Shown here piece by piece: positions 1 to 64,000 of a stretch of 64,000 nt of DNA. Made by a program: the position numbers and the translations under genes. The notes beneath the pieces are model-generated. The model had not been told where the DNA came from. It saw nothing but the letters and a program-made list of their open reading frames with translations, and ran no database searches. The stretch's first letter is position 1; each line of letters opens with the position of its first letter. The stretch comes from Rhodobacteraceae bacterium HLUCCA08. Lineage in GTDB: Bacteria; Pseudomonadota; Alphaproteobacteria; Rhodobacterales; Rhodobacteraceae. Location: positions 1-64,000 of the forward strand of contig LJSF01000022.1 in assembly GCA_001314655.1 (NCBI GenBank). Reading direction: 5' to 3'.

Positions 1-535
1 GGACGCTGTGACGCGGATCGACGCGATCTTTGCTGTCGAGCGCGAAATTACGGGTCTATCAGCCGCAGCGCGTCTTGACGTGCGCCAGCAGCGTGTCGCA
101 CCGCTGGTCAATGATCTGCATGACTGGATGCTGACCGAGCGGGCCCGAATGTCGAAGCACAACCCTGTCGCCAAAGCGATCAATTACATGGTCGAGGGAA
201 AAGGCCGTTGGGAAGCCTTCACGGCCTTCCTGGGTGACGGGCGACTTTGCCTGACGAATAATGCCGCCGAGCGCGCCCTGCGCGGCATCGCATTAGGCAG
301 AAAGTCGTGGCTTTTTGCTGGCTCTGAGCGTGGCGGCGACAGGGCGGCCTTCATGTATACCCTCATCGTCTCGGCAAAGATGAATGACATTGATCCGCAG
401 GCATGGCTGGCAGACGTCCTGGCCCGGCTGCCGGACTTGCCCGTCGCGCGCGTGCCTGAGTTGCTGCCCTGGCATTGGAAAACACAACAGGACGCCGCCA
501 ACGCAGCCTGACCACGGCCTACGCCGGATGCTTAC
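1..535 (+). mobile_element. IS66-family element, right-end fragment
   Basis: The window opens inside an IS66-type insertion sequence. The transposase C-terminus ends at 511, and GGATGCTTAC at 526-535 reads GTAAGCATCC on the other strand, which is the kind of terminus IS66 elements carry (they usually start with GTAAGC). The element therefore most likely ends at 535. IS66 elements make 8-bp target duplications, which would make CCCTTTGA at 536-543 the duplicated target, but the left end lies outside the window so this cannot be tested here. Confidence 0.7.
2..511 (+). CDS. IS66 family transposase, C-terminal part (5' end outside window)
   Basis: The reading frame is open from base 2, so the gene starts upstream of the window; the GTG at position 8 is not a credible start. 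About 169 C-terminal residues are present. The stretch CLTNNAAERALRGIALGRKSW followed by GSERGGDRAAFMYTLI is characteristic of the IS66 TnpC DDE transposase: the E of NNAAERALR is the last residue of the catalytic triad, and the C-terminal tail ends in the usual LLPWHW. The protein cuts and joins the ends of its own element. No frameshift is visible in the part present. Codon use is less GC-biased than in the downstream genes, as expected for an acquired element. Confidence 0.88.
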   Translation, partial: DAVTRIDAIFAVEREITGLSAAARLDVRQQRVAPLVNDLHDWMLTERARMSKHNPVAKAINYMVEGKGRWEAFTAFLGDGRLCLTNNAAERALRGIALGRKSWLFAGSERGGDRAAFMYTLIVSAKMNDIDPQAWLADVLARLPDLPVARVPELLPWHWKTQQDAANAA

Positions 536-839
536 CCCTTTGACAACTTCTCAACATCCGGGATACATAGTCACACGCATAAGTGAGACACAAAACGAAA
601 CCTCTCACTTGGTATCCTAAGTTATTCAATGACTTGGATTGTTGGAGGCAAGTCCGGTACTCGCCTCCATTTCACCACGGATCACCACGGATCACCGCAC
701 AGGTCGCCGCAGCGCCGGGTGCGGCACGGGACGCGGCACGGGGCGCGCGGCATGCGCCCGCCGGTGCCGCCATGCGGTCCGGATGCCGCCGGCACCGGGG
801 GTCTGCGACCCGCGCCGGTCTGTCCGCCGGCTTGGACAA
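536..839. other. intergenic spacer without a recognisable gene
   Basis: About 300 bases between the IS end and the first Pot-like gene. The first 120 bases are AT-richer than anything else nearby. TCACCACGGA is repeated twice in tandem at 671-690 with a partial third copy, followed by a low-complexity G/C tract of GGCACGGGACGC-type repeats at about 720-760. No open frame here has coding-like composition, and no clear terminator for the leftward operon is visible. Confidence 0.6.
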
Positions 840-1925
840 TCAGTCGTTCAGAACCGCCATGTTGTCCGCCTCCCAGCCGATCCAGACCGGGTCGGTGCCA
901 AGCGCCCGGCCGATCTCGGCGTCCACATAGGACTTGAGCAGCGCATCCTCCCCATCGCCCACCGCGATCTGCATCAGCATCCGGCTTCCCAGAAAGGTCT
1001 TGCCGACGACGCGGCCCTGCACCGCGTTTTCGGTCGCCGGACGCTCGGCGTGAAAGCCCAGCTTTTCGAGCCGGACCGAGGCGGTGATCGGCGTGCCGTC
1101 ACCGGGCAGCGTGCTGGGCGCCTTGCCCTTGAGCGTGGTGCCCTGCCAATCCATCACCACCTTGTCGCCCTCGGTGCCGCGCATCCGGCCCGACAGCAGG
1201 TTGGTTTCGCCGACGAACTCGGCGACGAAGCGGCTGGCGGGGCGGAAATACAGCTCTTCGGGGGTGCCGTCCTGTTCGATCCGGCCCTTGTTCATCACCA
1301 CGATCCGGTCGGACATGGTCAGTGCCTCTTCCTGGTCATGGGTGACGAAAAAGAACGTCTTGTGGGTGCGGCGCTGGATCGACTTGAGTTCCTGCTGGAC
1401 CTGACCGCGCAGCTTGGCGTCGAGCGCGCCCAGCGGCTCGTCCAGCAGCAGCAGCGCCGGGTCCGGCGCCAGGGCCCGGGCAAGCGCCACCCGCTGGCGT
1501 TGCCCGCCCGACAGCTGGATCGGATAGCGGGCGCCGAACGCGTCAAGTTCGAGGAACGACAGGATCTCGTCCAGGCGGCGCTGGATCGCGGCCCGGCCCA
1601 TCCCCTTGAGTTCCAGCCCGAACGCGATGTTCTGCGCCACCGTCATGTGCGGAAACAGCGCGTAATCCTGGAACACCATGTTGACGTGGCGCTTTTCCGG
1701 CGGCTGGTTGGTCACGTCCTCGCCGTCCAGGATCACCCGCCCCGCGGTCGGGCGTTCGAACCCGCCGAGGATGCGCAGCGTCGTGGACTTGCCGCAGCCC
1801 GAGGGGCCGAGGAAGGTCACGAATTCGCCCCGGGCGATGTCCAGGGTCAATTCGTCCAGCGCGACGGTATCGCCGAAATGCTTGGACAGGCCCTCGATGC
1901 GGACAAGCGGTGTCTGGTCGGTCAT
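840..1925 (-). CDS. polyamine-type ABC transporter ATP-binding protein (PotA-like)
   Basis: A 361-residue importer ATPase that would energise uptake by the two permeases encoded just upstream. It has Walker A GPSGCGKST near residue 40, Q-loop VFQDYALFPH, signature LSGGQRQRVALARAL, Walker B LLLLDEPLGALD and switch histidine FVTHDQEEA. The extended C-terminal part (from about residue 240, starting FVGETNLLSGRM) is the TOBE-type regulatory domain usual for PotA/PotG proteins. It is the last gene of the leftward operon, 3 nt after the preceding permease gene. The Pot/Pho-type class is clear; the substrate is not, and polyamine, opine or another amine compound are all possible. Confidence 0.9.
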   Translation of the reverse strand: MTDQTPLVRIEGLSKHFGDTVALDELTLDIARGEFVTFLGPSGCGKSTTLRILGGFERPTAGRVILDGEDVTNQPPEKRHVNMVFQDYALFPHMTVAQNIAFGLELKGMGRAAIQRRLDEILSFLELDAFGARYPIQLSGGQRQRVALARALAPDPALLLLDEPLGALDAKLRGQVQQELKSIQRRTHKTFFFVTHDQEEALTMSDRIVVMNKGRIEQDGTPEELYFRPASRFVAEFVGETNLLSGRMRGTEGDKVVMDWQGTTLKGKAPSTLPGDGTPITASVRLEKLGFHAERPATENAVQGRVVGKTFLGSRMLMQIAVGDGEDALLKSYVDAEIGRALGTDPVWIGWEADNMAVLND

Positions 1926-1928
1926 GGC

Positions 1929-2732
1929 TCAGCTGTCCTTGTTCATGCGGCGGGTGAAACGCTCGGCCCAGACGCCGATCACGGCGGTCAGAACCAGGGC
2001 CACGGTCGCGATGGCGTTGATTTCGGGGCTCATGCCGGAGCGCAGCTTGGCAAAGATCAGCACCGGCAGGGTCGGCTCGTAGCCGCCCAGGAAGAACGAC
2101 CGGACGAAATCGTCGAAGCTGAGCAGCAGGCAGAAGATCGACGCGCCCAGGATCGCCGGCACCAGGTAGGGCAGCGTGATCCGAAGAAAGGTGATCATCG
2201 GGTCGGCGCCCAGGTCGCGGGCGGCCTCGATCTGGCTCTTCGGCAGGGTCGACAGCCGCGCCATGACCACCAGCACGACGAAGGGCACGTTGTGCACCGC
2301 ATGGGCCCAGACGATCGCGCCCATGCCCGGTTCGATCCCCAGAAAGCGGGCATAGATCCGGAACGCGATCGCCGAGATGATCCCCGGCACCAGCGCCGGC
2401 AACAGGGTCATGCCGAACATCGCCGTGCGGCCCCAGAACTTGCGTCCTTCCAGCAGGACCGCGATCCAGATGCCGACGATGACCGAGATCAGGGTCGACA
2501 GCACGGCGATGGCGACCGAATAGGCAAAGGTCGACACCACTTCGGCATCGGCGAAGATGCCGGTATACCAGTCAAGGGTCCAGGACGTGATCGGAAAGCC
2601 GATGAAGTTGGACTCCTTGAACCCCATCAGCACCATCAGGATCAGCGGCACGAAGACATAGAGGACGAACGCCCAGTAGATGCAGGCCAGGAAGATGCGG
2701 TTGCCACGGAACAGTTCGACGCGGTCGTTCAT
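1929..2732 (-). CDS. ABC transporter permease (PotC/PotI-like)
   Basis: A 267-residue inner-membrane permease with about six hydrophobic segments. The EAA loop that contacts the ATPase is seen as EAARDLGADPMITFLRITLPYL. The start is the ATG at 2730-2732, which overlaps the stop of the upstream permease by 4 nt (ATGA), the usual coupling for a PotB/PotC pair. The same frame remains open upstream, but that part is an out-of-frame reading of the other permease gene. With its partner it forms the membrane channel of the Pot-like importer. Confidence 0.9.
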   Translation of the reverse strand: MNDRVELFRGNRIFLACIYWAFVLYVFVPLILMVLMGFKESNFIGFPITSWTLDWYTGIFADAEVVSTFAYSVAIAVLSTLISVIVGIWIAVLLEGRKFWGRTAMFGMTLLPALVPGIISAIAFRIYARFLGIEPGMGAIVWAHAVHNVPFVVLVVMARLSTLPKSQIEAARDLGADPMITFLRITLPYLVPAILGASIFCLLLSFDDFVRSFFLGGYEPTLPVLIFAKLRSGMSPEINAIATVALVLTAVIGVWAERFTRRMNKDS

Positions 2733-3715
2733 GTCGCCTCTCCCTTGCGCAGGGATTTCATCAGCTTCTGGAACACCGTGGTGATGATCAGCGCCGCCAT
2801 GAACATGATCGTCGCAAAGGCCGCCCCGGTCGGCCACTGATCCCCGGCGACGTGAAAGAACCCGGCGATGGTTTCGGCGAACACCGTGGTCGACGGCCCG
2901 CCCAGCAGGACCGGGGTGGCGTAGAACCCGGTCGAGATCAGGAAGACCAGCGTGCAACCCGAAGAGATCCCCTCGATGGTCAGCGGCAGGGACACCCGGC
3001 GGAACCGGGTCCAGGCGCCGGCGCCCAGGTCGGCGGCGGCCTCGTTCACGCTTTTCGGCAGCTTCTCCAGCGCCGAATACAGCGGCAGCAGCATGTAGAG
3101 CGCGGTCAGGTAGACGATGCCGACGCCCATGGAAAAGCTGGTATACATGAAGGGAATGGGCCGGTCGATCAGGCCGAGCGTCTTGAGCACCAGGTTCACC
3201 GCGCCGGTGTTGCCCAGCAGGATCATGATCGCGTAGGTGCGCACGATCTCGCCGACCCAGAACGGGATCAGCAACAGCAGCAGCAGCAGCATCTGGTTCT
3301 TGCGGCTGACATGGCGGGCCAGGAAATAGGCCACCGGGTAGGTCAGGATCAGCGTGCAGAAGGTGAAGACCACGGCGAAGATCAGGGTGCGGAAGAACGG
3401 CATCCAGAAGATGCTGTCGCCGAAGAACCGCGCGTAATTGTCCAGGGTAAAGCTTTGCTCGACCCCCGGGGCGACCGGGTAGGCATCGGTCAGCGAAACC
3501 CGCATCATCTGCAGCATCGGGCCGAGGTGCTGGGTCAGGACCCACAGGATCGGAAACGCGGCAAGGATCAGGAACTGCCGCCGGGGCGAGGCCGTCGCCA
3601 GCCGCATCAGCCCGTGATACGGCCCCCAGCCGGCCAGCCGGCCCCAGAAGGTCCGGTCCGAGGGGCGCTCGGCGTTGGGCTGCCCGTTTTTCCGTGCCGC
3701 TGCGTCGTAGGTCAT
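2729..3715 (-). CDS. ABC transporter permease (PotB/PotH-like)
   Basis: A 328-residue permease with a hydrophilic N-terminal extension of about 45 residues, then the first membrane helix (FLILAAFPILWVLTQHL) and a periplasmic loop typical of PotB. The EAA motif appears as EAAADLGAGAWTRFRRVSLPL. A polyleucine run (QMLLLLLLLIP) marks one helix. It pairs with the downstream permease through a 4-nt overlap. A strong hairpin lies between it and the substrate-binding-protein gene. Confidence 0.9.
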   Translation of the reverse strand: MTYDAAARKNGQPNAERPSDRTFWGRLAGWGPYHGLMRLATASPRRQFLILAAFPILWVLTQHLGPMLQMMRVSLTDAYPVAPGVEQSFTLDNYARFFGDSIFWMPFFRTLIFAVVFTFCTLILTYPVAYFLARHVSRKNQMLLLLLLLIPFWVGEIVRTYAIMILLGNTGAVNLVLKTLGLIDRPIPFMYTSFSMGVGIVYLTALYMLLPLYSALEKLPKSVNEAAADLGAGAWTRFRRVSLPLTIEGISSGCTLVFLISTGFYATPVLLGGPSTTVFAETIAGFFHVAGDQWPTGAAFATIMFMAALIITTVFQKLMKSLRKGEAT

Positions 3716-3745
3716 GCACTCTGCTTTCAGGTCGGTCTTCGGGGT

Positions 3746-3780
3746 GCCCCGCCCCGCGCGTCGATGGCGCGGGACGGGGC
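3746..3780 (-). terminator. intercistronic hairpin after the binding-protein gene
   Basis: A 14-bp stem with one mismatch (GCCCCGCCCCGCGC at 3746-3759 against 3767-3780) and a 7-nt loop lies between the binding-protein gene and the permease genes. There is no U tract. Such hairpins commonly stabilise the upstream message or partly stop transcription, so that the binding protein is made in excess over the membrane subunits. That role is inferred; the hairpin is seen directly. Confidence 0.55.
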
Positions 3781-3791
3781 GGGATCTGCGA

Positions 3792-4901
3792 TCAGGCGGC
3801 CTTGATGGCTTCGACCGCCGGATCGACGAGGCCGTATTTCATCTCGTTCGCTTCGGCCCGGAAGAACTGGAGATTGGCCAGCTGCTCTTCGGGGAACGAG
3901 GTCGACTTGCGCTCCAGATCGGTCAGATACTGGTCCGAATCCTTGTAGGTCGAGATGAAGCCCGACGCCTTGGTCATCGCCGCACCGACCTCGGGCGAGG
4001 CGAGGATCGCGTCGAGGAAGGTATAGGCGTTGTCGGCGTTCGGCGCGTTGTTGGTGATGTTGAACGTGTAGACGAAACCGTAAGAGCCTTCGTTCGGGAT
4101 CGCCATGCCCAGCGGGAAGCCGTCATTGATCAGCGCCGCGGCCGGACCGTTCCAGGAATGGCCCAGCACGATGTCCTGGTTGACCATCATCTGCTGGAAC
4201 TCGGCGCCGCTGTCGTAATACTTGCGCACCAGCGGCTTGTGCTCGATCAGGAAGGCCTTGGCCTCTTCGACGATCTCGGCGGCGCGTTCGGGGTCGTCCA
4301 TATAGGCGACCATGTTGCCGTCATGGCCCATCATCAGCATGACGATGCTCATCATGTCCTGGATGATATAGGCGGTCTGGCCACGATAGGTTTCGCTGAA
4401 CAGCGTGTCCCAGGTCAGCGCCTCTTCGGCCGAGACATAATCGGTGTTGTAGGACAGCACCTCCATCCCGGACAGGATCGGGGCGCCCCACTTGTTGTCG
4501 TTGATCGTCGCCCAGTCGGATTCCGAGAAGGTCGGGTTGATGTTGCCCCAGTTGGTCAGCCGGTCGGTGTCCAGCGGCGCCAGCAATTCGTTGTCGATGA
4601 ATTGCAGGAAGCGGTGGCCGGCGACGGTCATGATGTCGACGGTGGGGTTGGGCTGTTCGGCGGCCAGCAGGTTGAACTGCTTGCCCTGGTCGTCGACCAG
4701 GCGGATGTTCACCTTGATGCCCGTCTCGGCCTCGAACTGCGCCTTGAAGGCTTCGGGGACGAAATCGTTGTAGGTCCAGATATTCACCTCGCCGCCCGAT
4801 TGGGCATGGGCGCGCCGCAGATAGGCGGGCGAGGCCAGCGCGGCGCCGGTGGCGGCGGCGGTGCCGATGAAGCGGCGGCGGTTGAGGATCAGTTTCGTCA
4901 T
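3792..4901 (-). CDS. extracellular solute-binding protein (PotD/PotF-like), Tat-type signal
   Basis: A 369-residue periplasmic binding protein. The N-terminus NRRRFIGTAAATGAAL is a twin-arginine signal with a hydrophobic stretch and a probable AHA cleavage site, so it is likely exported folded. The mature part begins VNIWTYNDFVPEAFKAQFEAETGI, the usual opening of PotD-type proteins (class D cluster). It delivers the ligand to the permeases encoded after the hairpin. The operon places it directly after an opine-dehydrogenase-family gene, so the ligand may be an opine-like or amino compound rather than a simple polyamine; that is inference. Confidence 0.88.
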   Translation of the reverse strand: MTKLILNRRRFIGTAAATGAALASPAYLRRAHAQSGGEVNIWTYNDFVPEAFKAQFEAETGIKVNIRLVDDQGKQFNLLAAEQPNPTVDIMTVAGHRFLQFIDNELLAPLDTDRLTNWGNINPTFSESDWATINDNKWGAPILSGMEVLSYNTDYVSAEEALTWDTLFSETYRGQTAYIIQDMMSIVMLMMGHDGNMVAYMDDPERAAEIVEEAKAFLIEHKPLVRKYYDSGAEFQQMMVNQDIVLGHSWNGPAAALINDGFPLGMAIPNEGSYGFVYTFNITNNAPNADNAYTFLDAILASPEVGAAMTKASGFISTYKDSDQYLTDLERKSTSFPEEQLANLQFFRAEANEMKYGLVDPAVEAIKAA

Positions 4902-4954
4902 GGTTGGTCTCCTTGTTGGTCTGGTTGGTGGTTGTTTTTACGTCTCGTGGCGCC

Positions 4955-6052
4955 TCAGGCGCGGGTCGGCTGCCGCAGCAGCCCTGTCCTGGCGGCCCGT
5001 TTCAGGTCGTCCAGGTCATAGCGGTCCAGTTGCAATGCGGTCAGGATCTCGTTTTCCTGTTCGAAATCAATACCATACATCGCGGAAAAGATGCGGATCC
5101 CGGCCTCGTGCAGCGGTGCGGGGCACCCTGCCAGGCGGCCCAGGGCGGCGGTCAGGACCAGCCCGTAGGGCACGTCCTCGGTGACGTAGCGGCTGTCGGC
5201 GGTGGCCGGCCCGGTGCCGCCATTGCCCTGTTCGTGCATCTGCTGGTTCATCTGCGAAATCGACGCGACGGGCACATGAAACGACAGGTGGAAATGCTCG
5301 AAGATCGTCTTGACCTCGAGCCCCAGCGCCCGGGCGATCGCCAGCCGTTCAAGGTCCAGCTGCTCCAGCAGGCGGCCGACCTTGGGGGTGACGTTCTGGC
5401 CCTGGCTCCAGGTTTCGCCGCGTTCCATCCGGGTGATGTTGCCCAGGGCGATGCCCATGTGGTTCTGGGGGTTGAGATTGGACAGCGAAATCGCCAGCAA
5501 GCCGTCGCGGGGCTGGAACCGGTCGCCGAACAGGTCCCGGCACAGGGCCAGCGCCTGATCCGACCGGTCCTCGGGCACGGTGCACAGATCGACGCGACTG
5601 CGCACGGTATTGACCGCGACCTCGGTGCCCGATTGCCGCCGGCCGGTGCAGATGGTGGTGCCCCAGGCGGTGACCGGCACGGTGACGCCACGCTCGGCCA
5701 GGCGCCGGGTCAGGTAGACCGCCCCGAGCGAGGCATGGGACGACACGATCACCTGGTGGCGCGCTTCGACATGCGGGATCAGCGCGTCGAACACGGTCTT
5801 GTGGCCATAGCCGGGCAACGCGATGACCAGCACATCGGTGTCACGGGCAAGCTGTGCGGCACTGTCGGCGATCCGGGGCGCGAACCGCGTCTCGATCGCG
5901 CCGGTCGCCGTCAGGTCGGCACCCTGCGACAGTTCGGCCGTGCCCTTGCCCGAAGGCGACCACAGCATCGGATCGTGCCCCGCCGCGTGCAACAGCGCCG
6001 CCGTGCCGAAAGCGATCGAGCCCGCCCCTGCGAGTCCTACTGTCCTGCCCAC
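4955..6052 (-). CDS. NAD/NADP octopine/nopaline dehydrogenase family protein
   Basis: A 365-residue cytoplasmic oxidoreductase. The N-terminus VGLAGAGSIAFGTAALLHAAGH is a Rossmann GxGxxA/G fold, and the C-terminal half matches the helical opine-dehydrogenase domain, including the substrate-site region NPQNHMGIALGN. Family members reductively join, or oxidatively split, an amino acid and a 2-oxo acid. The GTG at 6050-6052 was chosen because GGGGAGA lies 5 nt upstream; the frame stays open to 6175, but that extension has no homology-like features. It sits between the CMD pair and the transporter, suggesting it acts on the imported compound. The substrate is unknown. Confidence 0.82.
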   Translation of the reverse strand: MGRTVGLAGAGSIAFGTAALLHAAGHDPMLWSPSGKGTAELSQGADLTATGAIETRFAPRIADSAAQLARDTDVLVIALPGYGHKTVFDALIPHVEARHQVIVSSHASLGAVYLTRRLAERGVTVPVTAWGTTICTGRRQSGTEVAVNTVRSRVDLCTVPEDRSDQALALCRDLFGDRFQPRDGLLAISLSNLNPQNHMGIALGNITRMERGETWSQGQNVTPKVGRLLEQLDLERLAIARALGLEVKTIFEHFHLSFHVPVASISQMNQQMHEQGNGGTGPATADSRYVTEDVPYGLVLTAALGRLAGCPAPLHEAGIRIFSAMYGIDFEQENEILTALQLDRYDLDDLKRAARTGLLRQPTRA

Positions 6053-6131
6053 GTGATCTCCCCGATTCGCATCTCTTGTGTTTACCTTAATCCACCATAA
6101 CGGATCAAATTCCGTTATACGAAAATATCTC

Positions 6132-6722
6132 TCATGTCGCGGTTTCCGGCTGCCGCACCGGGTCGCCCAGCACATGCATCAGCCGATTGGCCCAGCCGAA
6201 CAAGGCCGCCGACAGGACCAGGTCCAGCATCTCGGCCGCGTCCAGGCCGGCGGCCGTCAGGGCGGCCAGATGCTCGGGCCCGGCCTCGGACGGGGCCCGG
6301 GACAGCGCCACGGCGAAATCGAAGATCGCCCGGTCGCGCGGGTCCAGATCGGCCCCTGCCCCGTCGCGGAACAGCTTGTCCGTCACCTCGGTCGATTTCT
6401 CGATCTGCGCGTGGCGCATGGCATGGACGGCCGCGCAATAGATGCAGTGATTGACCATCGACGCGCCCAGCGCACCCAGTTCACGCTCGGCCCGGCTCAT
6501 CCCGCCCGCGTCATACATGATCGCATTGAACAGCGGTGAACGCACGGTCAGGCTTTCGGCATCATGGGCCAGCGTCAGAAGGTAGTCGGAGACCTTGGTG
6601 TTCGAGGGCGTGACCTGCAGCGCGGCCAGCTGGTCCTCGGTCGCCTCGGCAAGGTCGACCGGCGTCAGCCGGGGCTGCCAATGCGGCACGTTGCGGGTGA
6701 ATTTGGTGATGACCTTGCTCAT
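6132..6722 (-). CDS. AhpD/carboxymuconolactone decarboxylase-fold peroxidase-related protein
   Basis: A 196-residue protein with the AhpD-type redox motif HCIYCAAVH (Cys93, Cys96, His100) in an all-helical CMD fold. AhpD-like proteins use the CxxC pair to reduce peroxides or other oxidised partners. It overlaps the next CMD gene by 4 nt. The pair resembles the two adjacent CMD proteins known from Agrobacterium vitis (Avi_7169 and Avi_7170 families), whose role is undefined. In an operon with a flavin monooxygenase it may deal with reactive intermediates. Confidence 0.8.
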   Translation of the reverse strand: MSKVITKFTRNVPHWQPRLTPVDLAEATEDQLAALQVTPSNTKVSDYLLTLAHDAESLTVRSPLFNAIMYDAGGMSRAERELGALGASMVNHCIYCAAVHAMRHAQIEKSTEVTDKLFRDGAGADLDPRDRAIFDFAVALSRAPSEAGPEHLAALTAAGLDAAEMLDLVLSAALFGWANRLMHVLGDPVRQPETAT

Positions 6723-7192
6723 GACGCCTTTCCGATCAGCCGCAGCCCGGCGATGACGCGGATCTGGTAGCTCAGGAAAGCGTTCAATTCGGCCAGGCGC
6801 ACGATGTCGGCATCGGCCACCCCGGCGGCCTGAAGGCCAGCGATGTCATCGGCCGTGACGTCGCGCGTCGCCATCGCGACCTTGTCCATGAAGGCCACGA
6901 CCGCGGCCAGGCCCTGGGCCGCGCCGTCGGCGTCGGGATGCACCAGGGCGGCAAAGTCCCCGGCCTCGGCGGCATGGCGCGCGGCCAGGTCGGCCGCGCC
7001 GTTCAGCCCGGCGATCCGCGCCGCCAGCGCCGCGCGCAGCGCATGGCTCCAGGGTCCGGGATCGCGGGGCCGCAACACCGCGTTTTCCGCCGCCCGGGTC
7101 AGGGCAAGGATGTTCGCGCGTCCCTTGACCGCCGCCTCCAGGGCCGAGCCCGCGTCGATCGCCACGCTGGTCAGAACGGTGTTGTCGGTCAT
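6719..7192 (-). CDS. CMD-fold protein without the redox cysteines (Avi_7170-like)
   Basis: A 157-residue alanine-rich, helical protein. Its second half (VAFMDKVAMATRDVTADDIAGLQAAGVADADIVRLAELNAF, quoted only as landmarks) resembles the C-terminal half of CMD-family proteins. The whole protein contains no cysteine, so it cannot carry out the AhpD reaction alone. It is translationally coupled on both sides by ATGA overlaps. A structural or substrate-binding partner for the CxxC protein encoded next is the simplest reading. The family assignment is moderately sure; the function is unknown. Confidence 0.65.
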   Translation of the reverse strand: MTDNTVLTSVAIDAGSALEAAVKGRANILALTRAAENAVLRPRDPGPWSHALRAALAARIAGLNGAADLAARHAAEAGDFAALVHPDADGAAQGLAAVVAFMDKVAMATRDVTADDIAGLQAAGVADADIVRLAELNAFLSYQIRVIAGLRLIGKAS

Positions 7193-8658
7193 GCCACTTT
7201 CCCTTTCCGTGTCGCACCGACGTCAAGCTCGGTCGGCGTCCATTCGCTGCCATCCAGTTCCGGCGCGGCATACTCCTGCATCGCCTGCCAGTGATGCGCG
7301 ACGTCTTCGGCGTAAAGGCTGGCCGCCAGTTCGCGGGCCAGCCAGCTTGCCCCGTCCGAGATGCCGGGGATATCGCCGCTGACCTTGCCCAGGCTGGCCG
7401 AGGCGCCGTAGTTGAAGCAATAGACATTGGACAGCCAGGGCGCCGTCCCGGGCACCTTTTCGCGAAAGGTGAAATCGGGGTTCAGATAGGGAAACCGGCC
7501 CAGGTCGCGGGAGTGTTCGTCGGCCGGCGGCGTGTAGACATCCTGCCACAGCAGGATATCGCCCGCCGCATCGCCGAATTCGGTTCGCGACAGCGGGTCG
7601 ATGGTGAAACCGGTGCCCAGGATCACGAAATCCGCCGCATAGGCGCTGCCATCGGCAAAACCGACCTGCACCGCGCCGTCCCGTTCGATCGTCGACACCA
7701 CCGCCTTGCCGAAGTGGAAATAGGCATTGGGGTGGCGGCTGACCCGCAGGGTCGAGCCATGCGGCGGCGGGGTCTGGGTGGCGAAGGAATATTGCATGAA
7801 CCGCCAGCGCCATGCGTCCGACAGGCCGGCATAGCCGGCGGTGAACCCGAAAGACCCGATCCCCATCATCTTGTTGATCGTCGGCATTTCGGCGCGCCGG
7901 ATCAGGTGGCGGACCTCGGCCGCGCCATGTTCCAGCGCCTCGGCGGCATTGTCCACGGCCGAGGCGCCCACGCCCACGACCGCCACGCGCTTGTCCCTGA
8001 GCGCGGCAAAGTCGATCTCGTCGGCGCTGTGGGCCCAGAACCGGCGATCCAGCCCGGAGACGAAGTCGGGGATGTTCGGCTGCCCGGTGCCGTCGCGCCC
8101 GGTGGCAAAGACCAGCTTGCGGGTCAGGATCGAACCTTCGGCCGCGCCGGACAGGTGCAGCCGCAGCAGATCGCCCTCGGGTTCGACCAGGTCGACCGAC
8201 ACCCCGTTCTCGATCGGGATATCCAGGACCGAGCGATACCATTTGAGGTAATCCATCCACATCGGGCGCGGGATCTTGTCCAGCGCCGCCCAGTCGCGGC
8301 TGCCGAACTGCGCCCGATACCAGGCCTGGAAGGTCAGCGCGCCGTGGCCATAGGCCGGCCCCGTCAGCTCCTTGGGCGATCGCAGCGTCTCCATCCGGGC
8401 ATAGGTCAGCCAGGGGCCCTCGACGCCGCGGGGGCTGCGGTCGAGCACGCGGATATTGTGCATCCCGCCGGTCCTGAGCGCGAGCCAGGCGACCATGCCG
8501 CACATGCCGCCGCCGATGATCACCACGTCGCTGACCTCCGCGCGCCGCGGCACCCAATCCTTGCCCGGCCAGCAGAGGAATGTCAGATCCTCGCGCAGGC
8601 GCGCTTCGAGCGCGGGCAGGCCCTTGCCGTCGATCGGGAAAACTGCGTCCTGTGTCAT
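7189..8658 (-). CDS. FAD-dependent monooxygenase / NAD(P)-binding protein
   Basis: A 489-residue flavoprotein. The FAD-binding Rossmann motif IIGGGMCGMVAWLAL is near residue 45, the FATG motif ends the first domain, and a second dinucleotide motif VGVGASAVDNAAEAL binds NADPH. The layout resembles flavin-containing or N-hydroxylating monooxygenases. The ATG at 8656-8658 has AAAGGA 7 nt upstream and was preferred over the upstream ATG at 8679, which has no ribosome-binding site. It lies 37 nt after the MFS gene and overlaps the CMD gene by 4 nt. It probably oxidises the imported substrate at nitrogen, sulfur or carbon; which one cannot be read from the sequence. Confidence 0.82.
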   Translation of the reverse strand: MTQDAVFPIDGKGLPALEARLREDLTFLCWPGKDWVPRRAEVSDVVIIGGGMCGMVAWLALRTGGMHNIRVLDRSPRGVEGPWLTYARMETLRSPKELTGPAYGHGALTFQAWYRAQFGSRDWAALDKIPRPMWMDYLKWYRSVLDIPIENGVSVDLVEPEGDLLRLHLSGAAEGSILTRKLVFATGRDGTGQPNIPDFVSGLDRRFWAHSADEIDFAALRDKRVAVVGVGASAVDNAAEALEHGAAEVRHLIRRAEMPTINKMMGIGSFGFTAGYAGLSDAWRWRFMQYSFATQTPPPHGSTLRVSRHPNAYFHFGKAVVSTIERDGAVQVGFADGSAYAADFVILGTGFTIDPLSRTEFGDAAGDILLWQDVYTPPADEHSRDLGRFPYLNPDFTFREKVPGTAPWLSNVYCFNYGASASLGKVSGDIPGISDGASWLARELAASLYAEDVAHHWQAMQEYAAPELDGSEWTPTELDVGATRKGKVA

Positions 8659-8695
8659 GTCGTCCTTTCTGTCGAGCATGGCGCTGCGCTTCGGC

Positions 8696-10042
8696 TCAGG
8701 CCGGCCGGCTGCCGGCCCAGTCGGGGTGCAGATCGTCGATATGATAGGAATGCACATGCCGGTTCCGTGGCCCCCGGGCCGGCGCGTCGTGCAGATGCGG
8801 GTGGGTCGCGGGCAGGTCGGGATGGTCATGCGCGCGTTCGAGCGGATCGGTCGCGGGCCAGACCCGGGCGGCCAGCGCCGCCAGGCCCAGGCTCAGCACC
8901 GACAGGATCAGCAGCGCCGGTTCCAGCCCCGCCCATGCCGCCAGTAGCCCGGCCAGAGGATAGGCGACAAGCCAGCCCGCATGCGACACCGAGAATTGCG
9001 CGGCAAAGACCGCCGGCCGATCCGCGGCCCGGGCCGACCGGGCCAGAACCAGCCCCCCCGGGGTCAGCACCAGCGAGGCCGCAAGCCCGAACCCGACCCA
9101 CAGGCTCATGTAACCGGCATGGCCCAGCGGCAGCGTGATCCCCAGCCCGACCAGCGCGTGCAGCAGCACGCCGGCGATCATCACCCGACGCTCGTCCAGC
9201 CGTTCGACCAGGCGCGGCACGACGAGCGCGCCGATCGCGGCGCCCAGCCCGTAAAAGGCCATCAGGATCGGGTAATGGGCCTCGGCATCGCCCAGCCGGG
9301 CGCTTGCCAGCACGACCGAATTGACCAGCACCCAGGCCATGCTCAGCGACAGGGCGACGTTCAGCACGAACAGCCCGCGCAACCGCGGCGTCTTGCGGTA
9401 GATGGTCAGACCTTTGACGGCCCGGCGCAGGAACGGCCCCTTGCGCGCCTCCGGCCGGCCGGCCGGGAACCGGGTCGCCACCAGGGCGGCGACGGATCCG
9501 GCAAAGGCCAGCGCGGCGACCCAGAACAGGAACTGCGCCGCGATCACCTGCAGGACCAGTGCCGCGATCACCGGGCTGAGCACGGCTTCGAGCGTATAGG
9601 CGATCCGCGACCAGACCAGGGCACGGCCATAGACCCGCTCCTCGGGCAGCAGATCCGGGATCACCGACTGGAACAGCGGCGTGAAACCGGCCGAGAGCGC
9701 GAAGAACGCCAGCGCCAGAAGCGCGATCTGCCAGGTCTGCGTCGCGAAGGCCATCGGCAGCAGCAATGCCATGCGGCCAAGGTCGAGCCCGATCATCACC
9801 GGCTTGCGCGGCCGGCCGGCGACCAGCGCCTCGGCCAGCGGCGCGATGCCGACATAGGCGACCATCTTGACCGCCAGCAGAAAGCCCAGGATCTGCCCGG
9901 CCGCCACGGCGCCGCCGATCCGGTAGGCCGCCAGCGACATCGCCACGGTCATCAGCCCGATCGCCAGCAACGACAACACCTGCGCCGCGAACAAGGTCCG
10001 GAAGGCGGGGGTGCTGATCGGGCTGATCCGGATCTGGGTCAT
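8696..10042 (-). CDS. MFS transporter with histidine-rich C-terminal tail
   Basis: A 448-residue major-facilitator protein with about 12 membrane helices and an Arg/Lys-rich central loop (RRAVKGLTIYRKTPRLRG). After the last helix (about residue 400) comes an unusual hydrophilic tail of about 45 residues with many His and Asp residues: AHDHPDLPATHPHLHD, then NRHVHSYHIDDLHPDW. The tail could bind a metal ion. The gene overlaps the aminotransferase gene by 4 nt and belongs to the same operon. Export of a pathway product or of a metal is possible; direction and cargo are not visible. Confidence 0.85.
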   Translation of the reverse strand: MTQIRISPISTPAFRTLFAAQVLSLLAIGLMTVAMSLAAYRIGGAVAAGQILGFLLAVKMVAYVGIAPLAEALVAGRPRKPVMIGLDLGRMALLLPMAFATQTWQIALLALAFFALSAGFTPLFQSVIPDLLPEERVYGRALVWSRIAYTLEAVLSPVIAALVLQVIAAQFLFWVAALAFAGSVAALVATRFPAGRPEARKGPFLRRAVKGLTIYRKTPRLRGLFVLNVALSLSMAWVLVNSVVLASARLGDAEAHYPILMAFYGLGAAIGALVVPRLVERLDERRVMIAGVLLHALVGLGITLPLGHAGYMSLWVGFGLAASLVLTPGGLVLARSARAADRPAVFAAQFSVSHAGWLVAYPLAGLLAAWAGLEPALLILSVLSLGLAALAARVWPATDPLERAHDHPDLPATHPHLHDAPARGPRNRHVHSYHIDDLHPDWAGSRPA

Positions 10043-11499
10043 GTGGCCAGGAAATCCTCCGGGGCGCGCTGGCTGTTGAAACGGGCGGTACCGGTATCGA
10101 CACGGTAGTCACACAGATAGTCTGGGGCGATCCGCGCCAGACTGTCCACCGCCTGCACGATCAAATCCGCCTTGTCGTCGGACATCAATGCCGAAAAGTT
10201 CAACCGGACCCAGCCCGGCTTGGCGGTTTCCTCGCCCCGGTCCAGCGCGGCGAGGGTCGCGTCCGAGTCGGCCCGGCCCAGCCCCAGCAACCGGTGGCCA
10301 TAGGGCCCGGCGCAGGCGCATCCGCCACGGGCCTGCACGCCGGCCAGATCGCTCAGCAGCCGGGTGAAGAACTGGTGATGGACATGGCCTCCGGCCCCGT
10401 CGCGCACCCGGAACGAAAAGATCGGCAGCGCCCGGGCGTCGGTCGGGCCCAGCAGGTCGATCCGCTCGTTGCGGGTCCAGACCGACAAGGCCCGCTGCCG
10501 CAATGCCGCGTGGCGGCGGTCGAGCCAGTCCTGGCCCAGCGCCTCCTTGACCAGCATCGCCAGGGCGACGCGGATGTCGCCGGTCACGTTCGGCGTGCCG
10601 CCCTCTTCGCGGGCCGACAGGCTGTCGGAATAGACATGCCCCCAGGGCGACACGTAGCTGACCGTGCCGCCTCCGGGCAGGGTCGGCGTGGCCCGGCGGG
10701 CGATGGCGTCGCGGATGATCGCGACGCCGCTGGCGCCCGGGCCGCCGGGAAACTTGTGCGGCGAAAACACGATCGCGTCCTTCTGCGCATCGGTCCCGGC
10801 CTTCATGTCCATCTCGCAATAGGGGCCGGCGCAGCCGTAATCCCAGATCGCCAGCGCCCCTTGGGCGCGCAAAAGCCGGGTCACCGCATCGACATCGGTC
10901 AGGATGCCGGTGACGTTCGACGCGGCCGAGAAGGTTCCGACGATCAGGTCGGCCTGCGCGGCACCGTCCAGCACCCGCTCCAGGTGGTCCAGGTCGACGC
11001 CGCCGCCCGCGGCCTCGTCGATCTCGATCACCTCGGCACCGGTCTCGCGCCAGGGCAGGATGTTCGAATGATGCTCGTAAGGGCCGGTCAGCACGACAAT
11101 GCGCCTGCCCCGGTCGACCTGCCCGCGCAGGTCCAGCAAGCCGGCGATCCGGTTCAGCCCGGCGGTGGACCCCGCCCCGGCGAACACCACGCTCATGCCC
11201 GGGCCGGCGCCGGTCAGGCGGGCGATCTCGCTGCGCGCGGCCTCGCGCAGGCGGGTCATGTAGGCGCCGCAGAACGAGGCCTGGGTATGGGTGTTGGCGT
11301 AATAGGGCAGAACGCTGTCGCGGATGAAATCCTCGACCTGCGCCAGGGCACGCCCCGAGGCGACGTAATCGGCATAGATCAGCGGCTGCGGACCATAGGG
11401 CCCGTCGATCCTGACATCCTCGCCGATCAATCCGGCCCGGATCCGTTCGGGCAGGTCGGCGCCGGTCAATGCGGTCTTGAACATGTCCAGAGCTGTCAT
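10039..11499 (-). CDS. class V aminotransferase / cysteine-desulfurase-like PLP enzyme
   Basis: A 486-residue PLP-dependent fold-type I enzyme. Lys249 in FSPHKFPGG is the probable Schiff-base lysine, Asp220 in WDYGCAGP would bind the pyridine nitrogen, and GPYEHHSNILPW carries the His residues that stack on PLP in the NifS/SufS group. The ATG at 11497-11499 has GGGGGAG directly upstream; an upstream start at 11541 was rejected for lack of a ribosome-binding site. It is the first gene of the ten-gene leftward operon, divergent from an Lrp-type regulator. Beta-elimination or desulfuration of an amino substrate is possible, but the reaction is not known. Confidence 0.85.
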   Translation of the reverse strand: MTALDMFKTALTGADLPERIRAGLIGEDVRIDGPYGPQPLIYADYVASGRALAQVEDFIRDSVLPYYANTHTQASFCGAYMTRLREAARSEIARLTGAGPGMSVVFAGAGSTAGLNRIAGLLDLRGQVDRGRRIVVLTGPYEHHSNILPWRETGAEVIEIDEAAGGGVDLDHLERVLDGAAQADLIVGTFSAASNVTGILTDVDAVTRLLRAQGALAIWDYGCAGPYCEMDMKAGTDAQKDAIVFSPHKFPGGPGASGVAIIRDAIARRATPTLPGGGTVSYVSPWGHVYSDSLSAREEGGTPNVTGDIRVALAMLVKEALGQDWLDRRHAALRQRALSVWTRNERIDLLGPTDARALPIFSFRVRDGAGGHVHHQFFTRLLSDLAGVQARGGCACAGPYGHRLLGLGRADSDATLAALDRGEETAKPGWVRLNFSALMSDDKADLIVQAVDSLARIAPDYLCDYRVDTGTARFNSQRAPEDFLAT

Positions 11500-11527
11500 C
11501 GCTCCCCCAGGGATATTCGGGAGGAGT

Positions 11528-11541
11528 GTGACGCAATTCAC
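11528..11541. promoter_or_regulatory. candidate Lrp-type operator in the divergent promoter region
   Basis: GTGACGCAATTCAC has inverted 4-bp ends (GTGA/TCAC) around an AT-richer core. It lies in the 72-bp gap between the aminotransferase and regulator genes, next to an AT-rich tract (AAATTTTTTCACATATTTTT) of the kind Lrp/AsnC proteins prefer. This is a weak match to a degenerate class of sites. Confidence 0.3.
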
Positions 11542-11571
11542 GTAAATTTTTTCACATATTTTTGAGGTTGC

Positions 11572-12066
11572 ATGCTCACTTTCGGGTCATATGATCGACA
11601 CATGGCCGAAAAACTCGATCATTTCGACTACCGTATCCTGGAAGAGCTTCAGCGCGATGCGGGCCAGTCCCAACGGGCGCTGGCCGACAGGGTCGGGCTG
11701 TCGCAGAACGCCTGCTGGCGCCGGCTCAAGGCGCTGGAGGCCTCGGGGGTGATCCTGGGCCGCACCGTGGTGATCGACCGCGAACGGCTGGGCGCCGGCT
11801 TCGTGGTGTTTTCACTGGTCAAGACGCGGCACCATTCGGCGGATTGGCTGCGGCGGTTCCGCAAACATGTCTCGGCCATCCCCGAGGTCATCGACTTCTT
11901 CCGGATCGGCGGCGAATACGATTACCTGCTGAAGATCGTCGTCGGCAACATGTCGGGCTATGACCAGGTCTACAAGCGCCTGATCGAGGATATCGAGCTC
12001 GAGACGGTCACGTCGCTTTTCGCCATGGAAGCGATCGAGGAACAGCGGCCGATCCCGCTTGGGTGA
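11572..12066 (+). CDS. Lrp/AsnC family transcriptional regulator
   Basis: A 164-residue regulator. The N-terminal winged helix-turn-helix runs from DYRILEELQRDAGQS through LADRVGLSQNACWRRLKALE, and the C-terminal RAM (effector-sensing) domain contains the usual GEYDYLLKIV. The ATG at 11572 has GAGG 5 nt upstream; an alternative ATG at 11602 would give the more usual Lrp N-terminus (MAEKLDHFDYRIL) but has no ribosome-binding site. It is divergent from the aminotransferase-to-Pot operon and most likely controls it in response to an amino compound. Confidence 0.9.
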   Translation: MLTFGSYDRHMAEKLDHFDYRILEELQRDAGQSQRALADRVGLSQNACWRRLKALEASGVILGRTVVIDRERLGAGFVVFSLVKTRHHSADWLRRFRKHVSAIPEVIDFFRIGGEYDYLLKIVVGNMSGYDQVYKRLIEDIELETVTSLFAMEAIEEQRPIPLG

Positions 12067-12089
12067 CCGGCGCGCGCGTCAGCGCCAGC

Positions 12090-13136
12090 TCAGCACCAGC
12101 TCAGCACCACCTTGCCCGCCGCCCCGGATTTCATCGCCGCAAAGCCGTCGCGGAACCGCTCGGCCGGCATCCGGTGGGTGATCACCCGGCCCACGTCCAG
12201 CCCGTTCTGCAGCATCGCGATCATCTTGTACCAGGTCTCGAACATCTCGCGGCCATAGACGCCCTTGATGGTGATCGCCTTGAACACGATGCGCGACCAG
12301 TCCACCGGCGACTTGCCCGGCGGAATGCCCAGCAGCGCGATCTTGCCGCCCATGATCAGGCTGTCGACCATCTGGTCCAGCGCCTGCTGGCTGCCGGACA
12401 TTTCCAGACCCACGTCGAAGCCCTGTTTCATGCCCAGTTCGTCGATCACGCCGCGCAGGTCCTCTCGGGTCACGTCCACCGTGCGCACGGCCGGGCAGAC
12501 ATGCTGCGCCAGCTCCAGCCGGCCCGGGTTGATGTCGGTGATCACAACGTGGCGCGCCCCGGCATGGCGCGCCACCGCCGCCGCCATGATCCCGATCGGC
12601 CCGGCGCCGGTGATCAGCACGTCCTCTCCCAGCAGATCGAAGCTGAGCGCCGTATGCACCGCATTGCCCAGCGGATCGAGGATCGCGCCGATCTCGTCCG
12701 GGATATCGTCGGGCAAAGGCACCACGTTGAAGGCGGGCAGGCGCAGATATTCGGCAAAGGCGCCCTGCACGTTCACCCCGATGCCGCGCGTGCCGGGGTC
12801 CAGGTGGAACCGGCCCGACCGGCTTTGCCGGCTGTCGGTGCCCACCACATGGCCCTCGCCCGAACAGCGCTGCCCGACGCTCAGCCCGGTGACGTTGCGG
12901 CCGATCTCGACGATCTCTCCGGCGAATTCGTGGCCGGTGATCAGCGGCACCGGCACCGTCGCCGCCGCCCAGTCGTCCCAGTTCCAGATATGGATGTCGG
13001 TGCCGCAGATGCCGGTGGCGTTGATGCGGATCAGCACCTCGTCCGGGCCGATTTCGGGGACCGGGGCCTGCACCCGCCACAGCCCTTCCTCCGGGCGCGA
13101 TTTTTCAAGCGCGGTCATCGTGTCGGGCCGGGTCAT
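12090..13136 (-). CDS. tdh: L-threonine 3-dehydrogenase, variant without structural-zinc cysteines
   Basis: A 348-residue zinc-type alcohol dehydrogenase family enzyme oxidising L-threonine to 2-amino-3-ketobutyrate with NAD+. It follows E. coli Tdh closely: [11 protein letters not shown] with catalytic-zinc Cys44, GHE at 68-70, [38 protein letters not shown] for the NAD domain (landmark only), and [13 protein letters not shown]. In E. coli four cysteines hold a second, structural zinc; here the equivalent positions are Gly99, Ser102, Ser105 and Asp113 ([10 protein letters not shown]...HLD). The gene overlaps kbl by 4 nt and has GGGGGTGAT as its ribosome-binding site. An 11-bp tandem duplication lies at its stop codon. 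Confidence 0.93.
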
Positions 13137-14320
13137 CGGATCACCCCCAAAGCACGGCCGACCGTGCCGAAGGCGTCCAGGGCCCGGTCCAGCTGCGCTT
13201 TCGTCAGCGCCGCGTTCATCTGGGTCCGGATCCGCGCCTTGCCATGCGGCACCACCGGGTAGAAAAAGCCCGAAACATGCACCCCCTGCTCGAACAGCCC
13301 CGCCGCCATCCGCTGGGCCAGCGGCGCGTCGCCCAGCATCACCGGGATGATGGGGTGTTCCCCGGGCAGCAGGTCAAAGCCCAGATCGGCCAACCCCTTG
13401 CGCCAATAGGCGGCATTCTCGAACAGCCGCGCCCGCGCCTCGGCGCCGGCCTCGACCAGGCGCAGCGCCGCCAGCCCCGCGGCGACGATCGAGGGCGGCA
13501 GCGCGTTGGAGAACAGGTAGGGCCGCGACCGCTGGCGCAGCAGGTCGATCACCGGTTGCGGGCCGGCGACATAGCCGCCCATCGCGCCGCCCAGCGCCTT
13601 GCCCAGCGTGCCGGTCAGGATGTCCACCTCGAGGCCGAAATGGTCCGGCGTTCCGGCCCCCCGCGGGCCCATGAAGCCGGTGGCATGGCAATCGTCGACC
13701 ATGACGATCGCGTCATGCGCCCGGGCCAGGCGGGTGATCTCGGGCAGATTGGCCAGGTAGCCGTCCATCGAAAACACGCCGTCGGTGGCGATCATCACAT
13801 GCCGCGCGCCGGCGGCCCGGGCCTGTTTCAGCCGCGCCTCCAGATCGGCCATGTCGTTGTTGGCGTAGCGATGGCGCGCCGCCTTGCACAGCCGGATCCC
13901 GTCGATGATCGAGGCATGGTTCAGACTGTCGGACACGATCGCGTCCTCGGGGCCCAGAAGCGGTTCGAACAGGCCGCCATTGGCGTCGAAACAGGCCGCG
14001 AACAGGATCGCGTCCTCCTTGTTCAGGAAGGCGGCCAGGCTGCGTTCCAGCGCCCGGTGCAGATCCTGCGTGCCGCAGATGAACCGGACCGAGGCCATGC
14101 CGAACCCCTTGTCGTCCATCACCGCGCAGGCGGCGCGGACCAGATCCGGGTGATCGGCGAGGCCCAGGTAATTGTTGGCACACAGGTTGATCGCGGTGCG
14201 GCCGTCGATCGTGATCTCGGCCGCCTGGGCCGAGGTGATCAGCCGTTCGCGCTTCAAAAGGCCCTCGGCCTCGATCCCCGCCAGCGTGGTTTTCAGATCG
14301 GCGATGAAAGGGTCGGTCAT
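13133..14320 (-). CDS. kbl: glycine C-acetyltransferase (2-amino-3-ketobutyrate CoA ligase)
   Basis: A 395-residue PLP enzyme (E. coli Kbl is 398), cleaving 2-amino-3-ketobutyrate with CoA to glycine and acetyl-CoA. Landmarks are [33 protein letters not shown], the [13 protein letters not shown] segment with the PLP-binding Asp and His, and the Schiff-base lysine in [15 protein letters not shown]. The start at 14320 has AAAGGAG at good spacing; an upstream ATG at 14359 is out of place. It is the first gene of the kbl-tdh threonine-degradation pair, downstream of an XRE-cupin regulator that may control it. Confidence 0.95.
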
Positions 14321-14417
14321 CGGATGGCTCCTTTGCGGTGCTGGCCGCATTTCTGCCATAACGGATGAATTTCCGCAATCACGGATTCCAGCGTGGCGGA
14401 GTTCCGTCCGTCAGACG

Positions 14418-14975
14418 TCACCCGCCCTTGACCACGAGGAACGCCCGCGCCGCCCCTTCGGCCTGCAGGCAATGCGGGACATCCGCGGCGTAGCGCGCGG
14501 TTTCGCCGGCCTCGACCCGTTCCCTCCCCTCGCCGCTGGTCACGATGATCGCGCCCTCGATCACCGTCAGGTTCTCCTGGGTGCCATGCCCGTGCGGCGC
14601 CGATGCAAGCCGCCCGTTCTCGGCGAAGCGCAGGTCGTAGACTTCGTGCGTGCCGGCGTCTTCGGGCGGCGACAGGATGCGGATCGCGCAGCCGGTTCCG
14701 TGGTTCTCGATCGTCGGAACATCCTGCGCGCGCAGCACCTCGACCGGGCGTGGCGGCTGGTCGTCCAGCAGACCGGCGAAATCCACCTGCAGGGCGCGCG
14801 TCAGGTTCCACAGCGTCGACACCGTGGGCGAGGAATTGCCGCGTTCGATCTGGCTGACCATGCTGCGCGACACGCCCGACAGCCGGGCCACCGCATCCAG
14901 CGACAGGCCCCTTGCCTGGCGCGCCTTTCTCAGACGCTCCGGCAGCAGTGACAGGATCGAGTCGGCGTTCTCCAT
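14418..14975 (-). CDS. XRE family regulator with C-terminal cupin domain
   Basis: A 185-residue regulator. The N-terminal helix-turn-helix (residues about 10-66) includes RGLSLDAVARLSGVSRSMVSQIERG, and the C-terminal cupin (about 100-182) includes the metal-site-like HGHGTQENLTVIEG. Such proteins sense small molecules through the cupin. It lies about 100 bp upstream of kbl-tdh on the same strand and could be co-transcribed with them or control them. The start is the ATG at 14973-14975; no strong ribosome-binding site is seen, and the only upstream in-frame start is a TTG at 14996. Confidence 0.88.
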   Translation of the reverse strand: MENADSILSLLPERLRKARQARGLSLDAVARLSGVSRSMVSQIERGNSSPTVSTLWNLTRALQVDFAGLLDDQPPRPVEVLRAQDVPTIENHGTGCAIRILSPPEDAGTHEVYDLRFAENGRLASAPHGHGTQENLTVIEGAIIVTSGEGRERVEAGETARYAADVPHCLQAEGAARAFLVVKGG

Positions 14976-14979
14976 TATC

Positions 14980-14996
14980 TTGGAACCTAGGACCAA
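14980..14996. promoter_or_regulatory. candidate operator just upstream of the XRE-cupin gene
   Basis: TTGGAACCTAGGACCAA has TTGG/CCAA ends and a CCTAGG palindrome inside. It ends 4 nt before the regulator start codon, where an autorepressor could sit. Only one copy was noticed, so this rests on symmetry and position alone. Confidence 0.35.
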
Positions 14997-15051
14997 GGCG
15001 GCGTGAATGCAGCAGGAAAATGCACCCTTCCCGGCCCGCCGCCGGGCCGGT

Positions 15052-15459
15052 TCAGGGCGCGCGCCACAGCCGGCCGCGCTGCCACACCGGGGTCAGAAGC
15101 GCCTGGTCCCCGGCCGTCAGCCCGACCGAGGCGTCGCGCGCCTCCTGGCCCGGATAGCCGATGGCATGGCGGACCTGCGGCGCCATGAAATAGGCGTTGC
15201 CCACCGCAACCGCGAGCGCCTCGAACCCGTCCCGGTCCGCCTGCGCGGCGGCGTCGAGCCCGGCCATGTCGGCGACATCGCGCGCCGCCGCACAGAACCG
15301 CCCGAGCGGCCCCGACAGCTGCGGCGCATGGGCCAGCACCCGGTCCAGCGGCGCGCCCTGCAGCGAAATCCGCGCGGCCGAGGGCATGCCGGCCCCGCCC
15401 GGCACCATCAGCGCGGCCAGGCGCGCCAGGGTCGCGCGATCTTCGGCCGTCAGGGTCAT
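15052..15459 (-). CDS. gluconate 2-dehydrogenase subunit 3-like small protein
   Basis: A 135-residue protein opening LTAEDRATLARLAALMVPGG, which matches the small-subunit family that accompanies GMC flavoproteins such as gluconate 2-dehydrogenase and fructose dehydrogenase, and containing AVGNAYFMAPQVRHAIGYPG in its second half. Family members usually start with a Tat signal and are periplasmic; this one has none, so a cytoplasmic complex is likely. It overlaps the GMC gene by 4 nt and is the last gene of the leftward LacI-controlled operon. It probably stabilises the GMC subunit. Confidence 0.7.
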   Translation of the reverse strand: MTLTAEDRATLARLAALMVPGGAGMPSAARISLQGAPLDRVLAHAPQLSGPLGRFCAAARDVADMAGLDAAAQADRDGFEALAVAVGNAYFMAPQVRHAIGYPGQEARDASVGLTAGDQALLTPVWQRGRLWRAP

Positions 15460-17045
15460 GCCACCTCCAGCCCGGCCCGGGTGTCGATCAGGTTCAGGAC
15501 CGAGCGCGCGGCCACGGCCATGATCGTCGCGGTCGGGTTCATCCCCGAAGAGGTCGGAAAGGTGCTGCCATCCATGACATGGAGGTTCGGCACGTCATGG
15601 CAGCGGCCATATTCGTCGGTCACGCTGGTTTCGGGATCGGCGCCCATCACGGCGGTGCCCATCAGGTGCCAGCCGCAATCGCGGATCAGGCGGGTTTCGG
15701 CGATCTCGACCGCGCCCGCGGCCTGCATCGCCTCGCGGGCGCGGGCGACGTGGAAATCGAGCATCCGGCGGGTATTGTCCGACACCCGATACGCGATCCG
15801 TGGCGCCGGCAGGCCGTCGCTATCGGTCAGGTCGTCGGCCAGGCGGACGCGGTTGTCGGGATCGGGCAGGTCCTCGCCGATGATGCCCCATTCGAAGGAC
15901 CGTCCGAAACTGGCCCGGGTGCGGGCATGAAAGGCCGGCCCCCAGGCGTCGGTCAGCGGCCCGTTGCCATAGCCGGCGCGAAACCCCTGGGGGCCGCCGG
16001 CGGGCATGCAGTTCCACTTGGCCCCCCGCAAGAAGCCCCGGCTGGCATCGGTTTCGTAGAATTCGCACGAGGTCAGGATCTGCCCGGCCGGGCCGACCCA
16101 GCTTTCGAGGTCGTCGTCGAAACGGCCCGCCACGGTGGCGAAGGGATGCATCATCAGCCGCCGTCCGACCAGGCCCGAGCGGTTGGCCAGCCCCGAGGCC
16201 AGCAGCAGACGCGGCGTGCCGACCCCGTTGGCGCACAGGATCACCACATCGGCGGCCAACCGGTGCCGCGCGCCCTGCCGGTCGACCCAGATCACGCCGC
16301 TGGCCCGGCCCTGCGCGTCGGTTTCGATCCGCACGACACGGGCGCCGGTCAGCAGCCGCGCGCCGCGGGCCAGGGCATCGGGCCAATGGGTCCGGTCGGG
16401 CGTCGCCTTTGCGCCATCGGAACAGCCGGTGCCGCAGGTGCCGCGCAGCACGCAAGGCTGCAGCCGCCGCCAGGGCCGCGACGGGATCGCGTTGGAACCG
16501 GGCCACCAATGCCAGCCCAGCCGGTTCATCCCCGCCGCCGCCCGGCGCCCGACCCGCCCGATCGGCAGCGCCGGCAGCGGGGTCGGCGCGCCGTCGGGAT
16601 AGGCCGGGTTGCCGTCTTCGCCCGACACGCCCATCGCCTCTTCGACATAGGCATAGAACGGGGCCAGGTCGTCATAGCCGAAGGGCCAGTCCTCGGCCAC
16701 GCCGTCCAGGCTGCGGACCCGGAAATCCGACGGCATGAACCGCATCCAATGCGCGCCATAGATCAGCGCCGCCCCCCCGACCCCGGCGAACATCAGCGGG
16801 TTGACGTCCGACGCGGCGGTGTCGATCGGGTAATCCTCTGGCCGGCCGCGGATGTTCGGGTTCGGGTGCCATTGCTTCAGCTGGGTCAGTTCCCATTCCG
16901 GGCGCGCGCCGTCGAATGCCTCGGCCGGGACCCAGTCGCCCTGTTCCAGCACGGTCACGCCGATGCCCGCGGAAACCAGTTCCAACGCGGCCACCGCCCC
17001 CGACGGGCCGGAGCCGACGATGGCGACCTCGGTCCGGTCGGTCAC
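15456..17045 (-). CDS. GMC family oxidoreductase (gluconate 2-dehydrogenase large-subunit type)
   Basis: A 529-residue FAD enzyme. The FAD motif VGSGPSGAVAALEL is at the N-terminus, GVGGAALIYGAHWMRF follows, and the C-terminal active-site region has CGWHLMGTAVMG (catalytic His) and TSSGMNPTATIM (Asn). The CVLRGTCGTGCSDGAK cluster of cysteines is like that of gluconate 2-dehydrogenases. The GTG at 17043-17045 overlaps the Rieske gene by 4 nt; an upstream extension lies inside that gene. No export signal is present. It likely oxidises a hydroxyl of a sugar or cyclitol, passing electrons to a partner, perhaps the adjacent Rieske protein. Confidence 0.85.
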   Translation of the reverse strand: MTDRTEVAIVGSGPSGAVAALELVSAGIGVTVLEQGDWVPAEAFDGARPEWELTQLKQWHPNPNIRGRPEDYPIDTAASDVNPLMFAGVGGAALIYGAHWMRFMPSDFRVRSLDGVAEDWPFGYDDLAPFYAYVEEAMGVSGEDGNPAYPDGAPTPLPALPIGRVGRRAAAGMNRLGWHWWPGSNAIPSRPWRRLQPCVLRGTCGTGCSDGAKATPDRTHWPDALARGARLLTGARVVRIETDAQGRASGVIWVDRQGARHRLAADVVILCANGVGTPRLLLASGLANRSGLVGRRLMMHPFATVAGRFDDDLESWVGPAGQILTSCEFYETDASRGFLRGAKWNCMPAGGPQGFRAGYGNGPLTDAWGPAFHARTRASFGRSFEWGIIGEDLPDPDNRVRLADDLTDSDGLPAPRIAYRVSDNTRRMLDFHVARAREAMQAAGAVEIAETRLIRDCGWHLMGTAVMGADPETSVTDEYGRCHDVPNLHVMDGSTFPTSSGMNPTATIMAVAARSVLNLIDTRAGLEVA

Positions 17046-17353
17046 GGCAGATCGACCAGGACGCGACCGTTCACCACCCGCGCCGGATAGGTCGCCAGGT
17101 CGATGCAGACCGGCGCACCCAGCGCCTTGCCGGTGCGGATGTCGAAACGCCCGTTGTGGCGCGGGCATTCGATCACGTGTTCCATCACCAGCCCGTCCTC
17201 CAGGTGCACCTGTTCATGGGTGCACAGCCCGTCGGTGCAATAGACCTCGTCCCCGGTGATCCGGTAGATCGCATAGCTGTGCCCGCCGTGATCGAAGCGC
17301 AGCAGATCCTCTTCGTCGATCTCGTCCAGCCCGCAGGCGTCGATTTCGGCCAT
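17042..17353 (-). CDS. Rieske-type [2Fe-2S] ferredoxin, MocE-like
   Basis: A 103-residue single-domain Rieske protein. The cluster ligands are visible as CTHEQVHL (Cys44, His46) and CPRHNGRFD (Cys63, His66). Similar proteins (MocE of rhizopine catabolism, and ferredoxins of aromatic dioxygenases) carry electrons to an oxygenase. It lies between the membrane-desaturase-like gene and the GMC gene, and another potential partner, a P450, is in the divergent arm of the same locus. No dedicated reductase gene was found nearby. Confidence 0.9.
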   Translation of the reverse strand: MAEIDACGLDEIDEEDLLRFDHGGHSYAIYRITGDEVYCTDGLCTHEQVHLEDGLVMEHVIECPRHNGRFDIRTGKALGAPVCIDLATYPARVVNGRVLVDLP

Positions 17354-17372
17354 GTCGGTCCCCCTTCCCGCC

Positions 17373-18467
17373 CTATTCCGCGGCCTGGCCCATCGGCCCG
17401 TAACGCGGCGCCCCGGCGCCGGGCGGCAATTGCGGACGGATGAAATGATGCGGGTCGCGCAGCTGGCGAACCACGCAGGGCACGATCTCGCGCCAGGCCG
17501 CCCAGAGCGAGCGCGCGGCAGGCGGACAATCGTGTTTCACCGCCTCGTGCAGGTCGGGCAGGCGGTGATAGGGCACCATCGGGTACATGTGGTGCTCCAT
17601 ATGGTAGTTCATGTTCCAGTAGACGAAGCGCAGCACCCGGTTCATGTGCACCGTGCGGCTGTTGAGCCGGTGGTCCAGCACGTCCTCGGCCAGGCCCAGA
17701 TGCTGCGGCAACCCCATCACCAGCAACAGCCAGATCCCGTAGAACCGCGGCAATCCGATCAGCATCGCCGGCAGGATCGAGCCGGCGGCGATACAGGCGA
17801 TCAGCGTGGCGCCGTAGATGCCCATGTGGATGCGGGCGGCCCGCACCGCCTTCGGCCGTTCGCTGTCGGGAACGTAATCGGCCTCGTCCGGGGCGAGCCG
17901 CCCGAGGGCATTGCGCACCAGCGCGGCAAAGCTTTGCGGCACCGAAACCAGCCCGAGGAAATTCAACCCGATGACGATCAGTTGCGGCGGCCGCATGCCA
18001 CTGATTTCCGGATCGCGCCCGACGATGATCGTATCGGTGTGATGGCGCGCATGGGACCAGCGCCAGACCACCGGATTGCGCATCATCAGGAAACTGGCGA
18101 TCTGATAGACGACATCGTTCATCCAGCGGGTGCGGAACGCGGTGCCGTGGCCGCATTCATGCCAGCGGCTGTCCGCGGCCGAAGCATAAAGCACGCCATA
18201 GACCAGGAACACCGGCACCGCCCACCCGCTGCCCCAGAGCGCGATGCCCGCCGCGCCGGTCGCCCCCAGCAGGCCCAGCCAGAGCGCGGTGTCGCGCAGG
18301 GCGGGGCCGTCGGCGCGCTGCATCAGCGCCTTCAGCCGCTTGCGGTCGACCGGCGTGCGATACCAATCGGCATTGGCCAGCCCGGCCGCGACCGCCTTCT
18401 GTGCCTCGGGGCCGGTCAGGCTGTAGCTGCGGTCCATCGGAAAGGTGATCAGTTTCATCAGACCCAT
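17373..18467 (-). CDS. membrane fatty-acid-desaturase-type di-iron oxygenase, MocD-like
   Basis: A 364-residue membrane protein with the three histidine boxes of the desaturase/hydroxylase superfamily: HECGH (103-107), HARHH (139-143) and HMEHH near residue 290, separated by hydrophobic stretches. These hold a di-iron site that activates oxygen to hydroxylate, desaturate or demethylate. MocD, of the same type, is tied to rhizopine (3-O-methyl-scyllo-inosamine) use together with MocE. Here too it is followed by a MocE-like Rieske gene. It starts 3 nt after the PanB-like gene. Lipid modification is the alternative, but a catabolic operon argues against it. Confidence 0.85.
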   Translation of the reverse strand: MGLMKLITFPMDRSYSLTGPEAQKAVAAGLANADWYRTPVDRKRLKALMQRADGPALRDTALWLGLLGATGAAGIALWGSGWAVPVFLVYGVLYASAADSRWHECGHGTAFRTRWMNDVVYQIASFLMMRNPVVWRWSHARHHTDTIIVGRDPEISGMRPPQLIVIGLNFLGLVSVPQSFAALVRNALGRLAPDEADYVPDSERPKAVRAARIHMGIYGATLIACIAAGSILPAMLIGLPRFYGIWLLLVMGLPQHLGLAEDVLDHRLNSRTVHMNRVLRFVYWNMNYHMEHHMYPMVPYHRLPDLHEAVKHDCPPAARSLWAAWREIVPCVVRQLRDPHHFIRPQLPPGAGAPRYGPMGQAAE

Positions 18468-18470
18468 CGG

Positions 18471-19265
18471 TCACACCCCGGCCTTGCGTTGATCCAGCGC
18501 CGTCTGAAAGGCGCGCCATTCGGTCGGGGCCATGCCCACCGTTTCGGTCGGCGCCGGAAAGGCGCCGGTCCGCACATCGTCGCGAAACTCCGAGAAGGCG
18601 GCGATGCGCGCGGCCTGGAGCCGGGCATGTTCGGCCGCGAAATCGCGATAGGCCCGGGCGTGACGCGGCAGCTTGCCCAGGGTTTCGCCCAGCACATCGA
18701 CCGCGAACAGGTATTGCACGTCGCAGCCCGCGCCCGAGCCCATGGAAATGACCGTCAGCGGCGTCGCCGCGCTGATCGCGCCGGCGACCGGTTCGGGCAC
18801 CACCTCCATCTCGACGGCAAAGGCGCCGGCGGCTTCGTAGCGGCGCACATCGTCAAGCACGCGCAGCGCCTCTTCGGCGGTCTTGCCGACGGCGCGGAAC
18901 CCGGTCCAGCGCGCTTTCTGCGGGATCAGCCCGACATGGCCGACGACCGGGATCGCGTCCTTGGCCATGGCTTCGACGATGTCGAAATTCATCGCGCAAT
19001 AGATGCTGTCGGCGCCGGCCTCCATCGCCTCGAAGGCGGCGCGGCGGGCCTCGTCGGCCGTCGCGTGGTGGCCATAGACCAGCCCGAAACAGAAATGGGT
19101 ATCGGGCGCGGCGGCGCGACAGGCGGCCCGGTTGGCGCGATTGCCCGACACGATCATGTCGATCCCCGCCGCCTCGGCCGCGGCGGCCTGTTCGGCACTG
19201 GCGACGTTCAGCTCCACCAGTTGCCGCTTGCCCTTGAGGGCGCGGATATCGCCGACGCTCAGCAT
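18471..19265 (-). CDS. PanB-like (ketopantoate hydroxymethyltransferase family) protein, divergent
   Basis: A 264-residue TIM-barrel protein. VVGHVGLIPQ and the later AGAFAVEMEVVPEPVAGAIS align with the corresponding PanB segments, keeping the catalytic-base Glu (E of MEVVP). By eye, the three PanB metal ligands (Asp45, Asp84, Glu114 in E. coli) are not kept: the DSLG segment is replaced by GNRAN, and the other two positions lack acidic residues. It is therefore probably not a pantothenate enzyme but a member of the PEP-mutase/isocitrate-lyase-like superfamily acting in catabolism. The start overlaps the LacI gene by 7 nt; the frame is open further upstream but only inside that gene. Confidence 0.75.
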   Translation of the reverse strand: MLSVGDIRALKGKRQLVELNVASAEQAAAAEAAGIDMIVSGNRANRAACRAAAPDTHFCFGLVYGHHATADEARRAAFEAMEAGADSIYCAMNFDIVEAMAKDAIPVVGHVGLIPQKARWTGFRAVGKTAEEALRVLDDVRRYEAAGAFAVEMEVVPEPVAGAISAATPLTVISMGSGAGCDVQYLFAVDVLGETLGKLPRHARAYRDFAAEHARLQAARIAAFSEFRDDVRTGAFPAPTETVGMAPTEWRAFQTALDQRKAGV

Positions 19266-20305
19266 CCGCGGCCCGCCCGCGGCGGGGGCATGTCGCTTTC
19301 GCGCAAGACCAGTTGCGCGTCGATCAGCTCCTGCAGCCGCGGCCCCTCGCCGCGCAGCTTGTTCAGCACCATCCGCCCCATCCGCATGCCCAGCGCATCG
19401 AGGTTCTGGCTGAACGTGGTCAGCGGCGGCTGCGCGGCGCCGGCCATCGGCATGTCGTCGCAGCCGATGACCGAGATGTCGCGGCCCGGTTCCAGCCCGA
19501 AACTGCGCATCGCCTCGATCGCCGACAGGGCGATCATGTCGTTGCCGCAGAACACCGCCGTCGGATCCGCCCCCGAGGTGATCAGCTGCGTCATCGCATC
19601 GGCGCCGGTGCGGCGCGACAGGAAACACTCGACCTCGAGCGCCGGGTCATGGGCGATCCCGGCCTTGGCCAGGGCGGCGCGATAGCCGTCGCGGTTGTGG
19701 TGCGAATAGGTGTAGCGATAGGGCGTCGACAGATAGGCGATGCGGGTATGGCCCAGCCGGATCAGCCGTTCGGTCGCCCTCTGCCCGATGCGGCGGTGAT
19801 CCCGGTCGATCCAGTCGTGATCGTTGCGCAGGGTCTGGCCGATGGTGACGAAGGGAAAGCCGCGCTCCTGCAGGTAGTCGATCCGCTCGTCCTCGGGGCG
19901 GGTGCGGCCGAACAGCAGCGCGTCGCAGCGGTTGCGTTCGACGGTGCGCCGGATGATGTCGATCTCGGTCTCGAATTCGCGGGCCATGACCACCTGCAGG
20001 TCATAGCCCTGGGCCTGCAGCACCATCTCGACCCCGTCGAGCAGGCCCAGAAAGAACGGGTCGACGAATTTGGTCCAGGGCTTGGACACCATGAAGGTCA
20101 CGGTCTGGGTCTGGTTCGAACGCAGCGTGGCGGCCGCGAAACTGGCCCGGTAGCCCAGGGTTTCGGCGGCCTGCTCGACCTTCTTTCGGGTGTCGGCATT
20201 GACGTCGTCATAGCCGTTCAACGCCCGGCTGACGGTCGAGACCGACAGGCCCGTATGCGCCGCGACATCGCGGATATTGGGCTTGCGCTGGGCGGGTTCG
20301 GTCAT
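19259..20305 (-). CDS. LacI family transcriptional regulator
   Basis: A 348-residue repressor. The N-terminal helix-turn-helix is NIRDVAAHTGLSVSTVSRALNG, followed by the hinge region (GYRASFAAATLRSN) and a periplasmic-binding-protein-like sugar-sensing domain ending at VIGCDDMPMAGAAQPPLTT. The start is the ATG at 20303-20305, overlapping the GH13 gene by 4 nt. It is embedded in the leftward operon it most likely controls, together with the divergent transporter operon, through two CCAAAAACGTTTTTGG palindromes. The inducer is probably a sugar or glycoside taken up by the neighbouring ABC system. Confidence 0.93.
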   Translation of the reverse strand: MTEPAQRKPNIRDVAAHTGLSVSTVSRALNGYDDVNADTRKKVEQAAETLGYRASFAAATLRSNQTQTVTFMVSKPWTKFVDPFFLGLLDGVEMVLQAQGYDLQVVMAREFETEIDIIRRTVERNRCDALLFGRTRPEDERIDYLQERGFPFVTIGQTLRNDHDWIDRDHRRIGQRATERLIRLGHTRIAYLSTPYRYTYSHHNRDGYRAALAKAGIAHDPALEVECFLSRRTGADAMTQLITSGADPTAVFCGNDMIALSAIEAMRSFGLEPGRDISVIGCDDMPMAGAAQPPLTTFSQNLDALGMRMGRMVLNKLRGEGPRLQELIDAQLVLRESDMPPPRAGRGC

Positions 20306-21858
20306 CGGGCGGCCTCGGCGATCCAGTAGGAATGCGGGGCCAGCATACCGCCCTCGGCCGCCCCCGCCAGCGTGCGGCCATTGGGCATCAGCGGCACCGG
20401 GCGGGGCGCCGCGCCCAGGTTGAAGCTGCACAGCACGCTCTGCCCGTTCAGCCGCCGCCAGAAGGTCAGACCGTCGGTTTCGGCCTCGACGGTTTCGAAA
20501 TCACCCGCGCGCAGGGCGGGCGTGGCGCGCCGCAGGGCGATCATCTTGCGGCAATGGGCCAGGTCCGAGCCCGGATCGCCCGTCTGCCGCGCCACGCAAA
20601 GCGGCGCATGGGCGGGTTCGGCCGGCAGCCAGCCCTCGGCCCGCGAAAAGCCCAGGCCCGGGGCCTCGTCCCAGGGCATCGGCGTGCGGGCCCCGTCGCG
20701 GCCGCGATGGTTGGGCCAGAACCGGATCGCCTCCGGATCCTGCAGGCGGGCGCGCGGCACATCGCTGTGCGGCAGGCCCAGTTCTTCGCCCTGATACAGA
20801 ATGACCGTGCCGCGCAAGGCCATCAGCAGCGCCTGCAGCACCTTGACCCGCTGCGCGCCCCAGCGGCTGGCGACACGGGTGACGTCATGGTTGGAAAACG
20901 CCCAGGTCGGCCAGCTGTCCCCGGCCCCGGCCAGTTCGACCGTGCGGGCGATATGGGCGCCGTCCAGAACCGGCCCCAGCAATTCGAAACTGTAGGCGGT
21001 GTGCAACCGGCCCGGCGCGGTATATTCGGCCATCCGGTCGACCTGCCAGTCGCAGCTGATCTCGGCCAGCAGCATCCGGTCGCCGGCGACCGCGCGCATC
21101 CGTTCCAGAAACGGCAGGTTTTCCGGCCGCGACCGGTCATACAGCCGTTGCTGCAGGTAATAGGGATTGGCCGGACGTTCGGAAACCGGGGCCGGCGGAT
21201 TGTCCCGCAACAGCGGGTCGTGCATGAAGAAATTGGCCACGTCCAGGCGCAGCCCGTCGACGCCCATGTCGAACCAGAACCGCATGATATCAAGCACTTC
21301 GTCCTGAACCTCGGGATTGTGCAGGTTCAGGTCGGGCTGTTCGATCATGAAATTGTGCAGGTAATACTGCTTGCGCGCCGCGCACCATTCCCAGGCGATC
21401 CCGCCGAACCGCGCCAGCCAGTTGTTGGGCGGCCCGCCATCGGGTTTCGGATCGGCCCAGACATACCAGTCGGCTTTCGGCCCGTGCCGCGCGGCCGCGC
21501 TGTCGACGAACCACGGATGCAGGTGCGAACTGTGCGAATAGACCTGGTCGATCACCACCCGCAGACCCATCCCATGGGCGGCCTCGACCACGGCGCGGAA
21601 CTGGTCGAGCGTGCCGAAACGGGGATCGACGGCACGGTAATCGGACACGTCATAGCCCGAATCGAACATCGGAGAGGGGAAGAACGGCGTGATCCACAAC
21701 CCGTCGACGCCCAGGTCGCGCAGGTAATCCAGCCGCGACAGCAGCCCCGGCAGATCGCCTTCGCCATCGCCGTCGGAATCCTGGAACGACCGCAGGTAGA
21801 CCTCGTAGAGGCAGGCCCCGCGCCACCAGTCCCGTTCCGCTTCGCACCCTGTCGCCAT
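20302..21858 (-). CDS. GH13 family alpha-glucosidase-type glycoside hydrolase
   Basis: A 518-residue cytoplasmic enzyme of the oligo-1,6-glucosidase/alpha-glucosidase branch. The catalytic residues are visible: nucleophile Asp206 (DGLRLDVANFF), acid/base Glu266 (LLAEISCDW) and Asp325 (FSNHD). The N-terminal ACLYEVYLRSFQDSDGDGEGDL is typical of the family, including a calcium-binding-like DSDGDGEGD. The ATG at 21856-21858 has GAGGGC upstream; the frame is open to 22254 but that part crosses the control region. It is first in the leftward operon and would release glucose, or a related sugar, from an imported glycoside. Confidence 0.9.
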   Translation of the reverse strand: MATGCEAERDWWRGACLYEVYLRSFQDSDGDGEGDLPGLLSRLDYLRDLGVDGLWITPFFPSPMFDSGYDVSDYRAVDPRFGTLDQFRAVVEAAHGMGLRVVIDQVYSHSSHLHPWFVDSAAARHGPKADWYVWADPKPDGGPPNNWLARFGGIAWEWCAARKQYYLHNFMIEQPDLNLHNPEVQDEVLDIMRFWFDMGVDGLRLDVANFFMHDPLLRDNPPAPVSERPANPYYLQQRLYDRSRPENLPFLERMRAVAGDRMLLAEISCDWQVDRMAEYTAPGRLHTAYSFELLGPVLDGAHIARTVELAGAGDSWPTWAFSNHDVTRVASRWGAQRVKVLQALLMALRGTVILYQGEELGLPHSDVPRARLQDPEAIRFWPNHRGRDGARTPMPWDEAPGLGFSRAEGWLPAEPAHAPLCVARQTGDPGSDLAHCRKMIALRRATPALRAGDFETVEAETDGLTFWRRLNGQSVLCSFNLGAAPRPVPLMPNGRTLAGAAEGGMLAPHSYWIAEAAR

Positions 21859-21882
21859 CTGCGCCCTCGCTCGACTCAGGTC

Positions 21883-21902
21883 AACCAAAAACGTTTTTGG
21901 TT
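21883..21902. promoter_or_regulatory. LacI-family operator 1 (perfect 20-bp palindrome)
   Basis: AACCAAAAACGTTTTTGGTT is a perfect 20-bp palindrome with the central CG usual for LacI-type operators. It lies 24 bp upstream of the GH13 start codon, in the promoter region of the leftward operon. A second copy lies 117 bp away, centre to centre. Confidence 0.85.
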
Positions 21903-21961
21903 TTCCGGTCAAGCGCCCTTCGGCGCACCGGCAGAAATTCCGTGACAGGTCCAGAATCCTC

Positions 21962-21991
21962 TTGACGAACCCCGTTCTTCGGAAAAATGAT
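21962..21991 (+). promoter_or_regulatory. probable sigma-70 promoter of the rightward transporter operon
   Basis: TTGACG at 21962-21967 and AATGAT at 21986-21991 are spaced by 18 bp, a fair sigma-70 match. The second operator begins 10 bp after the -10 box, so bound repressor would cover the start of transcription. The assignment is by consensus only. Confidence 0.55.
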
Positions 21992-22001
21992 CCGGGCAGG
22001 G

Positions 22002-22017
22002 CCAAAAACGTTTTTGG
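22002..22017. promoter_or_regulatory. LacI-family operator 2 (perfect 16-bp palindrome)
   Basis: CCAAAAACGTTTTTGG is identical to the core of operator 1. It lies 43 bp before the binding-protein start codon and just downstream of the probable promoter. The two operators are about 11 helical turns apart, which would allow a repression loop covering both divergent promoters. Confidence 0.85.
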
Positions 22018-22060
22018 TCTCTGGCGCGGCCCCTCCGCGCCGATGTCCAGGGAGGAAACC

Positions 22061-23050
22061 ATGCGTAACATCGCAAAGATCATGCTCGGCGCGGCCTCGG
22101 CCATCGCCCTGGCGGCCGGCGCCGCCAGCGCCCAGGAGGACGGCTGGTGTTCGGACCAGACCATCCGCGTCTTTTCCGGCGGTCCGGCGGGCGGCGCCTT
22201 CAATTCGATCATCGACCGCGGCGCGCTGCAGGCCGCGGCCGATACCGGCGCCAATGTCGAGATCGTCTATTCGGAATGGGATTTCGACAAGATGGTCACC
22301 CAGTTCCGCGAGGCGATCAGCCAGCGCCCCGACGGGATCGCCATGATGGGCCATCCCGGTGACGATGCGCTGATGCCGCTGGCCGCCGAAGCCGAAGCCG
22401 CCGGCATTCCGGTCATGTACATGAATGTCGACGTCCCCGAGATCCGCGCCCGCTTCGGGTCGGGCTATGTCGGTGCGACGCTCTATGCCCAGGGCCAGGC
22501 CCTCGGGGCGGAAACCCTGCGCCTGGCCGGCGACAATATCGGCCCCGGCGACAAGGCGGTGGTCATGAGCCGCTGGGAATCGGAGAACCGCGCCCAGCGC
22601 GAGCTTGGCCTGGTCGACGCGCTGGAAGCGGCCGGGATCGAGGTCATCAAGCTGCAGGAGGCCGAGGGCGCCTCGGCCGACCAGATGCTGCAACTGCCGG
22701 TCCTGACCTCGACCCTTTTGTCGAACCCCGACGTCAAGCTGATCGGCTATCCGGGCGGCCCCTGGCTGTCGGCGGCGCCGGTCTTCATGGGCGCGGTCGG
22801 CAAGGAAGCGGGCGAGATCATCGGCGTCGGCTTCGACCTGGGCCAGGGCGTGATGACCGCCTTCGAGAGCGGGCACGTGCTGGTCACCTCGGACCAGCAG
22901 CCCTACCAGCAGGGCTACCTGCCGGTGCTGTCGCTGTGCCAGCAGCTGGTCTACCAGCTGGGCCCGCTGAACGTCGATACCGGCGCCGGTTTCGTCACCG
23001 TCGACAATTACCAGGACGTGGCGCCGCTGGCCGAGGCGGGTCTGCGCTAG
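22061..23050 (+). CDS. sugar ABC transporter substrate-binding protein (RbsB/FrcB-like)
   Basis: A 329-residue periplasmic protein with a Sec signal (MRNIAKIMLGAASAIALAAG, probable cleavage after ASA). The mature part has the type-I periplasmic binding fold seen in ribose/fructose/xylose-binding proteins: ISQRPDGIAMMGHPGDDAL is the loop recurrent in the family. GGAGG lies 5 nt before the ATG. It is first in the rightward operon and would bind the sugar or glycoside whose breakdown the locus encodes. Confidence 0.9.
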   Translation: MRNIAKIMLGAASAIALAAGAASAQEDGWCSDQTIRVFSGGPAGGAFNSIIDRGALQAAADTGANVEIVYSEWDFDKMVTQFREAISQRPDGIAMMGHPGDDALMPLAAEAEAAGIPVMYMNVDVPEIRARFGSGYVGATLYAQGQALGAETLRLAGDNIGPGDKAVVMSRWESENRAQRELGLVDALEAAGIEVIKLQEAEGASADQMLQLPVLTSTLLSNPDVKLIGYPGGPWLSAAPVFMGAVGKEAGEIIGVGFDLGQGVMTAFESGHVLVTSDQQPYQQGYLPVLSLCQQLVYQLGPLNVDTGAGFVTVDNYQDVAPLAEAGLR

Positions 23051-23064
23051 CCACCCCTCCCGGG

Positions 23065-23095
23065 CGCGGCGGGCCGCCAGGCGTGGCCCGTCGCG
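23065..23095 (+). terminator. intercistronic hairpin after the binding-protein gene
   Basis: CGCGGCGGGCC (23065-23075) pairs with GGCCCGTCGCG (23085-23095) over 11 bp including one G-U pair, with a 9-nt loop and no U tract. It sits between the binding-protein and ATPase genes, as in the Pot-like and third sugar operons of this window, and may raise the level of the binding protein. Confidence 0.5.
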
Positions 23096-23121
23096 TTCCC
23101 TGTCCAAGGAAAGGAACCGTC

Positions 23122-23913
23122 ATGGCGGCCAATGACGAGCCGATCATCGAATTGCGCAACATCGTCAAGCGGTTCGGCAATGTCGAGGCGCTGTCCGGCG
23201 TCACCATGAACGTCCGCAAGGGCGAGGTGCTGGGCCTTCTGGGGGACAATGGCGCGGGCAAGTCGACCCTGGTCAAGACCCTGGCCGGTGTCCACGACCC
23301 CGACGAGGGCGAGATCATCGTCAAGGGCAAGCCGCGCAAGCCCTGGACGCCCCTGGCGGCACGCGACGCGGGGATCGAAACGGTGTTCCAGGACCGTGCC
23401 CTGGCGCCGCAGCATTCGATCGTGACCAACATTTTCATGGGCCGCGAGATCACCAACTGGCTGGGCCTGACCCAGGTCCGGCAACAGATCGACGAGGCCA
23501 ACCGGCTGATGCGCGAGATCGGCTTCACCTCCAAGGTGTTCAACCCCGAATCCACCGTCGGCCATCTGTCGGGCGGCGAACGCCAGGGCGTGGCCATCGC
23601 CCGCGCGCTTTACAACCAGGCCGACGTGATCGTGCTGGACGAACCCACCACCGCCCTGTCGCTGACCGAAACCCAGAAGGTGTTCCGCTTTGTCGAGGCG
23701 GTGAAGGCGTCCGGGCGCACGGTGATCTTCATCGGCCACAACATCTACCATGTCTGGGAAATCGCCGACCGGTTCTTCGTCATCGACCGCGGCCGCGAGG
23801 CCTTCGAGGGCGAAAAGGCGCAGTTCAAGGGCGCCGACCACCTGATCGAGATGATGCACCAGCTGGCCGAAACCGGCCGGGCGGACACCGCCACCCTGAA
23901 ACAACCCGCCTGA
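23122..23913 (+). CDS. sugar ABC transporter ATP-binding protein, single domain (FrcA-like)
   Basis: A 263-residue ATPase with Walker A GDNGAGKST, signature LSGGERQGVAIARAL, Walker B VIVLDEPTTALS and a switch-type His in FIGHNIYHVWE. It has a single nucleotide-binding domain, like FrcA and unlike the double-domain RbsA/MglA proteins. AAGGAA precedes the ATG. It powers the permease encoded 10 nt downstream. Confidence 0.9.
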   Translation: MAANDEPIIELRNIVKRFGNVEALSGVTMNVRKGEVLGLLGDNGAGKSTLVKTLAGVHDPDEGEIIVKGKPRKPWTPLAARDAGIETVFQDRALAPQHSIVTNIFMGREITNWLGLTQVRQQIDEANRLMREIGFTSKVFNPESTVGHLSGGERQGVAIARALYNQADVIVLDEPTTALSLTETQKVFRFVEAVKASGRTVIFIGHNIYHVWEIADRFFVIDRGREAFEGEKAQFKGADHLIEMMHQLAETGRADTATLKQPA

Positions 23914-23923
23914 GGAGACGCAG

Positions 23924-24979
23924 ATGAGCGACGCGACCCCCGCCGCCGCCAAGCCGCCCGAGGCCGATGCCAGCGCCGTCGACGCCCGCCGGGAACAATC
24001 CACCTGGTTCCGGTTCTACCGGCGCAACGGGCGGGCGCTGAACGCCTTCATCACCCTGGTGCTGGTCTGGGGCTTTTTCGCCGTGAACAACCCGGTGCTG
24101 TTTCTCAACCCGATCTTCTACGGCGCCTTCCTGTTTTCGGTGCCGGCGACCGTGTTCCTGACAACGGCGCTGGTCTTCGTCATCGTGTCCGGTGAACTGG
24201 ACCTGGCCTTTCCCTCGGTCGTCGGCGCCGCCGGCGGGGTGTTCATGTATATGGTGATGAACGGTTTTCCCGTGCTCGGCGCCTTCGGCCTGACGCTGCT
24301 GTTCGGGGCGGTGATCGGCTTGGGGATCGGGCTGATCGTGGTCTACGGCAGGATTTCGTCGCTGGTCGCGACGCTGGGGCTGAACTTCTTCATCCTCGGC
24401 ATCGTCAACCTGCTGGCCCAGGGCCGCACCATCACCGCGCCCGCGGCGGTCGACACCTTCGGCTACCGCCTGTTCGTCGGCAAGTGGGAGCTGTTCGGCA
24501 CCGGCCTGCAGGTGCCGATGCATTTCGTCTGGTGCCTGGTCTGGACCGTCTTCTGCTGGGTGCTGTTCAAGTATCACCGCTTCGGCGTCCGGGTGCAGCT
24601 GGTCGGCGACAATTCCGACAGCGCCCGCCAGATGGGCATCAACGTGGAGCGGATCCGCGTCGGCGTCTTCGTCTTTTCCGGCATCGCCGCGGCGATCACC
24701 GGCGCGGTGCTGGTGCAGATGGCGAACATGGTCTGGTTCCCGACCTCCGGCAAGGCCTACCTGCTGATCGCGCTGGCCGCATTGTTCGTGGGCGGCACCC
24801 CGACCTGGGGCGGGGTCGGCACGATCTTCGGCGCCTTCTTCGGCGCGCTGACCGTGACGCTGATCCCCTCGGGCGCGGTCGCCGCGGGATTTGCCGGGTT
24901 CTGGACCGATTTCCTGTTCGGCCTGGTGATCATCCTGACGATGATCGCGCACCGGTTCTCGGGCGCGCGGGTGCGCTAG
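23924..24979 (+). CDS. sugar ABC transporter permease (FrcC/RbsC-like)
   Basis: A 351-residue permease with a polar N-terminus of about 35 residues and 8-10 hydrophobic segments. Family landmarks are FVIVSGELDLAFPSVVG, YGRISSLVATLGLNFFILGI and AVGDNS-like LVGDNSDSARQMGIN. Together with the preceding ATPase and binding protein it forms a carbohydrate importer of the CUT2 class. The stop lies 1 nt before the next gene. Confidence 0.9.
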   Translation: MSDATPAAAKPPEADASAVDARREQSTWFRFYRRNGRALNAFITLVLVWGFFAVNNPVLFLNPIFYGAFLFSVPATVFLTTALVFVIVSGELDLAFPSVVGAAGGVFMYMVMNGFPVLGAFGLTLLFGAVIGLGIGLIVVYGRISSLVATLGLNFFILGIVNLLAQGRTITAPAAVDTFGYRLFVGKWELFGTGLQVPMHFVWCLVWTVFCWVLFKYHRFGVRVQLVGDNSDSARQMGINVERIRVGVFVFSGIAAAITGAVLVQMANMVWFPTSGKAYLLIALAALFVGGTPTWGGVGTIFGAFFGALTVTLIPSGAVAAGFAGFWTDFLFGLVIILTMIAHRFSGARVR

Positions 24980-24980
24980 G

Positions 24981-25694
24981 ATGGCGCTCGCGGTCATCAC
25001 CGGTGCCGCCGGCGGGATCGGCGGCGCCATCGCCCGGGCCTTCGGCGCGGCGGGCTATGATCTGGCGCTGCTGGACCGGGCGGCGATCGACCGGCCCGGG
25101 GCGACCTGCATCGCGCTCGACCTGACCGACCCGGCGGCGGTGGCCGGCGCCTTCGAGCGGATCGATGCGGGCCACGACCGGATCGACGCGCTGATCAACG
25201 TCGCCGGCATCAACCACCGCGCCCCGGTCCGCCGGATGGCGGTGGCCGACTGGGACCGGATGATGGACGTCAATGTCGGCCACATGTTCCTGACCGCGAA
25301 ACACGCCCTGCCGCGCATGGGCCCGGGCGGCGCTATCGTCAACATGGGCTCGATCTCGGGCCATGTGGCGACGCCGGATTACCCGGCCTACGTCACCACC
25401 AAGGCGGCGGTGGAAAGTTTTACCTTCGCCCTGGCGCAAGAGGTCGGCGGGCGCGGCATCCGGGTCAATGCCCTGGCCCCGGGCTGGGTCGATGCGGGCT
25501 TCACCGAGGCCGCCCTGGCCGAAGCCGCCGATCCCGGCACGATCCACGCCGCCGCCCGCGCGGCGCATCTGCTGGGCCGCATGGCCGATCCCGACGAGGT
25601 GGCCGATGCCGCGCTCTGGCTGGCCTCGCCCGAGGCATCCTTCGTCACCGGCCAGACGCTGTTCGTCGATGGCGGCCTGATGAGGAAGCACTGA
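24981..25694 (+). CDS. SDR family oxidoreductase (first of a tandem pair)
   Basis: A 237-residue classical short-chain dehydrogenase. It has the NAD(P) motif TGAAGGIGGAIA, NVAGINHR (NAG-type motif), catalytic Ser in GSISGHV and YPAYVTTKAA (YxxxK). It would oxidise or reduce a hydroxyl/keto group of a sugar, cyclitol or P450 product. It starts directly after the permease gene, and its stop overlaps the next SDR by 1 nt. It shares the plan, but only part of the sequence, of that neighbour. Confidence 0.9.
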   Translation: MALAVITGAAGGIGGAIARAFGAAGYDLALLDRAAIDRPGATCIALDLTDPAAVAGAFERIDAGHDRIDALINVAGINHRAPVRRMAVADWDRMMDVNVGHMFLTAKHALPRMGPGGAIVNMGSISGHVATPDYPAYVTTKAAVESFTFALAQEVGGRGIRVNALAPGWVDAGFTEAALAEAADPGTIHAAARAAHLLGRMADPDEVADAALWLASPEASFVTGQTLFVDGGLMRKH

Positions 25695-26395
25695 TGGCCG
25701 CGCTGACCGGACAGATCGCGATCACCGGCGGGGCGGGCGGCATCGGCGCCGCCTGCGCGCGCGCGGTCCGGGCCGCGGGCGGCGTGCCGATCAGCCTGGA
25801 CCTGCAGGCCAACCCCGACTGCGACAGCCACGTCGTCGATGTCTCGGACGACAGCGCCATGGCAAGGGCCCTGGCCCGGATCGGCCCGCTGTCGGGCCTG
25901 GTCTGCATCGCCGGCACCAATGCCCGCGGCCGGGTCGAGGACCTGTCCTGGGACGCCTGGCGCCGGGTCATGGCGGTCAATGTCCGCGGCACCATGCTGG
26001 CGATGAAACATGCCCGGCTGCGCGATGGCGGGGCCATGGTCCTGACCGCGTCGGTCTCGGCCCATATCGGCTGCGACGGCTATACGGCCTATCACACCTC
26101 CAAGGGGGCGGTACTGGGGCTGATGCGGGCGACCAGCGGCGAATTCGCGCCGCGCGGGATCCGCGTGAACGCGGTCAGCCCCGGCTGGGTCGACACGGCC
26201 TTCACCGACCGGGCGCTGGCCGAGCTGCCCGATGGCGCGGCGATCCGCGACAGCGCCGGCGCGGCGCATATCCTCGGGCGCATGGCGCGGCCTGCGGAAA
26301 TCGCGGATGCCATGGTCTTTCTGCTGTCGGACCGGGCCCGGTTCATCACCGGAACCGAACTGGTCGTCGATGGCGGCTTTCTGAGGAAGCGATGA
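25694..26395 (+). CDS. SDR family oxidoreductase (second of a tandem pair)
   Basis: A 233-residue short-chain dehydrogenase with TGGAGGIGAACA at the N-terminus, catalytic SVSAHIGCDGYTAYHTSKGA (Ser, YxxxK) and the FITGTELVVDGGF C-terminal motif. The start codon overlaps the stop of the previous gene (TGATG), and the end overlaps the P450 gene by 4 nt, so the three are translationally coupled. A second dehydrogenation in the same pathway is likely. Confidence 0.9.
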   Translation: MAALTGQIAITGGAGGIGAACARAVRAAGGVPISLDLQANPDCDSHVVDVSDDSAMARALARIGPLSGLVCIAGTNARGRVEDLSWDAWRRVMAVNVRGTMLAMKHARLRDGGAMVLTASVSAHIGCDGYTAYHTSKGAVLGLMRATSGEFAPRGIRVNAVSPGWVDTAFTDRALAELPDGAAIRDSAGAAHILGRMARPAEIADAMVFLLSDRARFITGTELVVDGGFLRKR

Positions 26396-27537
26396 CCGGC
26401 CCGGCCGATACCTTCGCCTTTGCCCGCGCCGCCGGCGGCTATGCGGGCGATGTCGCGGGCGAGGCGATCCCGGTCCTGACCGGATACCGCGCGGTGCGCG
26501 AAGCGGCCGGTGACTGGCAGGCGCTGTCGAATGACGCCCCGGGCCGGATCCAGATCCCGGCCGAGGACGATATCCGCAGCCTGCGCCAGCTTCCGATCGA
26601 AACCGACCCGCCACGGCACTCCGCGCTCAAGGCCCTGGTGCAGGACTGGTTCCGCCGTCCGCGCAGCGATCCGGCGGTGCGGGCGGGGATCGAGGCGGTC
26701 GTCGCCAAGGCGCTCGACGCGCTGCCCGAGGGGGCCGAGGTCGACGCGCTGCAGGCGCTCGCCCTGCCGATCCAGTCGCGCGCGCTGGCGGTGCTGCTGG
26801 GCCTGCCCCTGGCCGAGGCCGAAGGCTGGATCGGCTGGGGCCTGCATGCCTTCAAGACCGCCACCGGCAACGATCCCGCCGCCGCCGACCGCCTGTTGCG
26901 GATGATCGAGGCCCATGCCGACCGCGCCCTGTCCCGGGGCGGCGACGATTTCTTCGGCCACCTGGCGCGCGCCCGGCTGGGGGACCGGCCCCTGAGCCGG
27001 GACGAAATCATCGGGTTCGCCCATGTCACCTTTGCCGGCGGGCGCGATACGCTGATCCTGTGCATCGCCGCGGCGCTGGCCCATTTCGCCCGGGCGCCCG
27101 AAGACCTCGACCGGCTGCGCGACGGGCAGGGCGCCATCCCCCTGGCCGTCGAGGAGATCTTTCGACACACCTCGCCATTGACCCATATCGGCCGGATCTG
27201 CACGCGGCCGGTCTCGCTGGCGGGGCTGGACCGCGGGCCGGGCGACCGGGTCGCCCTGTGCTGGGCCGCCGCCAACCTGGACCCCGAGCGCTTCGACGAC
27301 GCCGCGACCCTGCGCATCGACCGCGCCCCGAATCCGCATGTGGCCTTCGGATCGGGTCCGCATGCCTGCCTTGGCGCCACCCATGCGCGCGAGGTGCTGC
27401 GCGCCCTGGTCGCGGGGCTTGCCACCCGGTTCCGGCGGATCGCGCCGGTCGACATCACCGAGGGAAGTCGCAGCATCGGCGGGCCCGAACTGCGCCACGG
27501 ATTTGACCGCCTTTGCCTGCGTTTCCACAGAAAGTGA
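26392..27537 (+). CDS. cytochrome P450
   Basis: A 381-residue soluble bacterial P450. The heme-ligand loop FGSGPHACLGATHAR places the thiolate at Cys326; the K-helix ExxR is Glu255/Arg258 (EEIFR); the I-helix oxygen-activation motif AGGRDT has Asp219/Thr220. It resembles the CYP101/CYP108-like soluble class that needs a ferredoxin and a reductase; none is adjacent, though a Rieske ferredoxin is encoded in the divergent arm. Sitting amid sugar transport, SDR and glycosidase genes, it may hydroxylate or O-demethylate a glycoside or its aglycone, as known for P450s acting on 6-O-methyl-galactose. Confidence 0.93.
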   Translation: MTGPADTFAFARAAGGYAGDVAGEAIPVLTGYRAVREAAGDWQALSNDAPGRIQIPAEDDIRSLRQLPIETDPPRHSALKALVQDWFRRPRSDPAVRAGIEAVVAKALDALPEGAEVDALQALALPIQSRALAVLLGLPLAEAEGWIGWGLHAFKTATGNDPAAADRLLRMIEAHADRALSRGGDDFFGHLARARLGDRPLSRDEIIGFAHVTFAGGRDTLILCIAAALAHFARAPEDLDRLRDGQGAIPLAVEEIFRHTSPLTHIGRICTRPVSLAGLDRGPGDRVALCWAAANLDPERFDDAATLRIDRAPNPHVAFGSGPHACLGATHAREVLRALVAGLATRFRRIAPVDITEGSRSIGGPELRHGFDRLCLRFHRK

Positions 27538-27543
27538 CCCGCC

Positions 27544-29616
27544 ATGCCCGAGACCTATAGCCGCGACGGTTCCGCCCTGGTCATCCGCTTCAACGGCGAA
27601 ACCATCCGCATCGAACCCTGGGGTCCGGACGCCTTGCGCCTGCGGGCCCGGCCGGGCGGCACGGTGATCGAGCCGCATGTTTCGGCACTGCTCGACGCCG
27701 CGCCCGCCACCGCCGATATCGCCATCGACGGCGCCCATGCCCGGATCACCAACGGCCGCATCCGCGCCGAGGTCCGGCTGGCCCGCCGGCTGGGGGCCGA
27801 TGTCGCGAAAGAACCCGAGATCCGCTATGTCCGCAGCGATACCGGAGCCGAGCTTCTGGCCGAGACGCGCAGCCATTTCGCCGGCCCCTCGCCGCGCAGT
27901 TTCAAGGCGCTGGCCAGCGGGTCGTTCCAGCTCGAGGCGCGGTTCCGGGCCTATCCGGACGAACGGCTGATGGGCCTTGGCCAGCCGCAGCACGGGCTCG
28001 AAGAGCTCAAGGGCACGTCGACCACGCTGGTCCAGCAGAACACCCATGTGGTGATCCCCTTCGTGCTGTCCTCGCGCGGCTACGGGTTCCTGTGGAACAA
28101 CCCGGCCACCGGGCGCGCCGATTTCGCCACCAACGGCACCCGCTGGCTGGCCGATGCGACGCCGGGGCTGGATTACTGGATCTGCGCCGGCGACAGCCCG
28201 GCCGAGATCCTGTCGACCTATGTCGCGGCCACCGGGATGCCCCCGGCCCTGCCCGACTGGGCCACCGGGTTCTGGCAATGCAAATTGCGCTATCGCAGCC
28301 AGGCCGAAATCCTGGACGTGGCCCGCGAATACCGGCGCCGCAACCTGCCGCTGTCCTGCATCGTGATCGATTTCTTCGCCTGGACCCGGCAGGGCGAATG
28401 GCAGTTCGACCCCGCCGACTGGCCCGACCCCGCGGGCCTTGTGCGCGACCTGGCCGAGATGGGGATCAAGACCATCGTGTCGATCTGGCCCACGGTCTCG
28501 GCCAATGCCGAAACCTACACCGAGATGCGCGAAAAGGGCTATCTGCTGCGCACCGAACGGGGCGTGCCGGTGGTGATCCAGTTCCCCGACAAGGACCCCT
28601 ACGGCATCCATTTCCTGACCTATTACGACCCGTTCAACCCCGAGGCGCGCGATTATCACTGGGACCGGGTGCAAAGCGGCTATGTCGACAAGGGGGTCAC
28701 CAATTTCTGGCTCGATGCCTGCGAGCCCGAGATGCGCCCGGCCCATGCCGACCATGTCCGCACCCATCTGGGCAACGGGGCCGAGATGCTGTCGGCCTTT
28801 CCGCTGCTGCATGCCGGCCGCTATGCCGAGGGGCTGAAGGCGGCGGGCGCCGAGGATGCGGTGCTGCTGTGCCGCTCGACCTGGGCCGGGGGGCAGCGGT
28901 TCCCGACGATCCTGTGGTCCGGCGATGTCTGGTCCACCTGGGCGGATTACCGCGCCCAGATCGCCGCCGGGCTGCATGCGGCGATGTCGGGGATCGGCTG
29001 GTGGACCACCGATATCGGCGGCTTCTACGAAGGCCACCGCGACAATCCCGCGTTTCACGACCTGCTGGTCCGCTGGTTCGAATTCGGCGTGTTTTCCCCG
29101 ATCTGCCGGCTGCATGGCGTGCGGGTGCCCAACGGCGTGCCCTATGCCGCCCCCGATGGCGAGGTCGATTACGGCAAGGAGCTGTTCCACGTCTTCACCG
29201 ATACCGGCGGCGACAACGAGGTCTGGTCCTATACCCCGGACTTGCTGGCGATCTTTACCGACCTGCTGGCGCTGCGCGAACGGCTGCGGCCCTATCTGCA
29301 GGCGGCCTTCGCGGCCTACAGCGCCACCGGGGTTCCGCCGATGCGGCCGATGGGCTTTGCCTTTCCCGACCAGCCCGGGCTTGCCGGCCAGGGCGCCTTC
29401 CTGCTGGGCGACGACCTGCTGGTGGCCCCGGTGCTGGAGCCCGGCGCGACGACGCGCGCGGTCGATCTGCCCACGGGCGAGACCTGGGTCGCGGCCTGGA
29501 CCGGGCACAAGCATGACGGCGGCACGCGGCCCGACGTCGCGGCGCCACCGGGGCGGATCCCGGTCTTTTGCCGGGCCGGGTCCTGGGATCGGTTGCGGCC
29601 GGTCTTTCACCCCTGA
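27544..29616 (+). CDS. GH31 family alpha-glycosidase (alpha-glucosidase/xylosidase type)
   Basis: A 690-residue cytoplasmic glycosidase. After an N-terminal beta-sandwich come the (beta/alpha)8 barrel motifs: CIVIDFFAWTRQGEW, nucleophile Asp391 in WLDACEPE and acid/base Asp461 in WSGDVWSTW, then GIGWWTTDIGGF. No signal peptide is visible. It is the last gene of the rightward arm, 6 nt after the P450 gene, and 10 nt from the convergent Gfo/Idh/MocA gene. With the GH13 enzyme it would give the locus two alpha-glycoside-cleaving activities. The exact sugar is not readable. Confidence 0.92.
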   Translation: MPETYSRDGSALVIRFNGETIRIEPWGPDALRLRARPGGTVIEPHVSALLDAAPATADIAIDGAHARITNGRIRAEVRLARRLGADVAKEPEIRYVRSDTGAELLAETRSHFAGPSPRSFKALASGSFQLEARFRAYPDERLMGLGQPQHGLEELKGTSTTLVQQNTHVVIPFVLSSRGYGFLWNNPATGRADFATNGTRWLADATPGLDYWICAGDSPAEILSTYVAATGMPPALPDWATGFWQCKLRYRSQAEILDVAREYRRRNLPLSCIVIDFFAWTRQGEWQFDPADWPDPAGLVRDLAEMGIKTIVSIWPTVSANAETYTEMREKGYLLRTERGVPVVIQFPDKDPYGIHFLTYYDPFNPEARDYHWDRVQSGYVDKGVTNFWLDACEPEMRPAHADHVRTHLGNGAEMLSAFPLLHAGRYAEGLKAAGAEDAVLLCRSTWAGGQRFPTILWSGDVWSTWADYRAQIAAGLHAAMSGIGWWTTDIGGFYEGHRDNPAFHDLLVRWFEFGVFSPICRLHGVRVPNGVPYAAPDGEVDYGKELFHVFTDTGGDNEVWSYTPDLLAIFTDLLALRERLRPYLQAAFAAYSATGVPPMRPMGFAFPDQPGLAGQGAFLLGDDLLVAPVLEPGATTRAVDLPTGETWVAAWTGHKHDGGTRPDVAAPPGRIPVFCRAGSWDRLRPVFHP

Positions 29617-29626
29617 TCGGGGCGCC

Positions 29627-30634
29627 TCAGTAGTCCGGCGCCACCGCGCAGCCCTCGCGGGCCGACCTCGCACAGGCCAGCGCGATGGCCAGCGCGGCGC
29701 GGCCATCCTCGGCGGTGCTTGACGGGGCGCGGCCCTGGGTCACCGCGGCGTGGAATTCGTCCAGCGCGTTGAAGAACGACCGGTCGTAGCGTTCCAGAAA
29801 GAAATGCTTGAGCGTTGCGCGCGCCTCGGTCCGGTCGGCGCCCCAGACCACCAGGTCATCGTCGCGCCGGTTGACGCTTTGCACCATGCCGTCATCGCCG
29901 AAGGCCTCCAGCCGCTGGTCGAAACCATAGGCACAGGCGCGGCTGTTGTTGACATGCACCAGCGCGCCCGAGGGCATCTGCAGCGTCGTCATGGTCAGGT
30001 CGAAATCGCCCGCCTGCCCGATCGCCGGATCGAATACGCAGGACCCCGCCGCCATCACCTGACCGGGCCGTTCCCCGGCGATCCAGCACAGCAGGTCGAT
30101 ATCGTGGATCGTGGCGTCGACGAAATAGCCGCCCGAGGCGCGGACATAGTCGATCGGCGGCGGGCTGGGTTCGCGGCTCCAGCTCATCAGCATGGTCAGG
30201 CGGCCGATCCGCCCCTCCCGCACCGCCGCGCGCACCGCGGCATTGCCCGGATCGAAACGGCGGTTGAACCCCAGCATGAAGGGCACCGGATGGGCCTGCA
30301 GCACCGCCATCGCCCGGTCGACCCGCTCTAGCGTCTGGTCCAGCGGCTTTTCGCAATAGATCGGCTTGCCGGCCTTCGCGACCCGCTCGATGTACTCGAC
30401 ATGGGTGTCGGTGGGCGTGGCGATGATCACCGCATCGACGCCCGGATCGGCCAGCACCGCGTCAAGGTCGTCCATCGCCCGCCCGCCATAGCGCGCGGCG
30501 GCGGTTTCGGCCGAGGCCCTGCGCGGGTTGTAGACCACTTCCAGCCGCAGCCCGGGATGGGCGTTGACCTTGGGGCCATAGACATGGGCCATCCGGCCCG
30601 TCCCCATCAGCGCGATGCCCAATGTCGTCGTCAT
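29627..30634 (-). CDS. Gfo/Idh/MocA family dehydrogenase, inositol 2-dehydrogenase-like
   Basis: A 335-residue NAD-dependent enzyme. The Rossmann motif is LMGTGRMAHVYG, the conserved EKP motif is CEKPLD, and the substrate-domain segments GFNRRFDPGNAAV and ASGGYFVDATIHDIDLLCW (catalytic Asp and His of the IDLL-type motif) are IolG-like. It closely resembles the 41859-42863 gene product. The start at 30634 overlaps the preceding GMC gene by 4 nt. Oxidation of a cyclitol or sugar hydroxyl to a ketone is the likely reaction. Confidence 0.9.
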   Translation of the reverse strand: MTTTLGIALMGTGRMAHVYGPKVNAHPGLRLEVVYNPRRASAETAAARYGGRAMDDLDAVLADPGVDAVIIATPTDTHVEYIERVAKAGKPIYCEKPLDQTLERVDRAMAVLQAHPVPFMLGFNRRFDPGNAAVRAAVREGRIGRLTMLMSWSREPSPPPIDYVRASGGYFVDATIHDIDLLCWIAGERPGQVMAAGSCVFDPAIGQAGDFDLTMTTLQMPSGALVHVNNSRACAYGFDQRLEAFGDDGMVQSVNRRDDDLVVWGADRTEARATLKHFFLERYDRSFFNALDEFHAAVTQGRAPSSTAEDGRAALAIALACARSAREGCAVAPDY

Positions 30635-32232
30635 GCCCCTGCCCTCGCATCTTCCAGGATCAAGGCGGCCGCCTTTTCGCCGATCATGATCGCCGCGGCA
30701 TTGGTGTTGCCGGTCACGATCCGCGGCATGATCGAGGCATCGGCGACGCGCAGCCCCGTGATCCCGTGCACGCGCAGCCGCGGATCGACCACCGCGTCGG
30801 CGCCCACGCCCATCCTGCAGGACCCGACGGGGTGCAGCAAGGACAGCCCGTTCCGGCGGCAATAGGCGATCAGGTCGTCGTCGCCCTGCACCTCCGGGCC
30901 GGGGGACAATTCGTAATCGACACAGGCGGCCATCGGCTCTGTCGCCGCGATCTTGCGGCCGAATTTCAACCCGGCCAACGCCGCCTGCCGGTCGGCCTCG
31001 TCGGCGAAGAAATTGAACTGGATTTCCGGGCCGGTGGCCGGGTCCGGGCCGGTGATCCGCACATGGCCGCGCGAATTCGGGCGCATGTGTTCGGCCAGAA
31101 TGGTAAAGCCGGAAAACGGATGCGGCCTGAGCTGTTCGTCGGTGCACCAGGCCATGAAGGTCACCATCATGTCGGGGCGGTCGATATCGGGGCCAGAGCG
31201 GATGAAGGTATTGGAATAATTGCCGTTGTCGGCGAAGGGCCCGGTCCGGAACAGCAGGTAGCGCAGCAAGTGCAGCCCGCCTTTGAGCTTGTTGTTATAC
31301 AGGTCGTTGACCGTGGATCTCACATTCGACCGGTATTCCGCCCCGATCCCGAAATGGTCCTGCAGGTTCTCGCCCACCCCGGGCAGGTCGTGGCGGGTGT
31401 CGATGCCATGGGATTGCAGCAGCGCGCCCGGCCCGATCCCCGACAGCTGCAGGATCTGGGGCGAATTGAAGGCGCCGCCGCACAGGATCACCTCGCGCCG
31501 CGCGGTCGCGCTATGGCGCCCGGCACGGTCGGTCCAGGTGACGCCGGTGGCGCGACGGCCCTCCAGCTCGATCCGCTGGACCGTCGCGTGCAGGCGCAGG
31601 TCGATGTGCCGTTTCGCCGGACCGCGCAGATAGCCCGCGGCGGTGCTCCAGCGGCGGCCGTTCTTCGTCGTGGTCTGGACATAGCCGGTGCCCTCTTGCG
31701 TGGCGCCGTTGAAATCGGGGTTGCGCGGCACGCCCAGCGCTTCGGAGGCGGCATGGAACGCCTCGCCCAGCCGATGCTCGGTGCGGATATCCGACACCGC
31801 GACCGGCCCGCCGGTGCCGTGGAAATCGTCGGCGCCGCGTTCCTGGTCCTCGCAGGACTTGAAATACGGCAGCACCCCGTCCCAGCCCCAGCCGGTGCAG
31901 CCCTCGGCCGCCCAGCCGTCGAAATCCTGCGGCTGGCCGCGCATGTAGATCATGCCGTTGATCGCCCCGGTCCCGCCCAGCACCTTGCCGCGCGGCTGGA
32001 ACAGGCGGCGCCCGTTCAGATGCGGCTCGGGCGCGCTGGTATAGCACCAGTTCACCGACGGGTTGGCATAGAGCATCGAATAGCCCAGCGGGATATGGAT
32101 GAACGGGTTGCGGTCCTTGCCGCCGGCCTCCAGCAGCAGCACCGAATGGCCCGCCCCGGCCAGCCGGCCGGCCACGGCGCAGCCGGCGGACCCGGCGCCG
32201 ATCACGATGAAATCATGGCTGTCAGCGGACAT
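30631..32232 (-). CDS. GMC family oxidoreductase, choline-dehydrogenase-like
   Basis: A 533-residue FAD enzyme with IGAGSAGCAVAGRL at the N-terminus, the GMC signature GKVLGGTGAINGMIYMRG, and C-terminal HPVGSCRMG (catalytic His) and GNTNAAAIM (Asn). It is of the choline dehydrogenase/alcohol dehydrogenase branch, distinct from the gluconate-dehydrogenase-type GMC at 15456-17045. GGGGAGGG precedes the ATG at 32230-32232. It heads a two-gene leftward operon, divergent from the winged-helix/solute-binding-protein regulator at 32391, and is a probable target of it. Confidence 0.9.
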   Translation of the reverse strand: MSADSHDFIVIGAGSAGCAVAGRLAGAGHSVLLLEAGGKDRNPFIHIPLGYSMLYANPSVNWCYTSAPEPHLNGRRLFQPRGKVLGGTGAINGMIYMRGQPQDFDGWAAEGCTGWGWDGVLPYFKSCEDQERGADDFHGTGGPVAVSDIRTEHRLGEAFHAASEALGVPRNPDFNGATQEGTGYVQTTTKNGRRWSTAAGYLRGPAKRHIDLRLHATVQRIELEGRRATGVTWTDRAGRHSATARREVILCGGAFNSPQILQLSGIGPGALLQSHGIDTRHDLPGVGENLQDHFGIGAEYRSNVRSTVNDLYNNKLKGGLHLLRYLLFRTGPFADNGNYSNTFIRSGPDIDRPDMMVTFMAWCTDEQLRPHPFSGFTILAEHMRPNSRGHVRITGPDPATGPEIQFNFFADEADRQAALAGLKFGRKIAATEPMAACVDYELSPGPEVQGDDDLIAYCRRNGLSLLHPVGSCRMGVGADAVVDPRLRVHGITGLRVADASIMPRIVTGNTNAAAIMIGEKAAALILEDARAGA

Positions 32233-32307
32233 GCGGCCCTCCCCGGCGTGGCTCCCTTGGCCGGCCGACCGTGCCACAGCCCCGCGACGGGCCGGAACGT
32301 CGCAAAT

Positions 32308-32320
32308 GTCAGATCTGGAC
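32308..32320 (+). promoter_or_regulatory. TGGAC-motif site 1
   Basis: GTCAGATCTGGAC, with inverted GTC/GAC ends. One of seven related 13-mers found in the intergenic regions of the 30-47 kb cluster. It lies 76 nt upstream of the GMC gene on the minus strand. Confidence 0.45.
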
Positions 32321-32356
32321 AAAACGCCCGTGTCGCGGCGCGCTTGGGTATGGTTC

Positions 32357-32369
32357 GTCAGATATGGAC
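32357..32369 (+). promoter_or_regulatory. TGGAC-motif site 2
   Basis: GTCAGATATGGAC differs from site 1 at one position and lies 49 bp from it. It ends 21 nt before the start codon of the regulator gene, where a repressor could block its own transcript. Confidence 0.45.
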
Positions 32370-32390
32370 ATTTCGGCAGGGGAGGGCCGC

Positions 32391-34094
32391 ATGACCCGGC
32401 AAGAGATGCTGCGCATCCTGAGCTTCATGGAGGATATGCGCGCGATCACCGAAAAACGCACCGCGCTGTCGTCGGTCGATGCGCGCTGGAACATCATTTC
32501 CTACGCCATGCGCCGGCACCTGGAGGGCAAGCTGATCACCATCACCTCGGCCGCCATGGCCGCCGAGGTGCCCTATGGCACCGCGATGCGGCGGCTGAAC
32601 GAATTGCTCGACAGCGAATTCCTGCTGAAACGGCCCCGGTCGAAATCGGGCAAGTCGTTTTCGCTGCACCCGACGCGCAAGCTGATCCGCGAATTCGAAA
32701 GCTTCGCCATGCAGCTAAAGACCATGGTCGGCGGCACCTTCGGCTTCGATACCGGCGACGCGGCGATCGAGGATTTCTATTTCGGCGGCTATTACATGGC
32801 GCCGCGCATCCTGCCCTATCCCAACGCCATGCGCGACGGGGTCGGCTATGACCGCACGATCCGCATCGCCGCCTCGCTCGATCCGACCTTCGACACGATC
32901 CGCAAGCATGCCTCGGACCTGGGCGAATTGCTGGGCACGCGGCTGGAGGTGGTGACCCTGCCGCTCGATGCGCTGCATGCCGAGATCATGGCCAATGCCG
33001 CGAAACCGAACTCGGCCTATGACCTGGTCGCGGTGGATCTGCCCTGGATCGGACAGCTGGCCGAGGCCGGGGTGATCGCGCCGATCGACGATATCCTGGC
33101 CCGCGAACGCTTCAACCCGTCGGATTTCCATGGCACCGCCTATACCGGATCGGCCTGGGCCGGGGCGCAATACGGGCTGCCGATCCAGCCGACATCCGAA
33201 TTGCTGTTCTGCCGGTCCGACCTGTTCGCCGCCGCCGGGCTGCCGTTTCCGAAGACCGCCAAGGACGTGCTGATCGCCGCCAAGGTCCTGCATCGCAGCG
33301 CGCTCAACCTGTCGGGCATCGTGATGAACTACAGGCGCGGAACGCCGGTGGCCCATACCTTTGTCCAGACCCTGGCCAGTTTCGGCCAGCCGGTGATCGC
33401 CCTGACCCCGGTCGGCGACGATTTCGACCTGGAGCGGATCGCCGGCGAGAATTTCCGCCCCTGCCTGACCAGCGACGCGGCTTTCGCCACCGCGGACTAC
33501 CTGCTGGAACTGCAGCGCTATGCCCATCCCGACAGCATGATCTGCGACTGGGACCGGCGGATCGGGATCTTTTCCGGCGGCCAGGCGGCGATGTGCTATG
33601 GCTGGTCGGTCCGGGCCGCGGCCTTCGAACTGGACGACAGCTCTCCGGCGCATCAGAACGTGGCCTTCCTGCCGCATCCGCACGGGCCGGGCGCGCGCAC
33701 GGTCTCGCCGATCGGCGGGTTTTCCCTGGCCATGCCACGGGGGCTGAGCGCGCCGCGACAAAAGGCGGCCTGGAAGGTGATGGAATACCTCACCCGGCCG
33801 GAAATGCTGAAATGGTATGTCCAGCACGGCAACCTGACCAGCCCGCGCTTTTCCACCAGCGCAGACCCGGAAGTGCAGGCGAAAAGCAGCCTGATCGGCC
33901 AGGTCGACGCGATGGAGCGGCGCGGAGAGCTGCAGATCTGGCCGCGCCCGCCGATCCCGGAATTCAGCGATATCCTGGGCGTCCTGGGCGACGAGATCCA
34001 CCGCATGCTGCAACGCGAGATCGGCGTGGCCGAGGCGCTGAGCCGCGCCCAGGACCGGGTCGACGCGCTGATGCGCCACAACGGCCGCTACTGA
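32391..34094 (+). CDS. winged-helix regulator fused to ABC solute-binding-protein fold (copy 1)
   Basis: A 567-residue protein without signal peptide or membrane segment. Residues about 20-115 form a winged helix (TITSAAMAAEVPYGTAMRRL, then a wing RPRSKSGKSFSLHP). From about 150 to the end it has the family-1 (MalE/PotD-like) solute-binding fold: YDLVAVDLPWIGQLAEAGVIAPID, AQYGLPIQPTSELLFCRSDLF, WKVMEYLTRPEMLKWYVQHG. Such a protein would bind DNA and sense a ligand in the cytoplasm. SgrR is a precedent for the plan, with a different binding-protein family. A paralogue is encoded at 39954-41696. GGGGAGGG precedes the ATG chosen; an ATG at 32364 is less likely. It is divergent from the GMC/Gfo genes. 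Confidence 0.85.
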   Translation: MTRQEMLRILSFMEDMRAITEKRTALSSVDARWNIISYAMRRHLEGKLITITSAAMAAEVPYGTAMRRLNELLDSEFLLKRPRSKSGKSFSLHPTRKLIREFESFAMQLKTMVGGTFGFDTGDAAIEDFYFGGYYMAPRILPYPNAMRDGVGYDRTIRIAASLDPTFDTIRKHASDLGELLGTRLEVVTLPLDALHAEIMANAAKPNSAYDLVAVDLPWIGQLAEAGVIAPIDDILARERFNPSDFHGTAYTGSAWAGAQYGLPIQPTSELLFCRSDLFAAAGLPFPKTAKDVLIAAKVLHRSALNLSGIVMNYRRGTPVAHTFVQTLASFGQPVIALTPVGDDFDLERIAGENFRPCLTSDAAFATADYLLELQRYAHPDSMICDWDRRIGIFSGGQAAMCYGWSVRAAAFELDDSSPAHQNVAFLPHPHGPGARTVSPIGGFSLAMPRGLSAPRQKAAWKVMEYLTRPEMLKWYVQHGNLTSPRFSTSADPEVQAKSSLIGQVDAMERRGELQIWPRPPIPEFSDILGVLGDEIHRMLQREIGVAEALSRAQDRVDALMRHNGRY

Positions 34095-34102
34095 AGGCGA
34101 AC

Positions 34103-34126
34103 GGGGCCGCCCGGGCGGACGGCCCC
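34103..34126. terminator. hairpin between convergent genes
   Basis: GGGGCCG (34103-34109) pairs with CGGCCCC (34120-34126), with a self-complementary CCGCCCGGGCGG inside the loop region. It sits in the 51-bp gap between the regulator and the convergent binding-protein gene. There is no U tract, so termination is only suggested. Confidence 0.45.
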
Positions 34127-34145
34127 CTGCCCGATCGGGCCCGGC

Positions 34146-35147
34146 TTACCAGCTGGGGCGGTCGAATTCGTCCACGTTCCCGGGCAGGACCATCGGCGTG
34201 TCGATGCCCTGAAGCTCGGGCACCTCGATGCCGTTGGCCACCTTGACCGCGGTCTGGATCGCCAGGATCGCGTCATCGATCGGCGATTGCTTGTTCGACC
34301 CCTGGTGCCAGCCTTCGCGCATCGCGTCCCAGCCCTCGCCGAACTGGTTGCAGGTCACCACGGCGACCTCGCCCGGTTCCTTGCCGGCGCCCTGCAGCGC
34401 GCTGATCACGCCCAGCCCCATGCCGTCGTCGAAGGCATAGACCCCGTCGATCTCGTCGCCATACTGGGTCAGGAAGGTTTCCATCACCGTCTGGGCGCGT
34501 TCCCGGTTCCATTCGGCGGTCTGGCTGTCGAGGATGGTGATGCCGGGATATTCGTCCTCGATCCGGTCCAGAAAGCAATTGCCGCGCAGGATCGACACCG
34601 TGTAGCCCGGCGTGCCTTCGACCACGACGACATTGCCGTCGCCGTCCAGCGCGCCGGCCAGCATGTCGGCGGCCTGTTCGGCCTGGGCGCAATCATCCGG
34701 CCCGGTATGGCCGACGACATAGCGCCGCCCGGCCTCGCCGATCGGCGAGTTCGAGGTGACGACAGGGATGCCCGACCGCGAGGCTTCGCGGATCGCCGGG
34801 ATCAGCGCGTTCTGCGATGTCGGCCAGACCACGATCGCGTCGGGATTCTGGGAAATCATGTCCTGGATCTGGTCGAACTGGACCGCGGGGTCGCCCTGCG
34901 GGTCCATCACCGTGGCCTGGATGCCCAGCTCTGCCGCATAGGTCCGGGCGGTTTCGGCATACATCGCCTGATAGGCGTTCGATCCCGGATACAGCACGGT
35001 GATGCCGATGCGGGTTTCCGACAGCGGCTTTTGCAAGTCGCCGCCCAGCCAGTCGGGCGCCTCCTGCGCGGTGACGGTGCCGGCGACCAGCAGCGCGGCA
35101 CAGGCCGCCGTCAGCTGCAGCCCGGTCTTGATCTTGGTAATGGTCAT
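34146..35147 (-). CDS. sugar ABC transporter substrate-binding protein
   Basis: A 333-residue periplasmic protein with a Sec signal (KTGLQLTAACAALLVAGTVTAQ). The mature part shows the type-I fold: ISQNPDAIVVWPTSQNALIPAIREA, SGIPVVTSNSPI and GVYAFDDGMGLGVISALQGAG, the last like the ligand-site loop of xylose/ribose-binding proteins. GGGAGGACC precedes the ATG at 35145-35147. It is transcribed alone, divergently from the permease-ATPase operon that it must serve, an arrangement that lets it be expressed at a different level. Confidence 0.88.
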   Translation of the reverse strand: MTITKIKTGLQLTAACAALLVAGTVTAQEAPDWLGGDLQKPLSETRIGITVLYPGSNAYQAMYAETARTYAAELGIQATVMDPQGDPAVQFDQIQDMISQNPDAIVVWPTSQNALIPAIREASRSGIPVVTSNSPIGEAGRRYVVGHTGPDDCAQAEQAADMLAGALDGDGNVVVVEGTPGYTVSILRGNCFLDRIEDEYPGITILDSQTAEWNRERAQTVMETFLTQYGDEIDGVYAFDDGMGLGVISALQGAGKEPGEVAVVTCNQFGEGWDAMREGWHQGSNKQSPIDDAILAIQTAVKVANGIEVPELQGIDTPMVLPGNVDEFDRPSW

Positions 35148-35267
35148 AAGGTCCTCCCATGGATGCCGCCCGACGTCGTGTCGCGGGCCCGAACGGAGCA
35201 TGGCGGCGCGCGCCCCGGGGCCGGTCCAGATGAGCGTGGCCGCCGCGGTGCTTTCAACGCGCAACAT

Positions 35268-35280
35268 GTCCATTTCTGAT
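35268..35280 (-). promoter_or_regulatory. TGGAC-motif site 3
   Basis: On the minus strand it reads ATCAGAAATGGAC, matching site 2 in 11 of 13 positions. It lies 120 nt upstream of the binding-protein start, in the divergent control region of the second sugar system. Confidence 0.45.
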
Positions 35281-35312
35281 TTTCGGCCCCGCAGCGGCGC
35301 CCGACCGCGGAA

Positions 35313-35325
35313 AACCAAAATGGAT
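35313..35325 (+). promoter_or_regulatory. TGGAC-motif site 4 (weak)
   Basis: AACCAAAATGGAT is a weaker copy with CCA/TGG inverted arms. It lies 65 nt upstream of the first permease gene and 45 bp from site 3. Confidence 0.3.
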
Positions 35326-35389
35326 TTCTTCGCGCTACAGGTGCCGCGCCTTCCCCGCCTAGGCTGAAACACAAGGGAGGATTCGCGGC

Positions 35390-36343
35390 ATGACCACCGA
35401 TATCGGGGCGCTGTTGCGCCGGCATGGCCTGTTGCTGGGCTTTGGCGTGTTCCTGCTGGGCGTCGCGCTCAGCGCCGACGCGTTCCTCAGCCCGGGCAAT
35501 ATCCTCGACGTGTTGCGGCAGGTGTCGATCACCGGGGTGATGGCCGTGGGCGTGACCTTCGTGGTGATCACCGGGCGGCTCGACCTGTCGATCGGCTCGA
35601 TGCTGACCCTTCTGACGGTGATCGTGGTCGATCAGCACAACAGCGTCGGCCCGTTGCTGGCGATCCTGATCACACTGGGCGCCGGGGTGCTGATCGGCGC
35701 GGTCAACGGCGCGCTGGTGGGCCTTGTCGGGCTGAACGCGCTGATCGTGACGCTGGCGATGCTGTCGTTTCTGCAGGGGCTGGTGCTGTTCTATTCCGGC
35801 GGCTCGAACGTGAATGTCGAGAATGCACAGACCACCTGGTTCGCGGTCTTCGGCCGCAAAAGCCTGCTGGGCATCCCGGTGCCGGTGCTGATCTTTCTGG
35901 TCACGGCGATCATCGGCGCCTTCGTGCTGAACCGCACGGTGTTCGGCCGCCAGGTCTTTGCCACCGGCGGCAACGGCACCGCCAGCCGGTTTTCCGGCAT
36001 CGCCACGCCATGGGTCGTGTTCTGGAGCTACGTGATTTCCGGCCTGACCACGGCGATCGCCGCGATCATCATGGGCAGCCGGGTGATGGGGGCGCAGAAC
36101 ACGATCGGCCAGGGCTACGAGCTGACGGTGCTGGCCGGGGTGATCCTGGGGGGCACCTCGCTGTTGGGCGGCGCCGGCAGCGTCTGGCGCACGGTGCTGG
36201 GCATCACCATGCTGGGCTTCATCCAGAACGGCCTGCTGCTGCTCGGCTTTCCCTATTACGTCCAATGGCTTGTCACCTGGGCGGTCATCATCGCGGCGGT
36301 CTGGATCGACCTGGGCGCCAAACGCGGGAGGATCCTGGCATGA
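35390..36343 (+). CDS. sugar ABC transporter permease (first of two)
   Basis: A 317-residue RbsC-type permease with about 9 hydrophobic segments. Family landmarks are FVVITGRLDLSIGSMLTL, LVGLNALIVTLAMLSFLQG and FGRQVFATGGNGTASRFSGI. It overlaps the second permease by 4 nt; two different permeases in one operon suggest a heterodimeric channel. An AAGGGAGGA-type ribosome-binding site precedes the ATG. Confidence 0.9.
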   Translation: MTTDIGALLRRHGLLLGFGVFLLGVALSADAFLSPGNILDVLRQVSITGVMAVGVTFVVITGRLDLSIGSMLTLLTVIVVDQHNSVGPLLAILITLGAGVLIGAVNGALVGLVGLNALIVTLAMLSFLQGLVLFYSGGSNVNVENAQTTWFAVFGRKSLLGIPVPVLIFLVTAIIGAFVLNRTVFGRQVFATGGNGTASRFSGIATPWVVFWSYVISGLTTAIAAIIMGSRVMGAQNTIGQGYELTVLAGVILGGTSLLGGAGSVWRTVLGITMLGFIQNGLLLLGFPYYVQWLVTWAVIIAAVWIDLGAKRGRILA

Positions 36344-37314
36344 GCGTTCGAACCGTCGTCCGGGCCAAGGCGCCCGGCGCGCCGACACGCTGGCTGATGC
36401 GCAATCACATCTGGGTCTTCCTCGCCCTGACCTTTGCCGTGTTTTCGCTGTCCAGCCCCTATTTCCTGACCATGAACAACCTGGGCAACGTGCTGACCCA
36501 GGCGGCGTTCATCGGCATCCTGGCGATCGGCATGACCCTGGTCATGATCAACGGAGAGATCGACCTGTCGGTCGGCGCGGTGCTGGCGCTCGCCTCGGCG
36601 CTGGCGATCGGTCTGCAGGATCATATCGGGGTCTGGCCGGCGGTCATGGTGGGGTTTCTGTCGGGCGCCGCGCTGGGGTTCCTGAACGGCACGCTGGTGG
36701 CGCTGTCGGGGATGCATTCCTTCATCGTCACCCTGGGCGGGCTGATCGGCATCCGCGGGCTGGTCTTCATCTATACCGGCGAAGACGCGCTGATGGTCAC
36801 CGATTTCAGCTATACCGAATACCCCGAGATCTACCTTGGCCCGGTGTCGCTGACCGCGATGATCTTTTTCGCGCTGGCCCTGCTGTTCCAATGGGTGCTG
36901 ACCAGCACCCGCCACGGCCGCGAAACCTATGCGGTCGGCGACAACCTGCAGGCCGCCCATGACGCGGGCATCAACATCAAGCGTCACAAGATCATCAATT
37001 TCACCCTCTGCGGCGCGCTGGCGGCGATCGCCGGCATCCTGCTGTCGATGCGGCTGGGCACGGCCGAGCCCAATGCCGGGAAGGTGTGGGAATTGTGGAC
37101 GATCATCGCCGTGGTGCTGGGCGGCACCCGGCTTCAGGGCGGCTACGGCAGCTTGTGGATGACCATCGGCGGGGTGCTGACCCTGGCGGTGCTGCGCAAC
37201 GGGCTGCGGCTGCTGAACACGCCCAATTACGTGGAACTCATGGTCATGGGCGCGGTGCTGATCCTGGCGCTGGCGATCGACAAGCTGCTCAGCCGGCACG
37301 AGGTGGGACGATGA
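36340..37314 (+). CDS. sugar ABC transporter permease (second of two)
   Basis: A 324-residue RbsC-type permease. Landmarks are LVMINGEIDLSVGAVLALAS, LSGMHSFIVTLGGLIGIRG and the C-terminal NYVELMVMGAVLILALAID. The start is the ATG at 36340, inside the ATGA overlap with the first permease gene; the frame is open further upstream but only as an out-of-frame reading of that gene. It overlaps the ATPase gene by 4 nt. Confidence 0.9.
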   Translation: MSVRTVVRAKAPGAPTRWLMRNHIWVFLALTFAVFSLSSPYFLTMNNLGNVLTQAAFIGILAIGMTLVMINGEIDLSVGAVLALASALAIGLQDHIGVWPAVMVGFLSGAALGFLNGTLVALSGMHSFIVTLGGLIGIRGLVFIYTGEDALMVTDFSYTEYPEIYLGPVSLTAMIFFALALLFQWVLTSTRHGRETYAVGDNLQAAHDAGINIKRHKIINFTLCGALAAIAGILLSMRLGTAEPNAGKVWELWTIIAVVLGGTRLQGGYGSLWMTIGGVLTLAVLRNGLRLLNTPNYVELMVMGAVLILALAIDKLLSRHEVGR

Positions 37315-38822
37315 GCACCGATCCGATCCTGACCGTTTCCGGCATCACCAAGACCTTTCCGGGCGTCACCGCGCTGGACAATGTCAGTTTCGACATCCGC
37401 CGGGGCGAGGTCCACGCCCTGGTGGGCGAAAACGGCGCCGGCAAGTCGACCCTGATGAAGGTGCTGGCCGGGCTGCACCAGCCCGACGGCGGGCAGATCC
37501 TGCACCGCGGCCAGCCGGTGAGCGTGCAAAGCCCGCTCGAGGCGCGGCAGATGGGGATCCTGCTGATCCACCAGGAATTGTCGCTGTCGCCCGAATTGTC
37601 GGTGGCCGAAAACATCTATCTGGGCGCCTGGCCGACCAACGCGCTGGGGGTGCTGAACAAGCGCAAGCTGCGCCGCGATGCCCGGGCCGCGCTCGAGGCG
37701 CTGGGCTGCGGCTTCGGCCCCGACCGGCGGGTCGGCACCCTGTCGGTGGCCATGCAGCAGATGGTCGAGATCGCCCGCAGCCAGGCCTTCAGCGCCGATG
37801 TGGTGATCTTCGACGAACCCACCGCCTCGCTCACCGATACGGAAAAGGACCAGCTTTTCGCCACGATCCGCGAATTGCGCGGCCAGGGCGTGGGCATCGT
37901 CTACATCTCGCACAAGATGGACGAGATCTTCGAGCTGACCGACCGGATCACGGTGCTGCGCGACGGCACGGTGCAGGGCACCGTGACCACCGCCGACACG
38001 GATTCCACGGCGATCACCCGGATGATGATCGGCCGCACGCTGGAGGCCTATTTCCACAAGGCCGAGATCGCGTTCGGCGCCGAAACCCTGCGGGTCGAGG
38101 GGTTGGGGCTGGACGGCCAGTTCGACGATGTCAGCTTTGCCGTCCGCCAGGGCGAGGTGCTGGGCCTGTACGGCCTGGTCGGGGCCGGCCGGTCGGAAAT
38201 GGTCGAAACCATCTTCGGCGTGCGCCGGGCCGATCGCGGGCGCCTGATCTGGCAGGGGCGGGAAATCCCGCTGCCGACCCCGCGCCAGGCGATCGACCTG
38301 GGCATGGCGCTGGTGCCGGAAAGCCGCAAGGAACAGGGGCTGGTGCTGATGATGGGCGGGCTCGACAACACCACCCTGCCGCATCTGTCCAGCTATGCCA
38401 CCGCCACGGTGATGGATCGCGGCCGCGAAATGCAGGTCTTCGACCGCTACCGCAAGGCGCTGGCGATCAAGACCACCGGGCCGGATCAGCCGGTGTCGAC
38501 CCTGTCGGGGGGCAACCAGCAGAAATTCGTGCTGGCCAAGTGGCTCTGCGCCGATCCGCGGCTGATCATCCTGGATGAACCGACACGAGGGATCGATGTC
38601 GGCTCCAAATCCGCGATCCACGAACTGATCGCCGAGCTGGCCGGCCGCGGCCTGGCCGTCATCGTGATCTCGTCGGAAATGCCCGAGGTTCTGGGCGTCA
38701 GCCACCGCATCCTGGCCATGGCCGAGGGCCGGCTGGTCGGCGAATTCGAAGGCGACGCGATGACCGAGGAAAACCTGATCGACGCGGTTTCGCACCACCT
38801 GGCGAACCCGGCCGCGCAATAG
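37311..38822 (+). CDS. sugar ABC transporter ATP-binding protein, two domains (RbsA/MglA-like)
   Basis: A 503-residue ATPase with two nucleotide-binding domains. The first has Walker A GENGAGKST, LSVAMQQMVEIARS in place of a canonical signature, and Walker B VVIFDEPTASLT. The second has a degenerate Walker A GLVGAGRSE, signature LSGGNQQKFVLAKWL and LIILDEPTRGIDVG. This asymmetry is normal for RbsA/MglA/AraG. It is coupled to the second permease by a 4-nt overlap and is followed after 9 nt by a dehydrogenase gene. Confidence 0.93.
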   Translation: MSTDPILTVSGITKTFPGVTALDNVSFDIRRGEVHALVGENGAGKSTLMKVLAGLHQPDGGQILHRGQPVSVQSPLEARQMGILLIHQELSLSPELSVAENIYLGAWPTNALGVLNKRKLRRDARAALEALGCGFGPDRRVGTLSVAMQQMVEIARSQAFSADVVIFDEPTASLTDTEKDQLFATIRELRGQGVGIVYISHKMDEIFELTDRITVLRDGTVQGTVTTADTDSTAITRMMIGRTLEAYFHKAEIAFGAETLRVEGLGLDGQFDDVSFAVRQGEVLGLYGLVGAGRSEMVETIFGVRRADRGRLIWQGREIPLPTPRQAIDLGMALVPESRKEQGLVLMMGGLDNTTLPHLSSYATATVMDRGREMQVFDRYRKALAIKTTGPDQPVSTLSGGNQQKFVLAKWLCADPRLIILDEPTRGIDVGSKSAIHELIAELAGRGLAVIVISSEMPEVLGVSHRILAMAEGRLVGEFEGDAMTEENLIDAVSHHLANPAAQ

Positions 38823-38831
38823 GAGGCACGC

Positions 38832-39947
38832 ATGGGCAAAGCCACAATCGGGATCGGCCTGGTCGGGTCGGGCTTCATGGGACGGTGTCACGCCAACGCG
38901 TTCCGCGCCGTGGGCGGGCTTTTCGATCTGCCGGTCGCGCCGGCGTTGACGATCCTCGCCGATGCCACGCCGGACCTGGCCGAACGGGGCGCGGCGGCGC
39001 TGGGCTTTGACCGCGCGACCGGGGATTGGCAGGCGCTGGTCGACGACCCGGCCGTCGATATCGTCGCCATCACCGCGCCCAACCTGCTGCATGCGCCGAT
39101 CGCCCAGGCCGCCATCGCCGCGGGCAAGACGGTCTATTGCGAAAAGCCGCTGTCGACCACCGCCGCCCTGGCCGAACAGATGATGCAGGCGGCCGAGGCG
39201 GCGGGCGTGGTGACGCTGGTCGGCTTCAACTTCCTGCGCAACCCGATGATCCGGCTGGCCCGCGACATCATCACAAGCGGAGAGATCGGCGCGGTCACCG
39301 GATTTCGCGGCCGCCATGCCGAGAATTACATGGCAAACCCGGAGGTGCCGCATTCCTTCCGCACCGATCCGGCCGGCGGCGGGGCGCTGGCCGATATCGG
39401 CAGCCATATCGTGTCGATGGCGCGCTACCTGCTGGGCCCCGTCGCACAGGTCCAGGCCGATTGCGTGACGGTCGTTCCAGATCGCCCGATCCGCCCCGGC
39501 GGCACAGAACGCGCCCCGGTCCTGGTCGATGACATGACCCATGCGCTGATGCGCTTCGACAGCGGCGTCCTGGGCAGTCTCGAGGCGAACTGGGCCGCCA
39601 CCGCCCGCACCATGGACCTGTCCTGGGAAATCACCGGCACGCGCGGGGCGCTCGCCTTTTCCCAGGAACGGATGAACGACCTTCTGCTTCATTCCGGCGC
39701 GCCGGGGCGGTCGGGCTATACCCGGATCGAAGCCGGCCCGGCCCATCCGCCCTACGGGCAATTCTGCCCGGCGCCGGGCCATCACCTGGGCTTCAACGAC
39801 CTCAAGGTGATCGAGGTGGCCGAACTGCTGAATGCCCATGCCGGCGGCCCGGCCTGCGGCCCCGATTTCCGCGAGGCCTGGGAGGTCCAGAAGGTGATCG
39901 AGGCGATGCAACGTTCGGCACGCGACCGAACCTGGGTCGCACCCTGA
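38832..39947 (+). CDS. Gfo/Idh/MocA family oxidoreductase
   Basis: A 371-residue NAD(P)-dependent sugar/cyclitol dehydrogenase. GSGFMGRCHANAFRAVGG is the nucleotide-binding motif and CEKPLS carries the EKP lysine; GGGALADIGSHIVSMARYLLG is the substrate-site helix with conserved Asp and His. It is more distant from the two IolG-like members in this window. It is the last gene of the permease-ATPase operon, so its substrate is probably what that transporter imports. It converges on the second regulator gene with a 6-bp gap. Confidence 0.9.
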   Translation: MGKATIGIGLVGSGFMGRCHANAFRAVGGLFDLPVAPALTILADATPDLAERGAAALGFDRATGDWQALVDDPAVDIVAITAPNLLHAPIAQAAIAAGKTVYCEKPLSTTAALAEQMMQAAEAAGVVTLVGFNFLRNPMIRLARDIITSGEIGAVTGFRGRHAENYMANPEVPHSFRTDPAGGGALADIGSHIVSMARYLLGPVAQVQADCVTVVPDRPIRPGGTERAPVLVDDMTHALMRFDSGVLGSLEANWAATARTMDLSWEITGTRGALAFSQERMNDLLLHSGAPGRSGYTRIEAGPAHPPYGQFCPAPGHHLGFNDLKVIEVAELLNAHAGGPACGPDFREAWEVQKVIEAMQRSARDRTWVAP

Positions 39948-39953
39948 CCGGCC

Positions 39954-41696
39954 TCAGCCGCGCGCCATGGCCCGCGCGCAGCGGGCCTGGGCATCGCGCA
40001 GGGCTGCGCCCGGTTTCTTGTTGCGCAACAGCATGGTGTGGATTTCCTCGCCCAGGATCCGCACCAGCGTGTTCAGCTGCGGCACGGCCGGGCGCGGCCA
40101 GGTCTGCAGATGGCCCGACCGGGCCAGCTTGTCCACCGCCGCGATCACCGGGCGGCCATGGGCGACGACCGGGTCGTTGCAGACGCTGAACCGCGACGAC
40201 ACCAGGCTGCCGTTCTCGATATAGAGCTTGGTCGCCGCGGCCGAGGTCAGGGTCTGCGCTGCCTGGCGCACCGCCACCCGCCGCGGCGCGGCCAGGTTCG
40301 CCGGCATGCAGATGTTCCAGCCCCCCAGCGGCGCGATCTGCGGCAGACCGGGGGCCGACGGATGCGGCAGATAGCCGGTGCGGCCATGGGCCGGCGCGGT
40401 CGGGTCATCCTCGATCATCGGCAGGATCTGGGTATAGCAATAACCCATCGCCGCCTCGCCCCGGGCATAGCATTTGGCGCGTTCGTACCAGGACATCTGC
40501 AACACGTTCGGCGGCGAGACCGCCAGCAGATCGACCAGGAATTCCGCCGCCCGCAGCGCCGTATCGGTGGCCAGCATCGGCTCCAGGTGGTCGGGGTCCA
40601 GCTCCTGGTCGCGAAACCCGTGGCCGACCCGGGGCAGGTTCAGCACCGGCTGGCCGAAATCGGCCATCAGCATCATGAAGGTCGTGCCCACCGGCGTGCC
40701 CCGCGCCCCGTTCCAGCAGATGCCCGACAGGTTGCGGGCCGGGTCGTGCAGGGTGCGGGCCGCGTCCAGCATGGCGTCCAGCCGGCGCGGCGGCTGCAAC
40801 CCGGCCGCGGCGAACAGGTCGGTGCGATACAGGAACAGTTCCGGCGTGGTCTGGACCGGGATGCCGAACAGCGTGTCGCCCCGCAAGGCGGTGGACAGCG
40901 CCTCGGGATGGAAATCCTTGTAATCGGGCGCCGCATTGGGGCCGACCAGGTCGATCGGCTGGATCGCCTTTGCCGCGATCATTTCCTCCATCCAGCAGAC
41001 ATCGCAGGTGACAAGGTCATAGCGCGATTGCGGACGGGCGCGATTTTCCAGCACCTCCTGGTGCAGCCGGTCGATGCTGAGCGCGCGCACCGAGATTTCG
41101 GTGCCGAAATGCAGCTCGAACCGGCGCTTCAGCTTCTGCATCGCCATGAAGGTCGCATCCGCATGCAGCAGGATCCGCAGGCCGCCGGGCAGGCCCAGCT
41201 TTTCCGCCATCACCGGCAGCGGCGCCACGGCGGTGGCGGACAGGTAGGACGCGCCGAAGAAGTAATCGGCATCCTCGTCCAGCCCGAACACGCCGCCCAG
41301 AAGCGCCTTCACCCGGCGCACGTAGTTCAGCCAGGCGTCGATCAGGGCGGGCGAGGGATGCAGCGAAAAGGTCTTGCCCGACCGGGTGCGCGGCCGCTTG
41401 GCGATCAGGCCGCGCGCGACCATGTCCTCGATCAGACGATGCGCCGTGCCCCGCGCCAGGCCCGACCCGTCGATCAGCGACGACGGCGTCTCCATCCGCC
41501 CGCGCAGATGCGACCGCATCAGCTGGACCATGATCGGCACCTCGCGGGCGGGCATGTCGAGGCCGAGGCAATCCGCGGTCTCGTCCAGGAACCGGCTGAC
41601 GAAATCCAGGAACCGGTCCAGTTCGTGCCCCGACATGTCGCTGAAGAAGGCGCCGGGGCGGGGCTGGGCGGCGGGTTTCGATTCCAGTTTCGTCAT
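39954..41696 (-). CDS. winged-helix regulator fused to ABC solute-binding-protein fold (copy 2)
   Basis: A 580-residue paralogue of the 32391-34094 protein with the same plan and no signal peptide. The winged helix (about residues 55-125) has SSLIDGSGLARGTAHRLIED and the wing RPRTRSGKTFSLHPSPAL, nearly identical to copy 1. The binding-protein part shows YDLVTCDVCWMEEMIAAKAIQPID and LFGIPVQTTPELFLYRTDLFAAAGL. The C-terminus is Arg/Lys-rich. It is divergent from the IolG-SDR genes and converges on the previous operon. It probably controls the IolG-SDR-transporter block. The extra 30 N-terminal residues relative to copy 1 have no recognised role. Confidence 0.85.
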   Translation of the reverse strand: MTKLESKPAAQPRPGAFFSDMSGHELDRFLDFVSRFLDETADCLGLDMPAREVPIMVQLMRSHLRGRMETPSSLIDGSGLARGTAHRLIEDMVARGLIAKRPRTRSGKTFSLHPSPALIDAWLNYVRRVKALLGGVFGLDEDADYFFGASYLSATAVAPLPVMAEKLGLPGGLRILLHADATFMAMQKLKRRFELHFGTEISVRALSIDRLHQEVLENRARPQSRYDLVTCDVCWMEEMIAAKAIQPIDLVGPNAAPDYKDFHPEALSTALRGDTLFGIPVQTTPELFLYRTDLFAAAGLQPPRRLDAMLDAARTLHDPARNLSGICWNGARGTPVGTTFMMLMADFGQPVLNLPRVGHGFRDQELDPDHLEPMLATDTALRAAEFLVDLLAVSPPNVLQMSWYERAKCYARGEAAMGYCYTQILPMIEDDPTAPAHGRTGYLPHPSAPGLPQIAPLGGWNICMPANLAAPRRVAVRQAAQTLTSAAATKLYIENGSLVSSRFSVCNDPVVAHGRPVIAAVDKLARSGHLQTWPRPAVPQLNTLVRILGEEIHTMLLRNKKPGAALRDAQARCARAMARG

Positions 41697-41775
41697 TTTG
41701 CGCTCCGGCCGGGCTATCCGTTCCTGTGTTTCACGACCCTAGCAGCCACGCGCCGCACCGGTCACCGCCCGGAAA

Positions 41776-41788
41776 TTCCAAACTGGAC
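41776..41788 (+). promoter_or_regulatory. TGGAC-motif site 5
   Basis: TTCCAAACTGGAC, with TCCA/TGGA inverted arms around 3 nt. It lies between the second regulator gene and the divergent dehydrogenase gene. Confidence 0.45.
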
Positions 41789-41818
41789 AAACCATGCGTT
41801 GCCGGGTCGACCGGGTTC

Positions 41819-41831
41819 GCCCAGTCTGGAC
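41819..41831 (+). promoter_or_regulatory. TGGAC-motif site 6
   Basis: GCCCAGTCTGGAC, with CCA/TGG arms, 43 bp after site 5 and ending 27 nt before the dehydrogenase start codon. The paired spacing resembles that of sites 1 and 2. Confidence 0.45.
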
Positions 41832-41858
41832 GAAACACGCCAAACGGGGGAGGAACCC

Positions 41859-42863
41859 ATGCTGCGCTTCGGACTCATCGGCACCGGCCGCATCGGCGAC
41901 ATGCATGCCCGCCTGGTCGCCGTGCAGCCTGATGCCGCGGTCACCTGGTGCTACGACGTGCACGCGGACAGCGCCGCCCGCACCGCCGCCGCCACCGGCG
42001 CCCGGGCCACGACCGATCTGGACGCGCTGCTGGGTGCCGAGGATGTCGACGCGGTGCTGATCGCCTCGCCCACCAACACCCATGTGGAGATGATCCTGCG
42101 CTCGGCCGAGGCCGGCAAGCCGATCCTGTGCGAAAAGCCGATCGACGTGGACATGGCCCGGGTCGAGGAATGCCGCGAAAGGCTGCGCGCCTTCGACGTG
42201 CCGCTGCAACTGGGCTTCAACCGGCGCTTCGATCCCAGCCATGCCGGGGTGCAGAAGGCGGTCGCGGCCGGAGAAATCGGCGACCTGGAACTGCTGGTCA
42301 TCACCAGCCGCGATCCCGGCCCGCCACCGCCGCGCCCGATCCTCGAGGCCTGCGGCGGGCTGTTCCGCGACACCACGATCCACGACATGGACATGGCCCG
42401 TTTCGTGCTGGGCGAGGACCCGGTCGAGGTCTATGCCATGGCCGCCAACCGCGTCGATCCGATCTTTGCCGAACTGGGCGACGTGGATACGGCGATGGTC
42501 GTGATGCGCACCGCCTCGGGCGCGCTGTGCCATATCAACAATTCGCGCCGCACCAATTATGGCTACGACCAGCGGGTCGAGGCCTTCGGCGCCAAGGGCA
42601 TGGTGCGCTCCAACAACCACCGCCCCTCCGAAGTGTCGCGCCACGGCGCGGGCGGCACCGGCACACGGGACGAGTTGCTGTATTTCTTCATCGAACGCTA
42701 CCGCGCCGCCTACGAGGCCGAGATCCGCGATTTCATCGACCGGGTGACCGCCGGCAAGCCGCCCCGCGTCACCTTCGAGGATGGCCGCCGGGCGCTGCTG
42801 CTGTCCGAGGCGGCGCTGAAATCCTACCAGACCAACCGCCCGGTGGAGGTGGATTACACATGA
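41859..42863 (+). CDS. Gfo/Idh/MocA family dehydrogenase, inositol 2-dehydrogenase-like
   Basis: A 334-residue IolG-like enzyme with LIGTGRIGDMHARLV, CEKPIDVDM, LQLGFNRRFDPSHAGVQKA and GLFRDTTIHDMDMARFVLG, the last carrying the catalytic Asp/His pair. It closely resembles the 29627-30634 product. The ATG at 41859-41861 has GGGGGAGGA upstream; the frame is open far upstream but only antisense to the regulator gene. It overlaps the SDR gene by 4 nt and precedes the third sugar ABC system. Oxidation of a cyclitol to an inosose is the likeliest reaction. Confidence 0.92.
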   Translation: MLRFGLIGTGRIGDMHARLVAVQPDAAVTWCYDVHADSAARTAAATGARATTDLDALLGAEDVDAVLIASPTNTHVEMILRSAEAGKPILCEKPIDVDMARVEECRERLRAFDVPLQLGFNRRFDPSHAGVQKAVAAGEIGDLELLVITSRDPGPPPPRPILEACGGLFRDTTIHDMDMARFVLGEDPVEVYAMAANRVDPIFAELGDVDTAMVVMRTASGALCHINNSRRTNYGYDQRVEAFGAKGMVRSNNHRPSEVSRHGAGGTGTRDELLYFFIERYRAAYEAEIRDFIDRVTAGKPPRVTFEDGRRALLLSEAALKSYQTNRPVEVDYT

Positions 42864-43738
42864 CCGATCATCCCCAAAGCCCCTATGGCCGTGCCGCCCA
42901 CCACGCGGCCTCCGACACCGACATCCCGCTTGATCGTCAATTCGCCGGCAAGGTCGCGGTCGTCACCGGCTCGACCCAGGGTCTGGGCCTGACCGCGGTC
43001 AGGCTGATGCTGCGCCGCGGGCTGAAGGGCGCGCTGATCCTGGGCCGCAAACAGGCCGAGGGCGAAGCCGCCGCCCGGGCCCTCGGCACCGCCGAGCAGC
43101 GCGTCGTCTATCACCGCGCCGACCTGGCCGATCTGGACGATTGCCGCGCGATCCACGACCGCGCCGTCGCCGAATTCGGCAGCTACGACATCCTGGTCAA
43201 TTCCGCCGGCATCACCGATCGCGGCGGTATTCTCGATGGCGATGCGGCGCTGTGGGACCGCAGCTTCGCGATCAATGCCAGGGCGCCGTTCTTCCTGATG
43301 CAGCACGCCGCCAATCACTGGCGCACGCTGGGCAAGCCCGGCACCGTGGTCAATGTCGCCACGATCACCGCCCATGGCGGCGTGCCGTTCCTGACCGTCT
43401 ATGCCGCCTCCAAGGCGGCGCTGGTGGCGACGACCAGGAACGCCGCCTTTTCGTTGATGCGCGACGGGATCCGGATCAATGCGCTGGCGATCGGCTGGAT
43501 GGATACCCCGGCCGAGGATGTCACCCAGAAGACCTTCCACGACATGCCCGATGGCTGGCAGCGCGAGGCCGGCAAGCAGCTTCCGGCCGGGCGGCTTCTG
43601 GACATGAACGAAGTGGCGCGCTGGATCGCGCATCTGGCCAGCGACGAATCCGGGGTGATGACCGGCTCGGTGCTCGATTTCGACCAGGGGGTGATCGGCT
43701 GCTACGAGGCCACGCCTCTGCCCGCGGTGCGGGACTGA
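42860..43738 (+). CDS. SDR family oxidoreductase
   Basis: A 292-residue short-chain dehydrogenase with a 28-residue N-terminal extension, then VVTGSTQGLGLTAV (cofactor), NSAGITDRG, NVATITAHGG and YAASKAAL (YxxxK). It overlaps the dehydrogenase gene by 4 nt, and the two likely act in sequence. The start lies in the ATGA overlap; the upstream open frame is a reading of the previous gene. Confidence 0.9.
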   Translation: MTDHPQSPYGRAAHHAASDTDIPLDRQFAGKVAVVTGSTQGLGLTAVRLMLRRGLKGALILGRKQAEGEAAARALGTAEQRVVYHRADLADLDDCRAIHDRAVAEFGSYDILVNSAGITDRGGILDGDAALWDRSFAINARAPFFLMQHAANHWRTLGKPGTVVNVATITAHGGVPFLTVYAASKAALVATTRNAAFSLMRDGIRINALAIGWMDTPAEDVTQKTFHDMPDGWQREAGKQLPAGRLLDMNEVARWIAHLASDESGVMTGSVLDFDQGVIGCYEATPLPAVRD

Positions 43739-43747
43739 CAGGCGGGG

Positions 43748-43760
43748 TTCCAGAATGGAC
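43748..43760 (+). promoter_or_regulatory. TGGAC-motif site 7
   Basis: TTCCAGAATGGAC has perfect TCCA/TGGA arms around 3 nt. It lies 9 nt after the SDR stop and 131 nt upstream of the binding-protein start, so the third transporter probably has its own controlled promoter. Confidence 0.45.
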
Positions 43761-43891
43761 AGAACCGGGCACGACCGGCCACCCGGGCGAACGTAAGGTC
43801 AAGGCGCAATACCGAAGTGGAACCGGCGCATCCGGTCCGCTTCCACCGAAGGCCCCGAAGGGCCTGGCATGTTTCAAGGGAGGAAACCGTG

Positions 43892-44977
43892 ATGAAACTG
43901 CAAGCGAGACTGACCCGGACCGGCGCCGTCGCGGCGCTTTTGACCGCCGGCTTCACCGCCGCACCGGCCGCCGCCGAGGGCGAAAAGGTGTTCTTCATGC
44001 TGCCGAATTCGACCACGATCCGGTTCGAGCGGCGCGACGCGCCCTTGTTTGTCGCCGCCATGGCCGACAAGCTGCCCGGCGCCGAGGTGATCGTGCAGAA
44101 CGGCGAGGGCGACCCGACCCGCCAGCAGCGCCTGGTCGAGGATGCGCTGGCCCAGGATGCCGACCTGATCGTCTTTACCTCGTCGGATGCCAACCTGGCC
44201 GCCGGCGCGCTGATGGCCGCCGAAGAGGCCGGCGTGCCGGTGCTGCTCTATGAACACGATGCGGTCGGCGGCAAGGCCGAGGCCCATGTGCTGTTCAATG
44301 CCCGCGCCGTCGGCCAGGCCCAGGGCGCCCGCGCCGCCGACCTGATCGCGGCGATGGACCAGGACGTGGTCCGCATCGCCCGGGTCAAGGGCAACCAGGG
44401 CGAATACGGCACCACCCAATACGAACTGGGCCAGAACGAATACCTGCAACCGCTGATCGATGCCGGCCGGGTCGAGGTCGTGTGCGAGGATTTCACCCCC
44501 AACTGGGACCCGGTCCAGGCCCAGTCCTTCGCCGAGGATTGCCTGACCCGCACCGGCGGCAACGTGGACATGTTCCTGGGGATGAATGACGGCACCACCG
44601 GCGGGTCGGTCGCGGCGCTGATCAGCCAGGGCTACGCCCCGGGCGAAATCGTCGTCACCGGCGGCCAGGACGCCACGATCGAGGCGCTGCAATTCATCGC
44701 CCAGGGCTGGCAGGACAACACCGTGTTCAAGGACCTGCGGGTGATGGCCGACGCCGCCGCCGACATGTCGGTCGCGATCCTGGCGGGCGCCGAGCTGCCC
44801 GCCGACTGGCTCAACGGCACGGTCGACAACGACTACATGGAGGTGCCCGCCGCCTTCCTGCCGGTGAACAACGTGACCATCGACAATATCTCGGACGTGG
44901 TCGAGGCCGGCATCTACAGCTGGCAAGACATCTGCCGGGGTGCCGAAGATACCGAGTTGTGCCAGGCGAATCTCTGA
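43892..44977 (+). CDS. sugar ABC transporter substrate-binding protein (XylF-like)
   Basis: A 361-residue periplasmic protein with a Sec signal (RTGAVAALLTAGFTAAPAAA). The mature part has the type-I fold seen in XylF: DADLIVFTSSDANLAAGALMAAEEAGVPV, GNVDMFLGMNDGTTGGSVAALIS and VVTGGQDATIEALQFIAQG (quoted as separate landmarks). AGGGAGGA precedes the ATG. It is the first gene of the third CUT2-type importer. Confidence 0.9.
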   Translation: MKLQARLTRTGAVAALLTAGFTAAPAAAEGEKVFFMLPNSTTIRFERRDAPLFVAAMADKLPGAEVIVQNGEGDPTRQQRLVEDALAQDADLIVFTSSDANLAAGALMAAEEAGVPVLLYEHDAVGGKAEAHVLFNARAVGQAQGARAADLIAAMDQDVVRIARVKGNQGEYGTTQYELGQNEYLQPLIDAGRVEVVCEDFTPNWDPVQAQSFAEDCLTRTGGNVDMFLGMNDGTTGGSVAALISQGYAPGEIVVTGGQDATIEALQFIAQGWQDNTVFKDLRVMADAAADMSVAILAGAELPADWLNGTVDNDYMEVPAAFLPVNNVTIDNISDVVEAGIYSWQDICRGAEDTELCQANL

Positions 44978-44994
44978 TCGCCCTGGCCCCTCCC

Positions 44995-45027
44995 GGCCGC
45001 TGGCGGGCATCGCGCCCGCCGGCGGCC
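44995..45027 (+). terminator. intercistronic hairpin after the binding-protein gene
   Basis: GGCCGCTGGCGGGC (44995-45008) pairs with GCCCGCCGGCGGCC (45014-45027) over 14 bp with one G-U pair and a 5-nt loop. It is the third such hairpin placed directly after a binding-protein gene in this window. Confidence 0.55.
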
Positions 45028-45047
45028 AAACCCTTGGACAGGCAGCC

Positions 45048-45812
45048 ATGACCCAGCCCATTCTCAGCCTTCGCGGCATCTCCAAGCATTTCGGCGGCGT
45101 CAGGGCGCTGACCGACGTGTCGCTCGACCTGGTTCCCGGCCAGGTCACGGCCCTGGTCGGCGACAACGGCGCCGGCAAGTCGACCCTGGTCAAGGTGATG
45201 TCCGGCGTGCACCGCCCCGACACCGGCCAGTATCTGTTCGAGGGACGCGAGATGCATGTCACCGGCCCCGCCGCCGTGGCGCAGATGGGGGTGCAGACGG
45301 TCTATCAGGACCTCGCGCTGTGCGACAATCTGGACGCGGTGCAGAACCTGTTCCTGGGCCGCGAGATGACCGGCCCCTGGTGGACCGGATTCCGCGTCAG
45401 CCGCGCCGCCGCCGAGCGCCGCGCGCGCGAGGTTCTCAAACGGCTGCGGCTCGAGTCGATTTCGCTGTCGCGCAATGTCGGCGCCATGTCCGGCGGCCAG
45501 CGCCAGAACATCGCCATCGCCCGCTCGATCCTGTGGGAACCCAAGGTGGTGCTGCTCGACGAACCGACCGCCGCGCTCAGCCATTCGGCCGCCGCCCAGG
45601 TCGGCGACCTTGTGCGCGAACTGGCCGCGCATGGCCTGGCGGTTCTGGTGATCAGCCACGACATCCACCATTTCGTGCTCGACAATACCGACCGGATCGA
45701 GGTGCTGCGGCTGGGCCGCAACGCCGCCAGTTTCGCCTCGGGCACGGTGACCGGCGAACAGGTGGTCAACGCCATGGTCGGCGGCAACGAAAGCATCAAC
45801 AGGGCAGGATGA
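45048..45812 (+). CDS. sugar ABC transporter ATP-binding protein, single domain
   Basis: A 254-residue FrcA/XylG-like ATPase with Walker A GDNGAGKST, signature MSGGQRQNIAIARSI, Walker B VVLLDEPTAALS and switch His in VISHDIHH. It has a single domain. No good ribosome-binding site is visible before the ATG at 45048, though the family's normal N-terminus begins there. It is followed after 7 nt by the permease gene. Confidence 0.9.
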   Translation: MTQPILSLRGISKHFGGVRALTDVSLDLVPGQVTALVGDNGAGKSTLVKVMSGVHRPDTGQYLFEGREMHVTGPAAVAQMGVQTVYQDLALCDNLDAVQNLFLGREMTGPWWTGFRVSRAAAERRAREVLKRLRLESISLSRNVGAMSGGQRQNIAIARSILWEPKVVLLDEPTAALSHSAAAQVGDLVRELAAHGLAVLVISHDIHHFVLDNTDRIEVLRLGRNAASFASGTVTGEQVVNAMVGGNESINRAG

Positions 45813-45819
45813 CAGCGAC

Positions 45820-47019
45820 ATGGCACTGACCGACACCACACCCGCCCCCCTGCCCCGGCGCAGCCTGTCGGAACGGCTGGGCAACGAATTGCGTTTCGTG
45901 CCCGTGGCGGTCGGGCTGGTCGCGCTGATCGCGTTCTTCGCGACCCAGTCGGACGTGTTCCTGACCAGCCGCAACCTCAACAACCTGCTGGTGCAATCGA
46001 CGGTGACCGGGATCATCGCCCTGGGCCTGGTCTTTGTCCTGCTGACCGGGGAAATCGACCTGTCGGTCGCCGCCACTTCGGGCATCGCCGCTGTGCTGAT
46101 GGCCAAGCTGGTGGTCGATGTCGGCCTGCCGATCCCGCTGGCGATCGCCGCGGGCGTGGCCTGCGGCGGGCTGATCGGCGCCGCCTCGGCGCGCTGGATC
46201 ACGCTGATCGGCGTGCCGTCCTTCGTGGTCACCCTGGGGGTCGGGCTGGTGCTGAACGGTATCCAGCTGCTGCTGCTGCCCAGCACCGGGCGCTACAACC
46301 TGCTCAATTCCGGGGTCGAGAAACTGGCCTCGACCAATGTCACCGGCGCGCCGGCCTGGGCGCTGGTGCTGGGCGCCATCGCCCTGTTCGCGCTGCTGCG
46401 GCTGTCGACCCATCGCAGCCGGATCGCCGCCGGCCTGCCGGCCTCGGCCACCACCGGGATCGTGCTGCCGGTCGCCATCGTCGGGGCGCTGCTGGTCGGG
46501 ATGCTGCTGTTCCTGCAGACCCTGCGCGGGCTGCCGATGCCGGTGATCCTGTTCCTCGGGCTTCTGGGGGCGATGTCCTACATCGCCTCCGAAACCCGCT
46601 TCGGCACCTACCTTTACGCCATCGGCAACAATGCCGAGGCCGCGCGGCGCGCGGGCATCAAGGTCGACCGGATCAAGATCGCCGCCTTCGCCATCGCCGG
46701 CGCGCTGGCGGCCTTCGGCGGCATCCTGTCGGCCAGCCGGATCCTGGGCGTGTCGGTGTCCTCGGGCGGCGGGGTCGGCGGCGGCGCGCTGCTGCTGGAA
46801 GCCATCGCCGCGGCGGTGATCGGCGGGGTCAGCCTGTTCGGCGGCCGCGGCATGGTCGTGGGCGCGCTGTTCGGGGCGCTGATCATCGCCACCGTGTCGA
46901 ACGGGCTGAACCTGATGGGGGTCGCCAACGAGGCGCGGCTGATCGTGACCGGGCTGCTGCTGGTCATCGCCGTCTCGATCGACCGCGCGATCGAGAAGCT
47001 GGCCGTCCCGGGCGGCTGA
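45820..47019 (+). CDS. sugar ABC transporter permease (XylH-like)
   Basis: A 399-residue permease with about 10-12 hydrophobic segments. It is longer than RbsC-type permeases, as XylH is. Landmarks are FVLLTGEIDLSVAATSGIAA, LIGVPSFVVTLGVGLVLNG and AIGNNAEAARRAGI. It completes the third importer. The gene ends 18 nt before a strong hairpin. Confidence 0.9.
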   Translation: MALTDTTPAPLPRRSLSERLGNELRFVPVAVGLVALIAFFATQSDVFLTSRNLNNLLVQSTVTGIIALGLVFVLLTGEIDLSVAATSGIAAVLMAKLVVDVGLPIPLAIAAGVACGGLIGAASARWITLIGVPSFVVTLGVGLVLNGIQLLLLPSTGRYNLLNSGVEKLASTNVTGAPAWALVLGAIALFALLRLSTHRSRIAAGLPASATTGIVLPVAIVGALLVGMLLFLQTLRGLPMPVILFLGLLGAMSYIASETRFGTYLYAIGNNAEAARRAGIKVDRIKIAAFAIAGALAAFGGILSASRILGVSVSSGGGVGGGALLLEAIAAAVIGGVSLFGGRGMVVGALFGALIIATVSNGLNLMGVANEARLIVTGLLLVIAVSIDRAIEKLAVPGG

Positions 47020-47031
47020 TCCCCGGCAACG

Positions 47032-47062
47032 AAAAACGCGGCCGGTCAGGCGACCGGCCGCG
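47032..47062 (-). terminator. intrinsic terminator of katG (possibly bidirectional)
   Basis: A perfect 11-bp stem, CGCGGCCGGTC (47037-47047) against GACCGGCCGCG (47052-47062), with a 4-nt loop. On the minus strand it is followed by TTTTTC, a proper U tract, and it lies just after katG. It may also stop the convergent transporter transcript. Confidence 0.85.
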
Positions 47063-47084
47063 TTCGGTGTTTCGATGCGGCGCC

Positions 47085-49427
<2,343 letters not shown>

Positions 49428-49429
49428 TT

Positions 49430-50344
49430 ATGAAGAATCTGACCCTGCGGCAGATGCGCTATTTCGAGGCCCTGGCCCGGCACGGCCAGTTCGGCCGCGC
49501 GGCCGAGGCGCTGTCGATTTCCCAGCCCGCCCTGTCGATGCAGATCCGCGAGCTTGAAGACGGCGTCGGCGGCGCGCTGTTCGAACGCGGCGCCCGGGCC
49601 GTGCGGATGACCGCCCTGGGCGCGGATTTCGCGCGCCATGTCCGCGGGATCCTGCGCGCGGTCGATGAGCTGGGCGATGTCACCCGCGCCGCCCGTGACC
49701 CGATGCTGGATCAGCTGCGGCTGGGCGTGATCCCGACCATCGCGCCCTACCTGCTGCCCGCAGTGGTGCAGCGCCTCAACGGTCTGTACCCGGGGCTTGA
49801 AATCCATGTGCGCGAAACCCTGACCGCCCGTCTGCTCGAGGAACTGACCGAAGGCCGGCTGGACGCGGCCATCGTCGCCCTGCCGGTCTCGGAACCCGCC
49901 TTCACCGAATACGAATTGTTCGCCGAACGCTTCGTCCTGGTTCGCCCGTCCGCCGATGCCGGCCGCCCGGTGCCCGGCGCCGAGCGCCTGCGCGAAATGC
50001 ACCTGCTGCTGCTGGAAGAGGGCCATTGCTTCCGCGACCAGGCGCTGTCCTTCTGCGACCTGCGCAGCACCGCCCCGCGCGAAGGGCTGGACGCGACCTC
50101 GCTGTCGACCCTGGTGCAGATGGTCGGCGCCGGGATCGGGGTGACGCTGATCCCGGAAATGGCGGTGCCGGTGGAAACCCGGTCGGCCGATGTGGCGATC
50201 GCCCGCTTTCCCGACCCCCAGCCCCGGCGCCGGGTCGGGCTGATCTGGCGCCGCGCCAGCCCGCTGGCCCCGCGGCTGGACCAGATCGCCGGCGCCCTGC
50301 GCGACTGCGCCCCTTTGCCGAACCCCGCCGCGCCCGCTAGATAG
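49430..50344 (+). CDS. oxyR: hydrogen-peroxide-sensing LysR-type regulator OxyR
   Basis: A 304-residue LysR-family activator. The N-terminal helix-turn-helix is FGRAAEALSISQPALSMQIRELE. The redox pair Cys200 and Cys209 sits in EGHCFRDQALSFC, with the same spacing as Cys199/Cys208 of E. coli OxyR. It is divergent from katG, its expected target. No ribosome-binding site is seen, and a TATAAG -10-like box at 49416-49421 ends only 8 nt before the ATG, so the message may be nearly leaderless. It is followed after 5 nt by imuA, but the two are unlikely to be functionally linked. Confidence 0.95.
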   Translation: MKNLTLRQMRYFEALARHGQFGRAAEALSISQPALSMQIRELEDGVGGALFERGARAVRMTALGADFARHVRGILRAVDELGDVTRAARDPMLDQLRLGVIPTIAPYLLPAVVQRLNGLYPGLEIHVRETLTARLLEELTEGRLDAAIVALPVSEPAFTEYELFAERFVLVRPSADAGRPVPGAERLREMHLLLLEEGHCFRDQALSFCDLRSTAPREGLDATSLSTLVQMVGAGIGVTLIPEMAVPVETRSADVAIARFPDPQPRRRVGLIWRRASPLAPRLDQIAGALRDCAPLPNPAAPAR

Positions 50345-50349
50345 GGGGC

Positions 50350-50943
50350 ATGTCCGGTCTCGACCCCGCCCTGTTTCCCCCGAAACCCGCCCGCATGCAC
50401 GAAGCCTGCGGCCCCGGCGCCGCCGCCTTTGCCGCGGTGCTGGCCGCGCAGCTGGACGGGCCGGTTCTGTGGGTGCTCGAAAGCTGGCGCGCCGATATGC
50501 TGACCCCCCAGGGGCTGTCCGCCTTTTTCGACCCGGCCCGGCTGCTGATCGCCCGGGCCAAGGACCAGACCGAGGTGCTGGCGGTGACCGAAGAGGCGCT
50601 GCGCGGCAAGACCCTGTCGCTGGTGGTCGCCGAACTGGCCCGGCCGATCGGGCTGACCCCGGGCCGCCGGCTGCAACTGGCCGCCGGCGAAGGCCGCACC
50701 CTTGGCCTGTGCCTGATCGCCGACGGCGCGGGCAGCAATGCCGCCGAAACCCGCTGGCATTGCGCCCCGGTTTTCGATGCCGATCCGGGGATCGGCGACT
50801 CGACTCCGATGCGCTGGGAAATTATAAAGAACAAATCGGGAACATTGGGGGCCTGGCATGTTCGATGGGAGCACGCGACGCGTCGTCTCCATGTGGTTTC
50901 CCCGGCTGGCGAGCGACCGGGTTCTCAGGGCGCGGCCGGTTGA
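50350..50943 (+). CDS. imuA: ImuA-like SOS mutagenesis protein
   Basis: A 197-residue RecA-related protein lacking a Walker A motif, shorter than typical ImuA. Landmarks are CGPGAAAFAAVLAAQLDGPVLW at the N-terminus (quoted as separate blocks), LSLVVAELARPIGLT, and the conserved C-terminal WEIIKNKSGTLGAW. ImuA bridges ImuB and the mutagenic polymerase in SOS-induced translesion synthesis. It overlaps imuB by 86 bp. A LexA-type box lies inside its 3' end, coded by the KNKSGT segment. Confidence 0.85.
   Translation: MSGLDPALFPPKPARMHEACGPGAAAFAAVLAAQLDGPVLWVLESWRADMLTPQGLSAFFDPARLLIARAKDQTEVLAVTEEALRGKTLSLVVAELARPIGLTPGRRLQLAAGEGRTLGLCLIADGAGSNAAETRWHCAPVFDADPGIGDSTPMRWEIIKNKSGTLGAWHVRWEHATRRLHVVSPAGERPGSQGAAG
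50829..50843 (+). promoter_or_regulatory. LexA-type SOS box (GAAC-N7-GAAC)
   Basis: GAACAAATCGGGAAC fits the alphaproteobacterial LexA target GAAC-N7-GAAC exactly. It ends 14 nt before the imuB start codon and lies within imuA. It may give imuB-dnaE2 their own LexA-controlled promoter, or be a chance match produced by conserved codons. Confidence 0.5.
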
Positions 50944-52336
50944 GGGGCCCTTTGCGCTGACCCGGATCGTGGCCAATGCCGACCGGCTGGCCTGTCTGAA
51001 CCCGGCGGCCGAACGGGCCGGGCTGTCGCGCGGCATGCCCCTGGCCGATGCCCGCGCCTTCTGCCCCGGTCTGCGCACCCGCCCGGCCGATCCGCACGCC
51101 GATGCGCGGTTCCTGGGCGCCTTGCGCCGCTGGGCCACGCGCTATTGCCCCTGGGTCGGGCGCGAGGGCTGCGACGGGCTGGTGCTGGATGTCACCGGTT
51201 CGACCCACCTGATCGGCGGCGAGGCGGCGATGCTGGCCGATATGCGCCAGCGCCTGGCCCGGGCCGGGATCACCGTCCGGCTGGGCCTGGCCGATACCCG
51301 CGGCGCCGCCTGGGCCCTGGCCCGGTATGGCGAGGCCCCGGCCCCGCCCGGCGCCACCGCGCAGGCGATCGGCCCGCTGCCCGTGGCCGCCCTGCGGCTG
51401 GAGCCCGACACCGTCACCGCCCTGCAGCGCCTGGGCCTGCGCAGCATCGCCGACCTGGCCGCCGCCGCCCGCGCGCCGCTGGCCCGCCGCTTCGGGCGCG
51501 GGCTGATGATGCGGCTTGACCAGGCGCTGGGCGACCAGCCCGAACAGATCGCCCCCGAACCCGAGCCGCCGCGCTATGCCACCCGCCTGACCCTGCCCGA
51601 ACCGATCGGGCTGACCGCCGACGTGATGGCCGGGACCGAGCGGCTGCTGCAGGCGCTTTGCGCCCGGCTGAAAGACCGCGAAACCGGCGCCCGGGCGCTG
51701 GTGCTGACCCTGCGCCGGGTCGACCAGGACAGCCAGCAGGTGGAACTGCGCCTGGCCCGCCCGCTGCGCGACGCGGCCCGGATCCTGCCGCTGTTCGAAC
51801 GCGGCGTGACACAGGTCGAGGCCGGCTTCGGCATCGACCGGATGCGGCTGGAAGCGGTGCAGGTCGAACCCCTGCCGGTGCGCCAGCTGTCCCATGTCGG
51901 CGATACCGGCAAGGCGCGGCTGGATGACCTGATCACCCGGATCGGCACCCGGATCGGGCTGGAGAACGTGCAGCGCGTCCTGCCCGCCGACAGCCATATC
52001 CCCGAACGCGCCTTCCTGGTCGCCGCCGCCGCGTTCTCGGACCCCGGCCCGTCCTGGGGCAGCCCCCGCCCGCGCCCCCTGCGGCTGTTCCCGCCCGAAC
52101 CGGTGGCGGGCCACGGCCCGCGACCGCCGCAGGATTTCCGCTGGCGCCGCATGGCGCTGCAGACCGGGCGGGCGACCGGGCCGGAACGGATCGCGCCGGA
52201 ATGGTGGATGGCGGACGAGGCCTGGCGCAGCGGGTTGCGCGATTACTGGAGGGTCGAAACCCGCCAGGGCCGCCGGCTGTGGATGTTCCACACGCCCCAG
52301 GCGCCGGGCTGGTTCGTCCACGGGGAATTCGCATGA
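50858..52336 (+). CDS. imuB: Y-family DNA polymerase-like protein ImuB
   Basis: A 492-residue protein with a DinB/UmuC-like fold but without the catalytic SxDE carboxylates; its equivalent region is GLVLDVTGSTHLIGGE. The ERAGLSRGMPLADARAFCP segment and the finger/little-finger part are ImuB-like. ImuB is catalytically inactive and recruits DnaE2 to the beta clamp. A GGGGG ribosome-binding site precedes the ATG, which lies inside imuA. It overlaps dnaE2 by 4 nt. Confidence 0.93.
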   Translation: MFDGSTRRVVSMWFPRLASDRVLRARPVEGPFALTRIVANADRLACLNPAAERAGLSRGMPLADARAFCPGLRTRPADPHADARFLGALRRWATRYCPWVGREGCDGLVLDVTGSTHLIGGEAAMLADMRQRLARAGITVRLGLADTRGAAWALARYGEAPAPPGATAQAIGPLPVAALRLEPDTVTALQRLGLRSIADLAAAARAPLARRFGRGLMMRLDQALGDQPEQIAPEPEPPRYATRLTLPEPIGLTADVMAGTERLLQALCARLKDRETGARALVLTLRRVDQDSQQVELRLARPLRDAARILPLFERGVTQVEAGFGIDRMRLEAVQVEPLPVRQLSHVGDTGKARLDDLITRIGTRIGLENVQRVLPADSHIPERAFLVAAAAFSDPGPSWGSPRPRPLRLFPPEPVAGHGPRPPQDFRWRRMALQTGRATGPERIAPEWWMADEAWRSGLRDYWRVETRQGRRLWMFHTPQAPGWFVHGEFA

Positions 52337-55300
52337 CAGGCGCCGGCACCCCCACCCCCCCCGGCGGCCCCGAGGTGCAGACCACGCGCGCCGCGCCGCC
52401 CCCGGGCTATGCGGAGCTTTGCGTCACCTCCAACTTCACCTTCCTGACCGGCGCCTCGCATCCCGAGGAACTGGTCACCCGCGCCGCCGAACTGGGGCTC
52501 GAGGCGATCGCCATCACCGACCGCAACAGCCTGGCCGGCGTGGTCCGCGCCTGGACCGCCCTGCGCGAATTGCGCCGCACCGCCGAGGACGCCCTGCCGA
52601 TCCGCTCGCATCAGCGCATCGACCCCTCGGCGCGGCGCGCCATGCAGGACGGCGCCCCCCTGCCCCGGCCCGCCGCGCCGCGCCTGCCGCGGCTGATCGT
52701 CGGCTGCCGGCTGGTGCTGACCGACAGCCCGGTCCAGTGGGTCGCCCTGCCGACCGACCGCGCCGCCTATCAGCGCCTGACCCGGCTGCTGACCCTGGGC
52801 AAGCGACGGGCGGACAAGGGCGATTGCCGGCTGACGCATCGCGATGTGCTGGACGGGGCCGCGGGGATGATCCTGATCGCCCTGCCCCCGCCCGACCGCC
52901 CCGAAACGGCCGCGCCGCATGTCCAGGCGATGCGCCGGCGCTATCCGGGCCATGTCCACCTGGGCGCCGCGCCGCGCTATGACGGCAGCGACGACGCCTG
53001 GCTGGCCCGCTGCGCCCGGCTGGCCCAGCGGGTCTCGGCGCCGATGGTGGCATTGGGCGACGTGCTGATGCATCGCGCCCATCGCCGCCGCCTGGCCGAC
53101 GTGCTGACCTGCCTGCGCGAACACATCACCATCGACCGGATCGGCACCCGCGCCCTGCCCAATGGCGAACGCCGGCTCAAGGGCGCCGCCGACATGGCCC
53201 GGATGTTCCGCGCCCATCCCGCCGCCCTGCGCCGCAGCACCGAAATCGCCGCCCGCTGCGCCTTCGACCTGTCCGAGCTCAGCTACGATTACCCCGACGA
53301 GGTATCGGGCGATGAACCGCCCCAGGCCCGGCTGGAACGTCTGACCTGGCAGGGGCTGGCCCGCCGTTGCCCCGAGGGCCTGCCCGACCGGTTCCGCGCC
53401 ATGGCCGAAAAGGAGCTGCGCCTGGTCGCCGATCTGGGCTTCGCCGCCTATTTCCTGACCGTCCACGACATCGTGCAACATGCCCGTTCGATCGGCATCC
53501 TGTGCCAGGGGCGCGGCTCGGCCGCCAATTCGATCCTGTGCTGGGCACTGGCGATCACCGATGTCTCCCCCGACCAGATCACCATGGTCTTCGAACGCTT
53601 CGTATCGAAATACCGGGGCGAGCCGCCGGATATCGACGTCGATTTCGAACATGAACGGCGCGAAGAGGTGATCCAGCACATCTATGCCAAATACGGCCGC
53701 CACCGCGCCGGCCTTTGTGCGACGGTGATCCATTTCCGCGCCCGCGCCGCGATCCGCGAGGTGGGCAAGGTGATGGGCCTGTCCCAGGACGTCACCGCCG
53801 GGCTGGCCGGCCAGATCTGGGGCATGTCCGGCAAGGGCGCCGACCCGGAGCGGATGCGCGAGATGGGCCTCGACCCCGCCGACCGGCGGCTGGCCCAGAC
53901 CATCGACCTGATCGCCGAGATCATCGGCTTTCCCCGCCACCTGTCCCAGCATGTGGGCGGCTTCGTCATCACCCGCGGCCGGCTGGACGAGCTGTGCCCG
54001 ATCGAGAACGCGGCGATGGAGGATCGCACGATCATCGAATGGGACAAGGACGACATCGACGCGCTGGGGATCCTCAAGGTCGATATCCTGGGCCTCGGCA
54101 TGCTGACCTGCATCCGCAAGGCCTTCGACCTGATGGAGGCGCACCAGGGCGCCCGCCCGACGCTCGACACGATCCCGCAAGAGGATCGCGACACCTACGA
54201 CATGCTCTGTGTCGCCGATGCGGTGGGGGTGTTCCAGGTCGAAAGCCGGGCGCAGATGAACTTTCTGCCCCGGATGCGGCCGCGCACCTTCTACGACCTG
54301 GTGATCGAGGTCGCCATCGTCCGGCCCGGCCCGATCCAGGGCGGCATGGTGCACCCCTATATCAACCGCCGCCAGGGGCGCGAAGCGGTGTCCTTTCCGT
54401 CGAAAGCGCTGGAGGGCGTGCTGGGCAAGACCCTGGGCGTGCCGCTGTTCCAGGAACAGGCGATGCAGATCGCCGTGGTCGGCGCCGGCTTTTCCCCCGA
54501 AGAGGCCGACCGGCTGCGCCGATCCCTGGCCACCTTCCGCAAGATGGGCACGATCGGCAGCTTCCGCGACCGCTTCGTCAGCGGCATGCTGGAGCGCGGC
54601 TATGACCGCGCCTTCGCCGAGCAATGTTTCGGCCAGATCGAAGGCTTCGGCGAATACGGCTTTCCCGAAAGCCACGCCGCGGCCTTTGCCCTGCTGGTCT
54701 ATGTCTCGGCCTGGCTGAAACGGCACCACCCGGCGATCTTCGCCTGTGCGCTGCTGAATTCCCAGCCGATGGGCTTTTACGCCCCGGCCCAGATCGTCCG
54801 CGACGCGCGCGAGCACGGGATCGAGGTCCGGCCGATCTGCGTCAATGCCAGCGGCTGGGACAACAGGCTGGAACGGCGCGCCGACGGGGCGCTGGCCCTG
54901 CGGCTGGGGTTCCGGCAGATCAAGGGGTTCCGCCAGGACGATGCCGACTGGATCGTGGCCGCCCGCGGCAACGGCTATCGCGACCCGCAAGGGGTCTGGC
55001 TGCGCGCCGGGATCGGCCCCGCGGTGCTGGAACGGCTGGCCGAGGCCGATGCCTTTGCCGATATCGGGCTGACCCGCCGCGACGCCCTGTGGCAGGTGCG
55101 GGCGATCCGCGGCCAGGCGCCCCTGCCGCTGTTCGACGACCCGCTGGACGGCGAGGGGATCGACGAGCCGGAGGTGATCCTGCCGCCGATGCATCTGGGC
55201 GAAGAGGTGGTGGAGGATTACGTCTCGACCCGCCTGACCCTGCGCGCCCATCCGATGGAGCTGCTGCGGCCCGGGCTTGGCGCGCTGACCCCCCATGCGG

Positions 55301-55713
55301 ACCTGGCGACGGCCCCGCCGGGCCGGGTCACGGTGGCCGGGCTGGTCATCACCCGCCAGCGGCCCGGCACGGCCTCGGGCGTGATCTTCCTGACGCTGGA
55401 GGACGAAACCGGGGTCAGCAACATCGTCGTCTGGCCCAGGCTGTTCGAGGCCCATCGCCGCGCGGTGATGGGCGGCCGGCTGCTGCGGGTCACCGGCCAC
55501 CTGCAGCGCGAGGGCATGGTGGTGCACCTGATCGCGCAGGCGGTCGAGGATATCTCGGGCCGGCTGGCCGAGCTGGGCCACCCGATGGACGACGCGGTGG
55601 GCATCACCAACCCCGCCGCCGACGAGGCCCCCCGCCCGGCGCGCCCGGCGCGCAGCGTCCGCCACCCGCGCGACCAGGCCAAGGTGCTGTTTCCCAGCCG
55701 GGATTTTCACTAG
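52333..55713 (+). CDS. dnaE2: error-prone DNA polymerase III alpha subunit DnaE2
   Basis: A 1126-residue C-family polymerase. The N-terminal PHP domain begins CVTSNFTFLTGASHPEELV with AIAITDRNSLAG, the catalytic palm has PPDIDVDFEHERREE (near residue 435) and LKVDILGLGML, and the C-terminal OB domain is RVTVAGLVITRQRPGTA. It carries out mutagenic translesion synthesis with ImuA and ImuB after DNA damage. The ATG at 52333 overlaps imuB (ATGA); the frame is open to 52201 but that part lies in imuB. Confidence 0.96.
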   Translation: MTGAGTPTPPGGPEVQTTRAAPPPGYAELCVTSNFTFLTGASHPEELVTRAAELGLEAIAITDRNSLAGVVRAWTALRELRRTAEDALPIRSHQRIDPSARRAMQDGAPLPRPAAPRLPRLIVGCRLVLTDSPVQWVALPTDRAAYQRLTRLLTLGKRRADKGDCRLTHRDVLDGAAGMILIALPPPDRPETAAPHVQAMRRRYPGHVHLGAAPRYDGSDDAWLARCARLAQRVSAPMVALGDVLMHRAHRRRLADVLTCLREHITIDRIGTRALPNGERRLKGAADMARMFRAHPAALRRSTEIAARCAFDLSELSYDYPDEVSGDEPPQARLERLTWQGLARRCPEGLPDRFRAMAEKELRLVADLGFAAYFLTVHDIVQHARSIGILCQGRGSAANSILCWALAITDVSPDQITMVFERFVSKYRGEPPDIDVDFEHERREEVIQHIYAKYGRHRAGLCATVIHFRARAAIREVGKVMGLSQDVTAGLAGQIWGMSGKGADPERMREMGLDPADRRLAQTIDLIAEIIGFPRHLSQHVGGFVITRGRLDELCPIENAAMEDRTIIEWDKDDIDALGILKVDILGLGMLTCIRKAFDLMEAHQGARPTLDTIPQEDRDTYDMLCVADAVGVFQVESRAQMNFLPRMRPRTFYDLVIEVAIVRPGPIQGGMVHPYINRRQGREAVSFPSKALEGVLGKTLGVPLFQEQAMQIAVVGAGFSPEEADRLRRSLATFRKMGTIGSFRDRFVSGMLERGYDRAFAEQCFGQIEGFGEYGFPESHAAAFALLVYVSAWLKRHHPAIFACALLNSQPMGFYAPAQIVRDAREHGIEVRPICVNASGWDNRLERRADGALALRLGFRQIKGFRQDDADWIVAARGNGYRDPQGVWLRAGIGPAVLERLAEADAFADIGLTRRDALWQVRAIRGQAPLPLFDDPLDGEGIDEPEVILPPMHLGEEVVEDYVSTRLTLRAHPMELLRPGLGALTPHADLATAPPGRVTVAGLVITRQRPGTASGVIFLTLEDETGVSNIVVWPRLFEAHRRAVMGGRLLRVTGHLQREGMVVHLIAQAVEDISGRLAELGHPMDDAVGITNPAADEAPRPARPARSVRHPRDQAKVLFPSRDFH

Positions 55714-56232
55714 GGACGACACCGGCGCGGACTCAAGGGCGACACCCGCCGCGCATCGCCGGGCCGCCCCACGGCACGGCGATAGGGCAAAGCCAGGCAC
55801 ATCGCTCGGGCGGAGCGCGCCAGTTGCCGGGATAAACCGCTATGAACACCTGTCCCGATCGCCGCGCCGCGGCCCGCCGATGCGCGGCGACACGACGCCT
55901 TCGATCGCATCCCTTGCGCAACGCGCCACCGCCGCTTGCACCGACGGATGCATCTTGGCCCCCAATGCAAAATCCGCACCTTCATTGGCCCGTATACGGC
56001 AGCCTCCCGGCAAGATACCAAGCGCTTGCGCAAGTCCCACCGCCTCGGTCGCGCGCGACTGATCGATCGGGCTGGCCGGCCAGGACAATCACCTGATCGC
56101 CCAATGCCACCGCGCTCGGCATCCCCGGCGACACCCGCCCGGCCCCGTCGTCACCAGCAAGCCCGGCCACCGGGCCGGGGCCGGTCGCCAGGACCCCAGG
56201 GGCTTGGCCAGACACATGATCGCGGGCGTTCT
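55714..56232. other. gene-poor region between dnaE2 and putA
   Basis: About 520 bases without an intact gene. Six short frames cover it, none convincing alone. The only hint of a gene is the broken minus-strand reading at 55840-56217, listed separately. No promoter or repeat element stands out. Confidence 0.5.
55840..56217 (-). pseudogene. possible broken small gene starting MCLAKPLG
   Basis: An ATG at 56215-56217 opens MCLAKPLG, the type of N-terminus seen in HypC/HupF chaperones (MCLAIP). The frame then loses coding character. A neighbouring frame continues with VLATGPGPVAGLAGDDGAGR and ALGDQVIVLAGQPDRS, and a third with ATEAVGLAQALGILPGG to a stop at 55840. The three pieces together could be one small protein broken by two frameshifts. 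No ribosome-binding site was seen and the HypC resemblance is weak, so chance cannot be excluded. Confidence 0.2.
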
Positions 56233-56261
56233 GCCGCGGGCGAAACGATGGCGCCCGCGGC
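56233..56261 (-). terminator. hairpin downstream of putA
   Basis: A perfect 10-bp stem, GCCGCGGGCG (56233-56242) against CGCCCGCGGC (56252-56261), with a 9-nt loop, 23 bp after the putA stop. It has no U tract, so it may be a weak terminator or a transcript-stabilising structure. Confidence 0.5.
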
Positions 56262-56284
56262 CCGTCCAGCGCGGATCGGCCGGT

Positions 56285-59200
56285 TCAGGCGGCCCCGGCC
56301 AGAAGCGCGGCATTGCCCCCGGCGGCGGTGGTATCGACGCACAGATGCCGTTCATGGGCGACATGCGCCATATCCGGCATCGCGGTGATCAGCGGCAGGA
56401 TCGGGCCGGTCCGGGCCGCCAGCGCCCGGGCCAGCGCCCGCGCGGTATCGCCGTCGCCCCACCACAGCACGGCCGAAACCCCCTCCAGATCGGTCAGGAC
56501 GGCCGGGTCGAGCATGCCACCGGCAACCGCCGCCAGCCCGCCGAGGGCGCGCACGGCCTGCGCCTGTGCCTCGGCCGCCTCGGCGCCCGGGCCCAGGCAC
56601 AGGATCGGCGGCCGGGCGATCAGCGACAGGCGGTTCAGCTCTCCGGTCGGGCCGGGCAGCAGGTGTTCGCCCAGCCGCAGCTCTTGCCCCGGGGACAGCG
56701 CCGCCCGCAGCGCCGCGAGATCCGCCGGCCCGTCCCAGGCGCCGGCCGCACCGCCAGGGTCGGGCGCCGCAAAGCGCGGCACGTAATGCGGCCCGCCGGC
56801 CTTGGGCCCGGTCCCCGACAGCCCCTCGCCGCCGAAAGGCTGGCTGCCGACGATGGCGCCGATCTGGTTGCGGTTGACATAAAGATTGCCGGCCCGGACC
56901 GCGTCGGTCACCTCCTGCACCCGCGTGTCGATCCGGGTATGCAGCCCGAAGGTCAGGCCGAAGCCGCGGGCGTTGATCGCGCCGATCACCTTGTCGAGGT
57001 CGCGCGCCCGGTAGGTGGCCACATGCAGGACCGGGCCGAAGATCTCGCGCTCCAGCGCCTCGATCCCCGGCACCCGCAGCAGGGTCGGCGCGATGAAGGT
57101 GCCGGTCTGAGGCGCCTGAAGCCGGTGCAGGATATCGGCCTGCCGCGCCTCCAGATAGGCGGCGATATCGGCCCGGGCCTCGGCATCGATCACCGGGCCG
57201 ACATCGGTGGACAGGTGCCAGGGATCGCCGATGGTCAATTCGTCCATCGCGCCCTTCAGCATGGTGACGAACCGCTCGGACACATCCTCCTGCACATAGA
57301 GGCACCGCAAGGCCGAACAGCGCTGGCCGGCCGATTGAAAGGCCGAGGCGACGATGTCGCGCACCGCCTGTTCGGGCAGCGCGGTGCTGTCGACGATCAT
57401 CGCGTTCAGCCCGCCGGTCTCCGCGATCAGCGGCGCGCCGGGGTCGAGGTGTTCGGCCATCGCCCGCCGGATCACCTGCGCGGTCCCGGTCGAGCCGGTA
57501 AAGACCACGCCGTCGATGCGCGCATCGCGGGTCAGCGCCGCGCCCACGGTCGGCCCGTCGCCGGGCAATAGCTGCAGCGCCTCGGCCGGCACCCCGGCCT
57601 TGTGCAGCAGGCGCACCGCAAGGGCGGCGATCAGCGGGGTCTGTTCGGCCGGCTTGGCCAGCACCCCATTGCCCGCGGCCAGCGCCCCGGCGATCTGGCC
57701 GGTGAAGATCGCCAGCGGAAAGTTCCACGGGCTGATCGCGGCGAAGAGGCCCCGCCCTGGGCCGATGAGCCGCGCGCCCTCGTCCGCGTAATAGCGCAGG
57801 AAATCGACCGCCTCGCGCAGCTCGTTCACCGCATCGGGCAGCGCCTTGCCGGCCTCGCGCGCCAGGGTGGCAAAGATCGGCCCGGCCTCGGCCTCATAGA
57901 GGTCGGCCGCCCGGCGCAGTACCGTCGCGCGCGCGGCCGGGTCGGCCGTCCAGGGCCGGGCGGCCTCCAGCGCGGCGGCGACGCAGGCGGCATCGGCCTC
58001 GACCACCTGCGCCAGATCGGCGCCGGTCGCCGGGTTGCGGATCATCCGCGCGGTCCCGCTGACCGGCGCGGCGGTGATCGGCCCGGCCTCGGGCACCGGC
58101 ACCGCCCGCGCGGCCTCGAGCGCCGCCAGCGCCGCGTCGTCGGTCAGGTCGACGCCCGCCGAATTGCGCCGCGCCCCGAACAGGGCCGCCGGCGCCACCA
58201 GCCCGGCCGGGGCCGCCTTGGCCGCGGCAAAGGGATCGGCGGCGATCTCTTCGGGCGGGACATCCTCGTCCACGATCTGGTTGACGAAGCTCGAATTGGC
58301 GCCGTTCTCCAGCAGCCGCCGCACCAGATAGGCCAGCAGGTCGCGATGGGCGCCCACCGGGGCATAGATCCGGCAGCGCCCGCCGCCTTCGCGCAGGACG
58401 ATATCATGCAGCCGCTCGCCCATCCCGTGCAGGCGCTGGAATTCGTAGGCCGCATTGCCCGCCATCGCCTGGATCGCGGCGACCGTATGGGCGTTGTGGG
58501 TGGCGAATTGCGGGTAGATCCGGTCGGCCATGGCGAACAGCTTGCGGGCATTGGCGATATAGCTGACATCGGTCGCGGGCTTGGAGGTGAACAGCGTGAA
58601 ATCCGGCAGCCCCTCGACCTGGGCATGTTTCATCTCGGTGTCCCAATAGGCGCCCTTGACCAGCCGCACCATGATCCGCCGGTCCAGCCGCGTGGCCAGG
58701 GCATGCAGCCAGTCGAGCGTCGCCCCCGCCCGTTTGCCATAGGCCTGCACGACCACGCCGAACCCGTCCCAGCCGGCCAGTTCCGGATCCTCCAGCACCG
58801 CCGCGATGACCTTGAGCGACAGCACCAGCCGGTCCTGTTCCTCGGCGTCGATGTTGAGCCCCATGCCGGCGGCGGCGGCCTGCCGGGCCAGGCCCCGCAC
58901 CACCGGCACCAGCTCGGCCATCACCCGGGCCTCCTGCGCGACCTCGTAGCGCGGATGCAGCGCGCTCAGCTTGATCGAGATGCCGGGATTGCGCGAAACC
59001 TCGGGCTGGGTGCAGCGGGCCGCGATCGCCGTGATCGCGGCGGCGTAGCTGTCGGCATAGCGCGCCGCATCGGCCGCGGTCATCGCCGCCTCGCCCAGCA
59101 TGTCGTAGCTGTAGCTGTATCCCTTCGCCTCCTGCCCCGCCGCGCGGGCCAGCGCCTTGTCGATGCTCTCGCCCAGCACGAATTGCCGGCCCATCTCGCG

Positions 59201-59686
59201 CATCGCCTGCCAGACGGCGGTGCGGATCACCGGCTCTCCCAGCCGCTTGACCAGGCCGCGCAGGGTGCCGGCAAGGCCCGCGCCGGGATCGTCCAGGATG
59301 CGGCCGGTCAGCATCAGCGCCCAGGTCGAGGCATTGACCAGGCTCGACGAGGCCTCGCCCAGGTGGCGGCCCCAATCCGAAGGCGCGATCTTGTCCTCGA
59401 TCAGCGCGTCGATGGTGAAATTGTCCGGCACCCGCAGCATCGCCTCGGCCAGGCACATCAGCGCCACACCCTCCTGGGTCGACAGGCCGTATTCGGCCAG
59501 GAAATGCTCCATCAGCGTGGGCTTGTCCTCGGCCCGGATGCGGGCGACCAGATCGGCGGCGCGGGCGCTGATCGCGGCGCGGGCGGCAGGGTCCAGGGCG
59601 GCCTCTTCGCTCAGCGCTGCCAGCAGCGCCGGCTCATCGGCATGTTTCGCGGCACCGGTCAGGGCGGACAGATCGGGGGCATTCAT
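56285..59686 (-). CDS. putA: bifunctional proline dehydrogenase / glutamate-semialdehyde dehydrogenase
   Basis: A 1133-residue two-step enzyme oxidising proline to glutamate. The FAD-binding proline dehydrogenase barrel has KLSALHPRYE, RLVKGAYWDTEMK and YAPVGAHRDLLAYLVRRLLE. The aldehyde dehydrogenase part has the catalytic Cys near residue 790 (SAGQRCSALR) and the general-base region ETGGLNAMIVDS. A C-terminal domain of about 130 residues follows, as in longer PutA forms. The N-terminal ribbon-helix-helix of E. coli PutA is absent, so regulation falls to the divergent putR. AGGGAG precedes the ATG. Confidence 0.96.
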   Translation of the reverse strand: MNAPDLSALTGAAKHADEPALLAALSEEAALDPAARAAISARAADLVARIRAEDKPTLMEHFLAEYGLSTQEGVALMCLAEAMLRVPDNFTIDALIEDKIAPSDWGRHLGEASSSLVNASTWALMLTGRILDDPGAGLAGTLRGLVKRLGEPVIRTAVWQAMREMGRQFVLGESIDKALARAAGQEAKGYSYSYDMLGEAAMTAADAARYADSYAAAITAIAARCTQPEVSRNPGISIKLSALHPRYEVAQEARVMAELVPVVRGLARQAAAAGMGLNIDAEEQDRLVLSLKVIAAVLEDPELAGWDGFGVVVQAYGKRAGATLDWLHALATRLDRRIMVRLVKGAYWDTEMKHAQVEGLPDFTLFTSKPATDVSYIANARKLFAMADRIYPQFATHNAHTVAAIQAMAGNAAYEFQRLHGMGERLHDIVLREGGGRCRIYAPVGAHRDLLAYLVRRLLENGANSSFVNQIVDEDVPPEEIAADPFAAAKAAPAGLVAPAALFGARRNSAGVDLTDDAALAALEAARAVPVPEAGPITAAPVSGTARMIRNPATGADLAQVVEADAACVAAALEAARPWTADPAARATVLRRAADLYEAEAGPIFATLAREAGKALPDAVNELREAVDFLRYYADEGARLIGPGRGLFAAISPWNFPLAIFTGQIAGALAAGNGVLAKPAEQTPLIAALAVRLLHKAGVPAEALQLLPGDGPTVGAALTRDARIDGVVFTGSTGTAQVIRRAMAEHLDPGAPLIAETGGLNAMIVDSTALPEQAVRDIVASAFQSAGQRCSALRCLYVQEDVSERFVTMLKGAMDELTIGDPWHLSTDVGPVIDAEARADIAAYLEARQADILHRLQAPQTGTFIAPTLLRVPGIEALEREIFGPVLHVATYRARDLDKVIGAINARGFGLTFGLHTRIDTRVQEVTDAVRAGNLYVNRNQIGAIVGSQPFGGEGLSGTGPKAGGPHYVPRFAAPDPGGAAGAWDGPADLAALRAALSPGQELRLGEHLLPGPTGELNRLSLIARPPILCLGPGAEAAEAQAQAVRALGGLAAVAGGMLDPAVLTDLEGVSAVLWWGDGDTARALARALAARTGPILPLITAMPDMAHVAHERHLCVDTTAAGGNAALLAGAA

Positions 59687-59810
59687 CGGCGGGACTCCCT
59701 GGGGTTTCCGGTCCAGTCTACACCAGGGCGGACAGGCGATCGGACCAAATTCTCGTCAGATGCGGTCCTTTGCGCTATTCTGAGGCCCGAAACCGGACGA
59801 AAGGCCCGCC

Positions 59811-60263
59811 ATGGACGCCATCGACAGGAAAATCCTGGCCCATCTGGCCCGCGACGGACGGCTGCCGCTGGCCGAACTGGCGCGCAAGGTCGGCCTGTCG
59901 AAAACCCCGGTCGCGGCCCGGGTGCGGGCGCTGGAGGCGGCCGGCGTGATCACCGGCTACCGCGCCATGCTGGACCCGGGCAAGCTGGGCCTGCCCCATG
60001 TCGCCTTCGCCGAGGTGCGGCTGTCGGACACCCGCAAGGCGGCGCTGGCGGCCTTCAACGACGCGGTGCGCCGGGTGCCGGAAATCGAGGAATGCTACAT
60101 GATCGCCGGCGGCTTCGACTACCTGCTCAAGGTGCGCAGCCGCGACATCGCAGATTACCGGCGGGTGCTGGGCGAAACCATCTCGGCCCTGCCCCATGTC
60201 GCCGCCACCTCGACCTATGTGGCGATGGAGGCGGTGGTGGAACAGGCCCCGGTGACACCCTGA
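59811..60263 (+). CDS. putR: Lrp/AsnC family regulator, proline-responsive PutR type
   Basis: A 150-residue regulator with an N-terminal winged helix (DAIDRKILAHLARDGRLPLAELARKVGLSKTPVAARVRAL, landmarks only) and a RAM domain with GGFDYLLKVRS. Divergence from putA across 124 bp is the arrangement of PutR in rhizobia and relatives, where it activates putA with proline. AAAGG lies ahead of the ATG. The GGACC/GGTCC inverted pair at 59742-59768 in the gap could be part of its site. It converges on gph with a 3-bp gap. Confidence 0.88.
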   Translation: MDAIDRKILAHLARDGRLPLAELARKVGLSKTPVAARVRALEAAGVITGYRAMLDPGKLGLPHVAFAEVRLSDTRKAALAAFNDAVRRVPEIEECYMIAGGFDYLLKVRSRDIADYRRVLGETISALPHVAATSTYVAMEAVVEQAPVTP

Positions 60264-60266
60264 GCG

Positions 60267-60950
60267 TTATCCCGTGGCGCCCGCCGCGAACAGATCCGCC
60301 ACGATGCCGGGCAGCGCGTCGAAATGGTCGAAGGCGCGGGCATGGGGCACGGCCTCGACCGGCGACTTGCGATACCCTTGGGTGAACAGCGCAAAGGGCA
60401 CGCCGGCGCGTTCGGCGGTTTCCGCGTCGACCTCGCTGTCGCCGACATAAAGGCAGGTCGTGACCCCCAGCCGGTCCATAACCGCGCGCAACGGCGCCGG
60501 GTCGGGCTTGCGTTGCGGCAGGCTGTCGCCGCCGATCAGGGCCGAAAAAAGCGGGGTCAGGCCGAAATGGTCCATCACCACCCGGGTCGGGGCGATCGGC
60601 TTGTTGGTGCACAGCCCCAGGGTGAACCCGTCCCGCAGCAACCCGTCAAGCGCCGCGCGCATCCCGGGATAGAGCGTGGTCAGCTCCGGCGCCTGTTCGT
60701 AGCGCCGCAGAAAGGCCTCCAGCAGCCGGTCCTGGGTCGCTTCATCCCCGGGCAGGCCCAGCGCCGCGATCACCCGGCGGATCAGCACCGCCGCGCCATT
60801 GCCGATGAACCCGCGCAGCTGCTCGAAGCCGACCCGGCCCGGGCCCTCGCCGGCCAGCACCGCGTTCACGGCCCGGTGGATATCCGGCGCGCTGTCGATC
60901 AGCGTGCCGTCCAGGTCAAAGACGATGGCCCGCCTCACGCTGCCGTCCAC
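60267..60950 (-). CDS. gph: phosphoglycolate phosphatase (HAD family)
   Basis: A 227-residue HAD hydrolase with motif I FDLDGTLIDS (nucleophile Asp), motif II CTNKP, Lys of KPDPAPLRAVM and motif IV YVGDSEVD. It fits Gph, which hydrolyses 2-phosphoglycolate from DNA repair or Rubisco oxygenation. The GTG at 60948-60950 is the likely start; a GTG at 60938 (giving MRRAIVFDLDGT) is almost as good, and neither has a strong ribosome-binding site. It follows rpe on the same strand, a common pairing. Confidence 0.9.
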   Translation of the reverse strand: MDGSVRRAIVFDLDGTLIDSAPDIHRAVNAVLAGEGPGRVGFEQLRGFIGNGAAVLIRRVIAALGLPGDEATQDRLLEAFLRRYEQAPELTTLYPGMRAALDGLLRDGFTLGLCTNKPIAPTRVVMDHFGLTPLFSALIGGDSLPQRKPDPAPLRAVMDRLGVTTCLYVGDSEVDAETAERAGVPFALFTQGYRKSPVEAVPHARAFDHFDALPGIVADLFAAGATG

Positions 60951-61013
60951 TTGATCGAACAGCCCATCGAGGGGATCTGGTCGCGCGGGCCCGGGGCGAT
61001 GGTCGGCATCGGC

Positions 61014-61715
61014 CTATTCCGCCGCGACCCGGGCGCCCTCGGCGGCGTCGCGGATGGCGCGGATATTGGCGCCGTAAACCTCGGGCGCATCGACCGAGCC
61101 GCCCTTGAACACCGCCGACCCGGCGACGAAACAATCGGCCCCGGCGGCGACCAGCGGGCCCACCGTGACCGGGTCGACCCCGCCATCGACCTGGATATGG
61201 ATCGGGCGGTCGCCGATCATCGCACGCAGCTGGCGCACCTTTTCGATGCTTGCGGGGATGAACCTCTGCCCGCCGAAGCCGGGATTGACGCTCATCACCA
61301 GGACCATGTCGACCAGGTCCAGCAATTCCGAGATCGCGCCGGCGGGCGTGCCGGGGTTCAGGCTGATCCCGGCCTTGCGGCCGGTCGCCCGGATCGCCTG
61401 CAGGGTGCGGTGCGGATGCGGGCCGGCCTCCAGATGGGCGGTGATGATGTCGGCCCCGGCCGCGGCATAGGCCTCGATATAGGGATCGACCGGGGCGATC
61501 ATCAGATGCACATCCATGACCGTTTTCACATGCGGCCGGAACGCCTTCACCGCCGGCGGGCCGAAGGTCAGGTTGGGCACGAAATGGCCGTCCATCACGT
61601 CGACATGGACCCAGTCGGCGCCCTGGTCCTCGATCGCGCGGATCTCGCGGCCGAAATCGGCGAAATCGGCCGAGAGGATGGAGGGGGCGATCTTGATCGA
61701 ACGGTCGAAGGGCAT
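61014..61715 (-). CDS. rpe: ribulose-phosphate 3-epimerase
   Basis: A 233-residue TIM barrel interconverting ribulose 5-phosphate and xylulose 5-phosphate. Metal and catalytic residues are in [48 protein letters not shown] and IQVDGGV. The ATG at 61713-61715 has AGGAGAT upstream and was preferred to the upstream start at 61772. It is followed after 63 bp by gph. Confidence 0.96.
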
Positions 61716-61804
61716 GGCGGGATCTCCTGTGCGGGGTCCGGTTACGGCCCCGGGGGGGTGGGCGTCAAGCACGCGCGGGCGGTTTTCGCACCCGTTCCGG
61801 GCGC

Positions 61805-62836
61805 TCAGCCCTGGTCGAGCCGGATCACCCCGCCCTCGCGGATGCTGCGATCGGCGGCCAGGCAGACGGCGAGCGACCGCAGGGCATCCTGCATGTGCCG
61901 GGTCAGGTCCAGATCCTGGTCGATGGCGCGCAGGACATGGGCCTGCTCGGCGGCGCAGAGCGCGTCATGGTCGGGCTCGTCGGGAAATTCCACATCCGTG
62001 TCGCCCTGCCCGGCCCGGTGAAGGCGCAGCGTGCCGACCCTGGTATGGCCCTCGACGCTGTCGCTGTCGGGCTGCATCCCCGACAGGATCGACACCGCCC
62101 CGGCGGGCGAGATCACGTCCTTCACGAAATCGGCGACCTCGGACATCATCGGCCCCCAGCCGGCCTCGTACCAGCCCACCGACCCATCGGCGAAGACCAC
62201 CTGGAACTGGCCGTAATTGTACATGTCGGGGGCGATCTCGTCGGACAGGCGCAGGCCCATCCCGTGCACCCGCAGCGGGGCGGCGTCGGTGATCTGGCAC
62301 ATCACGTCGACATAATGCACGCCGCAATCGACGATCGGAGAGGTGGTCCGCATCAGCGCCTTGTGCACCGCCCAGGTCGGCCCGTCCGATTGCTGGTTGA
62401 GGTTCAGCCGGAACACATAGGGCCCGCCCAGCGCCCGCGCCTCGGCGATCAGCCGGATCCAGCCGGGATGGTGGCGCAGGATGTAGCCCACCACCAGCTT
62501 GCGCCCCAGCCGCGTCGCGCTGTCGACCACCGCGCGGGCCTCGGCCACCGTTTCGGCCAGCGGCTTTTCGACAAAGACATGGGCGCCGGCCTCCATCGCG
62601 GCGATGGCAAAGGCGGCATGGGTATCGGTATAGGTGGCGATCACCACCAGGTCGGGCCTTGTCCGGGCCAGGGCCGCGTGGAAATCGGTGAACACCGGGT
62701 AGCCCTGCAGCTCCGGGGCCTCGACCGCCCCGCTGCGGTTCACCAGGCCGACGATCTCGGCCCCCGGGTGATGGTGATGGGCCAGCGCATGGGACCGGCC
62801 CATGTTGCCCAGCCCCGCGATCAGCACGCGTGTCAT
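61805..62836 (-). CDS. Gfo/Idh/MocA family oxidoreductase
   Basis: A 343-residue NAD(P)-dependent dehydrogenase of the sugar/cyclitol family. [22 protein letters not shown] contains the nucleotide-binding [14 protein letters not shown] has the EKP motif, and [16 protein letters not shown] is the substrate-site segment with conserved Asp and His. A run of four histidines after the first motif is unusual but may be neutral. It is the fourth Gfo/Idh/MocA gene in the window and is not joined to a transporter. Its substrate is unknown. Confidence 0.88.
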
Positions 62837-62922
62837 GTCGCCGCTCCGTTCGTGGTCCTGCCGGCGCGATCATAGGCCGCGCGGACGGCCATGGACAGGC
62901 CCCGCCCCGGCGAGGCGGGCGC

Positions 62923-64000
62923 CTATTCGACGATCCGCTGCGTCACCGCCTGCCCGTCGGTCAGCGCCGCCGACGGATACAGGACGATCCGGTCCCCCGC
63001 CTGCAGCCCGGCCAGCACCTCGGCCTGGGTGCCGTTCATCCGGCCGATCCCGACCGGGGTCAGGCGGGCGGCGCCGTCGGCCGCGCGGAACACCGCCCAG
63101 CCGCCCTCGTGGCGGAACAGCGCGGCATTGGGCGCGATCAGCGCCGCCTCGGCCTGCCAGACGACGATCCGCGCCTCCACCCGGTAGCCATGGCCCAGCG
63201 CGGCGCGCGCCTCGGGCGGATCGGTCAGGGCGACCACGACCGTGACGCGCTGTTCCTCGACCCCGAGGGCCGAGACCCGCGTCACCCCGACCGGGTCGAT
63301 CCGGGCCACCGTGCCGGCCAGCGCATCCGGCCCGCCCCAATCCTCGATCCGGACCGGATCGCCCACCGCGACCTGCACCGCGTCCGAGGACAGCAGCTCC
63401 GCCACCACCTCCAGGTCGCCGGCGATATCGCCGATCTCGAGGATCGGGGTGCCGGCGCCCATCGCGGTTTCCGATTGCTGGAACAGCCGCAGGATGCGGC
63501 CGTCGGCGGGGGCCAGCAGGGGGATGTCCTCGTCCTCGGGCTCCAGCGCCCGGGCCAGTCCCTGATCGTCGAAGCCGATCAACGTGGCGCGGGCCGATTG
63601 CAGCTCGGCCTGGCGCATGGCGATCGCGGCGCGGGCGGTTTCCAGCATCGCCGCGGTCGACCGCGCCTGGCCCCGCGCCCGGTCCAGCGCCGCCTGCGAC
63701 GCGGTGCCCGAGGCCGCCAGCCGTTCGGTCCGTTCAAGATCGGACCGGGCCAGGTCGTCGGCGGCGTCGGCCGATAGCAGATCGGCCTCGGCCAGGCGCA
63801 GGGCGGCCTCGGCGGCGACGACCGCGGCGCGGGCCTGTTCGCGGGTGCGGATGTCCAGCGCAACGGGATCGGAGGGGCGCATATGCGCCACCACCGTCTC
63901 GCCGCCCCGGACCGGATCGCCCGGCTGGACCGAAACCCGCAGCAAGGTGCCGCTGACCGGGGCCGACACGACATAGGCCTCGCCCACCCGGGTCCGGCCC
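62923..64000 (-). CDS. RND efflux periplasmic adaptor (HlyD/AcrA-like), 5' end outside window
   Basis: About 359 residues are present and the frame stays open to the window edge. The protein shows the membrane-fusion layout: a half lipoyl domain (VVSAPVSGTLLRVSVQPGDPV), a coiled-coil hairpin rich in Ala, Arg and Glu with two halves around ASGTASQAALDRARGQA, the second half lipoyl part (LLAPADGRILRLF), then a beta-barrel and a C-terminal domain ending VTQRIVE. It would link an inner-membrane pump, presumably encoded further along, to an outer-membrane channel. The GTG at 63987 is not a credible start. Confidence 0.88.
   Translation of the reverse strand, partial: GRTRVGEAYVVSAPVSGTLLRVSVQPGDPVRGGETVVAHMRPSDPVALDIRTREQARAAVVAAEAALRLAEADLLSADAADDLARSDLERTERLAASGTASQAALDRARGQARSTAAMLETARAAIAMRQAELQSARATLIGFDDQGLARALEPEDEDIPLLAPADGRILRLFQQSETAMGAGTPILEIGDIAGDLEVVAELLSSDAVQVAVGDPVRIEDWGGPDALAGTVARIDPVGVTRVSALGVEEQRVTVVVALTDPPEARAALGHGYRVEARIVVWQAEAALIAPNAALFRHEGGWAVFRAADGAARLTPVGIGRMNGTQAEVLAGLQAGDRIVLYPSAALTDGQAVTQRIVE

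Follow-up and report, generated by a model that had tools for sequence, protein, structure and literature searches.

Conserved paired palindromes as predicted operators of a LacI-family repressor between two divergent glycoside gene arms in Alphaproteobacteria

Do two divergent gene arms of an alphaproteobacterial genome share one repressor, and does this repressor hold its two operators together in a DNA loop? The question is raised by a 64,000-nucleotide stretch of contig LJSF01000022.1 from Rhodobacteraceae bacterium HLUCCA08 (hereafter the window), in which the palindrome CCAAAAACGTTTTTGG occurs twice between the arms, one copy beside each. The original prediction was that the pair makes the arms a single LacI regulon, with looping repression of all 14 genes and autoregulation of the repressor. 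Most work on repression loops concerns a handful of E. coli operons, and this locus offers a simple test case outside enterobacteria. We analysed the window, its genome, and the relatives of the locus. The reading that the results favour, and to which we give a probability of about 0.8, is that the palindromes are operators of the local LacI protein, that they are placed at both promoters, and that a GalR-like loop probably joins them.

The palindrome pair and the two gene arms

A pattern search found perfect copies of CCAAAAACGTTTTTGG at 21885-21900 and 22002-22017, the sole matches in the window at up to three mismatches, and reproduced the expected geometry: 117 bp separate the two centres, and the first copy widens to a 20-bp perfect palindrome (AACCAAAAACGTTTTTGGTT, 21883-21902). 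We refer to these unstranded sites as operator 1 (left, 21883-21902, core 21885-21900), which lies 26 bp before the first start codon of the left arm, and operator 2 (right, 22002-22017, 16 bp). Both are even palindromes of 16-22 bp with a central CG, the form that passages of PMC4052901 give as the rule for LacI-type sites, with a central CG for 1173 of 1303 factors. Shuffled sequences gave two matches in 0 of 100 cases (mean 0.05, largest 1). Searching the whole 3.7-Mb genome (45 contigs), a check that could have exposed copies in unrelated regions, returned these two copies alone at up to two mismatches; one extra site at three mismatches is background (the reversed-pattern control gave 4). 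Any single perfect 16-bp palindrome is ordinary, as the window holds 7 of them versus approximately 2.8 expected from base composition. What is beyond chance is the repetition of an AT-rich pair, its placement, and its conservation. Chance palindromes are ruled out by the shuffles, by the co-occurrence with the LacI orthologue, and by the presence of the pair in relatives (see below).

The left arm (minus strand) starts with a gene for a GH13 alpha-glucosidase-type hydrolase (20302-21858). The LacI-family gene lies in this arm, as had been noted, and is its second gene (19259-20305, 348 aa); it begins within an ATGA that also contains the stop codon of the GH13 gene. It is followed by genes for a PanB-like protein of the ketopantoate hydroxymethyltransferase family (18471-19268), which scores under the NCBIfam PanB cut-offs (114.9 versus 272 bits, and 96 versus 207.55), a fatty-acid-desaturase-family protein (17373-18467), a MocE-family Rieske 2Fe-2S ferredoxin (17042-17353; TIGR02377, 156.9 bits for a cut-off of 136.15), a GMC oxidoreductase (15456-17045, start inferred from the frame and the overlap with the ferredoxin gene), and a small protein of 135 aa with no Pfam or NCBIfam match at E 0.001 (15052-15459). 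The right arm (plus strand) encodes a periplasmic sugar-binding protein (Peripla_BP_4, 22061-23050), a ribose-type ABC transporter ATPase (23107-23913, start approximate), a permease (BPD_transp_2, 23924-24979), two short-chain dehydrogenases (24981-25694 and 25694-26395, spanning 24981-26395), a cytochrome P450 (26392-27537), and a GH31 glycosidase (27544-29616). The predicted total of 14 genes is thus reached with seven per arm, provided that the ferredoxin gene is counted. The genes overlap or are separated by short gaps, which suggests that each arm is transcribed as a unit. Repressor control of the full 14 genes presupposes such transcripts, and the downstream genes differ among relatives.

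Relatives of the locus and confinement of the sites

A scan of contigs for LacI homologues revealed 21 loci, of which 18 are close orthologues (57-85% identity) and three are from Paenibacillus (30-31%). The palindrome pair is found upstream in 17 of the 18 close loci, as near-copies with 0-4 mismatches. In the remaining one (L027), the contig has only 82 bp ahead of the lacI match and stops short of the site; over positions 1-250 of this contig end, the lacI orthologue loses similarity across the DNA-binding domain, perhaps because of an assembly fault. A further close locus, from one further species (L056), also has the pair. The 17 close loci, L056, and the window make up the 19-locus set used below. 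The central CG is present in all 38 operators of this set and the CAAAA preceding it is nearly invariant. At the filter used, the Paenibacillus loci show one related perfect palindrome each (TCCAAAACGTTTTGGA, approximately 146 bp before the lacI match). Finally, a 42% homologue (L057, 4952-4988) has TCAAAATCGTTTCTGT and TCAAAAACGATTTTGT upstream of lacI, 21 bp apart. Two operator-like sites at 21 bp, and not at 117 bp, suggest that the arrangement of sites changed as the group evolved.

The gene content of the 18 close loci, several of which are on truncated contigs, varies: GH13 is found in 15, the binding protein in 16, the PanB-like protein in 14, the desaturase-family protein in 15, MocE in 12, P450 in 3, and GMC1 clearly in 1. 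The PanB-like gene adjoins lacI in 14 of these 18 loci; its role in a glycoside operon is perhaps one-carbon handling. In Histidinibacterium lentulum (L017), the 8 kb that follow lacI showed neither a PanB-like nor a desaturase gene. The lacI gene of this species had been flagged for a TGA, but this codon is its ordinary stop, after residue 341, and the gene is not broken. The orthologue is absent from all three congeners of the host, which makes the distribution of the locus patchy. Wider searches for the orthologue found it in 3 of 390 genomes of the order, all already known, and in 2 of 385 of the class, i.e., the window's own genome and G833, whose coordinates match those of L027. It was present in 2 of 17 genomes of the family of G833, 1 of 2 of the genus of G014, 2 of 7 of the genus of G274, and 7 of 8 of the genus of G201, these 7 being matched by contig coordinates to loci already known.

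We then used 295 genomes of the family to assess how far the sites are confined to this locus. The orthologue was detected in 7 of them (at E up to 1e-70), and the exact 16-mer in 4, all among these 7 and always at this locus; the reversed pattern gave one match, in one other genome. Allowing one mismatch to the 14-bp core, the 7 genomes with the orthologue contain 12 sites, every one of them at this locus, and the reversed-pattern control gave 1. A global regulon was rejected, as there are no further sites in the host genome at up to two mismatches or in these 7 genomes at up to one mismatch of the core. In the literature searched, one unrelated paper only, on yam genotyping, contains the palindrome or its 14-bp core. 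Among the papers listed, nothing on this locus came up under operator spacing and LacI-type looping, the matches for MocD and MocE were mostly unrelated, and no description of the LacI orthologous group was found, RegPrecise being outside the scope of the search. What we describe is a likely operator, and a likely complete single-locus regulon, for a LacI orthologous group that would control an unusual glycoside pathway.

Promoters, repressor, and the distance between operators

The promoter-like sequence TTGACG-N18-AATGAT that had been placed 10 bp before the second palindrome is indeed there, at 21962-21991 (plus strand), and a leftward -35 element (TTGACC) is predicted from the sequence at 21907-21912 (minus strand). 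As a match, the rightward promoter is at chance level: it is the only promoter-like match over 14000-31000 (17 kb), where shuffles give 1.3 on average. Its weight comes from conservation. In all 19 loci, operator 2 is preceded by a rightward TTGAC that begins 38-41 bp upstream of it (where several were present, we took the one nearest to 41 bp), and operator 1 has a leftward TTGAC at a distance of 6-7 bp. The weak -10 elements were positioned by eye. Judging from these offsets, operator 1 appears to sit between the leftward -35 and its expected -10, and operator 2 would cover roughly +5 to +20 relative to the predicted rightward transcription start, itself placed by inference. This conserved placement against both promoters supports the proposal that the divergent arms form one regulon.

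The protein of the window has an N-terminal LacI helix-turn-helix (PF00356) and a sugar-binding core (Peripla_BP_1/3), and is thus of the LacI/GalR family. Its recognition helix, SVSTVSRALNGY, is shared unchanged by 17 of the 18 readable proteins, window included (L027 is unreadable there and L056 was left out); the one of L030 differs by one residue (STSTVSRALNGY). The hinge leucine, which inserts at the central CG of the operator according to passages of PMC2978694, is present in all 18 close orthologues as well as in the protein of the window. The same source describes a tendency, not a strict one, of TVSR-type recognition helices to occur where the half-site has a G at position 6; with a numbering inferred from the lac site, this position is A in our operators. 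This departure counts against our reading, as do the relatedness of the orthologues and the patchy distribution of the locus. The departure would also fit a scenario in which the LacI protein has its sites elsewhere, and the palindromes serve an unrelated regulator or form structures in the transcript. We regard this scenario as very improbable: it is at odds with the strict co-occurrence of the palindromes with this LacI orthologue and with a motif, the even palindrome with a central CG, that is usual in the family (passages of PMC4052901), and a transcript structure is hard to reconcile with the position of operator 1, upstream of where its transcript would start judging from the -35. We infer that the sites are almost certainly bound by this repressor.

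Autoregulation is best supported by two loci. In L028 and L030, the interval from the pair to lacI contains no GH13 gene and is too small to accommodate any other; lacI therefore adjoins the pair. Since lacI directly follows the pair in these loci, the predicted autoregulation of the repressor is well supported. It is also common, being found in 72% of the LacI-family factors studied in PMC4052901, as stated in passages of that work. Both arms and lacI are very likely controlled by this repressor, and the comparisons indicate that the regulon is real, local, autoregulated, and of the LacI family.

The distance between operator centres in the 19 loci is 115 bp (1 locus), 116 (3), 117 (12), 118 (2), or 107 (1). 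The latter is the locus of H. lentulum (6297-6419), about one helical turn shorter. The two -35 elements are 47-51 bp apart in 18 loci and 40 bp apart in L017. On the LacI tree (18 tips, without L056, and with low support at some nodes), the mean squared contrast was 26.3 for the spacing versus 354.6 for the 5' leader of the right-hand binding-protein gene, with the starts of this gene set by a ribosome-site rule; the value for the spacing falls to 3.3 if L017 is counted as 10 bp longer. The offsets between operators and -35 elements compensate each other: the variance of the total is 0.6 versus 2.3 when permuted (P 0.0043, 11 lineages without L017). This test and the one-turn argument were both framed after the data had been seen. 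The DNA between the -35 elements had a mean ungapped identity of 0.332 versus 0.283 when shuffled (13 loci, 78 pairs, including two congeners that are the top pair). For the permutation and identity tests, seven closely related loci of Silicimonas and Boseongicola were treated as one. The ungapped test replaced gapped identities to the window, which were noisy (0.41-0.76 versus shuffled means of 0.55-0.61). A circular phase statistic was uninformative, with values of approximately 0.91-0.92 at each of seven helical repeats, and is not used as evidence. The length between the operators was kept while the sequence mostly changed.

One could account for these data without a loop if each repressor dimer blocked its own promoter and the promoter-to-promoter distance remained unchanged by happenstance. 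Each operator alone is placed to do so, one inside the leftward and the other directly downstream of the rightward promoter in 19 of 19 loci, and a loop is not needed for repression; this is a point against looping. The absence of a LacI-type C-terminal tail (see below) and the single site seen in each of the three Paenibacillus relatives, at the filter used, go in the same direction. Happenstance is nevertheless difficult to reconcile with a stretch between the -35s that is close to unalignable and has no evident function, yet keeps its length in all loci save for the 40 bp of one, whereas the 5' leader spans 21-62 bp. The compensation of the offsets, which keeps the total, also speaks against it. 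So do the sites of L057, 21 bp apart, a distance that passages of PMC4052901 ascribe to cooperative binding of LacI-type dimers; in the same work, the spacing of sites peaks at 13, 22, and 32 bp. We hold independent operators to be possible and clearly the less probable reading. Another explanation is that a further factor (a global activator, HU, or IHF) binds the middle DNA and fixes the promoter distances, with the repressor sites merely following. The conservation of the -35 to -35 distance itself could be explained in this way, but the scarcity of conserved sequence between the -35s (the identities above) makes such a factor unlikely. HU, as a sequence-unspecific bender in the middle DNA, would fit a GalR-type loop.

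The GalR-like loop thus has to be weighed on its geometry and on the protein. With an assumed helical repeat for the host, 117 bp is close to a whole number of turns (about 11) around the promoters, as in GalR-type looped pairs. In E. coli gal, according to passages of PMC4693257, spacings of 103, 113, 123, and 133 bp give the best repression, whereas with 108, 118, and 128 bp repression is lost. The poor performance of gal at 118 bp warns against taking 117 bp alone as in phase, and the repeat or the geometry may differ here. The argument for the loop is instead the constant spacing together with the jump of about one turn, a jump that is a single case (L017). Taken together, a loop sequence replaced many times, a kept length, and one change of nearly a full turn would be evolutionary evidence for looping of the GalR type. 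We consider it somewhat more probable than not that the loop forms in the cell.

The protein narrows the type of loop. The tetramerising helix of E. coli LacI is in its last residues, and the alignment of the window protein to it stops at residue 341 of 348 (332 of 360 in LacI), leaving 7 residues after its end versus 28 in E. coli LacI. No C-terminal tetramerising helix is thus found, which makes a tetramer of the lac type unlikely. Without the LacI tail, any loop would have to be GalR-like. We propose that a repressor dimer on operator 1, inside the leftward promoter, would shut this arm including lacI, and that another on operator 2, just downstream of the rightward -10, would shut the arm with the transporter and glycosidase genes. 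At a distance of 117 bp, or about 11 turns, the two dimers would probably touch and enclose both promoters in a loop, as happens with GalR. An inducer derived from an imported alpha-glycoside may then bind the repressor and release both arms together. In its most complete form, the proposal is that selection across around a dozen alphaproteobacterial lineages has kept in helical phase a GalR-style loop made by a protein without a tetramerising tail, with operators 11 turns apart, or 10 in one lineage, around DNA that changes. One such loop would shut the repressor gene together with both divergent operons of a pathway for an alpha-glycoside that is unusual and possibly O-methylated; we give this full version even odds.

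Known systems and the possible substrate

The E. coli lac operon also has a LacI-family repressor with more than one operator, and differs by the tetramerising tail that the window repressor lacks. The closest known mechanism is that of E. coli gal, where, in passages of PMC4693257, LacI/GalR-type dimers bind two 16-bp operators about 11 turns (113 bp) apart with two promoters inside. Here, in contrast, two operons are served by diverging promoters, each of which has its own operator, and the distance is mostly 115-118 bp. The AglR and ThuR regulons of Alphaproteobacteria resemble our locus in that local LacI-type factors control their own gene and a divergent operon (passages of PMC4052901). 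The ThuR motif given there (natcnAAAnCGnTTTngatt) shares the AAA-N-CG-N-TTT core with our operators, but its outer half-site does not fit. Identity with AglR was rejected, since its motif in the same source (nnntcAAAGCGCTTTgannn, tested as tcAAAGCGCTTTga) does not fit the operators. The gene content also differs from both, with a ribose-type transporter, GH31, MocE, and P450.

The genes suggest as substrate an alpha-glycoside needing oxidative trimming, perhaps O-demethylation, which we take as a lead only. This is because the locus combines the MocE protein, an inositol-2-dehydrogenase-like protein, and rhizopine-like and 6g5o-like proteins with two alpha-glycosidases. The top NCBIfam match of the sugar-binding protein is the rhizopine binding protein, far under the cut-off (78.8 versus 420 bits). 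The best solved relative of the GH31 enzyme is the alpha-xylosidase MeXyl31 (E 9e-177). That of the P450 is clearly 6g5o (E 1.6e-72, the next at 4.5e-39), which we take to be a 6-O-methyl-D-galactose demethylase P450. If so, the P450 of the window resembles that of the demethylase systems of marine Bacteroidetes, and the locus differs from them in that the P450 gene is found in only 3 of the 18 relative loci and that the ferredoxin is of the MocE type. The 6-O-methyl-D-galactose demethylase P450 system of marine Bacteroidetes is described in passages of PMC10033563. No ferredoxin reductase gene was identified in the two arms. The MocE ferredoxin gene beside the desaturase gene (17042-18467) and the 6g5o-like P450 (26392-27537) in a glycosidase locus point to a possible O-demethylation of a methylated sugar or cyclitol.

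The genes flanking the arms deserve mention. The right arm is faced, at 29627-32322 on the minus strand, by two convergent genes, one inositol-2-dehydrogenase-like and the other encoding a GMC protein that is choline-dehydrogenase-like. The former (29627-30634) is barely above the inositol 2-dehydrogenase cut-off (355.2 versus 355), and there is no operator copy near these genes at up to three mismatches. Just past the left arm, at 12090-14996, genes for a threonine dehydrogenase and a glycine C-acetyltransferase are found with an HTH-cupin regulator, and probably form a separate operon.
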